Shown here piece after piece: positions 1 through 64,000 of a DNA stretch of 64,000 nucleotides. The notes under the pieces were generated by a model that was given only the letters and a program-made list of their open reading frames with translations, ran no database searches and had not been told where the DNA came from. The position numbers and the translations under genes are program-made. Source of the DNA: Saururus chinensis (taxonomy: Eukaryota; Streptophyta; Magnoliopsida; Piperales; Saururaceae); NCBI GenBank assembly GCA_035235625.1, contig CP141148.1, positions 28,459,057 through 28,523,056 on the forward strand, written 5' to 3'. Numbering within the stretch: the stretch's first letter is position 1; every line of letters begins with the position of its first letter.

Positions 1-1025
1 ACATTTTATTGATTATATGATGTATCATATTATGTTAATGATAACATAATGTGTTCTTTGCGCTAGAGACCCATAATACGATTTGGTTTATATTACATAC
101 ATGATAATACGACATGTTAACAATATATGTTATTGATAATACGATATGCTTCATATTATATATACGATAACACGATATTCACCATATCATGCTAACAATA
201 ACACAATGTATTCTTTGAGCCAACAACTCATAATACAATATCCTCCATATCGCATATACTATAACACGATATTCACCATATCGTGTTAATAACACAATAT
301 GTTTTCTTGAGTCAGCTAACTATAATATGATATGCTTCATATCATATATACGAAACACAATATTCACCACATAGTGCTAAGGATAATACAATATGTGAGT
401 TCTTTGAACCAATTAATCAGAATACGATATGCTTCATATCACATAAATGATAACATTGCATGTCAATAATACGTGTTATTAATAATACGATATGCTCCAT
501 ATCACATATACAATAATATAACATGTCAACAATATGCATTATTGATAATATGATATGCTCTATATTGCATATACAATAACATGATATTTACCATATTGTG
601 TTAACAATAACACAATATGTGTTCTTTGAGCCCACAACCTATAATACGATATCCTTCATACCATATATACAATAACACAATTTCATCATATCATATTAAT
701 GATAACATGATATGTGTTCTTTGAACCGATAAACGATAATACGATATGTTTCATTTTACATATATGATAACATGATATTTGTCATATCGTGTTAACAATA
801 ACACGATATGTGTCCTTTGAGTCAGAGACCATAATGCATATATCATAACACAATATTCGCCATATAATGTTAACAATAACACTATATATGAGTTCTTTGA
901 ACCATCTGCCCATAATATGATATGCTTCATATCGCATATATGATAACACTACATGCCAACAATATGTGTATTGATAATATGATATGCTTCGTATCGTATA
1001 TAAGATAACACGATATGTATTTTTT
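1..1025. repeat. AT-rich tandem array with palindromic motifs
   Basis: Degenerate tandem repeats built on palindrome-like motifs of the type GATATGCTTCATATC and ATATCGTGTTAACAATAACACGATAT. Successive landmark motifs at about 231, 323, 420, 484, 544 and 641 give two unit lengths, about 92-98 bp (containing a TTCTTTGAGCC-like segment) and about 60-63 bp. No coding potential is seen. The array forms the outer half of the left inverted-repeat arm and resembles the satellite-like or subterminal repeats found in large DNA transposons. Confidence 0.75.
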
Positions 1026-2012
1026 TATGTATTCGAAAATATGATATTTGCGACAATTGTCAATATTTATTATTAATACAAGTGTTCATCAAGTTGGGAT
1101 GAAAGCCTCTAAGATTGTATACATGTTTACATGAGATGTTCTACATAATAAATTTGCATACATAAAATCATACTAGAGTCTCACTTTGCACAATAGGGTA
1201 TAAAGCCATTATGACTATTCAATGGTGCCCTTTCTTGTCATCCACATCCTTTTTCATTTTTATATAACCATGTTCTCCCTAGATAGTCTCCCAATATTCA
1301 TTTTTGGAGTTGTAGGCGTCGTCCTGATCTCCTTTATAGGGATAAGTAGGTTATGTAGTTAGAAATTTGTAGACAAAAATTAAAGAAGAGCAATCGTCGA
1401 TGAATGAAGGGAGGCCAACAATCACTAGGAATCGGAATTTATTGTTGATGAGAATCACTGGTCGAAAATCGCAAATCACCACTAAGCTCCGATCTCCTCT
1501 TTGCTTGTGGGTCCTCGCCACTGATTTATATGATTTTAAATCCTAACCCTTGCTATAAGGGTATTTTCGTCTAATTTTTTAAATATATCATGTAAATGCA
1601 GGTTATATAGAATATTTTTTACAAAACTAAAAAATATAAAATATTTATATCTTAGGCGATGTCATATAGAAAATTTTCATATAGTAATTGCCTTTCACCC
1701 ACTAAGAAAAATAAAAAGGATTAATTGGGCTGGAGCGAGTACCCAACAACCCGACTCTAGACCCAGGGTTAGGTCAAGTTAATCTGTCAAAAATTCCGAT
1801 CCCCGCAGCATCCCTATATCTGACTTTGCAAGAGGGCAGGAAGGAAAATGGCCCTGAAGGTAAATAGAAGGATTTGAAATTGCCACCAACAATCGCAAAG
1901 ACACGCAAGGATGGGGACGGTGAGGGAAGTACACTTATGGCAAATTGATGCTCTTGTATCCCAACGACAAAATGTGCAAACCGTGGACCCAAATCCTTAT
2001 TGGCAAAGTGAA
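1..2012 (+). repeat. Left arm of a large inverted repeat
   Basis: This stretch is matched in reverse complement by about 11271-13317 and probably continues left of the window. Landmarks shared by both arms are an AT-rich tandem array, a segment around 1081-1260 whose partner lies at 12060-12235, a segment near 1400-1560 whose partner is at 11740-11910, and an inner end at 1774-2012 whose partner is 11271-11500. Judged by eye the arms are roughly 85-90% alike. Open frames in the inner end (such as the minus-strand one at 1774-2061) are repeated with changes in the other arm and look non-coding. The arms could be the ends of one very large element or two opposed copies of a smaller one. Confidence 0.75.
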
Positions 2013-3117
2013 TGTAGAAAGCTGAAAAACGGCCAGGACCTCTTTGTAGATATCCGCTCAAACTGCAAAAAGTACTTGCCAGTTGGATTGAAGATTAAGT
2101 AGTTTCAAGGGATAACAAATCATAGAAATCAAATTTGAGGAAAAGGTATATACAAACTAGGAAAAAAATGTGAGTGTGGTAAGTCTTCAGTTGTTTATAT
2201 AGCAAACTCTATTTTTCTTCTTACAGTTCATAAATTGATTAGAAGTTGTTTGCCCATATAGAAATTGTCTAGAAAACTAAGAAAATAAATTATCATCAAA
2301 ATGGAGTCCTCTTACAAGTTACAATTCCCATTGGTAAATATTTCCTGTTAAAAGAAATTTTCTGTAACACAAATATGCTGGCTGAAATTTTATTATGTAC
2401 TTGGTATTAAGGCAGGCATGACCGATATGTTTGACTTTGCAAAGAGAGGAAAATGCAGCGAAGGAAGTTGGCAGGAGCAATCTCAATGGCAAGCGGGAGG
2501 GGGGGCAGCACCGCACCCAATCTGCAAAACCGGACTTTCTTGGCAAAATAAACTCTTGCATTGCAAGGATAGGAAGTCGCAAAACTCTTTTCTGACTCGA
2601 AAGCTCTTCTTCTGCATGTAGTAAAGAAAACACAGTGCTAATAAGGACTTTTTTAACGAAGCTAATGAAGAGCTCAAAACAACTCTTTTAGCAAAATGCA
2701 GTTGGCAAAGATGACTAAACCCTTTTGGCAAACAACAAAAGTTGCAAAACTACAAGTCGACAAAGCCTAAGGAGGAGGCTTTTCGCTCAGGAGGGCCCAC
2801 GAGGCTAAGGAGGAGGCTTCTATCGAGTCAAAGTCCTCTCCCCAGTAAAATACTATAAGGAGGAGGCCACGCCCACATCTCCTCTCCATCATTCTTTGCC
2901 TTGTCTTCTATCATTTCTGATTCAAATCATACCTTGTCTTCCTTACCACTCCCAGAGGTTAGTATGTTCTCATTGTAAGCAGAAATTTGCCATTTTGCTC
3001 CAAGAAATTTTCGAATTTTCCCTCTGTACTTTAGTTTCCTCTTCATTCTTTCTCTGCATTTCATTTTGTGTTGCTCTACTTAATTGGCTTTCTTGCTTCC
3101 TTGTGCAGGAAATCCAG
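2013..3117 (+). promoter_or_regulatory. 5' flank and 5'-UTR intron of membrane gene copy 1
   Basis: This non-coding flank is shared with the region upstream of the second gene copy (about 7200-9480) and, inverted, with 17035-18240. It contains many TTGGCAAA or TTGCAAA motifs and a weak TATA-like ACTATAAGG near 2852-2860. A 5'-UTR intron is likely at 2958-3108 (CCCAGAG|GTTAGT ... TTGTGCAG|GAAATCC), because the second copy has a matching intron at 9281-9476. The minus-strand open frame at 2319-2633 is repeated at 17722-18024 and is treated as part of the repeat, not as a gene. Confidence 0.5.
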
Positions 3118-3954
3118 ATGGATTCACTCGAGATGCTTATTGCATTTGCTTTAGTTGCTGATGTTCTGGTTACCAGTTTTATACAAGCTAGACAGCATCA
3201 CGCCGAGGCTATAGAGGTAAACAAACAGAATGCAATTCTTTCTATGGGTCCTTTATCTAGGTAAGAAAAAAGACATACTGAAAAATGAATATGTAACCTG
3301 TGCGGCAACCCGAAAGAACCAAGAAGGGGAGCAGGAGAACGATCACGACATTGAGGCCGGATTGCAGGAAGGTGACATGGGCGCCGACGAGAGTGCACCA
3401 GATGAGCAAGGCCAGGCCACCCTACAACTTGCCCAGGCAACAAACATGCATGAAGAAACAACACATATTGAATCCCCTGTTGCAAGCCTGGAAACAGAGG
3501 TATGTTGAAAACAAGTGGATGAAGTTTTGTACCATAAAGTTTTCACTATATTGGCGACGTTGCACTCAGATTGGATGTTCATCTTCCCCCTGTGACTTTG
3601 CAGGAAACAGGATCTGAGGTGCATGCTAAAGTTTTGAAGTTTGGATCAAAGATTGGGATGTGGGCAACGGGAATCTCTGTTGCCGGAATTATAGCCTTAT
3701 TAACTAGTGATAATCGTAATCAAAGAACGAGCCTATATCATAGGCTTCTCCTGGTGGCTTCTACACTGGCTATGCTTGCCTCTTTCATCTTGGGTGGAAT
3801 CCTACTGATTTTGGCATATTTTCATGTTGAAATCTTTCCTCCAAGTGATCCTAAATCAATTAGGAAAATTAAAATTATAATTGGCTTTGCAATCGGGTCT
3901 ATGGCCATAGTCGTGAGCTTTGTCACTGCCCTCATCCTCGAAAGGGCATATTAG
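3118..3954 (+). CDS. Uncharacterised three-exon membrane protein, copy 1
   Basis: Spliced gene; I do not recognise the family. Exon 1 (3118-3216) starts MDSLEMLIAFALVADVLVTS and ends at a clean GAG|GTAAAC donor. Exon 2 is the open segment ending at 3499 (GAG|GTATGT); its acceptor is uncertain, and starting it at 3317 gives 61 codons. It is hydrophilic and acidic (for example EQENDHDIEAG). Exon 3 (3604-3954, acceptor TGACTTTGCAG) encodes 116 residues with three hydrophobic segments: IGMWATGISVAGIIALLTS, LLLVASTLAMLASFILGG, and IIIGFAIGSMAIVVSFVTAL. The model gives about 210 residues, probably an integral membrane protein with an acidic N-terminal half. Exon 3 differs from copy 2 at about ten positions, all conservative in character. 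A segment of about 60 bp before exon 3 in copy 2 is missing here. Function is unknown. Confidence 0.6.
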
Positions 3955-5504
3955 TATATTGCCATTCAATATGTAATCGTTGTATTGTATTTTACCGAAA
4001 AAAAAGGGTTATGTTGTAATATGTAGGCATATTACATTACAAAGGCCAAGATATGATTAGTTTAAAAATTGTAATCCTGATGAAATACCGTGTTGTAATC
4101 TTTATAGATTAGTCTGCTGCATAATCCCCACTTATGTATTGCCATTCAATGAGTCATGACTTTCAGTTTCAAGTGAAAGAAAAATTCAAAGCTCAACCAA
4201 CAGACCTGCATATAATTCATGTACCTAAAGAGAACGTTAGAAGTTCAAACCTATTCTTAGACGGTGGATCAAGGTTTATACTCGAAGTAGCATATAAAAG
4301 TAGCATATAAATCATCAACATAAAAGAAACTTCGAAGTTCAAACATCTAGAAAAACTCCAGCTAATAGAGAAATAAGACACAAAAAAAATTCAATTGTAC
4401 ACATTTTGAAGTCCTGAAAATAGCAAATACCCACATGCAGAAATTGTTCAACTAACAAAGTAAAAATCTTCAAAATGAATAGAAAAAATGAGACAAACCC
4501 CTAGCTGATGTAGTTTCGTATCAAACCTAGCATCCTGCTTTCTGAGCAAGGAGCACACTGGTAACATCTTCCATCTTCATATGACAGCTACCAATTGAGT
4601 TACTCACTGCTACAAACAACCAAGTTGTCCCAACCATATGGCAAACCTAACAACAAAGCTAAATCCCGAACATCCTCCGGAATCACCATCTAGACTTATT
4701 CCAACTGGTTTACAACTGCGTTGGAATTGTAAAAACGTTTGGCTACACGGACATCTTCAACCATTTGCAAATTAAAGAGCTTTTCACCAAATACACCTTG
4801 TTGAATGCTGAGGACTTCTATACATCTTTTCCAAGGCATCAAACATCCCCTTGTTCACTTGAATGCCTTCGGTTGAACGTTCGAGCTACTAGCTTTAGGA
4901 GTTAGCCCAAAGTTGATCCTCGCTGCCCAAAAATTTGCAGTACGCTCGGCCAACTCCCATCCTTGAGCATTCATTATGTTAATCAGACTCCGCAAACCCG
5001 ATAGAGCCTTCATAATCGGATGGAAAACTCCCATCCTTGAGCACATAGTACACATCATTTCTCTCTTTTTTGACAAGTGGAAATATTCCTAGCAGAATGC
5101 ATCTAGAGTTATGAGATGGGTCTCTATAATGCTCCTCCAATTACTTTGGTAGAAATAACTTTTGGTCCAATTTAATATTTTACTTGTAAAATTAAGATTT
5201 CATATAGAATTGACATTTGAGTACTATAGAGTCTATACATGTCGCATTGCCCTCACAAAACACCACCAATCCCACATTTTTCTATCCATCTCTTTGGTTC
5301 ATGAGATCTTGATGTCATGTGGGTGGTTGATGGAAAGGAGCTATTGCACTTGCAACCATTAAAAATAATGAAAAGAAGTTGTCACACTTCATAGAATAAG
5401 TGCTAAGTGTTTTGGATGACCATTGTCAATTTATACCATTAGCCTCTAGAGTAGAAAGTATGTCAATTAGATTGAATATTTGAAAACTAAATGGTACTAT
5501 TAAA
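3955..5504. other. 3' flank of copy 1 and intergenic DNA
   Basis: About 3955-4740 is homologous to the 3' flank of copy 2 (10382-11250), including the segment beginning ATGTAATCGTTGTATTG, so the tandem duplication covers promoter, gene and 3' flank. The 3' UTR and polyadenylation site should lie near 3960-4150, where TTGTATTG and AATGAG-type motifs occur. From about 4750 to 5504 I see no supported gene; the short minus-strand open frame at 4855-5076 has no recognisable domain. Confidence 0.5.
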
Positions 5505-6917
5505 CACTACAAGAAAAAAGATTATTAACGACCTATATAAAAAAGTCGCTAATAGTAATACTATTAGTGACACTTTTTCTTTCATCACTAATATTAGTTA
5601 TTTTGCAACATTCTTTAGTATTAGCGATACTTTTTAAGCGTTGCTAATATGAAGACATATTTAAAAAAAATATTATGTCCCTAAAACTTTCCTTTGCTTC
5701 TACGGAGGCTGATCCATGGCAGCGAGCCGGAGAATGGGAGAAACAAGGGAGAGGGGGAAGGGGGCTGATGGTTGTAGACAGGCGACGGAAAGGCAACCGA
5801 GAGATTTCAATTGCAAAGGGAGTAGTGGGGAGTGGAAGGAAGGAGGGGAGATTTAAGTGCCTTGCCACGTGTGGGAAGAAAAAATGGGCAAAGTTCACCC
5901 ACGTTTTTATTATTTTGCAACGCTTTCAAAGCATCACAAAAACACTCCTTTAGCAACTTTTAGAGAAATGTCACTAGAAATAAAAAAAAATAGAGAGAAG
6001 AGGGAGAGGATAGAGATAGAGGTGAGTGAAGAGTAAGAGATAGGAAAGACAAGAGAGAGAGAGAGAGAGGAGAGGGAGAGGGGTGAGGGAGACATTGTCT
6101 CTCTCTCTCTCTCTTTATCTCTCTCTTCACCCTCATCTCTCTATCTCATCTCTTTTCTCTCTCCCCCTCTATCTATCTGTATCTTTATCCTCTATCTCTC
6201 TCTTCACTCTCATTTCTCTATCTCATCTCTTCTCTCTCCCCTTCTCTCTATCTGTGTCTTTATCCTCTATCTCACTTCTCTCTCCTCTCTCTCTTGACTC
6301 TCTCTTCACTTCCACTCATCTCTCTCTTTTATCTTTTTTCTCTCTCTCCTCTCTCTCTATTCCTCTCTCTCACGTATGTTAGCTTGAACCCCAGCACCAA
6401 GGAGGAGAGGGGAAAAGTAAGATAATTTAATTCATTTAATTAACTTATTTATTATATATTTTACATTAAAATAATAAATATTAAATAAAAGAGAATGAGT
6501 TTGCGAAGTTTTTAATTTAATTTTTTGGCTTTTATTTTTTATATTATATATTAAAATAAAATAAAATAATAAAATAATTATTTTAAAAAAAATTAGAACT
6601 ATTTGTTACACTTTTTTAAAAATAAACTATTTTAAAAAAAATTAGACTATTTGCAATGTATTTTTTTAAGTGTTACAAATAGTTCAGCTATATACAATTA
6701 TTATAAAAAAAACATCATAAATAGTCTTGATTGTTTTAAAATTTATTGTATTTGCTACACTTTACAAAAAACTTTGCTAACAGTACTAATTTTTCTAAAA
6801 AAATATTATAAATATTTTTTGCAATGCATTTTCAATTGTCACAAAAGGTAGCCTTTAGTGACGTTTTTTATTGCATCAGTAATAAAAACATCATTAATAA
6901 TCCTTTTTATTACAGTG
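5505..6917. mobile_element. Non-autonomous CACTA-type DNA transposon
   Basis: The left end starts CACTACAAGAAAAAAG, the standard plant CACTA terminus. The right end, read in reverse, starts CACTGTAATAAAAAGG and shares the following GATTATTAA. A subterminal palindrome lies at about 5547-5573 (GTCGCTAATAG ... CTATTAGTGAC), typical of these ends. Inside are a GC-richer block (about 5690-5900), a GA-rich run (about 5990-6085) facing a CT-rich run (about 6090-6375), and AT-rich DNA. No transposase is visible. A 3-bp target duplication was not found (AAA left, GAT right). It sits between the two membrane-gene copies. The 99-codon frame in the CT run is low-complexity and is not called a gene. Confidence 0.75.
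5985..6378. repeat. Purine run facing a pyrimidine run (GA)n/(CT)n
   Basis: About 90 bp of GAGA-rich sequence is followed directly by about 280 bp of CTCT-rich sequence containing imperfect 40-60 bp internal repeats (TCTCTATCTCATCTCTT and variants). The two runs are complementary in composition and could pair. They lie inside the CACTA-type element. Confidence 0.75.
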
Positions 6918-9483
6918 GATGTGGGACAGAACAAAAAATATATAAATACTATCAAATTGAGGAAAGATATATTTAAGTGTTATTGAGAAAAAATGGTGAG
7001 CATGGTAACTCTTCAATTATTTATATCTCCAAATCATTGTTTTTTGGTTTCCAACTCTTGTTGTCCTAAACTCAATATCTCACTATTTCCTCATTAAAAT
7101 ATTATTTGCACTTAACTAAGAAAAATAAATAAATAGTCCCTCTAAAATAAATTTTATAACATAAATATATTATTTTAATTTATATAAAGTACTTCATATT
7201 TGAGTCCTATTTAAGTGAGCCTGGGCTTATGCGCAACTTTGTGAGCTAAAGCTCTTCAGATTTATATCGAATGCCTCATCTTACTCACAGGTTTTTAATC
7301 CTTAAATATCGCAAGCTGTCAGATCCTACAGCTATCAAAGCTTGGGTTTATGCAGTTTCTCATGTTCCCAGGCTCACCTAAGTTTTTTCCTTCGTATTTA
7401 GGCAATCATGGACAATATGTTTGGCTTTGCCAATTGGGCAATAAAGTAAAATGCCAAGAACCTACGGAAGCTGTCAGAAAAGGTGGAAATGACTGCCCTT
7501 TTTCCGAATATTAAACAAACTATCACAATGACTAGCAAAAGAGGTTCAGGGGTGGGGTACTGCACCGAATTTGCAAAACGTTTTCGACTCTGCATGACGT
7601 AGTTAGAAACAGACATAACCACGGCTTACCATGCAAATGAAGCATTTCCTTCCTTTCATGCAAAGTGCCACGCACATTATCCAGGTTGACTGTGCAAATG
7701 AAGGTGCTAAAAAAACTCTTCTAATGAAGGACTTTTTATTGAAATCATTAAAGACTCAAAACCACACTTCAGGCGAATGAAGAAAACTGAGTATGCTAAT
7801 GGAAGTTGTCCTTTTAATCAAGATAAATCTTTGGGTAAAATGAAGCTACAAAACTATGCTATTGAAGGATGTCCTTTCATGCAAAATGAAGCTAGAAGCT
7901 CAGCCTCAGTCTGGTCCGTTTTTGCAAAGATGCTAATGAAGGATGCCCTTGTATGCTTAAGCGATGCTTACAGCTGAGCCCCGACCCCAACCGGGTCTTT
8001 TTTGGGCAAGGAGGGGCGGGGACTTACCCCTTCCAAGTTCCAATCTAATATGACTTTTTAATCCAAATATGTAGATGCCCCTTTATCTGTCTTTTCAATC
8101 CAAGTAAAAACATAAATACAACCTGTAATACAACCTAATATGACTTTTCAATCCAAATATGTAGATTCCCCTTTATTTGTCTTTAAATTGGGTTAATCTT
8201 AACATTTGCTAAATCTGTCAAATCAAGGTCCCATAATCACTGAAGGTATCTAAGCAATACAACCTGGTATCCCTTACAAATTCAGGAATTAAACTCTCCA
8301 AGAAGATCTTTATTTGGCACGGGATTAACCATACAACCATCGTCTGTTTTTCAAGTTTGTTTCGTTTTGTATATCTCTCGTGCTTCGCACATGATCCTAT
8401 CAGCTTGAGAAACAAATGATCAAATTGAGGTCAGGATTAATTAACTTGGAAAATGTTGGATTTACTCTAGTTAATTTGTTAAATCAGAACAGCTATTATG
8501 AATCAGCTGATTTGTAATCGCACTTGCAAAACCCATGATTAGGATTAACAAACTTGAAACTTCACCTGAAGTACTTCCCATTTTTTTGGCCTATGTGGTA
8601 GATATGAAATACATGTACAACTAAATTTGTGAATTCCGTTTTGGCAAAGACGCTAATGAAGGATGTCCTTTCACGCTTAAGTGACGCTTAAGCCTGGTCC
8701 CTTCCAAGTTTCAATCTAATTGTGCTTGCTTTTATCATGTTAAGGAATATTTTTCATAAATTGTGTTTTATTCAGGTTGTGACCCCTCAGTTACTTTTTA
8801 TTTGTGCAACGATAACCCTGAACCCTGTTCTTGATTAAGTGACCTGCTGTTAGCCACTTAGTTGCTTGTCTAAATGGGGCTAGTTGTTAGGGCAATACAC
8901 GTGACCAGGTTAAATTTGCAACCTATTGATAAATGCAATAAACAAATGAGTAACAATATTTAAATATTTATAACCAGATTAGTCAAAAGTCAATCAAAGA
9001 ACCCTCAAAAACCCTTTTTGGCAATGCACCGAAGAGAGTGCACTGAGCTTGTTCCCTTTGGCAAGGGAGGCGCTTCCCGTCTTAGCGTGTCGGCTTCTAT
9101 GGTGTAAAAGACTTAAAAAGTCTTGTTTCCACTCCCCACCACCACATACACCAAATATAGAACTATAAATAAGAAGAAACCCAAGTCTCCTCCCCATCAT
9201 TCTCTTCCTTGTTCATTTCTGATTTGAATCATCCAGACTTTGTCCCAGCTGCAACGTTTTCTTCCTCGCCAGTCCCAAAGGTCAGGTTATTTGCTTATAA
9301 GCAGCGATTTGATATTTTGGTTATTTGCTCTCTTTCTTTCCTCTCCATTGTTTCTTACTCACATATCTTGATAGTAGAACTAATGCCATTAATGTTACTC
9401 CAATTAGCTTTCTTGGCAGCTGATGTATTTCATTTTGTCTTGCTGTACTTGACTGCTGATATTCTTCCTTGTGCAGAAACCAG
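6918..9483 (+). promoter_or_regulatory. 5' flank and 5'-UTR intron of membrane gene copy 2
   Basis: About 7200-9250 matches the upstream region of copy 1 in patches; for example, 7406-7580 matches 2418-2545. It is rich in TTGGCAAA/TTGCAAA motifs and in GCTAATGAAGGATG-like repeats (7780-7970, 8640-8690). It contains a local duplication of about 90 bp: CAATCTAATATGACTTTTTA at 8041 and CAACCTAATATGACTTTTCA at 8131. A good TATA box, TATAAATA, lies at 9164-9171. A 5'-UTR intron is likely at 9281-9476 (CCCAAAG|GTCAGG ... TTGTGCAG|AAACC). No separate gene is supported in the first 2 kb. Confidence 0.5.
9164..9171 (+). promoter_or_regulatory. TATA box of membrane gene copy 2
   Basis: TATAAATA lies about 320 bp before the ATG at 9484. 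Once the proposed 196-bp 5'-UTR intron is removed, it sits at an ordinary distance for a plant TATA promoter. The inverted relic at 17.0-18.2 kb keeps a comparable TATAAATA near 17150 on its minus strand. Confidence 0.5.
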
Positions 9484-10381
9484 ATGGATTCACTGGAGAT
9501 GCCTATTGTATTTGCTTCAGGTGCTAATGTTCTGGTTACAAGTTTCATTCTTGGTAGACAGCATTGCGCTGAGGCACAGGTGAATTTACTATATGCAAAT
9601 CTTTTCACGGGTCTTTTATCTAGACAATGGAAAACTAAATAACTTACCGAAAGATGAATTGGAAATCTTTGTGGCAACCCAAAAGAACCAAGAAGAGGAG
9701 CAGGAGAACGATCACGACATTGAGGCCGGATTGCCGGAAGGTGACATGGGCGGCGACGAGGGTGCACTGGATGAGCAAAGCCAAGCTCCCCTGCAACTTG
9801 CCCAGTCAATGAACAGGCAAGAAGAAACGACGAGTATAGAATCCCCTGTTGCAAGCCTAGAAACAGAGGTATGTTGAAAACAAGTGGATGAAGTTCTGTA
9901 CCATAAAATTTTCACTATATTGGCTAAAATGTTTTTTCTGTCACTTTTATGATAGAAGGAGCAAGAAGAAGAACCAATTAACGAAGTTGCACTCAGATTG
10001 GATGTTCAATTTCCTCCTGTGACTTTGCAGGAAACAGGATCTGAAGTGCATACTAAAGTTATGAAGTTTGGATCAGAGATTGGGATGTGGGCAACGGGAA
10101 TCTCTGTTACCGGAATTATAGCCTTATTAACTAGTGATAATCGTAATCAAAGAGCGAGCCTATATCATAGGCTTCTCCTAGTGGCTTCTACACTGGCAAT
10201 GCTTGCCTCTTTCATCTTGGGTGGAGTCCTACTGATTTTGGCATATTTTCATGTTGAAATCTTTCCTCCAAGTGATCCTAAATCAATTAGGAAAATCAAA
10301 ATTATAATTGGGGTTACAATCGGGTCTGTGGCTATAGTCGTGAGCTTTGTGACTGCCCTCATCCTCCAAAGGGCATATTAG
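9484..10381 (+). CDS. Uncharacterised three-exon membrane protein, copy 2
   Basis: Tandem paralogue of the gene at 3118-3954, with the same structure. Exon 1 (9484-9579) starts MDSLEMPIVFASGANVLVTS and ends CAG|GTGAAT. Exon 2 is the open segment ending at 9868 (GAG|GTATGT), 61 codons if it starts at 9686, with an acidic stretch containing EEEQENDHDIEAG. Exon 3 begins at 10031 after TGACTTTGCAG or, by an earlier acceptor near 9959, gains an in-frame segment EQEEEPINEVALRLDVQF. It then has three hydrophobic segments at about residues 15-33, 48-73 and 88-112 of the exon and ends LQRAY. Predicted length is about 209 residues, or about 233 with the longer exon. It keeps the TATA box and the extra acceptor that copy 1 lacks, so it is the better candidate for the expressed copy. 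Function is unknown. Confidence 0.6.
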
Positions 10382-11270
10382 TATACTCAAATACTGCTCT
10401 ATTACCATTCAATTTGTAATCGTTGTATTGTATTTTACAACGAAAAAAAAGGGTTATGTTGTAATGTGTGGGCGTATTACTTTACAAAGGCTAAGATATG
10501 ATTAGTTTAGCAGTTGTGATCCTGATAAAATACTGTGTTGTAATCTTTATAGATTAGTCTGTTGTATAATCCCCAATTATGTATTGTCATTCAATGAACA
10601 TGTCTTTAAGTTTCAATACCATTCCTGTGAAAGAAAAATTCAAAGTTCAACCAACAGACCTGCATACGATTCATGTACCTAAAGAGAAAGTTTAAAGTTC
10701 AAGCTTTTTCTTAGACGGTAGATCAAGGTTTATACTTGAAGTAGCATATAAATCATCAACATAAAAGAAACTTCGAAATCAAACATCTAGAAAAAACTCC
10801 AGCTAAAAGAGAAATAATACTTACAAAATTTTAATTATCCCTAAAATTATAAAGTAAATAGGACACAGAACAACACAGCTGTATACATTTTTAAGTCCTG
10901 AAAATAGCAAATACCCACATGCAGAAATTGCTTAACTAACAAAGTAAAATCTTCAAAATCAATAGGAGAACAAATGAGACAAATGAAGAGCAGAGTCCGG
11001 GATGGATAAAAATCATAAAATAGAAGAAAATGGGACAAAGATGGAGGTGGCTGCTGGCCTAGCTGATGTAGTTCTGAAGCAGACCTAGCATCGTGCTTTC
11101 TGAGCAAGGAGCACGCTGGTAACATCTTCCATCTTCATATGACAGCTACCAATCGAGTCCAAGTTGTTTCAACTATCTGGCAATTCTAACAACAGAGCTA
11201 AGCCCTGAACAGCCTCCGAAATCACCATCCCGACTTATTCCAACTAGTTTACAAGTGTGGTTGAATCCTT
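10382..11270 (+). other. 3' flank of membrane gene copy 2
   Basis: Homologous to about 3955-4740 downstream of copy 1, which marks the 3' end of the duplicated unit near 11250. The region is AT-rich and no protein-coding gene is supported. The minus-strand open frame at 10847-11125 lies in this repeated flank and has no recognisable domain. The right inverted-repeat arm starts immediately after it. Confidence 0.55.
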
Positions 11271-13390
11271 CACTTTGCCAATAAGGATTTGGGTCCGCGG
11301 TTTGCACATTTTGTCTTTGGGATGCAAGAACATCAATTTGCCAAAAGTGCACTTCCCTTCACTGCCCCCCTCCTTGCGTGTCTTTGCGATTGTTTGGTGG
11401 CAATTTCAAATCCTTCTATTTGCCTTCAGGGCCATTTTCCTTCCTGCTCTCTTGCAAAGTCAGATATAGGGATGCTACTGTGATTGGAATTGAAAGCTTA
11501 ACTTGACCTAACCCTGGGTCTAGAGTCGGGTTGTCGGGTGGGTCGCATGGAATTCAAGTTTAAACTCGCTCCAACCCAATTAACCCTTTTATTTTTCTTA
11601 GTCGGTGAAAGACAATTACTATATGAAAATTTTCCGTATGACCTGGTCTAAGATGCAAATATTTTATATTTCTTAGTTTTATAAAAAATATTCTATAGAA
11701 ACCTGGGTTTACAAGATATTTTAAAAAAATAGACCAAAATACCCTCGTAGCAAGGGTTAGGATTTAGAATCATATAAACCAATTGTGACGACCTACAAGC
11801 AAAGAGGAGATCGGAGCTTAGTGGTGATTTGCGATTTTTGACTAGCGATTCCCATCAACAATGAATTCCGATTCCTAGTGATTGCTGGCCTCCCTTCATT
11901 CATCGATGATCACTCTTCTTTGATTTTTGTTTAAAAAATTTTAACTACATAAACTACTTTTCCCTACAAAGGAGATCAGGATGGTACCTGCCACTCCGAA
12001 AATAAATATTGGGGGACTATCCAAGAAGAACATGGCTACACAAAATTGAAGAAGCATGTGGATGCCAAGAAAGGATACCGTAGAATAGCCATGATTGCTT
12101 TGTACCTTATTGTGCAAAGAGACTCTTGTATGGTTTTATGTATGCAAGTTTATTATGTAGAACATCTTATGTAAACATATACACAATCTTAGAGGCTTTC
12201 ATTACAACTTGATGAATACTAGTATCAATAGCAAATATTGGCAATTATTGTAAATATTATGTTTTTTAATACATAAAAAAAAATACATACGTGCTATCTT
12301 ATATACAATATGGAGCATATCATATTATCTACAACATGTACTGTTGACATGTCGTGTTATTATATATGCGATATGAAGCATATCATATTATGGGCTGATG
12401 GTTCAAAGAACACACATATAGTGTTATCGTTAATATTATATGGCAAATGTTGTGTTATCATATATGCGATATGGAACATATCTCTGACTCAATGGACACA
12501 TATCGTGTTATCGTTAACACGATATGTCAAATATCACATTATCATATATGTGATATGAAGCATATCATATTATGTTTTGTTGGCTCAAAATATACATATC
12601 ATGTTATCATTAATATGATAGGATATGATATGATATGATGAATATCGTGTTATTGTATATACGATATGGAGGATATCGTATTATGGGTTGTAGGCTCAAA
12701 GAACACATATCGTGTTATTGTTAACACAATATGGTGAATATCATGTTATTGTATATACAATATAGAGCATATCATATTATCAATAATGCATATTATTGGG
12801 TTGCATTATCGTATATGCGATATGAAACATATCGTATTATTAATAACATGTATTATTGACATGTAATGTTATCATTTATGTGATATCGCATTATGAGTAA
12901 TTAGTTCAAAGAACTCACATATCGTATTATGAGTCATTGGTTCAAAGAACCCACATATCATATTATCGTTAACAGTATGTGGTGAATATCATGTTTCGTA
13001 TATATGATATGAAGCATATCATATTATAATTCGCTGACTCAAGAAAACATATTGTGTTATCATTAACACGATATTGTATTATGAGTTGTTGGCTCAAAGA
13101 ATACATCGTGTTATCATTAGCATGATATGGTGAATATCGTGTTATTGTATATGCAATATGGAGCATATCGTATTATTAATAACATTTATTGTTGACATGT
13201 TGTCTTATCATATATGTAATATAAACCAAACCGTATTATGGGTCACTGGCACAAAGAGCACATCATGTTAGCATTAACATAATATGACACACATCATATA
13301 ATCAATAAAATGCATTATTGACAAATTATCATTGATGTAATATGAGTCACATCATATTATGAATCACTTTGTCCATTTTGTTGGAGGATG
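11271..13390 (-). repeat. Right arm of the large inverted repeat
   Basis: Reverse-complement partner of 1-2012. The inner end starts CTTTGCCAATAAGGATTTGG (partner at 1992-2012). Position 13317 aligns with the first base of the window, so any further left arm is outside view. The order of landmarks is the mirror image of the left arm. Open frames at 11257-11483 are the diverged partners of the minus-strand frame at 1774-2061 and are not called genes. Confidence 0.75.
12290..13375. repeat. AT-rich tandem array, mirror of 1-1025
   Basis: Same degenerate units as the left array in the opposite orientation, built on GATATG/CATATC and ATATCGTGTTA motifs with TGGCTCAAAGAACACATA-type spacers. Several short open frames arise from the repeat and are not genes. 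Confidence 0.75.
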
Positions 13391-14356
13391 GGTCACCAGT
13401 GCCAAGAACTAACGATTTTTTGACTGAGAAAGCTTCCACTAATGAAAAAAATGAAGAAATGAAGGTTTTACCACCTCCTCCACCCACCGACAAGTAACCA
13501 CCAATAATCTACTTCTGGTGAGCCATCATTAGTAATTCGCTACTGATAACACCTCCCCACCCCTTTCACTATTCATTAATGAGATAAGAACTTGGGTATG
13601 GGTTCATTTATGATCTAAGGGTATATTTATCCTAAACTAGGTCATATGGGATTAAGTGTTAAAATCTAAGGAATATATAGACTAAGTTGTTCAATCTACA
13701 AAATGAGTTTTCCAACAAGCAGGTTAGTTTGGATCGGACTCAGGTTAAAGGGGTTAGGTTAGTTTTGGTCTTTTTAACCCGATGAACCTGACTTAGTGAC
13801 ATCACTAGTCAAACATATGCCTAAGAATTTAGAATCATCCCCATTAGGGAAGAGTTTTTTATGCTCCCCTCTGATTCATTGATATTTAAGATAAACGATG
13901 CACACACTAACATGTTAGTGTCAGATACTTAAACTAACATATGCTTAGCATGTGCATCATTGTTCTCATACACCATCCATGTGACAATTGACACATCATT
14001 CCATCAACACTTCATTGTTGTGGAAAATTTAGTCACTAAAATTTTGAGTGTTACAGCAACATGTTGATATGTTGAGTTTTCTTTATAAGCACCCTGTTGT
14101 AGTAACCCAAGAGGGTCATTCCATTGAAACCCTTGGATATGTCTCTCCGCTAGCCGCTTGAGGCTATTTCCTTGTTTTGCTACATGCTATGCCACTAGAT
14201 TAATCCTCCAATCATCTTCCTCGACTCCAACAACCCCTTTTGTAATGATCAGAGTCCATAGGTGCCTCAACGCAAGGGTGAAACCCAACCAGGGTATCAA
14301 AATACCGTAACAAATTTTCTTTGCAAACAATAGGATCATCATCTATGTGCAAGAGT
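13391..14356. other. Intergenic DNA, nothing identified
   Basis: Unique-looking AT-rich sequence between the right inverted arm and the LTR-like block. No open frame above background, repeat or RNA gene was seen. Confidence 0.4.
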
Positions 14357-14710
14357 TGTAACATCCTCATGCACTAGTTTCTAAGAGATTAAAAAAATAA
14401 TTATTTTTATTTTTTAGATCATGCTAACATCGGCATGATTTGGTTGCCTATGTAATTATTGGATAACATATCCAATGTTATTCTTGTAATAAGTTATTTT
14501 TTTAAATTGGGTTAAGGTCCGGGTCTGAGGGAGTCAGTGGGAGGAAAAAACATTCCTTTCTCCCCCAACTTTTCTGCCACTACCCATTTTTCCCCTAAAA
14601 TTTTTGCTGCCCTAAGTTTCAGGCAGGGAAGAAGAGGAGACCCCCATCAAACCCTTCTTCCTCCTCCTTAAGGTGAAAACTCTCACACTCTCCCCATAAC
14701 TCCCTTTCCA

Positions 14711-14766
<56 letters not shown>

Positions 14767-16964
14767 CCTCTCTCTCTCTCTCTCTCTCTCTTATTTTCTC
14801 TTTGGTTTCCAACAAGCAGCAAGTGGAAATGTTTTTGTCCGGTAGTGGTCATTGAGGAGAGTCATCAGCAAGCTGTGTAGGACTCTTGGACAGCGACGAG
14901 GGGAAAACTGAGCTGAAGTCAAGAAAGGAAGGGTAAGATTTTTCCTACCTTCCTCTCCTCTCTACACCACTTATTTCAACCCAATTCTGGGTGTGGAAGC
15001 TGCCTAAAACAAAGGGGGTTTTCCCCTTGTCTTCTTTCTGTCCCTTACTTTTTTCCCTTCTCACAATTCTCTAGCCAAAGTTAAGTTTTGGGTGCAATGG
15101 AGCACCCAAAAGAGGTTTTTTTCTCTTCTTCTGAATTTTGTAGTTACTATTCATAGTGAGGTTCTGGCAATTAAAATGCCATGAACACTCTCTCTTTTTA
15201 TGGTTTCAATTTAGAGAAAGTTTGTATTGTAAACTCTTAATTAGAGGAATTGTTGTTTTTCTAAATTGCAGGGTTTATAGGGAGCAGTGCCAATTGGCAA
15301 TAGGAGATAAAATTAGGCCAAGGTGAGGACCCTCATGCAAAGCATGGATGCTTTCTTTTGTTGTTTGGTCATATAGATGTGTGAAATTAATTTGCTATAT
15401 GAATTTTTGACTGCATGATTTAAATCCAAGCTCTGTTCTAATGTTTGATATATGTTTGATTTCAACATGTTCTACCCAAACTATGATACTTATCTATAAC
15501 TGAATTATTATACGATATACTTTGCTGAGATTATGATAAATATTATGGGTCTTGATGAGAACTAATAATGGTATGCTTTGAATGAAGCAAATCATGCTGA
15601 CTGAAAGAAATCTAGGTTTATGTCATGCTGCAGTTTTAACTGAAATATTATTAGCTATGCTCAGCTGAAAGGAATTTATAGCATATTGAATCTAGAGCAG
15701 GTTGTAGTTATTTAAATCTTACTATTGACTGGTTATGTGTTAGTATCTTTATGAAATATTTGGAGCAGATTATTGTGCCTAGGATTAGCAGACCCATGTA
15801 TTGAGAATTATGCAACTTCAAGTGTGAAATATTGACAATAATAAAAACAGGTATTGTAATTAACACATGAAACCTTGATAATTATTTTCTTTTATGCACA
15901 CATGGAGCCATTCAGGTAGTGTTAATTGTATTGACATATGGTTTTGAATGTATGATCCATGCTTGAATGTTGAAGGCAGGTTTAATGAATTGAATACCTC
16001 GATTATTTAGAAATTCATTTGATTATTTATCAACTTGATAGTAAAACATGGGATACCTCAATTTCTTGGGTATTGGGTTGTAAACTATACATTGTTTTCC
16101 TTTTATGGGTATGTGTGAGGTGTATTGCATAAATGGTAGATTTAGGTAATAATAACCAACCTAAGTTTAAGAGGTTGACAAGGGTTAGTTAAGGTTTGGA
16201 TCGAGTGCCTTAACTTCAGGTTTAAGATAAAAGATTACCCAGGTGCCACATTTTAGGATGAGGGGGGACCCCAACCTTTGGCAACTTCCTCCCAATTTTA
16301 TAGGTCACACCAAGTGCATGCGGATGACCACCCAGAGTGCTTGTGCACCAATGCAACCTACGAATCACATAACTAATTCTTTGGGAAATTAAAGAGAATG
16401 GGTTGTTTATAAGCATGATGTTATCCTCATTTTATTTAGATGTTATTTTAAATTATGATAGATATATGATGATTATGTAAGGATTTGACATGCTTTAGTT
16501 TGAATATGAAGTCTTTGTTATTGTATGATTAATGGTGGTTTTATTTCATGCATGTTTTACTTGAGGTACGCTAAGAGGGCTTTTAGCTCACGGATAGAAT
16601 TTTTGTTCTACTAGGTGTATTTTTGTGCGTAGGTTTGCTGAGTGATCTAGATGCATAAGAGCGTTAAGGAAGAGAAAGGGAACATCATTCACAGGGAAAC
16701 TAGAGGATTATGATAATTTAAGTTTCTCCTTTTTGTGAAAAATTAAGGCAAAAATAGTTGAAGTAGGGTAAAAAACACATTTTGATGTTGAAACTTATGT
16801 TTTTGACTTTTTGGTGTGGATGGAGATTTTCTTTTTGAAAACATAGTGAACTATAATTCTTATTTACTGTCTCTTGCATAGATATCAGGTTGTCTTGTCC
16901 AGTGTAGGTACTCTCCCATGGCATGATTGGTCTTTGGACCTTCCCTAGAGCTTGGGTTGTGACA
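14357..16964 (+). mobile_element. LTR-like block (possible solo LTR fossil)
   Basis: The block runs from TGTAACATCCTCATGCACTA to CTTGGGTTGTGACA, giving TG...CA ends with the TGTAACA/TGTGACA type of terminus common in long plant Ty3-type LTRs. The length of 2.6 kb is within their range. No matching partner LTR, no polyprotein and no convincing 5-bp target duplication were found nearby, so the ends are provisional. A (CT)n run lies inside at 14712-14791. Alternatives are an unrelated repeat or a non-coding gene. Confidence 0.4.
14712..14791. repeat. (CT)n microsatellite
   Basis: About 80 bp of nearly pure CT repeat with a TCCCTCCC interruption near 14760. The two arginine/glutamate-rich minus-strand frames over it are low-complexity artefacts. 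Confidence 0.9.
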
Positions 16965-17034
16965 ATTCTAATAAGATTAGATCTAGAAGTAGTTTTGCCT
17001 AACAACTAAGGCCATTTTATAAAACATAATATAA

Positions 17035-18240
17035 TACATACAATGCTTGGAGAGAAGACTAAGAGATTCTTGGGATGATTTGAATCAGAAATGGATAACA
17101 GACATGATAGAGACCGGTCGGGAGGAGACGTGGATTAGTCTGCTATTTATACCTGGAGAGAAGACTTGAACAAGACACGGTTGGCGTAGGGTTAGTACCT
17201 GCATGCCTTGCCAAATAGAACTAGGCTGGTTTAGCGTCACTTTGCATCATTGCCGAAAAGGACTTGACTGAGGTTTTTAGCTTTGTAGTTTGCCAAAATA
17301 GTTATTTTGATCCTTGAAAGGATTTCCAAATGCTAGAAAAAAACTTCCATTAGCATAATCGGCTTTCCATCTTCATTTTGTTAAAATAGTTGTTTTGAGC
17401 CCTTCATTAGTTTCAAAAAAAAAGTTCTTTCATTAATACTCACTCTATCTTAAATTAATAATTCAATCTGACAAAAAATTTTGTTTTATATTAATAGCTT
17501 CATTTTATTCAAATTAAGTAATTGATGTCATAAACTTACTTTTTTTTCTCTCTTAGACGTAGTTTTACTATTTCATAAAAATCACTATTTTTATAAATAT
17601 AGATATTAATATAAGTAAGAGGGAGTATGGATTCTGGATAAGCTTAAAAGGACATGTGGGGTTTGCAACTGCCGAAAAGGACCTGGCTGTGGATCCTGTC
17701 CAGTATTTTGCATAAAAGAACATGCATGCTTTGCATAAGAAGAGTTTCAAGTCAAAAAGGTTTTGGATCCTTGTTTTGCAACTGCCTATCGTTGCAATGC
17801 AAGAGCATCACTTTCTCAAAAGAGCGCTTTTTGGCAAACTGGGTACACTCCCCTCACTGTCCCTGTGTTCAATAGAAGAAAAGCAATGGTGCCAATTTCG
17901 AAGTTTCCTGGCAGCTTACTTAGCGGCATTTCCCTCTCCTGCCTTCTTGGCAAAGTCAAACATATCGGCCATGCACTTCATAAAAGTTCAGCCAGGATGT
18001 GTGTTTACAAAAAATTTCTCTTGAAGGTAAAAAAACAATTTATAAACTGTAGGAAGAAAAATAGAGTTGTAGAAATAAACAATTGAAGAATCACCACCCT
18101 CACCTTTTTGCCTAAATACCATTTGTTTTTTTGGTAGTTTGTTATCTCTTGAAAGTCTATTTTTACTGCTTAATCTTCAATCCAGGCTATCCAGCTTATA
18201 TACGTTTTGCAGTTGAAGCTCATGGTATGTATGAAGCATT
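17035..18240 (-). pseudogene. Inverted relic of the membrane gene's 5' flank
   Basis: Read on the minus strand, this segment repeats the 5' flank of the membrane-gene family. The part at 17700-18215 mirrors about 2040-2600, including the frame with LPIVAMQEHH against LPILAMQEFI. The part at 17035-17300 mirrors the promoter and first untranslated exon (TTTCTGATTCAAATCAT, also at about 2915-2933). A TATAAATA is present near 17150 on the minus strand. The coding exons are absent; similarity stops near 17035. It is a third, 5'-only copy. The 100-107 codon plus-strand frames at 17722-18086 belong to the repeat and are not called genes. Confidence 0.6.
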
Positions 18241-19374
18241 TGGTGCTTAAAGAGTTAAGAGCAACAACTTCTTTTTCTTATTAATGGTTACAAGAGCAAG
18301 AGCTTCATTTCCATCAGATTTAAATGTGTTACACGAAGTAGCCACATGACATCGAGATTCCATGAACCGAGGTGGATAAAAAAAAAGAAGTTACGTTCAT
18401 GGTGTTTTGAGGACTCTGTGACATGTATGATCTATCCACAGCTAATAGTGAAATTTGAATACTGTACGAAACTCTAAAACTTTACAAGGTACGTCAAGGG
18501 GATCACACATATAAGATTGGACTTAAGTTGGGTGCTAATAATTATGATGGACCTTATTAATTTGATTTAAAAATTGATCTAAAATATACATAACCCTCAG
18601 AAAAATGGACATAAAAAACACTGTAATGCACAAAATGTTACATATTTAAGAATAATACAAAAAAATATTATGTGCACATGTAAAATTCTGGCAAAAATTA
18701 TTTAAAATACTATTTTTTTTTAACTTTACCGATTCATTGTTTTCCTTTTGCAGTAGCTCTGGTTTTGACTATGATACCGGCTCTACCACCTTGGACATTG
18801 ATTGTCACTTTTGTCACCAACTTCATTGTCTCCACCACCGATTCCACTTTATTTACCTTTTTCTTCACCTCCTCCTCCACTGTCAGCTTTTCCTTCTCCC
18901 CTCCTCTACTATTACCACCTCCTTCTCCTCCTCCTCCTCCTCCTCCCCTTCCTTCTCCTCCTCCTTTCCTCCACTTCTCATCTCTCTCCTCTTCTTCCTC
19001 TTCCATTTCTTTTTATCATTTTCCCTTTCTCCTCACCGATTGTCTCATCTTCCTCCTCAAAATCTAACAAGACAATTCATAAACTAACTAGTGGAGTTAT
19101 TTAAATTTTATTTTTTTCTGTTATAAGTTTGATTTTTTTTAAAAACTCATAAATATGTTAAACTATTTAAAAATGAGAGTAGGTTTTAGTTTTATTTGAT
19201 TCTGAGTTTTTTTCTAAATCTTAATCTGGCTACATAACTTTATTGGCAAGTTTAATGCAAAGGGTACAATAGAGTGGACCCAATTAATAGAAAAATTAGC
19301 CTATATGCACTCCAATAATCCCCTTAGTACCTTAATAACCCTCTTAAGAATTTTGTAAGTGTTAGGGTCCGTTT
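18241..19374. other. Intergenic DNA with a CT-rich tract
   Basis: AT-rich sequence with a polypyrimidine, CCTCCT-rich tract at about 18870-19010. Overlapping open frames in several phases over the tract (18734-19104) are compositional artefacts. No gene is supported. Confidence 0.45.
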
Positions 19375-21851
<2,477 letters not shown>

Positions 21852-21854
21852 TTA

Positions 21855-22409
21855 GTGCAGGCTATTTATGCTATCGGAAGGAGTATTATTCCCAAACCAG
21901 CAGAGTCTGGACTCTGGAGGAAGCGGCCGCGCTGATTATTTTGCTTAATCAAATCTAATTAAGAATATTAAAAGCCAGCCAAAAGTCAACTTTTCAGGCC
22001 GCTTGTTAGCAACTTAATTCTGGGCTGATTGAACCCAGAAATCAGACTTTTGTTGCCTGGGGATCAGCTGAGAAAACTCATCTGATTTGCTGAATTCGAA
22101 ACCTGATCGCTCCTCTCCCCTTCTCCCTGCTGCGCCTCCCTCCCTCTTCGCCTTCGTAGCAACCCAAGGCAGTGGACAATTTTGCACCAGGAACAACGTC
22201 ATGACAGGGTCCACCACCTCCTCATCCCGGTAGGCGTCGACATGGACAAGATGGCGGCGGCGGGGCCCTCCAGGCTCTCCTGCTCAAGGGAACAGTCTTC
22301 CAGACAGTTGAGCTAGACCACTAGCGGCAACATCACGGTGCCTGCATTGGCGTCGGATGCGGCCTGCGGCTTCTCGGCCTGGTGGTGATGGCGTGCCATA
22401 TATCCACAG
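21855..22409. other. GC-richer leader-like DNA, no gene called
   Basis: Sequence between the Harbinger-type element and a coding-like exon. The part at about 22100-22400 is GC-rich and resembles a plant 5' leader or decayed first exon; a frame starting MDKMAAAGPSRLSCS near 22243 runs only 24 codons. Nothing more can be supported. Confidence 0.3.
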
Positions 22410-22703
22410 GAAAATGACTTTGGGGACCCATTTGGGCCGCCACCTCTGCCGGGCCATCAGAGGAAGGACAAAAGCAGCGGGCTTCAGGAGGAAAGGGATG
22501 ATGACGAAAACTGGCCCGGCACTAATACGCAGTTTGTGGAGGATGAAGAGCAAGGTGGAGGAGCAGGGGCTGTTCTAGGCCCAAATCTTGTGCGAGAAGT
22601 GGTGATGGTGGACGATAGTTCGTCAATGGTGAGCTGGGTCACGAAGGAGATTGACAAGGCCATGGCGCGGTTTGGAGGAGCAAGAAGACTATGGCAGGGA
22701 TAA
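22410..22703 (+). pseudogene. Coding-like exon of an unrecognised host gene
   Basis: An open frame of about 97 codons without an early ATG follows a good acceptor (ATATATCCACAG|GAAAATGAC). It reads ENDFGDPFGPPPLPG near the start, an acidic stretch with ERDDDENWPG, then VVMVDDSSSMVSWVTKEIDK before a TAA at 22701. Composition and codon pattern look like plant coding sequence. No family is recognised. No upstream coding exon in a compatible state is visible, so this is probably a remnant or a captured exon. Confidence 0.35.
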
Positions 22704-23768
22704 GAGTCCTGGAGGCCAACGGAGCCAGCCAGATCTACAAGAGAATTGGAGAATCATTGCTTTCTTCTAAACTTCTATATTACATTTGCTAGTAATTGCA
22801 TGTCTCTAATTACTTGGATGGGTAAATATAATTCTTTAGCTTAAATTTTTGGTGCTTAGTACAACATCATTTGGATTTGTTGCCAACAGAAACAGCACGA
22901 TGACTGCTGTAAAAGTAGTAAACTTCTAAGTCGGTGTTCATGTTTTTCTAAAGCAGTCTTGACTCGAGTATTGACTGTCATTTGTTCAGAGATTCCTGCA
23001 ACTGCCAAATTTGTTTTCTTTCTTCTGATGTATAGTGCAAATCCTAGATACCAAATTGTTGCTTTCCTGGTGTTCAGCACTGCTGGCTATGCCTTTCCTA
23101 AAACCTGTACCTAAGTAATATGTTTTAGGAAATGCGTAATTTGGTTACTGCAGTAATATGTTGGAGTTTTCCTGGGCTACTGGCGTTTACTGCTCCACTT
23201 CCAAATAGGTGAAGTACTCGGCTCATTATAATTATTACTTTATTATTGATCAGTCTATTGTGGGGTTGAAATAGCAGATTGAGTTTGTGATGCGAAGCAA
23301 ATATTCTTTTTGAAGACTCAAAGATCATCATCAATTATGAGACAGTGTTACCTGCAATTGATGACTCAATAAGTGCAAATGCGTAATTTGGTTATCCACC
23401 ATTTCCTGCTTTTCAAGGGGTGGGTTTGGGAGCATTTTAAAAAGCTATCAATTTTTTATTGGGATTAATAGAAGTACCCAAAGAATGATCCCAGATTAGG
23501 GTCCTCTAAAAGCATGTGTCCATTTTACAGTATGCTTTTTGGAACCTTGTCCTCTTAACTTAAACATTCTCTTTCTCTGCCAGAGATGAGTGGGTGTAAG
23601 TTTCTCCTTACAGTTTTTTCGTAATCTTATCAAAAGAGGCTTGCTTTGGATAGGAAATTTAGTGTAAATTGCATTACCAATTGATGTATTGTGCACCATT
23701 GAGAATCATATTTGCTTTTGAACCCTTCACTTACATTTTTAATTTCTTAAACTGATGTCTGAAGTGCA
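22704..23768. other. Intron-like AT-rich DNA
   Basis: No open frame or repeat of note. It could be intron of the decayed gene or genes on either side. Confidence 0.35.
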
Positions 23769-24003
23769 GTTATGATCACATTCAACCAAATACATGGAGG
23801 GGTGCCTATCGTTGTTGGGAAAATGAAAATAGAGAAGCTCCATTGAGGACTGCATGCCCGCCTGGAGTGTCAAATGAACTTGAGAGCAATTTTGAGAAAA
23901 TAATCTTTTGATGGATGTTCAAATCCATACCTAGGGTTGGTTTCAATAATTGCTACTGGAATTGATGCTCTCCGGAAGAAACTTAGCTTGCCGAAGCCCA
24001 TTG
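23769..24003 (+). pseudogene. fluG/NodGS glutamine-synthetase-like exon, decayed
   Basis: Translation shows YDHIQPNTWRGAYRCWENEN, then REAPLRTACPPGVSNELESN and, after a one-base frame change, DGCSNPYLGLVSIIATGIDA and LRKKLSLPKP. From family knowledge this matches the C-terminal glutamine-synthetase catalytic part of plant NodGS/fluG-like proteins, including the NREAPLRTACPPG substrate-binding region. The exon ends at a donor-like GTACAAC near 24003. A frame change within the exon and the absence of neighbouring GS exons make it a relic, not a working gene. Whether its decay came before or after the copia insertion downstream is not clear. Confidence 0.7.
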
Positions 24004-24333
24004 GTACAACTTAACTTCATTTCTTACTTATTTGTTGCAATTTTTTCACTAGATTGAGCATCCAAATTTATATTGTTCATCATATCATCGCCTTGCAAAA
24101 GTCGTCACGATTTGGATCGTGTTAATTGTATGGTCTTGGTCTTTGAACTTAAAAGATTGCCAAGAGCATTGAGTGAATATGTAGATGTTCCATTTGTTGG
24201 TGTATGTGAGAGTCGTTATCGCAGTATATTTTTGCCATGATGGGTAAGATACTTGAGTGGTTAAATTGTGCATATATAGTTTGACAGAAAGACAAAAACA
24301 AAATTTGGAAATAATACTATACGTGTTAACACT

Positions 24334-24830
24334 TTGTTGTTCATGAGATGGTCTAGGATTGCGAAGAATTATTGGAGAACCCACAAGTGGGAAAAGGCCA
24401 AAGACAAAGAAAGGGGTGTGCTACTTCTCAATTGTACGTTCTTTACTTGCATGATGTTACCATGCTACCGTGCTCTTAACTATAAATTCGAAAAACAGAG
24501 AAAGGTTGAAGACAGGAAGCATCTTTGAGGTGATTGCCTAAATTTATTGGAGAAAATAATTACTGGCCTAGCACCTCCAAGCACTACTTTGAACCTCCTG
24601 GAGGTGTCCGGGAGGAGGTAATTGCTGGGTCATTAATCTCTCAAGACAGTAATTATATCCAACATAGCATTCAACCGGATGAGGATCCATTTGAAATGTA
24701 TGAAGCCACCACACTGACATCAACCTGGGAATATGAGAAGTTGGATAATTATGACTACCACCAAAATCCAGACGTCAAAGAATTGGATCATGGTGATTGT
24801 GCTTGGGGGTACTCACTGTGGGATCTCTAA
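24334..24830 (+). pseudogene. Two unrecognised open frames, likely a gene relic
   Basis: Frames at 24334-24528 (contains RIAKNYWRTHKWEKAKDKE) and 24534-24830 (98 codons, contains DNYDYHQNPDVKELDHGDC and ends WGYSLWDL) lie in sequence with coding-like composition. The second is hydrophilic, acidic and ends at a natural stop. I do not recognise a family. The frames are out of phase with each other and their ATGs are probably internal, so this is best read as the 3' part of a decayed or captured gene. Confidence 0.35.
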
Positions 24831-24946
24831 AAGGACAAGTAGAGTTCAAATTGTAAAAAAATGTTTCTATCTTCTTATACTTGGCCATGCAAGGGTGTAA
24901 ATATATAGAGAAAGATTTAGGTTCTAATAAGACTTGTCTAACCGCA

Positions 24947-25504
24947 TGTGGGGAATAAAACTACAGGCCTCGCCAAACAAAATATAAGTATATTATATTT
25001 TGGTTCTAGCCGAACAGAATATATATTTACTATTCTGAAGTTCTAGGCGAATAGAGTATAAATCTAATGTTTCCCTGCTTGTATTGCAGAATAATGGATC
25101 TAGAAATGCCAACAAAAAAGCAAAGTATATAAGAGAATTTAATGTGGTTTGACCTTGCTGCCTACGTCCACGGGATCACATAATTCCACTAGATAGAGAA
25201 TCAAAGTAAAAGAGAATTACAAGATTTCTCAGCAACACTCCTCACGCAATTCACAAGAAGAAAACTCCAACTTCTTCTTCCCAGAAACTTATGTTTTCCT
25301 TCTCTCTCTGTTGCTCTGCGTCAACCTCTCAGTTACGGGTCGTGACGGCTCTGAAATCTCTTCTCTAGAACTCTTCTCACGTTGGACTTTTCTCCACACA
25401 CCCGTCAGCCTCATTAATGAAACCTATTTATAACTTAGGTCTTAAGACCACAAAGACAGAATTGCCCTTCACTTAAGTTTCATAATTATGTTTCACCGTC
25501 AACA
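24947..25504 (-). repeat. LTR (3' side) of the 25-30 kb copia fossil
   Basis: 558 bp, reading TGTGGGGAATAAAACTA ... CACCGTCAACA on the plus strand. It is a direct repeat of 29573-30124 and adjoins the purine tract. Confidence 0.9.
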
Positions 25505-28500
25505 ATCTCCCACTTGAAACCTAATTACTCAAAACCTTCAACAATAATTCTCCCACTCAAACTTATCCCTTTCGAATCAATTTTAGATATAGAGCTAATT
25601 GAAAGCAAGACTATTGGTCCACTCTTTCTTAATGTAACTGTGTGATCACCACCATTTTTCTAGTGTAGAAGACAGATGGCGGTTAAGCAAATGCTCAATT
25701 TATCAATTATCACCACTTTAGTAAACATGTCCGTTGGATTCTGCTTAGTATGTATCTTCTCCAAGAAGACCTTATTTTCTTCAACAAGTTCTCTCACAAA
25801 ATGATACTTGATCTTAATATGTTTCGTTTAGCATGAAACACATTATTCTGTGTCATATCAATTGCACTCTTGTTATCACAATAGAGTACACACCTTTCTT
25901 AAGGTTTATCCAACTCCTTTAAAAATACTTTTAACCACATCATCTTCTTGCAAGCCTTTGTGGCTGCAATATACTCTGCCTCGGCAGATAAATTTGTTAC
26001 AGATTTATGTAATTATGACTGCCAAGCAATTGCACAACTGCCTAATGTGAAGACAAAACCTGAAGTTCTTCTTCTATTATTTAGATTACCTCCATAATCT
26101 GAATCAACAAAGCCAACTAATTTAATCATGGAGCTCCCACCAAAGTGCAAAGACATACCTAAAGAACCTTTCAAATATATGAGAATCCACTTTACTACAT
26201 TCCAGTGCTCTTCACCTAGGTTTGTCATAAACCTTACAACCTGACTCACAACATTAGTTTTATCTGGTCCAGTGCATGTGGCTATATACATACAACAAAT
26301 GCATAAGGAACCTTGTTTATGTGAGCTATTTCTTCCTATGTGCTAGGAGACTGCTCATTTAAAAGCCTGAAGTGAACTGCGAAGGGAGTACTAACTGGTT
26401 TGGCACCCAACATGTTGAACTTCATCAAGACCTTTTCAATATATTCCTCTTGGGATAATTTCAGCATTTTATGTTCTCTATCTTTTATAATTCGCATACT
26501 AAGGATCTGCTTAGCTGGTCCAAGATCCTTCGTTGCAAAATTAGAAGACAATTGTCTCTTGAGCATCTCAATCTCACCCATCTATGCTCCTACAATCAAC
26601 ATGTCATCTACATATAATAACAAGAACAAATAAGAAGTTCTCAACCTCTTCTAATAGCAGTAATGATCAGAATAACAACGATAAAATCCAATGGATAACA
26701 TAAAGCCATCAAAATTTATGTACCACTGTCTTAGAGCTTGCTTGAGACCATACAAGCTCTTAGACAACCTGCACACTAAGTTCTCTTTTCCTCTTACTAC
26801 ATAACCTTGGGGTTGATGCATATAGATCTCCTCTTCCAAGTCACCATATAGGAACGCTGTTTTAACATCTAACTGCTCTAAGTGAAGATCCTCAACTGCA
26901 ACAATAGACACCATCATTATGATAGTAGCAATTCTGACAACAGGAGCAAATATCTCTATATAATCTACTCCATACCTCTTACTTTATACCTTGTTATGTA
27001 ATGCTTTTTACCTAAAAGTAGAGGAACTAACTCACAAGTCCGATTAGATGTCAATGAATCCATCTCATCCTCCACAGTATGCTCCCACTGAACTGAAGTG
27101 TCTATCCTGAAATCTTTCTCAAAGCTTTCTGATTCACTAATGTCAATAAAGAGCAAATAATTCAGACTAGGATCAAACATGAAATGCATATTATATGTGA
27201 TCTCAAGGACAGAAGGATCAAATATTCTCTTATTCTTAATCTGCCTGGAACTGATCCAACCAAGTGGTGTCTGGAAGGATACAACTGGACCTTCTGGAAC
27301 TGTCTGTGAAGAAGTATCAACCACTTGTTCATGACTAGATGCACCAATTTCCATGTGAGCTCTATCATTATCTGAAGAATTTTCAACCTCAAGTTTTACA
27401 AACTCAGATTCAACATGTTTCATCTTCCCCTTTTGTAAATCCTAACGGTGCTTATAAAGCTCTACCTCATAAAACATAACACCTATGTTCCTAATCACCT
27501 TCTTATGGACTGGATCCCACAGCCTATAACCATAAGCATCTCCACCATAGCCAACAAAGTTGCACTTGTTGGACTTTGAATCCAACTTGCCCCTATGCTC
27601 TGCATCAACTTGTACATAAGCAGCACAACCAAAAACTCTTAAATGATCAATCTTTACCTCCTTCTTTGACAATGCCTCTTCAGGAATACCTCAATTTAGG
27701 GGGTAGTATGGAGAACTATTGATCAAATATGCTACAATATCAACAACATAACTCCAAAATGAGAGTGGAAGGTCACAGTGTAGCCTCATACTGCGTAGCT
27801 TCTCCATGATGGTCATGTTCATTCGCTCTGTGACACCATTCTGCCTGAGCTATCTAAGAGTAGTTAGCAACTTGTGAATGTCATGTTTATCACAGTAGGA
27901 CTGGAATTCCCTACTACAATACTCGTCTCGATTGTCGGACTTCAAATACTTCAATTTTAATCATGTATTATTCTCAACAAGTGTTTTCTATTGCACAAAG
28001 ATAGAAAATACATCTAATTTATTTTTGGAAAAGTAAACCCATAACTTGTGAGAAGCATCGTTAAAAAAAGTAATGAAGTAAGATGCACCTCCAGGGGATG
28101 GAACCTGTGCTGGTTCCTAAACAACTGTGTGTACAAGCTCAACACGCTTAGACCTGCGCTCCGGGGTAGCTCAGAAGAATGAAACTTTGTGTTGCTTACC
28201 CATGACACAATGCTCACAAAATTCTAAATCTTCACACCCCAAACTAGGTAACTTCCCCTTAGCCTGTAACACCCGCATCCCCTTTTCTGATATGTGTCTA
28301 AGGCGACAATGCCACATACTAACATTAACTGCATTAGAGGCCACTCCAATAGATTACTTTAAACAACTTGATGTCAGATACAATGTTCTAATTTTCTTCC
28401 CCTTAGCCACAACCATGATACATTTTCTCATCTTCCAACTATCACTCATAAAGTGAGTAGTAATACCACAAGCAGCCAATTGACCAACATAAATAATATT

Positions 28501-29572
28501 CTTTGTCAAATGAGGCACAAGACGAACATCTTTTAACTCAAACACAATACTATCATCAATCAACAAACAAATGTCACCTTTACCTATAATTTCACAAGCT
28601 TAGTCATTACCCAAATAGATATGACCCAAATCACTAGCCACAAAATTATGCATCAAGTCTTTTCTAGAAGTATCATGAAATGAGACACCACTATCAATAA
28701 TCAAAGCATCACATTTACTTTCCATAGACATGCAATCAGCTTCAACAACAATAACATTATTTTTTAACATGATTTTGTGCTCCATCATGAGGGGGGTTTG
28801 GGCAATCTTTCTTCAAGTGACCTTTCTGGCCACACTGCCAACAAGCCCCATCACCCTTATGGTTCTTAGACTTGGGCTGCCCCCTCCTAGACTTCCCTCT
28901 CCATCCTGGTTTGCCTCTTTGAGGTTGCCGCCCCCTTTCCTCCATAGTTACGACTGAACCGGATGAATAAGAACTACCCTTACAGCGTGTTTCTTCAACC
29001 ACTATTATTCCACAAACATCGTTCAACTTAAATTTATCTGTATTATGATAACTATGAATAACAACTTTAATTTAAATGATTCTCAATTAAACGGTAAAGA
29101 CTTAAGCAAAATAATAGACTGTATATCTTCTGTAAAATTAACATCTACTGCTTCAAGTTGATTCAACAAAGCATGGAATGAATTCAAATTATTGGCCACA
29201 GTCTCATCATCAGACATTTTCATATCAAAGAAACTAGTCACAAGATGTACCTTGTTTGTAGAAGGACTTGCATACAACCACTCAAGCAGATCAAAGCATT
29301 CCTTCATGGTCTTGGCCTTCGTGATGTTCAAAGCCACCAATGAAGAAATAGATAACCTAATTGCTCCTAGAGCCTTGCGATCAAGTAACTATCACCTTGC
29401 AATCTCTTCCACCTTGTCTTCACCAATAGGCTTGGTTGTAAACAACAGTTGATAAAGATCTTTTTGGTATAAGTAGTCTTCAATCTGCATACGCCAAAAT
29501 CTGTAATTTTTGCCACTGAACTTCTCTATCTCGAACTTGCCGGTCATCTCCTCCTGAAGCTCCGATACCAAT

Positions 29573-30124
29573 TGTGGGGAATAAAACTATAGGCCTCACC
29601 AAACAGAGTATAAGTTTACTGTACTCTGGTTCTAGCCGAACAGAGTATATATTTACTGTTCTAGAGTTCTGGGCGAACATAGTATAAATTAACTGTTCCC
29701 CCGCCAGTACTACAAAATAATGGATCTAAAAACGCAAAAAAAAACTACACAAGGGAATTTAACATGGTTCGGCCTTGCTGTCTATGTCCACATGATCACA
29801 CAATTCCACTAGATAGAGAATCAAAGTACAAGTGAATTACAAGATTTCTTAGCAACGCTGCTCATGCAATTCACAAGAAGAAAACTTCAACTTCTTTCTC
29901 CTAGAAATTTTTGTTTTCCTTCTCTTTGAGTTGCTCTGCGTCAACCTCTCGATTTCGGGTTGTGGCAGCTTTGAAATCTCTTCTCTAGAACTCTTCTCAC
30001 GTTGGACTGTTCTCCACACACCCATCAGCCTCTTTACTAAAACCTATTTATAACTTAGGTCTTAAGGCCACAAAGACAAAATTGCCCTTCACTTAAGTTC
30101 TATAATTATGTTTCACCTTCAACA
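29573..30124 (-). repeat. LTR (5' side) of the 25-30 kb copia fossil
   Basis: 552 bp, a direct repeat of 24947-25504. The primer-binding site lies just left of it at about 29558-29570. Confidence 0.9.
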
Positions 30125-31214
30125 CCGTACAATCAAGTCAATTTTGAGCATTTTTGGCTCTCTCTCTCTCTCTCTTGCTAATGGTTTGTGGCAAGATTAT
30201 TGGTTTGAAAAAAAAATATTAGCACGCCATATTGTGACTTTATTAGATGCCTGCCAGACTATGACAAAAATATTTAAATTAGATGTAATTTGCTCAATTT
30301 ATCACAAAAAGGGATATGTTAGATGTTATTAAAATGCCTTCATTGGTCGTTATAGTTTTTATTATTTTATGTTTAATTTATACTTTTTATTTTTTTATTT
30401 ATTATTTATTTAATCTTAAAATTTTATTAAAAGGATAAAAATTTTAAATTCAAATTCAGATTTAACTTTAGATTCAGTTAATTTAGCTTCAGATTCAATT
30501 AATTTCAGCTTTATATTTAAAAAACTTAGATAAGAAACATTTTAGTTAATTCAAATATATATTTCATATTAAGATTAAGGTAAAACAAATGGGCCCCTAA
30601 GTCTGCTTAAGGTAAGAAGACTGTATCAGGGCGATCTTGTTTTTCTTTATTTTTGCAAAATTGGATGGCCAAAAGCATTAGTTTTTTTTATGGAGAAAGG
30701 GCCTGCCTCCAATCTCCATCAGTCAATAACGGTTTCATCTGACACAAAATCGAGGCGCCATATCCATTTATGTTGAGAGGAAGAAAGATAATGGACAAGA
30801 TCTGAATCTAGTTCACCAATTTTGTATCAAATTGGTTCAAACTCACCTTAAGAAGCCATTTCACCCCTTTTGCAAGAGGGGTGAATAGATATTTAATCCC
30901 ACTTTAATGAGCCATTTGACTGCTTTTAGAGAGGGGTAAGTGGAAGTACATACATTATATGTATAATATATATATAAAAGTAAAAATATACATGTATCAT
31001 ATGTGTAAATAATATATATCAAACAGAAGTCTCCTACAAATATAATATAATATTATTTTATCAATTAAAATGATCATTTAGTTATACTTCTATTTTAACC
31101 CATATACACTTATAATAAATAATTCTAAAATTTACATTAATTTAATTTTTATAATATTCTAATTTATATTTTATATAAAATAAGGTGTGGTAGCTAAAAA
31201 AAAAAAGTAGTGAT
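30125..31214. other. Intergenic DNA with one Harbinger-like end
   Basis: At about 30440-30597 the sequence repeats the TCAGATTCAGTTAA-like subterminal motifs seen near 21750 and ends AAACAAATGGGCCCCTAA, like the right end of a PIF/Harbinger or Tourist element. No matching left end was found, so it is a partial element. The remainder is AT-rich with a (TA)n-like stretch near 30955-31020. No gene is seen. Confidence 0.4.
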
Positions 31215-31222
31215 GTGATTAG

Positions 31223-31867
31223 TAGGGGTGTTCACGGACGTCCAATGCCCATTTGTCGATCTGTATCTGCGTCCAATAATACATAGAGCAGACAAATTTT
31301 TTAGTCCGGGGCGGACGTGGACGTGGACACGGACACGGACCATTAACTTTGTCCGTCCTTGTAGGTGCCTACGGACGCGGACAAACTGTTGTCCACGTCC
31401 GCCACTTGATTTGAAAATAATGTTCTTCTTTAGGCTTGGTAGTATTTTTATATGTATTTTTTAGGTAAAAATATAAATACAGACCTTATGTAGTATGTTA
31501 GGAGAGCTCTAACATGCTACATAGGGATTGTACATGTAAAAATATAAATACAGATCTTATGTAGCATGTTAAGACAGTTCTAACATGCTACATAAGGACT
31601 ATACATATAAAAATATAAATACAGACCTTATGTAGCATATTAAGATAGTTCTAACATGCTACATAAGGACTGTACATAAAAAAAAAGGAATTTGGCTTAA
31701 TTGTCCGCATCCGTCCGTGTTCGTCCATGTATGTGACGGACAGACTTGGACAATAAATATTACGGACATTAGTGAACATGGATGGACGCGAACAACACTT
31801 ATTGAATTAGCGAACAGACACAAACATACCTCTATCCGCGTTTCATATTTATCCGTGAACACCCCTA
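31223..31867. mobile_element. hAT-type MITE (645 bp) with 8-bp target duplication
   Basis: The ends TAGGGGTGTTCACGGA and TCCGTGAACACCCCTA are perfect inverted repeats of 16 bp, flanked on both sides by GTGATTAG (31215-31222 and 31868-31875), the 8-bp duplication expected for hAT. Subterminal zones carry repeated GGACG/TCCGT motifs. No transposase is encoded, so it needed a helper. Perfect ends and target site suggest a fairly recent insertion, about 250 bp upstream of the F-box gene. Confidence 0.9.
31467..31680. repeat. Three 71-bp tandem units, each a hairpin
   Basis: Units starting at about 31467, 31538 and 31609 each read AAAAATATAAATACAGA(C/T)CTTATGTAG and contain an inverted pair ATGTAGCATGTTA ... 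TAACATGCTACAT. They lie inside the hAT MITE. Confidence 0.8.
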
Positions 31868-31875
31868 GTGATTAG

Positions 31876-32123
31876 GCTAGGCAAGTTCTATTACGTGGGT
31901 GCTAGGACAAGTAATTACTTATTAATTTAGTCGGCGGCTACTGGCAATGGATGCGCGAAGTCCGAGTGCAACTAAAAATTGGGTTCGTCTTAAATCGAGA
32001 ATCGATAATGGGCCGTACGGTTTTCTTCTGCAACTTTCCACCCATGATATATAGAGCTATGTCTCTTCTTATTCTTCATTCCATATCTGATATCTCCTTT
32101 GCCTCTCGCTTTCAGGAAAGAAG
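31876..32123 (+). promoter_or_regulatory. Promoter and 5' leader of the F-box gene
   Basis: A TATATA core sits at 32048-32053, 71-76 bp before the ATG. A pyrimidine-rich leader (32065-32115) follows. It includes TCGCTTTCAG just before GAAAGAAGATG, which resembles a 3' splice site, so a short leader intron is possible though not required. Confidence 0.5.
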
Positions 32124-33320
32124 ATGAAGGACGAAGCCGAAAAGTGGTGCAACCTTCCCGATGACATCCTTTGCGACCTCGCCCAACGCATGCCTTTCCT
32201 CATCGATCTAGTCCGACTTGGTGCCGTCTGCCGTTCATGGCACGGTGTCGCTCTCCAAGAGAACTGGTACAACTTCCTCAAGCCGTCCCCAATCCCATGG
32301 CTCATGCTCGCAGACGATCCAGACTCTGACAACCGGCGTTTCTTCCACCCATCTACCGGACAAGTCTTCGAGGTTCCACTCCCGGAGGCGCGTGGGCGCA
32401 AGTTCTGTGGTTCACAAGACGGGTGGCTAGTCACCATGGGGGAGGACCTGGAGATCCACCTCCTCAACCCGCTGTCCAGGGAGCAACTCCGGCTTCCGCC
32501 GCAAACTGCCTATCGCGTGGAGGGGGATGAAGAGCCCCTGCCCTGGACGAACCGAGAATACAGAGACAGCTTCATGAACAAGGCAGTGCTCTCGTGCCAG
32601 CCCGACGATGGGGACTACCTGGTCTTCGCCTCCGTCAACGGAGGATCCAAGCGTTTGGTTTATGCCCGTCCGGGCGATGAGGCCTGGAAGATCGTTGAAA
32701 ATCCCAGTACAGGAGAGAACATGATCTACTTCAAAGACAAGTTTTACATGATCAGCTGGATTGGGGAAGTCATGATTTTGGATATGGGTGAAGAAGTGAA
32801 GTTGAGAGCCGTGATATCCCCGGAGTTGCCTGGTGATGCCAGAAACTGGAACCATTATTTGGTGGAGATAGGTGGGGAGCTGGTGGCCATTGCGAGGAAC
32901 GTTCGTTATGCTTGGGATGAGCCTGATTATGATCCGGCGAGTACCGACGGCGGTGAGTACAGAACGCATGGGTTCAAACTCTTCAAGTTGGGCAGTTGCA
33001 CCACATACTCTGACTGGACAGAGATCAATGACTTGGGCGATTGCTGCTTGTTTGTTGGGTGGAACACTTCGATATGCCTTTCACCGGTTCCAGATGGATG
33101 CAAGAAGAATTCCATATATTTCACTGATGATCATACCGAGGGCTATATTGGGGGAGACAGGGAAGGAGGGCATGACATGGGCGTGTTCAACCTGGACGAT
33201 GGCAGCATTGTACCCCACTACAAGGGGGAGTCTCTCTCTTTCTTTTGCCCTCCTCTTTGGATCACACTCAACTCATCGGTCAATAGTAAGTCTAGGCGCA
33301 TGAATTTTATTACAATGTAA
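32124..33320 (+). CDS. F-box protein with KIB1-4/DUF295 beta-propeller domain
   Basis: Single-exon frame of 398 residues, normal for this plant family. An F-box occupies about residues 7-47 (WCNLPDDILCDLAQRM, then LVRLGAVCRSWHGVALQENW), the segment that binds SKP1/ASK in SCF ubiquitin ligases. The rest (about 60-360) fits the KIB1-4 (formerly DUF295) propeller: PWLMLADDPDSDNRRFFHPS, GSQDGWLVTMGEDLEIHLLN, a central YFKDKFYMISWIGEVMILD strand pair, and GVFNLDDGSIVPHYKGES near the end. By family knowledge it should pick a target for ubiquitination; the target is unknown. Codon use is GC-richer than the flanks, as expected for a real gene. The start is the first ATG after a leader with a TATA box. 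A decayed partial copy lies downstream. Confidence 0.9.
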   Translation: MKDEAEKWCNLPDDILCDLAQRMPFLIDLVRLGAVCRSWHGVALQENWYNFLKPSPIPWLMLADDPDSDNRRFFHPSTGQVFEVPLPEARGRKFCGSQDGWLVTMGEDLEIHLLNPLSREQLRLPPQTAYRVEGDEEPLPWTNREYRDSFMNKAVLSCQPDDGDYLVFASVNGGSKRLVYARPGDEAWKIVENPSTGENMIYFKDKFYMISWIGEVMILDMGEEVKLRAVISPELPGDARNWNHYLVEIGGELVAIARNVRYAWDEPDYDPASTDGGEYRTHGFKLFKLGSCTTYSDWTEINDLGDCCLFVGWNTSICLSPVPDGCKKNSIYFTDDHTEGYIGGDREGGHDMGVFNLDDGSIVPHYKGESLSFFCPPLWITLNSSVNSKSRRMNFITM

Positions 33321-33894
33321 GTCTGAGTCCATAGTAGTATGCTGTATGCTTACTTTACCCAATAATCGATTACTTGCCTGGCAAGCGGTGCATTCTTCAA
33401 TATTTTGTAGTAAACTATTGTATACCAAGTTATTTCTTTCGTTTGTGCCCCACATTATGGTAATTCCTCTTCTGTGTAGTGTGCTCCCACTTTATAGAAG
33501 TTGTTGATGTTGTGTATAAGGTCTAGTACACAGTGAAAATATACTCTTTTTTATTCCTTATATTAATAGTTTCATTTGTATTTTTAAAATAATTTAATTT
33601 TAATTTATTTTAAAAAACTAAATAAAACTATTAATATAGGAAAGATGGAGTATTAAATTTTTTTTACAATCACATGGATTTGGTGAAAGGCATATTGAAG
33701 TTTTCCACCTCACAAACAAGAACTGCTCGCCCAAGTCAAAATAATTTTAAGAGTTACTATCATAATAAAAACATAAAAACTAATATTTATAATTTTAGTT
33801 GGGTTGAGTTAGGTTTATATATCTTTAAACACTGCCAGAATAACTATTTGGGTTCAATTTAAAAATCCAACCTACCATCCTTATTCTAACTTGG
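33321..33894. other. 3' flank of the F-box gene
   Basis: AT-rich 3' untranslated and intergenic DNA. The segment near 33545-33660 (ATTAATAGTTTCATTT ... AAACTATTAATATAGG) forms an imperfect inverted pair like a small MITE and recurs in part near 35890-35950. No gene is seen. Confidence 0.4.
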
Positions 33895-34044
33895 CAGTGT
33901 TTGTCATTCGTGGCATATTAGCATGTACTCCAAGAGAACTGGTAGGACTTCATCTGTCCACCCCTGATCCAATGGCTCATGGCTCTGACAACCAGCGTTT
34001 CATGCGCCCATCTACTAGCCAATATAGTTGCAAGAAGCATGGGC

Positions 34045-35437
34045 GGGCCCAAAGCCTGGTCTAGCCCAAAATTTTATACATTTGGGCTATAAATTTTAAT
34101 ATTTTAATGTATAAATTAGACCGGGCTTAAAATTTTATGATTTGTAAAATTTTGGGCTGGGCTCGGGCCTTGGCCAAAAATACTTAAAATCCTAGCCCCA
34201 CTTGTTAAGTTTAAGTGTGTCTTCAAAACCAATCATGTAGCTGTGGTCACTGATCAGTTTGGTGCCATCGCATAAAATTCTAGGGTTATACACTTAATGG
34301 GTTATACACTTATGCTTCTTCTGCTGCACTCCTTTCCATTTCGCTTGCTTCTTCCACTGCACTGCTCTCCATTTTGCCCACAGAGAAAAACCCTTCTGAC
34401 CATTGCTCTCCATTTCACCATCTGAGAAAATCTTTCGTCTGGTTGCAGCTCTCCATTTTGCCCTCTAGGAAAAACTTCCTTTGGACCGATGGAAGACCGC
34501 CACTCTCCATTTTGCCCGATGAGAAAATCTTCCATCCGACCGCCACTCTCCATTTTGCCCTCTAAGAAATACTTTCATGGGACTGCCGCTTTCCATTTCG
34601 CCCATTGAGGAAAACTTCCATAGCACCTCCGCTCTCTATTTTGCCCTATGAGAAAATCTTCCGTCAAACCAACAGAAGACCGCCGCTCTCCATTTCGTCA
34701 GTGCTCTGGTTCTCTTCTCAAATTTGTTTCTTTTAGTTCTATCATCAAATTTGTTCTATTATTTAATTCATTCTACCACCTAATTTATTTTGTTACTGAA
34801 TTTGTTCTCTTTGCTTCTGTTAGTTCGTATCTTTGTTCTATTAATTTCTCTATTCATTCCTTTATCTTTGTTTTGTTAGTTCATATCTTTGTTCTAGTAA
34901 TTTGTTCTCTTTGCCTTTGTTAGTTCGTATCTATTTTTCTGCTAATTTCTCTATTGGTTCATGTTACCAAATTTGTTCTTTTTGCCTCTATTAGTTCATA
35001 TCTTTGTTTTGTTAATTTCTCTCTTTGTTTTGTTACTGTTGCTGAAAGTTTATTTTTAAAAAACTAGAAAACCATTAGCAATGGCCATTAGTAGATTGAT
35101 TTTTACTAAAGGTAGTTTTAGTCATTGGATTTTCCTGTGAGGTGTTGAAAGCAAAATTTTCAGTAAAGGTGATGAAACAATATTTTTCAGGTATATAGAA
35201 TTGTATATAAACGGGAACTATAGCTCAAGATATGGACTTATCATCGCATATATGAAATAGAAAAAAAATTAAATCATGTCTCATTCGGCTTTAAAGCTCA
35301 TGGCCTGGCCCGAGGCCGTCTAAATTTTGGGTTGGGCTAAAATTTTAGACTTAGCTATGAGCTTGGGCTGGGCTTTGATTTTTTTTGGGGGGATGGGCTT
35401 GGGCCTACCCTAGCCTATCAAGTCCGGACCCATTTGT
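34045..35437. mobile_element. 1.4 kb insertion with GGCCC-rich inverted ends
   Basis: It interrupts the F-box relic at the point matching about 32400 in the intact gene. The left part has GGGCCCAAAGCCTGGTCTAG and TTTGGGCT motifs. The right part, read in reverse, starts TAGGGCTACAAATGGGTCCG and has AAGCCCAGCCCAAGCTC-like motifs. TAGGGCTACAAATGG-type ends suggest a hAT-like non-autonomous element, but the left terminus and target duplication could not be fixed. No transposase is visible; the interior is two tandem arrays. Confidence 0.5.
34330..34715. repeat. Degenerate ~45-bp tandem array
   Basis: About eight imperfect units built on CTCTCCATTTTGCCC followed by GAGAAAATCTTCC and a GACCGCCG-like spacer. 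From about 34715 to 35040 it passes into a second, AT-rich array on TTTGTTCTATTAATTTCTC. Both lie inside the insertion that splits the F-box relic. Frames in the arrays are artefacts. Confidence 0.7.
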
Positions 35438-36030
35438 AGCCCTACTAGCTAGGCCTTATCATGGGTGGTTAATCACCATAGGGGAGGACCTGGAGATCCA
35501 CCTCTTAAACCTGCTATCTAGGGAGCAACTTTGCCTTCTGAATATAGAAGTACATCATAGGACAGGTTCCCTTACCAAGACTTAGCTAGGTGGAATAGGG
35601 AGCCTCACCATTCCACCAAACCAAGTCTTTGTACACCATATACTTCTCTCACATCACTTGATAATGTACGTGAGCTTGTTCATGATCCAGCACGCACTGA
35701 GGGGTTTGACTATAGAACTCCAAGGGTGGGTTAAAACTCTTCAAGCTGGACAGTTACACCAGCAGCACCACGTACTACACATAAATCCATGATATTCACG
35801 GTAGAATGCATCAATATATCTTTCAGCAGTACATAATAGATGCAGAAATAATTGGATATTTCCATTGCTTAAAATTAATAGCTCTATTTGGTTTTTCAAA
35901 GCGAATTAAAATTACTTTATTTTAAAAAATTAAATAGAGTTATTAATATAGGACACAATATATTTCACTGCTAATCTCATTAATGCCTCCCAGATCGGGG
36001 AGAAAGGGAAGGAAGGTGTGAATATACAAA

Positions 36031-37476
36031 ATTTCCTCCACATAGTGTTAAGGGTTATATGTCACTGAGTCTTAATTGAAGAACTAAACAAATATGATGA
36101 ATTATGATTGGATGTATATACTTTTGTGCATGAAAGTCCTTATAATCGATCGCACTTCAAAACTGATGCCTTTCGTCAACTGAGGTTAGAGGAACTCTTA
36201 GTGCTTAGGCTCCAAAAGTTAGTTTTTAGCTACATAGATAGAAGATACTTTGCATGAAAAAGGACTAAGTCTTTTGGCTCTCTAAAAATGGGAATTATAT
36301 AAAATTATTTCCTTGACCTAAGAGTTATGTTTAAATGGACTAGAGGATTAAAAGATGATTGATCTTGTGTAATGTAATACATGAGGTTTTGATGATAATG
36401 AAAGTCAAAACTTCAATCATTTAGGTCAAGGAGCCCTTGTAGGCCTTAGCTTCATAACGTAGATGGGGTAGGAAGATGTTAGAATATTAGAAGTCTGAAT
36501 GTAGAAAGTTCATAGTCTAGTGAGGCAAAAATGTACTCTTAAATTTGGTTACCATGTCATAGAGAACCTTCAATTTATACTTATGAAGTTTGAGACCTTT
36601 GAGTACGAGTTATGTGATATTTGAAAGAATATTGATGCATGTTTATTGTTGTATTTTTAATGTGTTAATGTCTAATGTTCTTTTAAAAGGAATTCGCATT
36701 GAATACTATGCTCATTCTTTTATAATGTTATTATAAAATAATTCTTGAAGTATTATAGCTTTATTTTAGCTGTCTCATTAGGTACATTCGTTTACTTAAC
36801 ATCCATTGTTGTTGCAAGTTCTTAAAAAAAAAAAAGCAGGTGAGAGACAATTCTACTAAGAGAGGACATAAAACTCTTATTTTCTTTGTAAATTTGCTAT
36901 CTTGATAATAAATTATAAATGGTATATAATATAGGTATGAGAGTGCTAATTACTTATGGTTGTGTATTATGTAGTTTAATATATACACTGACAAAACCTT
37001 ATGAGATTTGGTTGTCTTTTATTTTGTCTTATATATAAAGACATAATTGTTTGATTATTTATATGTTAAAAAACGAGCGAGTGAGACTTTAGGTTAATAA
37101 ATTTGTCATAGTATTTGATAAATGAGGTTGATAACAATAGTTTTTCATTCCACTAGTTTTCACTCAAAAATGAATTCAAAACTTACTTTGCTCCTTGATT
37201 TAAACACCATCTCAATTGCTACATTATGCTTCAAAACATCAAATATTAGGTATTTCAACATCATATCAAATTATCCTCCCCACATAAATCCATTAACTGT
37301 AGGAAAAATGTGACAGCTACTAAGAAAATCATTAACGGTGGGGGAAGAAATATGACAACTACTACACAGTAACAATGGCAGCAGATAACAAAAAAACTAC
37401 TCAAGGTTATGTAGCTTGAAACGAATGGTTCAAGAAAGAAAAATTATAAAACCTCCAAACCTTCAATTAAACCATT
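36031..37476. other. Intergenic DNA, nothing identified
   Basis: AT-rich sequence without a supported gene, RNA or clear repeat. A poly(A) run is present near 36825. Confidence 0.4.
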
Positions 37477-38035
37477 TTAAAATTTCATGATCCCACTGTT
37501 TAAACTCCCAATGTCTACAATTGGTGAATCATCACTGTCGCTGCAAACTGAAGGTTCTAGTCCACCAGAACTGGCCAGATGCATCCAAACACGATCCACT
37601 ATTAACATCTGCATGCACTTCTCGCGGGAGGGCTTCATCACTACATGATACTCTTAACACTACTTTCCCCTACCATTTCATTCTTCGGCTAGTTCGCTTC
37701 AGATACACCACTGGATCTCCCATGACAACAAGGAAACTCAGATGGTGAGTCGCAACAGGTGATTTTCTGCATAGTAAAAGTCTCTGATTCTTTCTCTGCA
37801 CCATCGACGTCTTTCTTCTGATTGAGCTGACAATCTGACACTTCGGTACATCCACCCAAGCTGACTTGATCATTAACATCAAGATTGCTTTTGGGCTAAC
37901 GAATGAAGTGTGCTGTGGCAAAGAAACCATTGGTTTGTTCGGGCTAGTCCTTTTCACCACGGGTTTATCTACTCATCCGTGCACGTTTCAGACTTCCTTT
38001 GACCCATTATGCTGTAGTTCACCATTAACAGTAAA
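37477..38035 (-). pseudogene. Decayed host gene, family not recognised
   Basis: On the minus strand three reading frames in succession show coding-like sequence. These are VDKPVVKRTSPNKPMVSLPQ and QHTSFVSPK near 37.9-38.0 kb, LGGCTEVSDCQLNQKKDVDG and ESETFTMQKITCCDSPSEFP near 37.7-37.87 kb, and CSDSDDSPIVDIGSLNSGIM ending at a stop at 37477-37479. Shifts between frames and in-frame TGA codons, which fit decay of CGA, show it is broken. The acidic-serine C-terminus and basic, proline-rich N-part suggest a nuclear or regulatory protein, but this is only an impression. Confidence 0.45.
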
Positions 38036-38409
38036 AACGTGTTTATTTGTAACTCGAAAATCCTCTCAATACATTATAAATAACAAAATTTGGGGTATTT
38101 TCTTGTACCTCATCTACCCCACAAAAATTTTCATCTTATTACCTCAAATAAGCCTATAATAGAACAATGTCTCTCTTTCCATGCATCTCCAATCGCCACT
38201 TGCTTTCTTCCCTCCGTTCATGACGGCAAAGTTTCATAGAGTGGTATTTTTCTTCTCCTAATCTTATTAAAAAGGTGATATTTAACAAATTTGTAGAGGA
38301 TTTGTTAGAAGGAATATAGTGCAAACTCAAAAAAATGAGTGCCGCTTTAAAGATTTTTTACCCGATAAAATTAGGTGACTTTGAAGATTTTGACTGCATG
38401 TTGTTACAG
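38036..38409. other. Intergenic DNA, nothing identified
   Basis: AT-rich spacer without a supported feature. Confidence 0.4.
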
Positions 38410-38650
38410 GGTAGCAGAGCGGACTACCCGTGACACGTGCTGGGGCGCACACACATGAAAAAATGTTGTATACAAGGTGTGCATGCATTATGGGAATGTT
38501 ACGCAATGTTACGGGCCTTCCCCGCAATGCCTGCACACATGATATGCAACACTAAGGGCAGTTCCTATAATATATGCACACCTCGTATACAACACTTTCC
38601 TATGTGTATGCGCCCCAGCACGTGTTACGGGTAGTCCGCTCCACTATCGC
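38410..38650. mobile_element. Foldback MITE, about 240 bp
   Basis: Long inverted repeats cover almost the whole element. The left side reads AGCGGACTACCCGTGACACG, then TGCTGGGGCGCACACACATG and TGTTGTATACAAGGTGTGCA. The right side gives the same in reverse with a few changes. The central loop contains a GGAATGTTACGCAATG-type stretch. It would fold into one long hairpin. A target duplication was not identified, so the superfamily (perhaps Mutator-like) is open. Small frames at 38327-38634 are its two strands and not genes. Confidence 0.75.
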
Positions 38651-39069
38651 GTGACAATGCGCTCAAAAAACCTAAAAAACTTTGGAAGTTCTTGTAGGGA
38701 TTCTTTGTGTCATTAATTAGATATTTGCCTTCACCATTTTTCTCTTGTTGTTTGTGGGAAGTTCTTAGCTTAATAAAAATAGGTGAGGTCATAGCATTTG
38801 TTTTCTGGTTCTTAAGTTTGGTCACATTCTTGATCAAATGTTTATGCTCACAATGATTTTTTATGATATATAATAAGCTTTGTATATGTAATCTTAGAAA
38901 TCTTACTGAGTACCGAGGTCCTTCAATTCTTGATTTACAATTTTACCTCATAAAGCATATGTGGAACATCGGGAGATGCTTCAGTATCATAGACATGGTA
39001 ATTTCCATGATAGAACTTATGAAATGATGCTTACAATGAGCACCTCTCAACAAAGTATAAATTTCTATA
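38651..39069. other. Intergenic DNA, nothing identified
   Basis: AT-rich spacer leading into the tandem array. The array's flanking motif (ATGGTAATTTCCATGA) appears from about 38995. No gene is seen. Confidence 0.4.
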
Positions 39070-39722
39070 TGGTGAGCTCCCACTATGAGAGAGTAAGGCC
39101 TCTACGCATTGTACGGGATAACTTCTAGAATGATGCTTACGGTGCCCCCCCCCCCTAACAACTTATGAAGTATGGGGGTGCCTACTGCGAGGGAGTAAGA
39201 CCTCTATGTAGACCATGGAAAAACTTATGGAATATATAGCACACGGTGCCCCGCCCTTGACAACGTATGAAGTTATATACAGGGGGTGCCCACTGCGAGG
39301 GAGTAAGCTTCTATGTGATCCAAGGAAAACTTCTCGAATGGTGTTCACGGTGGGTGCCCTCAAGAACTATGAAGTTATATATGGGGGGTGACCACCGCTA
39401 GGGAGTAGGACCTCTATGTGAACCACGAGAGAGCTTCTGGAATGACTCTCTTGGTGAGTTTCCCCGAAAAGATATGAAATTATATACGAAGGGTGCCCAC
39501 TATGAGGGAATAAGGCTTTTACAAGAAGTACAAAAGAACTTTTAAAATGACGCTCACGGTGGGCACCCCCGATAAAGTATGAATTTTTATATAGTAGGCG
39601 TCTACCACAAGTGAGTGAGACCTCTATATATTGCATAGGATAACTTCTAAAATGACTCTCACGGTGGACAACCCCGATCATATATAAAGTTATATATGAG
39701 GGTACCCAGCGCAAAAGAATAA
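39070..39722. repeat. Tandem array of about six 104-105 bp units
   Basis: The landmark GGGTGCCCACTGCGAGGGAG recurs, with changes, at about 39071, 39177, 39284, 39387, 39489, 39597 and 39700, so the period is 102-107 bp. Units also share ACCTCTATGTG and CTTCTGGAATGACTCTCACGG-like parts. Because the period is close to 105 (35 codons), minus-strand frames stay open over several units (39163-39363 and 39367-39714) and show a repeated LLPRSGHP-like peptide. Units differ at many positions, so the array is old. It could be part of an unrecognised LTR. Confidence 0.85.
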
Positions 39723-40137
39723 TGACTCTACAGGGGTAAACAATGAGTAAGCAAGGGTGTTTGTAAAATAAAAATAAAATAAAATTTCAATTTAAGGTAT
39801 ATTGAGAAAATTTTATAAAATATAACAGGGTAAAGAAGATAGGGTATTACGGAGTTTTATGGGGTGTATTGCCTCTCGGTACCACTCGTTCTTGAAGGAC
39901 AATGTTGCTTGTACCCTTCGAGAAAAACATACTTACGAACATGAGATACAAATATTTAAATAAGAGGATACATTTTAAAAGGGGGAGCCATATTTCTCTC
40001 TGCCTTGTAAATTTTTCCTGATATCAAGTAAATAACAGTGTTGTTATTAAACCCCATGCCTATGAGCATCAATCCAACTACAAAGCCACAAAAGGAGAAT
40101 ATTGAGACATGTTTTACTAGTATTGTCCACAGCTGAT
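39723..40137. other. Intergenic DNA, nothing identified
   Basis: AT-rich sequence. A 61-codon minus-strand frame (39956-40141) has a hydrophobic stretch but no other support. Confidence 0.35.
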
Positions 40138-40302
40138 TCATTTCAATTCAAAATTTTGCACAAAATTTAATAAAGAATAAAAATCTGGTGAAGGGTTTTT
40201 CAAAAACATAATCCTCTGATCCTGTGCATGACAGTTCCCACCCTTATCCTGAAGATCATAAACAGGTGGGATAGCGTACGGCTTGAGATCCAAGAACTTA
40301 GT
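40138..40302 (-). other. Coding-like 3' exon or relic, family unknown
   Basis: A minus-strand open frame of about 52 codons reads LDLKPYAIPPVYDLQDKGGN, then CHAQDQRIMFLKNPSPDFYS and ends FELK at a TGA (40138-40140). It follows an AG that could be a splice acceptor, with an in-frame stop just upstream. The residue composition looks like real protein. There is no ATG, so it would need an upstream exon. It could be the last exon of a minus-strand gene whose 5' part is lost, or a gene fragment. Confidence 0.3.
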
Positions 40303-40922
40303 ACTTTACAACAACTTTCCCACCGTAGGGGAAACTAAATGATAATGCACGAGGCAATAAGGTGGGAGGGCGAGGCCCATCCAATGGGTGAAGCGGGGAT
40401 CACTGTAGAAACATGCAGTTTACAGATTGAATTATGCAATTATGCAATTTGAGTTCCAATTTAATTAGAAACTCAAAGATTAACAGAAAAAACAATGAAA
40501 CAAAAAACCACATAAACTCGATGCAAGGACTCAACTCGACTTCAATCACCAGTTCAGCAACCATGGCTGTCAAAACTGAAAAAACAATAGCATTTAACGA
40601 TAGACAGAAAAGATTTACATGAAGTTTCAGCATCTTCAAATATGATGGACTCTAGTTAACCAACAGGTAAGATCTTTGCCCACGCACCAGTGAATAGTGT
40701 TTATTTATCTTTACACTGCAAATGTCACCTCAATATGGACATACCCCTTTTTCACCACAAGTATTCGATGTAGTCCATCTCATGTGGACATGCCATCCAA
40801 CATCCAAATATAAACATGCAAATCTTCACCTACTTTAGGGTGAAACAATGATTCCTCAAATGATGCCAATGGCTCCAATTCATATGGGAAACTAGAATTA
40901 TGAAAGAATATGAAGCAGAAAT
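40303..40922. other. Spacer or 3' flank, no gene called
   Basis: Contains a 79-codon minus-strand frame (40400-40639) rich in hydrophobic residues and overlapped by an unrelated plus-strand frame; neither has a domain. It may be the 3' untranslated region of the small gene at 40923-41256. Confidence 0.3.
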
Positions 40923-41256
40923 CTAGCGAGCTTGCACAATCTCCTTTTCATGATCAACATTGTGAATGATCTCCCTCAACCTTCTCAGCCTATAATAATC
41001 AATTGGGTACGGTGCCCCATAGAGACTGTCCACATAATCGGCAAAAGCCTCGAGGACAGATGAGATTTCCCCAAGTTTCTGCTGAATCAACCAAATTGCC
41101 ACTCTCCACTCCAGGCCCCCCTTCTACTGAGTCTAAATCAGGCACAACTCCACCACATGTAAAGTAAAGCAAATAAATTAGTCTTTCTGCATCTAGAACA
41201 AAGCTTACCTTTTTGAAGGGCAATGGCTGGCCGATCCGTGTCCTCCAAAATAGCAT
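40923..41256 (-). CDS. Possible small two-exon gene, 77 residues
   Basis: Minus-strand model. Exon 1 (41256-41209) reads MLFWRTRIGQPLPFKK and ends at a strong donor AAAAAG|GTAAGC. The intron is 100 bp (41208-41109). Exon 2 (41108-40923) continues in phase with WRVAIWLIQQKLGEISSVLE, AFADYVDSLYGAPYPIDYYR and LRRLREIIHNVDHEKEIVQA, then R and TAG. Codon use in exon 2 is typical of plant coding DNA, and the peptide has an amphipathic helical look with a tyrosine/proline-rich loop. The leader upstream (41257-41420) is CT-rich on this strand. The acceptor has a poor pyrimidine tract, and exon 1 is short enough to be chance, so exon 2 may instead be the last exon of a truncated gene. The family is not recognised. 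The overlapping plus-strand frame at 41223-41453 is thought to be a shadow. Confidence 0.4.
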
Positions 41257-41748
41257 GGTGGACCCCGCACTTGGCTGGGTCCGGGGAGGAGCTGACTACA
41301 CTGATGGCGGGTGGGGGCCACCTACGGAGGCATGTGGCAGCGGAGAGGTGGGGAGAGCAAGAAGTAGACGCCAGAGGGCAGCCACAGGAGGGAGGTCAGG
41401 GAGAGAGAAATAGAGGTACATACGACATGCAAGTAATCATAATTCATAGTTAAGGGGCTTCTCATCCCAAAATTAGAGTAAGCCGTTGGATTAAAATTCA
41501 AAGGTAATTATAGAATTTGGCTCATTGATCCTTTTTTAGCCTGGTTTCATATAAATGGGATTATATATTTCTCTCTCTATATATAGAAGTGATGGTTGAA
41601 ACATCCTTTTCTAAGGAGATATCTTAAACCGGAAATCCCCCAAAATTTTGCCTTAATCATGTAAATATGGCTTGCAAATTCATGAAAAATGATTTTGGAA
41701 TATAACCACTAAGACGGTTAATTTTGTATCCCAAGAGAATGCTTTTGA
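41257..41748. other. Leader-like GC-rich stretch, then AT-rich spacer
   Basis: Sequence 41257-41420 is GC-rich; after it the DNA is AT-rich up to the copia LTR. CTTTTG at 41742-41747 is repeated right of the copia fossil and may be its target duplication. Confidence 0.4.
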
Positions 41749-42704
41749 TGAGTGGTGTACTAGCGAAAGTATATGGTGGGAAAAGCTCAAAGGTTTGTGC
41801 CTTTAATAAAAATTATAACTTTATAATAATTTCTTTACGCAATTATATAAACAAAGACATTCATAAGCAATAAACACATGCATAAGTCTGTTGATCAATT
41901 AGAATGAAATAATGGAGTGATAAAAACTGACTTTGGGGCTGATAAGCCCCTTGATGCTTTACTCCTTCACTCTAACGCCCGATTTAACAATTAGACATCG
42001 ATTCAATTAAGATAGAAAGGGGGATATCTTTAACTATGTGTAGAACACTTAAAATCCACTTGATGGAGTGCCCTAGCCCTTGCCTTGAAGCCTCACAATT
42101 CCCAAGAGGGGTTTCCTCCTTTGTGCACCACGCAAGAGGTCGAAGGGAGGGAGAGAGGGGCGGCCACCCCTCTTTTCCCTTGTCTTTTGAGCAACATGCC
42201 AAGAGGATGAGGAGGCATGATTGGGAGAGAGAGGAGAGGAGAGGGGGTCTTGGTTAGGGCTTTCTTCTCTCTTAACAAGTATTTATACTCCCTCATTTGA
42301 CTTACCTTACACGGGCTTTCTTAATAGGCCTCTAATCTAAAGTCCACGGGATTAACTTATAGGGTCTAACACAACAAAAGTGGGCTATGAGTCTCTATGC
42401 CCATAGAGGCCTGTTCCCTATACACTGCCAAGGCCGCGATAGGGTCAACACCTCGCTAACCACGGGTCCGGCCAACGACACTATTTCTTGCATCGGGCCC
42501 CACATAGTGAATAAGCGTATCCTAGTTGCATGCCTAGTGTGCGTGAGTGATGAATGTGGGTCCTAATAGAATATGTATCATGACGGTTTATGTGGGGTTG
42601 GTGTGACCGCCCCCACTGTCCTTAGACCCCGTAGCCTGTATCAGCTCACCCAAACCGCGAACAAAGTGGACCAAATGGGCTTGAGCCCATACCATGGTCC
42701 AACA
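41749..42704 (-). repeat. LTR (3' side) of the nested copia fossil
   Basis: 956 bp on the plus strand from TGAGTGGTGTACTAGCG to ATGGTCCAACA. It is a direct repeat of 62010-62754 but carries about 210 bp more, at about 42310-42540. Small frames within (41984-42296) recur in the other LTR (62297-62599) and are not genes. Confidence 0.9.
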
Positions 42705-44656
42705 TCCCCCACTATGGGTGAATGACTCATATGGTCCAACAATGACTTGCGCCAGTTCTATCTAAGACCAATGCTATGAGCATGTTGAAAAAATAGATAT
42801 GTCGTTAAGGCTTTGGTAAACGGATCCGCCAACATCCCAGTAGTAGGAATATGACTCACAACCACTTTTTTTCTCTGTAGCATGTCAAATATATAGTAGT
42901 AATGCACTTCAATGTGCTTACTCTAGCACTGATCTCCCTATTTTTGAGTGTCGATACAATCGTTAGATTAATCCAATGAATATGGACAAAAGCATTAATC
43001 CAGTTTTCTAGTCCCAATTTAGCTAGAAATTCTTTTATCCATACTACTTGGGAAGCTACTATCATATATGCATAAAACTTAGCTTCCATCGTAGACTTAG
43101 AAACACTTTTTTGTTTCTTTCTTTCCCACGATATAGCCCTACTGCCAAACATGAAGACAAATTCGACAGTGGAATTTCTTGTCATCTAGATCCCCCATAT
43201 AATCTGAATCACTATGTCTAGTTAATGACTGTCATGCCCGGGGTTTTCAAAATAATTTTTATAAAATTTAAATAAAAATTCCGCAATATAACGGCTGTAA
43301 ATTGGTGAAGATTGACGAAAATACGAAACCTGTAAAAAACATTTTTTATAATTCTCATTCATTTGTATCAAATCCATCTCAACACTTTCTTTTCAATTCA
43401 AAATAGAGATATAACAACAATAAAACATTCAAAGCTCGTAGTTCATTCATCCCCCGGCGTGAATAACGAACAAAAGACAAAATTTGCCATGGCCATGGGT
43501 TTTCAATATATTTTCCCAGGCGTAGCTGGGTACAAGTTCCATAACAATCGAAAGTAATAATACAGTCCATGTACAAGTCCAAAATAATACATGTAAAAGC
43601 ACTCACCTCACTTAATACATGTACTTCAAAATTTATTTGCAACAGATCGTGGCATAAATTAATCAAGGAATAATAGAGTCAAAAATCAACCCGCAATCCA
43701 AAAAGTGTATCCTCAAATGCTACGCAGCTCTCGAACTAGGCCCCACAGAAGTCCCTGGAGTGCCTGAGGATTAGAGAAAAAGAACATGAGTACTTTCATA
43801 CCCAGTAGGAGAATCAAAATCAGTGAACCATAAAAGTTCACACCAAAGCTGCTCTACAAGACAGTAGCAAACCAAGAACCAGGCGAATATAAATACAATC
43901 TCAATCAGAGTACTACAATTCCTCTGAGCTTTCTAAACTTACAATTTTTTTTTCACCTTACGTATAACAAAACACAACCTACCAAACTCTCATTTTCACA
44001 TACATACTACTTACACTTACAATCTTACGTTTATTATCTTACACTTACACTCGACGAATAGAACTAATTAAATCTCAATTAGCTCTACTGTCGAAAGGAA
44101 AGAATGCCACTAGGGTGTCACCTTGACCTTTGGGGTGAAACCTACGCGTTAAAAAGATTCCGAAGGCAAAGTACACTGGTGCTCATGGGGCACAGGATCA
44201 AACAGGTAAGAGTAGATCCATGATACTACTTACCTCAGCACGCAAATGCCCACTCTCTGGGGCCATACAGGGCCAGCAAGGGCCTAAAAATGCCAATTAA
44301 GGCAAGAAAACTTACAAAGCCACTCTTGGGCAGAAAACTTACAATGCCACTCTTGGGCAGAAAACTACGATGCCACTCTTGGGCGCACAACTCACAGTGC
44401 TCTCAACAGAGCATAAAAAATCCTAACTTACACAAACATTACCTCCAAGGTATGAACTACGTTAATCTTATAGGTGAAACTGACCGCCCGTCAGTTGTCA
44501 ACCAAATGGAATTTAATCCGTCAATCTAGCTAAGAACTCACTCTTATTATCAACTGCATACTTTAATTATGCTAAAGTTTATAGTTTATACGTTATGCAA
44601 GTACCAATATGATTGTACCTTTACTTGTAGCTTATATCTAAGCTTCTAACCAATTT

Positions 44657-45493
44657 TATTTAGCAATCTTTGCATGTTCATCCACTAGAAAAATTCACAG
44701 GGAGTTTGCCCAGCGACCATTCCGCCTTGCTAGCGGCTAGAGACCACGTCCATGACAATGCTTTACCCACACTATTGGACTGACCTAAGTTTTTTTTTGG
44801 GGCGTGCAGGCATCTAAATCACCGGTAAGGGTGTTGTGAGAGACGTTCTTAACTGCGGGCGTTAATTGGAGACCTGCACTGCAGTTTCCACCCCAAAGCC
44901 ATCTCTTGTAGTGTAAGGGTGCGTGGGCTGCTGGGTACACACCAACGCAGCCTTCGTGGTACGCCCTGACATCAATTTTGGCCCAGCCGGCAAGGTAGGA
45001 GACTTTGAACCTTAGAAATTCACTCTAGCGTGTTTTTCTGATAGGATGCATGCTAGGACTAAGTGTTTAATTGCATGATGTTTAGATGGATATTAATGCG
45101 GAGGATGTTAAGTGCAGAGATTAATTTTAATGGCCATATGGGTATATTTTAAAATTATCTGTGTATTAATTAGTTGATTAGTCGTACATTCACATATGAC
45201 TTATTCTTGCTTTGGATAGATGGATGAGTAGAAGACCTGTGTAATTAATTATATTTCTTGCTAAATGCATGAGTGGTCGTTATGCTTATGTAAGAATTAT
45301 GTTTTCATGCTATAAAGGCTGTAAAGCATGTTGTAAGATGTATGTGTGGTGTATAATTCAAAACTATGAGTTGTTTATACATGTGCAGATGATGTATGTA
45401 TGCTTGATAAGTGACGATCAGTTTCGACTGATTCGAATTTCTGAAAAGTGAGGCAGAGACTTCAAGGTTTAGTAAATAGGCAAATTAGGGTTC
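44657..45493. other. Spacer between the inverted arms
   Basis: About 840 bp with a GC-richer part (44700-45010) and an AT-rich part. It is not repeated elsewhere in the window. A 60-codon frame at 45269-45451 is cysteine-containing but has no recognisable domain. Confidence 0.5.
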
Positions 45494-45763
45494 GAAGCTT
45501 AGATATAAGCTACAAGTAAAGGTACAATCATATTGGTACCTGCATAACATATAAACTATAAACTTCAGCATAATTAAAGTATGTAGTTGGTAATAAGAGT
45601 GAATTCTTAGCTAGATTGACGGATTAAATTCCATTTGGTTGACGACTGACGGGCAGTTAGTTTCACCGATAAGATTAACGTAGTTCATACCTTGGAGGTA
45701 ATGTTTGTATAAGTTAGGATTTTTGATGCTCTGTTGAGAGCATCGTGAGTTGTGCGCCCAAGA

Positions 45764-45870
45764 GTGGCATCGTAAGTTTTCTGCCCAAGAGTGACATTGT
45801 AAGTTTTTTGCCCAAGAGTGGCATTGTAAGTTTTCTGCCCAAGAGTGGCTTTGTAAGTTTTCCTGCCTTA
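45764..45870. repeat. Short tandem repeat of ~30 bp in the inverted arm
   Basis: Four units of GTAAGTTTTCTGCCCAAGAG with the following TGGCATT; the mirrored units are at 44300-44395. The same CCACTCTTGGGC motif repeats at 58462-58560 in the related LTR-like block, which supports their relationship. Confidence 0.8.
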
Positions 45871-48800
45871 ATTGGCATTTTTAGGCCCTTGTTGGCCCTG
45901 TCTGGCCCCAGAGAGTGGGCATTTGCGCACTCAGGTAAGTAGTATCATGGATCTACTCTTACCTGTTTAATCCTGTGCCCCATAAGCACCGGTGTACTTT
46001 GCCTTCAGAATCTTTTTAACGCGTAGGTTTCACCCCGAAGGTCAAGGTGACGCCCTAGTGGCATTCTTTCCTTTCGACAGTAGAGCTAATTGAGATTTAA
46101 TTAGTTCTATTCGTTGAGTGTAAGTGTAAGATAATAAATGTAAGACAGTAAGTGTCAGTAGTATGTATGTGAAAATGAAAGTTTGATTGGTTGTGTTTTG
46201 TTATACGTAAGGTGAAAAGAAAATTTTGTAAGTTTAGAAAGCACAGAGGAATTGTAGTACTCTGATTGAGATTGTATTTATCTTCGCCTGGTTCTTGGTT
46301 TGCTACTGTCTTGCAGAGCAGCTTTGGTGTGAACTTTTATGGTTCACTGATTTTGATTCTCCTACTGGGAATGAAAATACTCATGTTCTTTTTCTCTAAT
46401 CCTCAGGCACTCCAGGAACTTCTGTGGGGCCTAGTTCGAGAGCTGCGTAGCATTTGAGGATACACTTTTTGGATTGCAGGTCAATTTTTGACTCTATTGT
46501 TCCTTAATTAATTTATGCCACGATATGTTGTAAATAAATTTTGATGTACATGTATTAAGTGAGGTGAGCGCTTTTACATGTATTATTTTGGACTTGTACA
46601 TGAACTGTATTATTACTTTTGACTGTTATGGAACTTGTACCCAGCTACGCCTGGGAAAATACATTGAAAGCCCATGGCCATGGAAAATTTTGTCTTTTGT
46701 TCGTTATTCACGCCGGGGGATGAATGAACTACGAGCTTTGAATGTTTTATCGTTGTTATATCTCTGTTTTGAATTGAAAAGAAAGTGTTGAGATGGATTT
46801 GATACAAATGAATGAGAATTATGAAAAATGTTTTTTACAGGTTTCATATTTTCGTCAATTTTCACCAATTTACAGCCGTTATATTGCAGAATTTTTATTT
46901 AAATTTTATAAAAATTATTTTAAAAACCCCGGGCGTGACAATGACAAACTTTCTCCCTGATAGGTGAAATCTAGATTCATAGATCCTAGAAGGTATCAGA
47001 ATACCCTTTTCACTACTTGCTAGTGTTGAAGTCTAGCATTTGCTTGGTAGTAGCTCAACAAGCCTACCACAAAACTCAAGTCAGGTTTAGTATAAATTAT
47101 GTCATACACCAAGCTGCCAATAGCTTGTAAATATGGCACTGACTCCTTCTAGATTCTATCTCCTCTGTCCGAGGAGCCATACTCTTAGATAACACAGTAC
47201 CCTTGTGTATAGGGGATTCAATATTTTTCCAACACATGATATTGAAGCGTTTGTGAACACTCACTATGTATGACTCTTGAGATATACTTAGCTTCTTAGC
47301 CTTTCTATCCCTATCAATTTCTATCCCAATGATGTAGGATTTCTCACCCATGTCCTTCATCTCAAACTGGGTTTTAAGTCATTTCTTTAAACTGATTATC
47401 ATACCTAAGTCATTCCCCATCAAGAGTATGTCATCTATATAGAATGACAACATCATATACATAGTCTCATCGTAGAGGGTATAAACACAATGATCATGAT
47501 CATTAACTATGAACCCATATTCATTAATCACCTTGTGAAAAGTGAAGTACCATTACCTTGTAAATTGTTTATGGCCGTACAATGATTTTATTAGCTTGCA
47601 CACCTTGTGTTCCTCTCTAGGAACTACAAAACCCTTAAGTTGTCCCATGTAAATCTCTATTTAGGAAGATAGTCCATACATCCATATGGAATAACTCTAA
47701 ATCAAAGTAAGCAACATTTGCTAAGAGACATCTAATTGAGTTAAATCTTGACACAGGTGAGTATCTCTCCTTAAAGTCTATCCCATACACTTAGGTGAAC
47801 CCTTTTACCACTAATATCGCTTGTACTTGTCTATTGATTCATCTGCCTTTAAACTTCTTTTTGAAGATCCATTTACACCCTATGGGCTTCCACCCTTTTT
47901 GTAGATCAACTATCTCCTAAACCTTGTTCTTTAGGATTGAATCCATTTCCTCTTGAATAACATTGTGTCATTCTTGAGCATCTGGAAGACTTAAAGCTTG
48001 CTCAAGGATAATTTGTCATCTAGAATAGGTTAATCTAATGTAACATTGTCTTCCTCTAGCATTGCATAGAAATCTCTCAACTGTGTTGAAGGTCTTCTTT
48101 CCCTCAATGCCCTTAGTTCTTGTTGGTTTGATTTTACATGATTTAATTACTTCCTCAAGGGTAGTACTAGGACCAATCTCTTTTACTATCTCGAATAAAT
48201 CTACTCTTTTATTTGATATGTTGGGATTTAATTCTTCTTCTAAGAAATAAGTATATCTAGACACTATAACCCCCATTGTCTCATCGTGTAATAAACCACA
48301 AATTTGTACCCCTTAGAGTGATCACAGTAATTAATAAAGTAGCATTTTATGGTCTTAGGGTCCAGCTTAGACCTATGTTGGTCAGACACCTTTACATGTG
48401 CCCTGGACCTCCATACTCTAAGATGTCCTAAGCTTGGGCATCCACCCATCCAAAGCTAATAAAGTGTCCATTAGACTACCTTTGTGGGTACATGATTAAG
48501 GATGTACACGATAGTGTTTAAAGCCTCATCCCAGAAATTGGTTCCTAATTCAGAGTGATTTAATATGAATTTGACAATATCTATAAGCGTCCTATTACAC
48601 CTTTCTACCACTCTATTTTGTTGTGGAGTGTAAGGGAGTATGTATTGATGCACTTAGGGCTAGTCGTCTGCCAAATAGTCGGTGGACAAGCCTTGTCCAT
48701 GTCTGTGTCCATTAACAATTTATCCGCCGGCCATTTGTCCACGAATGTAGCCTTTTATATGATGGACATGGCCATTGTCCATAGACATAGCCTCTTGTCC

Positions 48801-49709
48801 TATAAACCATACACATTACTACGATAGATATAAAAATTTTCAATTAACTTTTATACCCAAACTTTTTGAGAGTTAAAATGACAACCAAACTTTTTGAGAA
48901 TGCTTAAAATACAAGATCAAAAATATTCAACTACCCAAAATATATAATGATTTACTAACATAAAAAACAACTCCATAACCATAATCCAAATAAACTAAAC
49001 ACTAGTCTTCTATAACATAAAAGAATATTATAGTGCTCCAATATGAGTAATCGTTTGCAACATATAAAAAAGCTTTTGATTGCTCCATTCCAGCAATCCT
49101 TCCTCATGACAATCATGTAGACCTATTTAACATTTCACAAAAACAAATATTTCAATTGAAGTAGATTCATGATATGGTGATATAATTATATTACTTATTC
49201 AAAGGATAAGGAAACCTAATTTTGTAATCATTCTATCTAATATTAACACACAAGGAAGTAGCTAAAACGGTAAGACCTAAATGGGAGTAGTGAGATTCAC
49301 AAGCACATGAGCAATCCACCATAGGCCTTATGTTCCTCCTCTTCACCTAAAAAGTAAAAACAAATTTGCAATAACAAACAAACTCCCACACACACATGAA
49401 AATTTTATAGTTGAACCTTACCAATAATAATTTCAATATCATCATCCTTGGCACTTTGAACATTTGTAAGGGACATTAAGCCAACCTTCCCTTGGGCTAT
49501 AATAAAAAGAAGCACTTAGTATACTATAAATTAATTTAAGAAAATTAATAAACATTTATGTAAAATACCTTCATATTCACTCCGAAGCCAATTTTGAGCA
49601 TGCACTAATGCTTCCACTGTCTCAGTTTTCGAGCTACTCCTATATTGCTCAATTACTCTACCTCATGTGCTAAATGCCGCCTTAGATGAAATAGTGGAAA
49701 CTCGAATTA

Positions 49710-52700
49710 CTAAAACATCTCAAGCAATTTTTGAAAAATGGGATATTTTACCTCATTTAATATCCACCAAGATAATATATCAAAATCCTCCCCCACATCC
49801 TCACTAAATGGGATAAACCCTTCATCCAAATATAGTTCTAAAGTATTTTTAGCAGGTTGACTAGATGAACTCTCCACAATAAACTTGCTAAGATTTTTCA
49901 ACAAAGGATTTTTTCCATCAGTAGATGTAGAGCTAGTTGTTTCAACAATGGAGGAACTAGTAGATGAAATAGTATCATGGATATTATCTAGCTTAAGACC
50001 CAACTTATATTCATCATACAAACCAAATAAACTAGTCATCGCCTCCTCAATCTTTCTCTTTCTAAGCCCTTCACCAAATAGTAGGGGGAAATAATACTCC
50101 ATTGATTTTAATTTCATCCTTGGATCCAAAGTCGATGCAATTGCCAAAATTATACATGTCTTACACCAATACATTTCATATTTTCCCATCACCTTAAAGG
50201 TCATAGAACACTTCAAAAAATTGTCACTTTCATGCCAATTCATCATTTGCACTTTTAACTCACAAAGCATGCTAAAGAAAAGATTAGATGTGGGTGTAAT
50301 GCCCTAACCCGAGCTGGGGTCTAAAAATCTTGAATAAAAATTTTTCTTCCTTAAACAAGAAAACATCATCTATGTGAGAGAGGTGTAATGTTCATCTACG
50401 TACTACGGAATTCAAAGCTTCCCTATACGTAGACTAGAATTGTAACATTTATATACATACAATGAAGTTTCAAAGCTTGTCACATGTAGGTCAGAATAAA
50501 ACTTATAATTATAATTAATTTGGATCGGGCCAACATTGCTTTATCTTTGGTTGCCTACGCACAAATTGGATAACATTTACAATATTATTCCAATACGATT
50601 AGAGCCGAACATAGTTCTACCTAACTGTTATCACATACTTTCAGGCATCAAAATTTTATATACACTAAAATAAATATATATTTATATTCAAATACATCAT
50701 TTGGAGTTGGATTGAAATCTCATTAATCATCTGAGTCAAATAGAACTCTCATAAATCATATACATAAATCTCATAAATTATCAAAGTTAGACAAAAAATC
50801 TCATAAATCATATAAAACATTGAAGTTAGATGGAAATCTCATAAATTATCAGAGTCAAATGGAAATCTCATAAATCATCGAAGTTAGACATAAATCTTAT
50901 AAATCATATAAATCATCGAAGTCAGATGGAAATCTTATTAATCATATAAATTATTTGAGTCAGATGAAAATCTCATAAATCATCGAAGATAAACAAAAGC
51001 TAACAAATTAACGGAATTACACATCTTGCTCTATCAAAGAGCGGAACATAACACAATAGAGTAGATTAGATCACATTGAATCCCATAAGATCATATTAGA
51101 TCATAGCAGATCATATTATAGCATATCATAGCATAACAGAGTGTATCATATCAAAGCATATCAGGACACCTCAAATCATATTAGATAATCATAACAAAGC
51201 AATTCAAATTAGAACATATCAGAATACATTAGATCATAACAAATCAATATCTTAATTAGTATATTAATATCACTAATTAAAATGTACACGCATATAAGTT
51301 ATTTAACATCCTAAGTTAACTACTTAGGATGCATACATATTCTTATATTGATATTAAAATAGAAGATAAAAAATATTTACTCTTATGAGATACCGGAAGT
51401 GGCAGTGTTCATAGTTGTTCGTTTCTTTAGGGCGTCCTCCTTTTCGGTTCAGAGATGGCGGATAGAATCTCTTCTAGCTCTGGAACATCCTTCTCACTCT
51501 ATTCAAAGGTGGCAGATAGAATCTCTCTTTAACCTGGAACATGTTACACTTCACATAGGTGTAGGTGGCAGACATAACATCCCCTCATCTAGAGATGTTT
51601 CTCATTTTCTGTACCTTAGAGGCGACAGACATAGTATCCCCTTATCCGTAGACACTTTCCTTTTTCTGCACCCATAACCTACGGACAGAACATCCCCTAA
51701 AACTAGGGATGCTTCTCTCACTATGTGTCCTTTCGGTGGAGGGCAAAGCCTCCCCTACTCAGGGCCACTTCTCCTGATGTGTCTGACAATGGAGGACATA
51801 ACCCCCTCTTGCTCCGGGCCACATTTCTTTCTTCGGTGCTCGAGGGCAACGGGCAAAGCCTCTTCTTGTCTTGGGAAGTTTACCCTTGGTCATCAACTCA
51901 AAGAATGGACCTCCTGAATGACAATGATCAGAAACGGAGAAAACGGAGTTGTTGGTTCAAAAATGGCCTCAATTGCATGTTTATAGGCTCAGTCGTGCCA
52001 AAATCACGGCGCCGTGTGTGCTGCACAATGCCCATACATAAGGTGCATGAAATCCACACGTCATGGCCAAGCATTACGAGCGTCGTGGTCTCATGTAACT
52101 TGCGTGCGTTCATTGCGGTCAGTGTTTTTTTTTAATACTTATCTTTAAATGCGCGTATCTTTCTATCCCGGACTTGGATTCTCATGTTCTTGGTATCGTT
52201 GAGCTCATATTGACGAGCCCTACGAAACTAGACCATTAAAACAATTTATCCTTCGCTTTTCAAGTGAGTCTTGCCTATATTGCATGTTTCATGAGGTCAT
52301 AACTTTCTCTTCCGACCTCCGTTTTACACTTTCTTCGATTTCTTACGCTCGTTTCTTCGAGTTCAACTATATATGGAGGTTTCAACCTCTAAAACCCTCT
52401 AAGACTTATCCAAAAATTAACCCCCTTAGGTTAGACGGAATCAGAAAAGTAGGGTGTTACAGTAGGGTACTTTGTTCTAGAGAAAATCTTAGTTAATTTT
52501 AAGAAAGGAACCAAACATTCGTGAATAGTTACAATATTGTCCCACTCTTCAGCATTTCGCACAACCTTATAGTCTTTATCAAGCATTTCTAAGCGTGCAA
52601 AGCAATCTTTAAATTTCAAAGCAACATCAAGCATATTGTAAGTTGAGTTCCACCTTGTGGGCACATCAAGAACTAAAGATAACTTTGGTGCCTAAAGTTG

Positions 52701-53640
52701 GTATGCAATTTTTCTAAAAGTAGCTTTCCTTTGAGGAGAAACTTTCACATATTTAGCACTTTCATGAATTTTAGACAATGCATCTTTCACTATAGATAAA
52801 TTATCATTAACTATAAGATTTAAAACATGTGCACAACATCTAGCATGTAAAAAAATTACCATTTGCAGGAAAATCACCATTTCCAAGAAGAATAGTCTTA
52901 AGGTCCCTTATTGAAAAATTATTAGCACTTGCATTATCTAACTCAATGCTAAAGATGTTTCCATCAAAACAACTTGCTATAAATGAGGTTACAAATGTCT
53001 CCACCTGTGTGATAAGTTTCTACCTTACAAAAGTTGATAATTCACTTATGTAAGACTCAATCATTGTCAATAAAGTGAGTGGTAATGACCAATCACCAAA
53101 AATGAAAAATTTTGACAAGATATCCACATGTCACTTGTAATAGTAATTCGACCTTCAATATTATCCAACATATTCCGCAATTTGATCACTCCATCTTTGT
53201 AATTTTTTATGCAATATCTAGTAATAGCTTTCCTTTTAACCATTTCAAACAAAGGTTGAAGATTGTTCACAAACTTCCTAAAGCCAGTATGATCAACAAT
53301 TGAAAATGGGTATTGATGAAGGATATTTTCTTCAGCTAAATCACACATTCTCGTCTCTTGGTTAAATCCAAAATATTCAACAAAAGAGCTCCCATCTTTG
53401 TTCTTAGGACAATTTCTCAAAATGTGTTGCTTGATATCAATTCCCTTGCTCCCACCAAGTCTAAACTTGGTACATTTAGACTAAACATGTCGCTTAATTT
53501 ATTAGTCCCATAGATCCCATTCCCAATTAATATATCACCACAATAATGACGTTTAGCCTTTTCCTTGTCAGGTAAATATACCTTATCATAGTGGTCCCAA
53601 ACCTCACTAGTCAATTTTCACTTTTTCTTTTGTCAAACTT
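49710..53640 (-). pseudogene. hAT transposase (BED-type, RICESLEEPER-like), broken
   Basis: Segments in order on the minus strand. A BED-like N-terminus (53417-53614: SEVWDHYDKVYLPDKEKAKR, then HYCGD and GTNKL) lacks part of the usual CxxC...H...C set. A segment at 53067-53420 has GFRKFVNNLQPLFE and ITSDMW, the aspartate matching the first catalytic D. A segment at 52692-52886 has ARCCAHVLNLIVND. A segment at 52467-52680 has PTRWNSTYNMLDVALKFKDC. A C-terminal part (49710-50290) has STLDPRMKLKSMEYYF and the dimerisation start DILSWWILNEVKYP. The reading frame is interrupted by stops and frame changes, by a missing end of the dimerisation domain, and by the solo LTR, which fell between RTKYPT and SNLFF. 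It has no activity. Confidence 0.85.
50295..52461. mobile_element. Solo LTR fossil inside the hAT transposase
   Basis: 2167 bp from TGTAATGCCCTAACCC to AGGGTGTTACA, with TG...CA ends and near-matching 5-bp flanks GTGGG (50290-50294) and GTAGG (52462-52466). The flanking hAT reading frame resumes correctly across this site, which confirms the boundaries. It has no polyprotein and no second LTR, so it is best read as a solo LTR of a long-LTR (Ty3-type) family. Internal tandem repeats include AAATCTCATAAATCAT-like units (50690-51000), AGATCATA-like units (51080-51240) and diverged CGGATAGAATCTC units (51440-51860). Small frames in them are not genes. Confidence 0.8.
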
Positions 53641-56600
53641 CATTTTTCTTATCCTCTCCCTTCACCTCATCATCTAGGACTACATTTTGACTTTGAGGCT
53701 CAGTGCTATCAATAAGAGTAACTTCCACTTCATCACTTTTGCTTTGAAAATATTTAGTGACAGACTCAGACTATGATAATTCATAATAATGAAATACGAA
53801 ATGGAAATAGAAAAGAACCACATAATTTGTATATTAGTAAGGCAAAAAAGAACTTTTATATATTATTTAAATGGGAGAATGAACTAATTAGTGTTACCAA
53901 ATGGACTACAAAACTAAAATCAGCTATACGAAGAATAACAATAAAATTTGATAGTCCAAAAATTATATTTTTTAAATGGGAGAGTGAATTGATTAGGATT
54001 ACCAAATGGACTAAAAAACTAAAATCAGCTCAGCCAAAAATAACGATAAAATATAATAGTCCATAAAACTATGAAACTAATAAAAATCTACCAATCCATG
54101 ACATAGAAATGGGCCTATACAATCAAAAGCCAACCTTAAGTACCTAAGATGTATTATAATATAATTACAAAAAGAAGATATACTATAATATAATCAATAG
54201 TCCCATCTCCCAACACAGTTCCACATGGCAAGAAAAGTCTAACCCTTTCTATCATCCCTTTGGAAAGCACTTTAGCAAGCTTTTAACGTTGGTCCTTGAA
54301 ACCTGGAAAGAGGAAAGCAACTGGCACTAGTCAAAAAGCAAAATAAGATGTTCCAAAATTCAATATGAATATGCCATTGTAATCATTAATTGTAATACAC
54401 AAACGCCACCAGAATTTTAAGCTTGACGCCTTCTGACCACCAACAATCCTTTTCCGATGATCACCAAAGCTCACTCTTTCAAGTTCCGGTGTGTAAAAAA
54501 TGATACAAGCGACCAGCAACAACTTTAAATCTTGACAGAAATTATTAATTAGGTTTGAGTTATGGTCTACTATTGGTTGAATAGAGTTGGAGGTCTTTAA
54601 GGAACTAAATGTATGACTTTGGGATTGGGTGTTGGGTGAGGTGAGGGTTTAACGTACTTACATATAACAGAGTCTAATATCGGACAAATGGTTGTCTAAA
54701 GCCCTTTGTTTAGGTCTTTTCTAGTTTTTACGGATAGAAAAAATCAGCCGGACATGACCACTGACACCTTGGACACGGCCCAAACATCAGACAATGGATG
54801 TCCATAACCAGCCCTAGATGCACTATTCCCTGATCGGTACAATAATTCTTAAGCATATCGAGGTGTACTCACCACCCTTACCAGTCTTTAAGACTTTGAC
54901 TTTTTTGCTAACTAGGTCTCTACCTTAGTTTTAAATTCCTTTGAATTTATCTAAGACATCAGAATTTTTGTTTATTAGATATATGTATCTGTATCTTGAA
55001 TAGTCAACTATAAAAGTTATAAACTAGGTCATACCTCTGGGGTCTGAACATTTTGGGGCCTATAGATGTCTAAGTGACCTACCCATAATAATCTATTTGC
55101 CCTTCGTCCCTTTTGGAAAAGATTGTCTGCTCATCTTCCTTGATAAGCAATCCTCACACACAAGTAGTCTTTGGATATCTTGGGTAATAACCTCGCATTC
55201 GACATTCTATGTAGCTTATGTATATTAACATGATACAACCACATGTGTCAAAGTAATGTATCATCTACAAATAAGACAAAATACTCAAAAGAGGCTAATT
55301 CATTAGAAATAAATGAGTTAGAAATATCCACACAATATAAACCATCAACTAAAGTAGCTGTAAATAAAATAGAGACACCCTTACCCACTATGTATTTGTT
55401 CCCTTTGAATCTGACCTCAAATCCCTTCTTGGTAAGAATTGGAATCGAGATCAAATTCCTCCTAACAGAAGGAGAAAATAGCACATCAGTCAGGACAAGG
55501 GTTGACCCTTCCTTCAGAGGCCCATGGCCTCTACATCACAGTATGTGTTTGTTTCCCATGTAGATCATATTCTGTCCATGGAGGAGATTGATCACCTCAC
55601 CCTTAGAGCCCCTAGAGTGTGATACATGGACTGTGGCTCCAGAGTCTATCCACCAGGTCTTCTCTTTGACATCAACAATCATAACCTCAGAAACAACATA
55701 GGCAATCTCTTTGTTCTTGCCTTTGTTGTTGTTGTTGGTTTGGTCATCATTCTTGGAATAGCCTTGAAGTAGCCCACCTACCCACACTTAAAACAGGCAC
55801 CCTGAGGTTTATTATTCTCTTTGTCATTGCCTTTGTATTGTGGCTTCTTTCTCCTTTCCTTGAAGGCTTTCTTCCTTAAAGGTCCAGGCCCCTGTCCACC
55901 TTTCTTTCTACCTCTAGTGTTTTGTGCTAGGTTAAAAGTATCAATCCCTGAAGTATAGTTCCTCCTCTCTTGCTCAAGGTTAAGCTTGATAGTTAGAGCC
56001 TTCATTGTCAGCATCTAGTCATTCATATTGAGATAAACAACTACACTCTCCCAGGACTTAGGGAGGTTGTTCAACATTGTTAACACTTGAACTCCCTTAG
56101 AGATGGGGTCGTCTAGGGTCTCCTAGTCATCAAGTATGATGGACATGACACTCAGGTGCTCATTAACATCATCTCCCTCTCCTATCCTTGAATTCTGATA
56201 CTTAAGAGTGTAGATTCTTCTTATGAGCATATGTCTACTCCCCATACTTCACAGACTGCTTCAAGTATCTCTTAGGTAGTTTTAAACTTCTCAAAGATCC
56301 TCGCCATCTTTGGCTACATGAAAGTCTAAATGGTGGACCTAGCCTTGTTGTCATCATCCTTTGGCTTTTCATAAGCTTTCTTTTAAGAGTAGCAGTGCAA
56401 TTTTTTGAGCAGGACTCAATGACTTGCTCCATGATATGAGCCAAGTCAGAGAGAGTAAAAAATGGTGTATCCTCCTCTTCCATACAAGATAATTGTCTGT
56501 ATTCAACCTTTTAGTTTTCCCCAACTCAGAAGTGACCATTTCTTATGCCATAATACATGAAAATTAACTACAAAACATGACAATGACACAAAGGAATAAA

Positions 56601-57230
56601 TACCACAAGATGGCCGAAAACTTCTTTATTGTTTATGCATTTGACTCACTTATTCTAAAACACAACAAGGAACAAGTATGATTTATGATTAAAGAAATAA
56701 TATAATTGCATATAATCTAGACTTAAATCACAAGCACATGATTAGTCCAAACTACCTTTAACCCCTTAAGGTAAGTTTAATCTAATATGCAACTACTTAC
56801 ATCAATGTCTTATGTTACCCCTTAGGCAAATATAACAACAAAAAAAAACACATTAATATTTCTGAAAATAACTTTTCTGTCGAGGAAAAAGATGGTGTGA
56901 AATTACCCTTATGATCACACCAAACCCAACACTTAATAATCAATCAAACAACACCTAAAAAGCACGAAAGACTATTATTTATGTTTTGGACAACAAACAA
57001 AAATGTGCAAGAAAGTATCCTTGTGAATTGACCAAAATGCCCTTAGGGCTAATTTGGTCAATTTCTACTAATTTCTAATACAAATAATTAATTAAAAATA
57101 CACAATATAATTATTTATACAATATGGATCAGAGAATAAGTAGAGTGAATATGAATTTTATTTGAGCACAAAAACCATAAGGGACAAATTTATCAAATTG
57201 CACTTAGAGTGTGTCAATGCCCATATAGAT

Positions 57231-60200
57231 TGTAACGCTTGCGGTTTTTCATCACATTTTCTCAAATTTTACGAAAAGTTTTTACAATATAACAGTTGTA
57301 AATTAGGAAGAATGATAAAATACAAAACCTGTGAAAACAATTAATAGTTTGAAACATCACACATTAATTTCCCCATCTAAAATTTTTCTCATTCGATTAA
57401 ACATCGTATAGCTAAACCAAACAACCTCAGGTGCTACTCGAAAACAAATATACGAATAAATTACCATGATCATGGGTTTTAAATACAAATCTATCCCAGG
57501 CATCTCTAAGTGCAAGTCCCATAAACAGCCCACAGTCTAATCCAAATTATAAGTCCAGACAACATAAACACCTTAAATTTCATCTCACTCAATACATTAG
57601 ATTGTGACACAAAAATAATACTCATAGTAAGTCAAGGATATACCCGAGTCAAAGAGAATCAAACCACCACATAAATTAGCATCCATCTCTAGGAGCTACC
57701 CAACACAAACCTATAAAATCCACTCAACCATCGGGGCTAAAAAATAGGGTAAATGAGTATTTTCATACTTAGTAGGAAAATACCCAATAGGGGAGTTCTA
57801 AACAGTAAACTCAGTAAGTCCATACATAGATACGTTCAGGCAACTCAAACATGAAGCAGGCGGGCATATAATAATGATGCACATAAGCATACAATTATGC
57901 CAAATACATACCATCAAATCAATCTTACACTCATAATCAGAGTCTTACCAACTTACTCGTACAATTATATGTTTACTCATGCAACTTACACATACTTGTA
58001 TGACCTTACTCATATAATCTTACACATCCTCGTATGACCTTACTCATCTAGTCTTACTCGTACGATCTTACTCATACAATCTTGCTAAAAAACATACGCC
58101 TACAGTCTTGTTTAGAATAATACTCTTATAGTCTTGCTTAGAATCAAACTCTTATAGTCTTACTCAGAAATATATATACTCACTCATACAGTCATACACA
58201 TACTATCGACCACTGAAGCTCATTACAATTAATAATCTCCAGTGTCAAAATGGAAAGGAATACTACTAGGGCATCACCTTAACTTCTAGGGAGTGACTAG
58301 ATGTCATGGACTTTTCCAAGGCAAGGCACACCAATGCTCATAGGGCACAGGATCAAATAGGTAAGAGCAGTTCCATAATACTACTTATCTAAGTGTGCAA
58401 ACAAAAACAACCACACATTAGGACCATACAATTGCCCACACTTTAGGGGTCTTATAGTGCTAATGCCACTCTTGTGTATAATAATACAGTGCCGCTCTTG
58501 GACGAAATCATACAGCACCACTCTTGGACATAAATCATACAGTGCCACTCTTGGGCAAAATCATACAACACTCTCAATAGAGCATCAAACATTTAGGCTT
58601 AATACAGCACACAGGCCGTATCAAAAATATACATCGCTCTTAATAGGGCATTAGACATCTGGGCTTAAATACTACACACAAACAACATCCCACAGGATAA
58701 ACACCATGACAAGACATGAGAAATGCTTAGCCAACTCATTATCGGCTAGCCCAAACACAGAACTTAATCTGTCGAACCCTCAGGTCTCAAATTCACAACC
58801 CTATCATTAGTTTTTCTTATAATTCAAGTTTGAATTAAGTTATGCGGTACAATGATGCCATAAACATACAATGCTCCACTGATCAAACAAAGTTAAGCCT
58901 GATCCAAAACCCTAACTCATCAGGGCAGCAGACTCCACTTAACCCATCCATCTCATGATCATAACTCACCATACATCAAATCCTTGCATATTCATACAAT
59001 CTCCGCCATCTAACTTATAGCCCACACATCTAAAGTCATCAAACTGAGCTCCTCAGAGCCAACCCCAGTTATCACACTCTTGCTTATACCTCACTTATTA
59101 TGTTTACTTTTCACTTTATATATGCAACACTTTTAGTGTATGACAATCCCCCAACATACGCTCCAATTCAAACCCATCCAATCCTCCCCTATCAAACTTA
59201 CATCCTCCATTTTTCGCATACACTTACACATCCACATCCAACTCCATACCAAACCCTCTGTCACCTCTCACCATCCATTGCCTATACTTCTGCACACACC
59301 CATACATACACATATCCATCACGCATGCTCATAGACATCATACACATGTATGTCCATCACATATACTTTCATACACACAATTCTATACATAGCTACCAAC
59401 ATACTCTCTAGCCATTACTAGCACACGCACAATCCACATACATAGCTTACCAACATACTCGCTAACCATCACTAGTACACATATACTTCAAACATACCTA
59501 CAGCTCACATGTATACATAGCTACCAACATACTCTCTAGCCATCACTAGCACACGCACAATCCACATACATAGCTTACCAACATACTCGCTAACCATCAC
59601 TAGTACACATATACTTCAAACATACTTACAGCTCACATGCATATCATATGCATGTCAACATAGCATAATTTATCCTCTTACATCATGCAAGCAGATTATG
59701 ATTTAACATCCAAAGCATTGAATCATACAATCCTAGTATCCTGCTACACATTCAAAACATGTCAGCATGAAATTATGAGTTCAAAGCTCCCCTACCTCGT
59801 AATCTATGATGTTTGACGATGAGCACACGACCGTAGTGGCATCGATGGTAGAGTTGGCAGCAAAAAGCATTGCCAAGTTGAGAGAGCTGTTGTCCCGAGG
59901 GTTTAGGAAGTACCAGAAGCAATCACGGCCAAATGTAGTGACACATATCAAGGCGACAAAATCTGGGATCCACGACGGCACACTAGGGTGGCCAGGAGAA
60001 AAGACGTGCCAAAAGAAGTGGCAAGTATGACCGAAGTCTAGGTGTACTCATTGAAGGTTGGCCGATGGCTGAGAAGTACTCGGCCACCTGTAAGACATCA
60101 AAATCGGCTATGGAAAGCACCCATTGACGTTGATTTTGCATCTACAAGGGCCCACATAAAGATGAAGGGCATGCGGTGACGCTCAAGGACTAAGGACAGG

Positions 60201-61875
60201 TGGAGGAGGGCTCTGGTGGTCAACTCAAATGGTAACAGAGCCAGTCGATGGTTAGGCTGCACAAATGCGTTACCTAAACCCTAAAATGCATGTGTGGCCA
60301 CATGCACATGTGACGAAAGGGGAGGGGGAGAGGGCTGGATGGAGACGGCCCAAGGATCAGATGGGTCTATAGGGCCATGGCCAAGGCTGGCTAAAAATAT
60401 CTCATGGGATTAGCAGACTAGTCCTCCTTTGACTGGTTCACGCTACACACACTAGGAAATAGGCAGGGGGAAAGCGGCCCATTTTGGGCAGGGGCCAAGA
60501 TGAGGGCCAGACAAGGTCAGTGGGTCTAAGTCAGAGGAGCCATGTCATCATCACCGGTCCAAGGCGGAGTCAAATGGCCTACGATAGTTTTTGGCAGCTC
60601 ATCGGAGAATCAAAACATAGTGGGGGAAAATGCTCGGTTTTTGCGGATGAGCACATCAACCGGGTAGCGGGGGAGGAGTGGCATGCAAGGGTGGAACAAC
60701 AGGCCGGGTAGGGAAGGTCGTAGCCTTGGCCAGCTCCTCCATGGCCGTGGCGGCTAGGTGGAGCTGTCCTCGGCCTAAGACGGTAGCTTCCGGCGCCATC
60801 AGTCCCAAATGGAGAAATCCGAATAAAACCTGCAAATAGAGGGGCAAAACGATCTAGGCAGAGTAGAGGAGGGACAAAGTGGCCGAACAGGCCATGACGG
60901 AGACCATCTTTGTCTTTGCTTGGCCATGGAGGGATGGATGGAGTCCAGCCAGGTTGTCTGTTAGCGGCTAACGGTAGCCAGTGAACTCAGACAAAGGGGG
61001 TGGAAACAAGGGAGATGAGGGAAAGGCAGACTTGGAATAGAGCGGGGAGACCAGAAGAGGTGGAGCCAGGCTATGTGGAACTAGCCCTGGCCTTCGCCAG
61101 GTAGGGGCGGAGGCCATGAGGACCAACGGGCCACTATCGACTAGCATTGGCCGTCATTGTTTAATCAAAACAGCCAGGAGGGAAAACAGGGCAGCAGATG
61201 GGAGGAAATGAGTAGGGCGGTGGAGAGGCTAGTGCAGGTGGAGCCAAGCCAGTTGCGGACGGTCCTCACCATCACCAAGCTAGGGTGGAGACCAAGGTTG
61301 TGGTACGGCTACTGCCATCCGTGGCAGTGGTCCTAAATCAAAACAGAGAGGGAAAGGGGCTAGCTGGGGCTAATCCAAAAAAGATGGTGTAGAGGGCGGA
61401 GCGGCCATGGGGTATGGGGCGGTGGCCCCTTGTTGTCACATCATCGAGGCAGAGCCGGCGGCCCTGGCCCACCGACAGTTGGGGAAAAAGAAGCCAAAAG
61501 GGGGGTGCATTGTTCAGTTCATTATGGAATAGGCTCGAATGAGCCCAATCCATCCTTTTTTTCTCTTCTCTTTCTTTATGTTTTCTTTCTTTTCACTCAA
61601 AATCGTACTTTTTTGTGATGAAAGCGCGTGTGAAGGCCCATGGCCTATGGCTAAATCTCATACCTGACTCTATGGGTATAAATATCAAGGTCAAATATGT
61701 TAAAGCATCATATTTTTCCCGCCACAAATGATAAAAAAATAGTAAGAAAATCACAGAAAATTATAAAAAAATCAGAAACATTACATAGATTATCAAAAAT
61801 AAAAGTTCCAGCAAGGTAATGATATGAATTAGTACATTAAACACTTAATTTCACTCTAATCACAAAGCCCTATCA
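57231..61875. mobile_element. 4.6 kb solo-LTR-like block in the copia leader
   Basis: From TGTAACGCTTGCGG to AAGCCCTATCA, flanked on both sides by TAGAT (57226-57230 and 61876-61880), a 5-bp target duplication. The first 1.4 kb matches the arms of the 43230-46940 element at a lower level (about 70% by eye), including AGTATTTTCATACTTAGTAG, GCTCATAGGGCACAGGATCA and repeated CCACTCTTGG motifs. The part at 59790-61560 is GC-rich, with short frames on both strands that have no domain. The end (61720-61830) has CATATTTTTCCCGCC and a run of AAAAT(C/T)A motifs, as in long plant Ty3-type LTRs. It is placed between gag and the primer-binding site of the copia fossil. Confidence 0.65.
59384..59639. repeat. 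128-bp tandem duplication
   Basis: Two consecutive copies start TATACATAGCTACCAACATA at 59384 and 59512 and are almost identical (a few differences). This is a much younger event than the surrounding LTR-like block. Confidence 0.9.
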
Positions 61876-62009
61876 TAGATAACGCATAGAGAAGTAATTT
61901 AGGGTTTTCCCCAATTTTGCACACACAAACCCTAAATCGGGTAAAACAAATCACATTTTTTTATTAAATCAACCACCAATACCCCCTAATTGGGCTCCGA
62001 TACCACTGA

Positions 62010-62754
62010 TGAGTGGCATACCAGCAGAAGCACATGGTTGGTAGAACCCAAGGGGTGGTGCCTTTAAGAAAAATCGCAACTTTATAATAATTTCTCTACA
62101 CAATCACATGAACAAAGGCATTCATAAGCAATTAACACATGCATAAGTCTATTGATCAATTAGAATGAAATAAGGGAGTGATACAAACTGATCTTTGGGG
62201 CTGATCAGCTCCCGGATGCTTTACTCCTTCACTGCAACACCCGATTTAACAATTGAACACCGATTCAATTAAGATAGAAAGAGGAATACATTTACCATGT
62301 GGAGAACCCCAAAAATCCTTACTTTGGATTATAAAATCCACTTGATGGAATGCCCTAACCCTTATCTTGAAGCCTCACAATTCCCAAGTGGTGTTTCCTC
62401 CTTTTTGCACCACACAAGAGGGAGAAGGGAGGGAGAGAGAGGAGCGACCAGCCCCTCTTTTCCCTTGTCTTTTGGGCAACACACCAAGAGGGAGAGGGGG
62501 CGTGATTGGGAGAGAGGAGAGGACGGGCGGCCTTGGTTAGGGATTTCTTCTCTCTTAACAAGTATTTATACTCCCTCATTAGACTTACCCAATAACTAGT
62601 GTGTGACGAATATTGATCCTAATAAAATATGTGTAACGATAGTTCATGTGGGATCAGCGCGACCACTCTAGTGTCCTTTGACCCTATGGCTTGTACCAAC
62701 TCACCCAAATCACAAATAAAGTGGACCAAATGGGCCTGAGCCCATGGTCCAACA
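62010..62754 (-). repeat. LTR (5' side) of the nested copia fossil
   Basis: 745 bp on the plus strand from TGAGTGGCATACCAGC to ATGGTCCAACA; direct repeat of 41749-42704. The primer-binding site is at about 61993-62005. CTTTTG follows one base after its end, matching CTTTTG left of the other LTR. Confidence 0.9.
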
Positions 62755-63363
62755 CCTTTTGCATAGTCCCTTGGGATAACAAATTGTGTCTTCGCTACCG
62801 CTTCCTACCACTATATTGTCGTGTCAACGTCAATTGGTATATTTCTAGCATATCTCCAGCATTTTAAATTTCCACTCCATTCTTTAGCAGCAGAGGAATG
62901 CACTGCTGTACTTGAGTTGGATCACGACACAAGCACACTGGAGCGTTGATGTTGCGAGCCCAGAAATTAGTTGCCTTTGAGTGCCAATCTGCATGCTTTT
63001 TTGACGTCGACTGACTTGTGTAAGGGTGAGAGAAAGAGAGGAGGGAGGGGAGATAGAGATCGTATTAACACATCAAATTTTGGCAAACATGTAAAGTAGA
63101 AAGCACCAGATTTTGGCAAACATGTAAATCTGATCAATTGCCATTGAACATGAATGGAACACGTTTTGCATGCTAAAACTGCATGAATGCAGCAGATTGC
63201 ATGAATAAAGTAGAAGACACAACTACCTCCCGATTGCATGATTGCAGCAGAGAGCATGAATGGTTCCCATTATAAAGCAGTCCCATAATCATAATCATGT
63301 TTAAGGCTAGAAGACTGGGTTGCTGCGAACTCCATTTCTGGACCGACTGAGGCAAGAAATCAG
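62755..63363 (+). promoter_or_regulatory. Upstream region and probable leader exon of the zinc-finger gene
   Basis: About 600 bp between the copia LTR and the gene, with no coding frame of its own. It contains a local repeat of AGATTTTGGCAAACATGTAA-like sequence at 63077 and 63110. A leader exon probably ends near 63363 (AAGAAATCAG|GTATGACG), giving a 5'-UTR intron up to TTGTTGTTGCACAG at 63537. The minus-strand frames at 62967-63355 are not supported. Confidence 0.4.
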
Positions 63364-63541
63364 GTATGACGAGGCATCTCGTCTCTCTCTACCTATACAT
63401 ATTTGGTACCTGTATTTTATCTTAAGTTTATATAAAATAAATTTCCCTTAATATGTCAACAACTAGATATTTGTTTTCTCCAAGCTGCATGTGCAAGGAG
63501 CTGAATTGACTTTTTCATTTTTTTTGTTGTTGCACAGGAAT

Positions 63542-63799
63542 ATGGAGACATACTATTGTGCTCAATGTGGTAATAAAAGCTTCATAAAAAGTAGCATGGA
63601 ACAACACAATAAAGATAGACACAAGCATGACAAGGCTTATTGCAAACATTGCAATAATTGTTTCAAAACAGCAACGACGCATGCCGATCATCTAAATAAG
63701 GATGGATTATGCCCCAAAGCACCACAGCCGAAAAAGCAACAGGAGCAGCGTACAACGGCTGCTGAAGGGGAAGAAGGTGGCAAAGCAACCGCAGAATGA
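63542..63799 (+). CDS. Small C2H2-like zinc-finger protein
   Basis: 85-residue frame starting METYYCAQCGNKSFIKSSME just after a good acceptor (TTGTTGCACAG|GAATATGG). A longer reading from 63491 would cross that acceptor and is less likely. Residues 6-27 form a C2H2 finger (CAQC, 12 residues, H, then H after four: C-x2-C-x12-H-x4-H). Residues 35-57 form a second, incomplete finger (CKHC ... HADHLNKDGLC) ending in cysteine, so it would be of CCHC type. The tail is rich in lysine, glutamine, glutamate and alanine (KAPQPKKQQEQRTTAAEGEE). It may be a nucleic-acid-binding protein of unknown role. Downstream, near-repeats of GGTGGTGAAGCA continue out of frame to about 63900, suggesting the tail was once longer or is evolving by repeat expansion. 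Confidence 0.55.
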   Translation: METYYCAQCGNKSFIKSSMEQHNKDRHKHDKAYCKHCNNCFKTATTHADHLNKDGLCPKAPQPKKQQEQRTTAAEGEEGGKATAE

Positions 63800-64000
63800 G
63801 CAGGAGGTGGAAAAAAGGCTGTAGGAGCACAAGGTGGTGAAGCAGCCATAGAAGGGGCAGAACGTGGAGAGCAGCCGTAGAAAGGGAAGGTGGTGAAGCA
63901 AGAAAATTATAGCAGAATAAGAAAGCTGATCAAGCCCAAGATATAATTAAAACTTTATCTTAGGACAAATAGGAAACTTATCCTAAAAACTTTTATAAGT
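63800..64000. repeat. GAAGG/GTGGTGAAGCAG-like degenerate repeat and 3' flank
   Basis: Purine-rich imperfect units (AAGGTGGTGAAGCAGCC, GAACGTGGAGAGCAGCC, GAAGGTGGTGAAGCAAG) follow the zinc-finger stop codon, then AT-rich DNA runs to the window edge. Confidence 0.5.

Follow-up and report, generated by a model that had tools for sequence, protein, structure and literature searches.

Architecture of the insertion and its target site

The window analyzed here is a stretch of 64,000 nucleotides from Saururus chinensis (contig CP141148.1 of assembly GCA_035235625.1, positions 28,459,057 to 28,523,056 of the forward strand). It contains an insertion of 3711 bp, located inside a degraded Ty1/copia element (Table 1). 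The 3'-terminal 2289 bp of an LTR, on the plus strand, abut at 44651|44652 the 3'-terminal 1422 bp of an LTR in minus-strand orientation, and the same LTR end is outermost on both sides. The insertion starts with TGTCATGCCC... and finishes with ...GGGCGTGACA. A complete solo LTR is bounded by the LTR 5' end on one side and by the U5 end on the other; here both outer ends were U5 ends. Relative to the 18 copies of the family that we measured, the right unit was found without 917 to 1382 bp of the LTR 5' part (L023 and L026 were omitted from this length measurement and from the motif count given below). The spacer, which the sequence-only reading had proposed to compare with LTR interiors, is instead a continuation of the same LTR over a further 837 bp.

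Table 1. Features of the insertion and of its surroundings (positions within the window).
Feature	Position	Strand	Remarks
Host, degraded Ty1/copia element	41746–62589 (inferred extent)	−	LTR-like repeats enclose the insertion
Left target-site duplication ATGAC	43225–43229		present once in all 8 host paralogues fetched
Left arm	43230–44651	−	3'-terminal 1422 bp of the LTR, inverted, ends at U5; outer end TGTCA
27-bp tandem repeats in left arm	44281–44400	−	
Junction of the two LTR pieces	44651–44652		no second occurrence among the matches listed
Right unit	44652–46940	+	3'-terminal 2289 bp of the LTR, sense; outer end TGACA, the U5 end
Unpaired spacer	44652–45488	+	LTR sequence occurring once
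Possible priming/annealing site TAAATAGGCAAATT	45473–45486	+	pairs with TAAATAAAATT, 3-nt bulge
Right arm	45489–46940	+	complementary to the left arm
27-bp tandem repeats in right arm	45741–45875	+	
Right target-site duplication ATGAC	46941–46945		5-bp duplication

The near-palindromic arrangement that had been described from the sequence alone was confirmed by alignment. With BLAST, 43230-44662 and 46940-45473 were 93.1% identical, gaps counted. With MAFFT, 1356 of the 1422 aligned bases were identical between the oppositely oriented arms, the left one having also gaps of 2 and 28 nt (a 16-nt terminal gap in this alignment falls outside the arm). The 28-nt gap has about the length of one of the 27-bp tandem units. 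A divergence of about 5% between the arms, their unequal lengths and their dissimilar flanks led us to reject a palindrome generated by the assembly.

The TGTCA/TGACA ends with ATGAC on both sides, already recognized in the sequence-only reading, are present as reported. To evaluate them we relied on the empty sites. The joined flanks matched at least 39 other places (best 40 of 754 candidates scored), eight of which were fetched. In all eight the copia sequence was uninterrupted at the site, with one motif each (ATGAC in four, ATGAT in three and ATGGC in one), indicating that all 3711 bp were inserted together, as a single unit. Besides, the flanks rejoin at the site and, apart from the 5 bp, no base was lost or gained. 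The flanking ATGAC is therefore no coincidence and the arms have no independent insertion boundaries, the two outcomes that would have spoken against the original proposal of an LTR-derived, inverted structure inserted by an integrase-type reaction. The host itself is recognizable by two LTR-like repeats (41746-42306 and 62007-62589, 83% identical), by a primer-binding-site-like sequence at 61994-62005 and by an RVT_2 match in the right flank that stays under Pfam's cut-off; no Pfam family was found in the left-flank piece.

The source LTR family and the kinship of the arms

Judging from domain models and general knowledge of the class, the LTR, about 3.4 kb long, belongs to a retrotransposon family of Ty3/gypsy type. 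In the genome we counted at least 312 U5 ends, on both strands, allowing up to 3 mismatches. The normal copies ran from LTR end to LTR end with TG...CA termini and an exact 5-bp duplication in 18 of the 20 fetched; of the remaining two, L014 had one mismatch in the duplication and L023 adjoins internal sequence. Ten open pieces of the L023 interior gave RT_RNaseH (9e-14) and SH3_Tf2-1 (2.1e-23), both above the cut-off, and rve and H2C2 integrase pieces below it, with a MULE piece mixed in. The full element measures roughly 11.8 kb, estimated as the 8330 bp between two same-strand U5 ends plus one LTR; in the copy that provided this distance (L049), no outer LTR end was found within the fetched piece.

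The polarity of the LTR could be established from its neighbors. A polypurine tract is seen where AAGGGGGGAAGAA adjoins TGTAATAACC, and a similar tract is found in a second copy, so that the tract precedes the 3' LTR in two copies. In this second copy the TGACA end of the 5' LTR is followed by AAT and TGGTATCAGAGCC, a tRNA primer-binding site; the primer-binding sequence TGGTATCAGAGC presumably corresponds to the initiator-Met tRNA. Tract and primer-binding site together place the repeated part at the 3' (U5) side of the LTR, and the earlier assignment of the arms to its 5' part has to be reversed. The block at 57231, which had been taken as their counterpart, is not the source either. It is a distant relative, 60-69% identical over separate segments of 57231-59797, while LTR copies elsewhere in the genome are much closer, with up to 95% identity. 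Given its distance, the argument that the arms resemble each other more than this block says little.

The same reading had deduced a more recent origin for the inversion than for the family. In the best trees the arms were indeed sisters, with a support of 0.972 in FastTree (19 other copies, without L023) and a UFBoot value of 96 (29 other copies, L023 included and L030 represented only by 754-1422). Against this, the AU test rejected only two of eight alternative placements of the arms and six survived. The raw distance from the left arm to L015 was 0.0453 and to the right arm 0.0464. Minority states in common with other copies and not with the opposite arm numbered 16 for the left and 14 for the right, and seven were found only in the two arms. 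An inversion more recent than the family is favored by the trees, although unproven.

The junction and the origin of the insertion

We searched for the junction elsewhere in the genome. Among the best 40 of 233 candidates scored, only the window matched the query (1-181) over its whole length, and the other 39 were one-sided, some restricted to the left part, with ends at 84-103, and the others to the right part (93-181). A search allowing 3 mismatches found no other copy broken at the same point; its single match was the window, where all three were already spent, so that diverged same-point copies would be missed. In the same way, no outward-facing pair of U5 ends less than 25 kb apart was found besides the present one among 135 distinct ends listed of the at least 312, a comparison that covers less than half of the ends and could miss rare or older inverted copies. 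Within the reach of these searches, the question of many copies or one is answered in favor of an aberrant integration.

Strict homology at the junction is scarce. The two halves may have met by pairing, and we examined the complementarity of TAAATAAAATT, the minus-strand end complementary to 44652-44662, with the candidate priming site. The scoring was devised post hoc, after the junction was seen, and its values have to be read accordingly. The gapped score was 8.6, equalled by 1 of 4000 and by 2 of 6000 random site pairs. When one base was replaced by that of the majority of copies the score fell to 6.1 (35 of 6000 pairs), and the plain exact match, 5 nt long before the replacement (22 of 6000), shrank to 3 nt (282 of 6000); the base responsible for the higher score may have arisen by later mutation. 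For the AT-rich strand end held fixed, scores of at least 8.6 were reached at 7 of 2148 sites and of at least 6.1 at 40. A better pairing site for the same strand end lies near 46541. Two nucleotides (45487-45488) are skipped in the product, and an ideal primed product would contain them.

We also considered a full strong-stop cDNA that stopped at a TATA-defined transcript start. In the 18 copies there was no TATA motif about 30 bp upstream of the equivalent of 44652, and this version is therefore unsupported. Relative to the junction point, TATAAA-type motifs appeared at +1007 to +1014 in 11 of the 18 copies and at +2112 to +2261 in all of them.

What was inserted was very probably a DNA with two U5 ends, by an integrase-type reaction. 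As a whole, we read the locus as a single aberrant integration of mutually primed minus-strand cDNAs of a Ty3/gypsy-type element, at a probability of about 0.55. Two incomplete minus strands of the same or of a near-identical RNA, reaching 2289 nt and about 1.42 kb inward from U5, would have paired through a short region of complementarity close to their 3' ends. Their extension would yield a duplex bounded by U5 on both outer sides, which integrase would then insert into the copia element with the usual 5-bp duplication. Integrase takes either LTR terminus, and a U5-U5 molecule should therefore be insertable. By analogy with the retroviral scheme, a minus strand of 1.4-2.3 kb inside an LTR of about 3.4 kb would be short of the polypurine tract; mutual extension or folding back could supply the second strand at U5 without the primer generated there. 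If one molecule folded back on itself, the hairpin would need to open before integration, which counts against that variant. That the strands were minus-strand cDNAs, joined before integration and by priming, is what we infer; for the priming route itself the odds appear evenly balanced.

The halves could also have been joined afterwards. In this version a particle would contain two separate cDNAs, and integrase would insert both at the same target in a concerted reaction, each through its U5 end; the inner ends, still free, would then be trimmed and ligated by the end-joining machinery of the host. Two U5 ends, one target duplication and unequal arms would result as well, and the short complementarity fits microhomology-mediated joining too. 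But random breakpoints along the 11.8-kb element would both fall within its last 3.4 kb in only about 8% of cases by our own estimate, and we regard this explanation as rather unlikely. Two independent insertions in opposite orientation at or near one site, fused by a deletion, would account for the scarce junction homology, as expected of an end-joining deletion. They would however require the same 5-bp target twice with no outside base lost or gained, which the empty sites make very improbable, and arms that are close relatives by chance. Equally hard to credit is a normal insertion later modified by inversion or gene conversion against an oppositely oriented LTR. Partners are abundant on both strands, but the right outer end would have to switch from LTR 5' to U5 exactly at the old target duplication. 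A transmissible foldback-type element built of LTR parts, the alternative offered in the sequence-only reading, would explain long inverted arms with a spacer, but it is the least credible of all, since normal LTRs of the family exist and neither the junction nor the outward-facing U5 pair was found a second time in the searches described above. The locus looks like one old event.

Significance and comparison with known systems

The clean duplication and the readable empty site suggest that the integrase of a plant-type LTR retrotransposon is able to insert a DNA whose two termini are the same. Aberrant cDNA products of such kind are known mainly as unintegrated or in-vitro DNA, and the insertion seems to be a record, a fossil copy, of one of them. 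Repeat annotation would probably score it as two broken LTRs, and outward-facing U5 ends within a few kb provide a simple signature to count such events in other genomes. More speculatively, and with low odds in our opinion, incomplete minus strands that prime each other into integrase-ready U5-U5 DNA could be a side path of retrotransposition. If so, both the polypurine-tract primer and the completed strand transfer would be dispensable, and the resulting insertions would be natural hairpin loci that could yield double-stranded LTR RNA and help to silence their own family.

A term search of open-licence PMC, which is no proof of absence in print, gave no published example of a U5-U5 insertion among the papers listed. 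In one matching paper the term referred to RNA packaging, and PMC5445492 had no bearing on the subject.

The closest normal counterparts are the solo LTRs of the same Ty3/gypsy family, which have in common with the insertion the LTR, the U5 terminus and the 5-bp target duplication. They carry one U3 and one U5 end, whereas the insertion has two U5 ends, is devoid of the LTR 5' part and has its second piece inverted. Self-priming of minus strong-stop cDNA has been reported for HIV-1 (PMC4668388), and likewise yields inverted U5-side copies. That product is described there among aberrant cDNA species, whereas the present one appears integrated, and a transcript start at its strand end would be hypothetical, with no TATA motif at the right distance in the 18 copies. 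DIRS-type retrotransposons also have inverted terminal sequences; however, DIRS-1 relies on a tyrosine recombinase and contains an internal complementary region (PMC5633606), while here we find an integrase-type duplication and no coding interior. Finally, Mu killer of maize, which arose as an inverted duplication of MuDR (PMC3440606), is another inverted transposon derivative with potential hairpin RNA. It originates from a DNA transposon and silencing has been reported for it, whereas the insertion of S. chinensis derives from an LTR.

Structure and polarity of the inverted unit

We have analyzed the region 43230-46940, in which two inverted arms enclose an 837-bp spacer, within a genome of 516 Mb in 11 contigs whose repeats look plant-like. 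The arms were identical at 1356 of 1422 aligned positions with MAFFT, the left one carrying two gaps (2 nt and 28 nt) with respect to the right; in an alignment including other copies the arms differed at 65 positions out of 1422, through transitions in 51 cases and transversions in 14. Both pieces derive from LTRs of one Ty3/gypsy-type family, and the first 917-1382 bp of the LTR are absent from the unit (compared with 18 measured copies, the atypical L023 and L026 excluded), and the motif ATGAC is found on either side.

Components of the inverted unit and of the element around it
Feature	Window positions	Strand
Left piece (left arm), final 1422 bp of LTR	43230-44651	-
Right unit, final 2289 bp of LTR	44652-46940	+
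Spacer (within right unit)	44652-45488	
Right arm (within right unit)	45489-46940	+
Surrounding element, LTR-like repeats	41746-42306 and 62007-62589	
Surrounding element, primer-binding-site-like sequence	61994-62005	

No match to the whole unit was found elsewhere among the best 40 of 4840 candidates; other copies matched the window unbroken solely over the right unit, or over the left arm alone. Twenty copies of the family (L009-L028) were fetched. They extend from TGTCA to TTATTACA or TTATTATA and mostly measure 3.2-3.6 kb (L026, with additional sequence inside, reaches 5277 bp). Both LTR ends and an exact 5-bp duplication were present in 18; in L014 the duplication has one mismatch, and in L023 the U5 side is rearranged and adjoins internal sequence. 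Their end-to-end extent and the 5-bp duplications indicate that the fetched copies are mostly solo LTRs, a share that describes the best matches to the window and not a random sample.

The polarity of the LTR could be established from two copies. In L023, read in sense, the sequence outside the LTR is GGGGGGAAGAA, a polypurine tract, followed by TGTAATAACC, and interior pieces gave matches to the RT_RNaseH model and to that of the Tf2-1-type integrase SH3. The second copy has two same-strand U5 ends 8330 bp apart and a polypurine tract of like kind; past its TGACA come AAT and a primer-binding site, TGGTATCAGAGCC. Within the 701 bp taken at the second LTR of this copy, no outer LTR end could be located. 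From the tract and the primer-binding site, the LTR reads TGTAATAACC...GTGACA and, judged by these motifs, TGACA is its 3' (U5) end. The sequence-only reading had taken the arms for the inverted 5' part of the LTR, which this polarity contradicts. Since both outer termini are U5 ends, the unit can be classed neither as a solo LTR nor as a normal element; its components are ordinary and their arrangement is unusual.

Besides, L023 contains a MULE transposase domain (positions 2019-2609, E 4.1e-10) inside the sequence beside the gypsy LTR, which points to a DNA transposon nested there. Other repeats are present in the window. A diverged relative of the LTR family (60-69% alike, in pieces) lies at 57231-59797, and TGGTAACAGAGC, similar to a primer-binding site, at 60230-60241 (+). 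Direct repeats at 24947-25504 and 29573-30124 (86% alike, ends TGTGGGG...CAACA), with a primer-binding-site-like sequence at 29559-29570 (-), are probably the LTRs of another minus-strand element. Inverted repeats of ~2 kb (2-2012 and 11269-13312, 84% alike) enclose direct repeats (3055-4727 and 9424-11266), and 38388-38668 and 31478-31674 each align to their reverse complement (73-74% alike).

Insertion site and search for further events

The flanks of the unit appear to be part of a degraded copia element with LTR-like repeats 83% alike. The right flank gave a weak RVT_2 match, under Pfam's cut-off, and the left-flank piece matched no Pfam family. Joined with a single ATGAC, the flanks match 39 other places (best 40 of 754 candidates). 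In all eight of the paralogues fetched among them the sequence is uninterrupted at the site, with one ATGAC (4), ATGAT (3) or ATGGC (1). Therefore the 3711 bp came as one unit, the 5-bp duplication accompanied its arrival and no target was lost at the site, confirming the single insertion with target duplication proposed from the sequence.

A 181-bp query across the junction 44651|44652 matched completely at the window only, the remaining 39 of the best 40 (of 233 candidates) covering its left part (ending at 84-103) or its right part (93-181). The right-unit pattern with non-LTR sequence upstream was found at one place, the window, at a 3-mismatch limit that gives this search a short reach. 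The U5-end pattern occurs at 155 and 157 places, and 135 distinct ends of at least 312 were listed (100 from the first pattern, the rest via four more). Among these 135, the only outward-facing pair less than 25 kb apart is that of the unit itself. The search for further inverted copies envisaged earlier gave none besides this unit among the candidates and ends that these searches covered; other such events are possible elsewhere in the genome, because over half of the U5 ends fall outside the 135 listed.

Kinship and age of the arms

The arms were sisters with FastTree (support 0.972, 19 other copies) and with IQ-TREE (UFBoot 96, 29 other copies). Seven states were common to the two arms alone, private states numbered 13 (left) and 21 (right), and minority states that one arm had in common with other copies, without its partner, were 16 and 14. 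In the AU test six of eight alternative placements passed and two were rejected. Raw distances from the left arm were 0.0453 to L015, another copy, and about the same, 0.0464, to the right arm. The likeness of the arms could also come from later gene conversion between them. Given arms identical at insertion, 4.6% divergence corresponds to roughly 1.8 million years at 1.3e-8 substitutions per site and year, a rate that methylation may raise.

Possible formation of the unit and related systems

Integrase attaches two DNA termini to target DNA cut with a 5-bp stagger. The simplest source of a DNA with U5 at both termini would be two incomplete minus strands joined into a dimer, both of them started from the tRNA primer at the U5 end. 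Annealed via their 3' ends and extended on each other, they would give a double-stranded linear DNA, U5-ended on either side, for integrase to insert. A one-strand version, by fold-back, would produce the same sequence but as a closed hairpin needing to be opened. At the junction, the right unit's minus strand would terminate in TAAATAAAATT, and the sense strand directly ahead of the left-arm copy start reads TAAATAGGCAAATT, AG and GGTT in order; 11 bases are able to pair, with a 3-nt bulge, and two bases are skipped. In a test designed after the fact, the pairing score was attained by one random pair out of 4000 and, in a second set, by two out of 6000; with the majority-copy base in place it drops to a level attained by 35 of 6000. 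With the strand end fixed, 7 of 2148 sites scored equally well, and a better site exists near 46541. This complementarity counts as support, not as proof. The main rival is that two cDNAs were inserted concertedly by their U5 ends and their inner ends joined afterwards; the evidence decisively favours neither.

No TATA motif placed to make 44652 a transcript start was found in 18 copies, so that a strong-stop end is not claimed. In HIV-1, self-priming of minus strong-stop cDNA has been reported (PMC4668388). A term search of open-licence papers, which is weak evidence, found no described plant case of such an insertion among the papers listed. Mu killer offers a comparison for an inverted transposon-derived locus (PMC3440606) and, by analogy, the inverted LTR locus could act in the same way.
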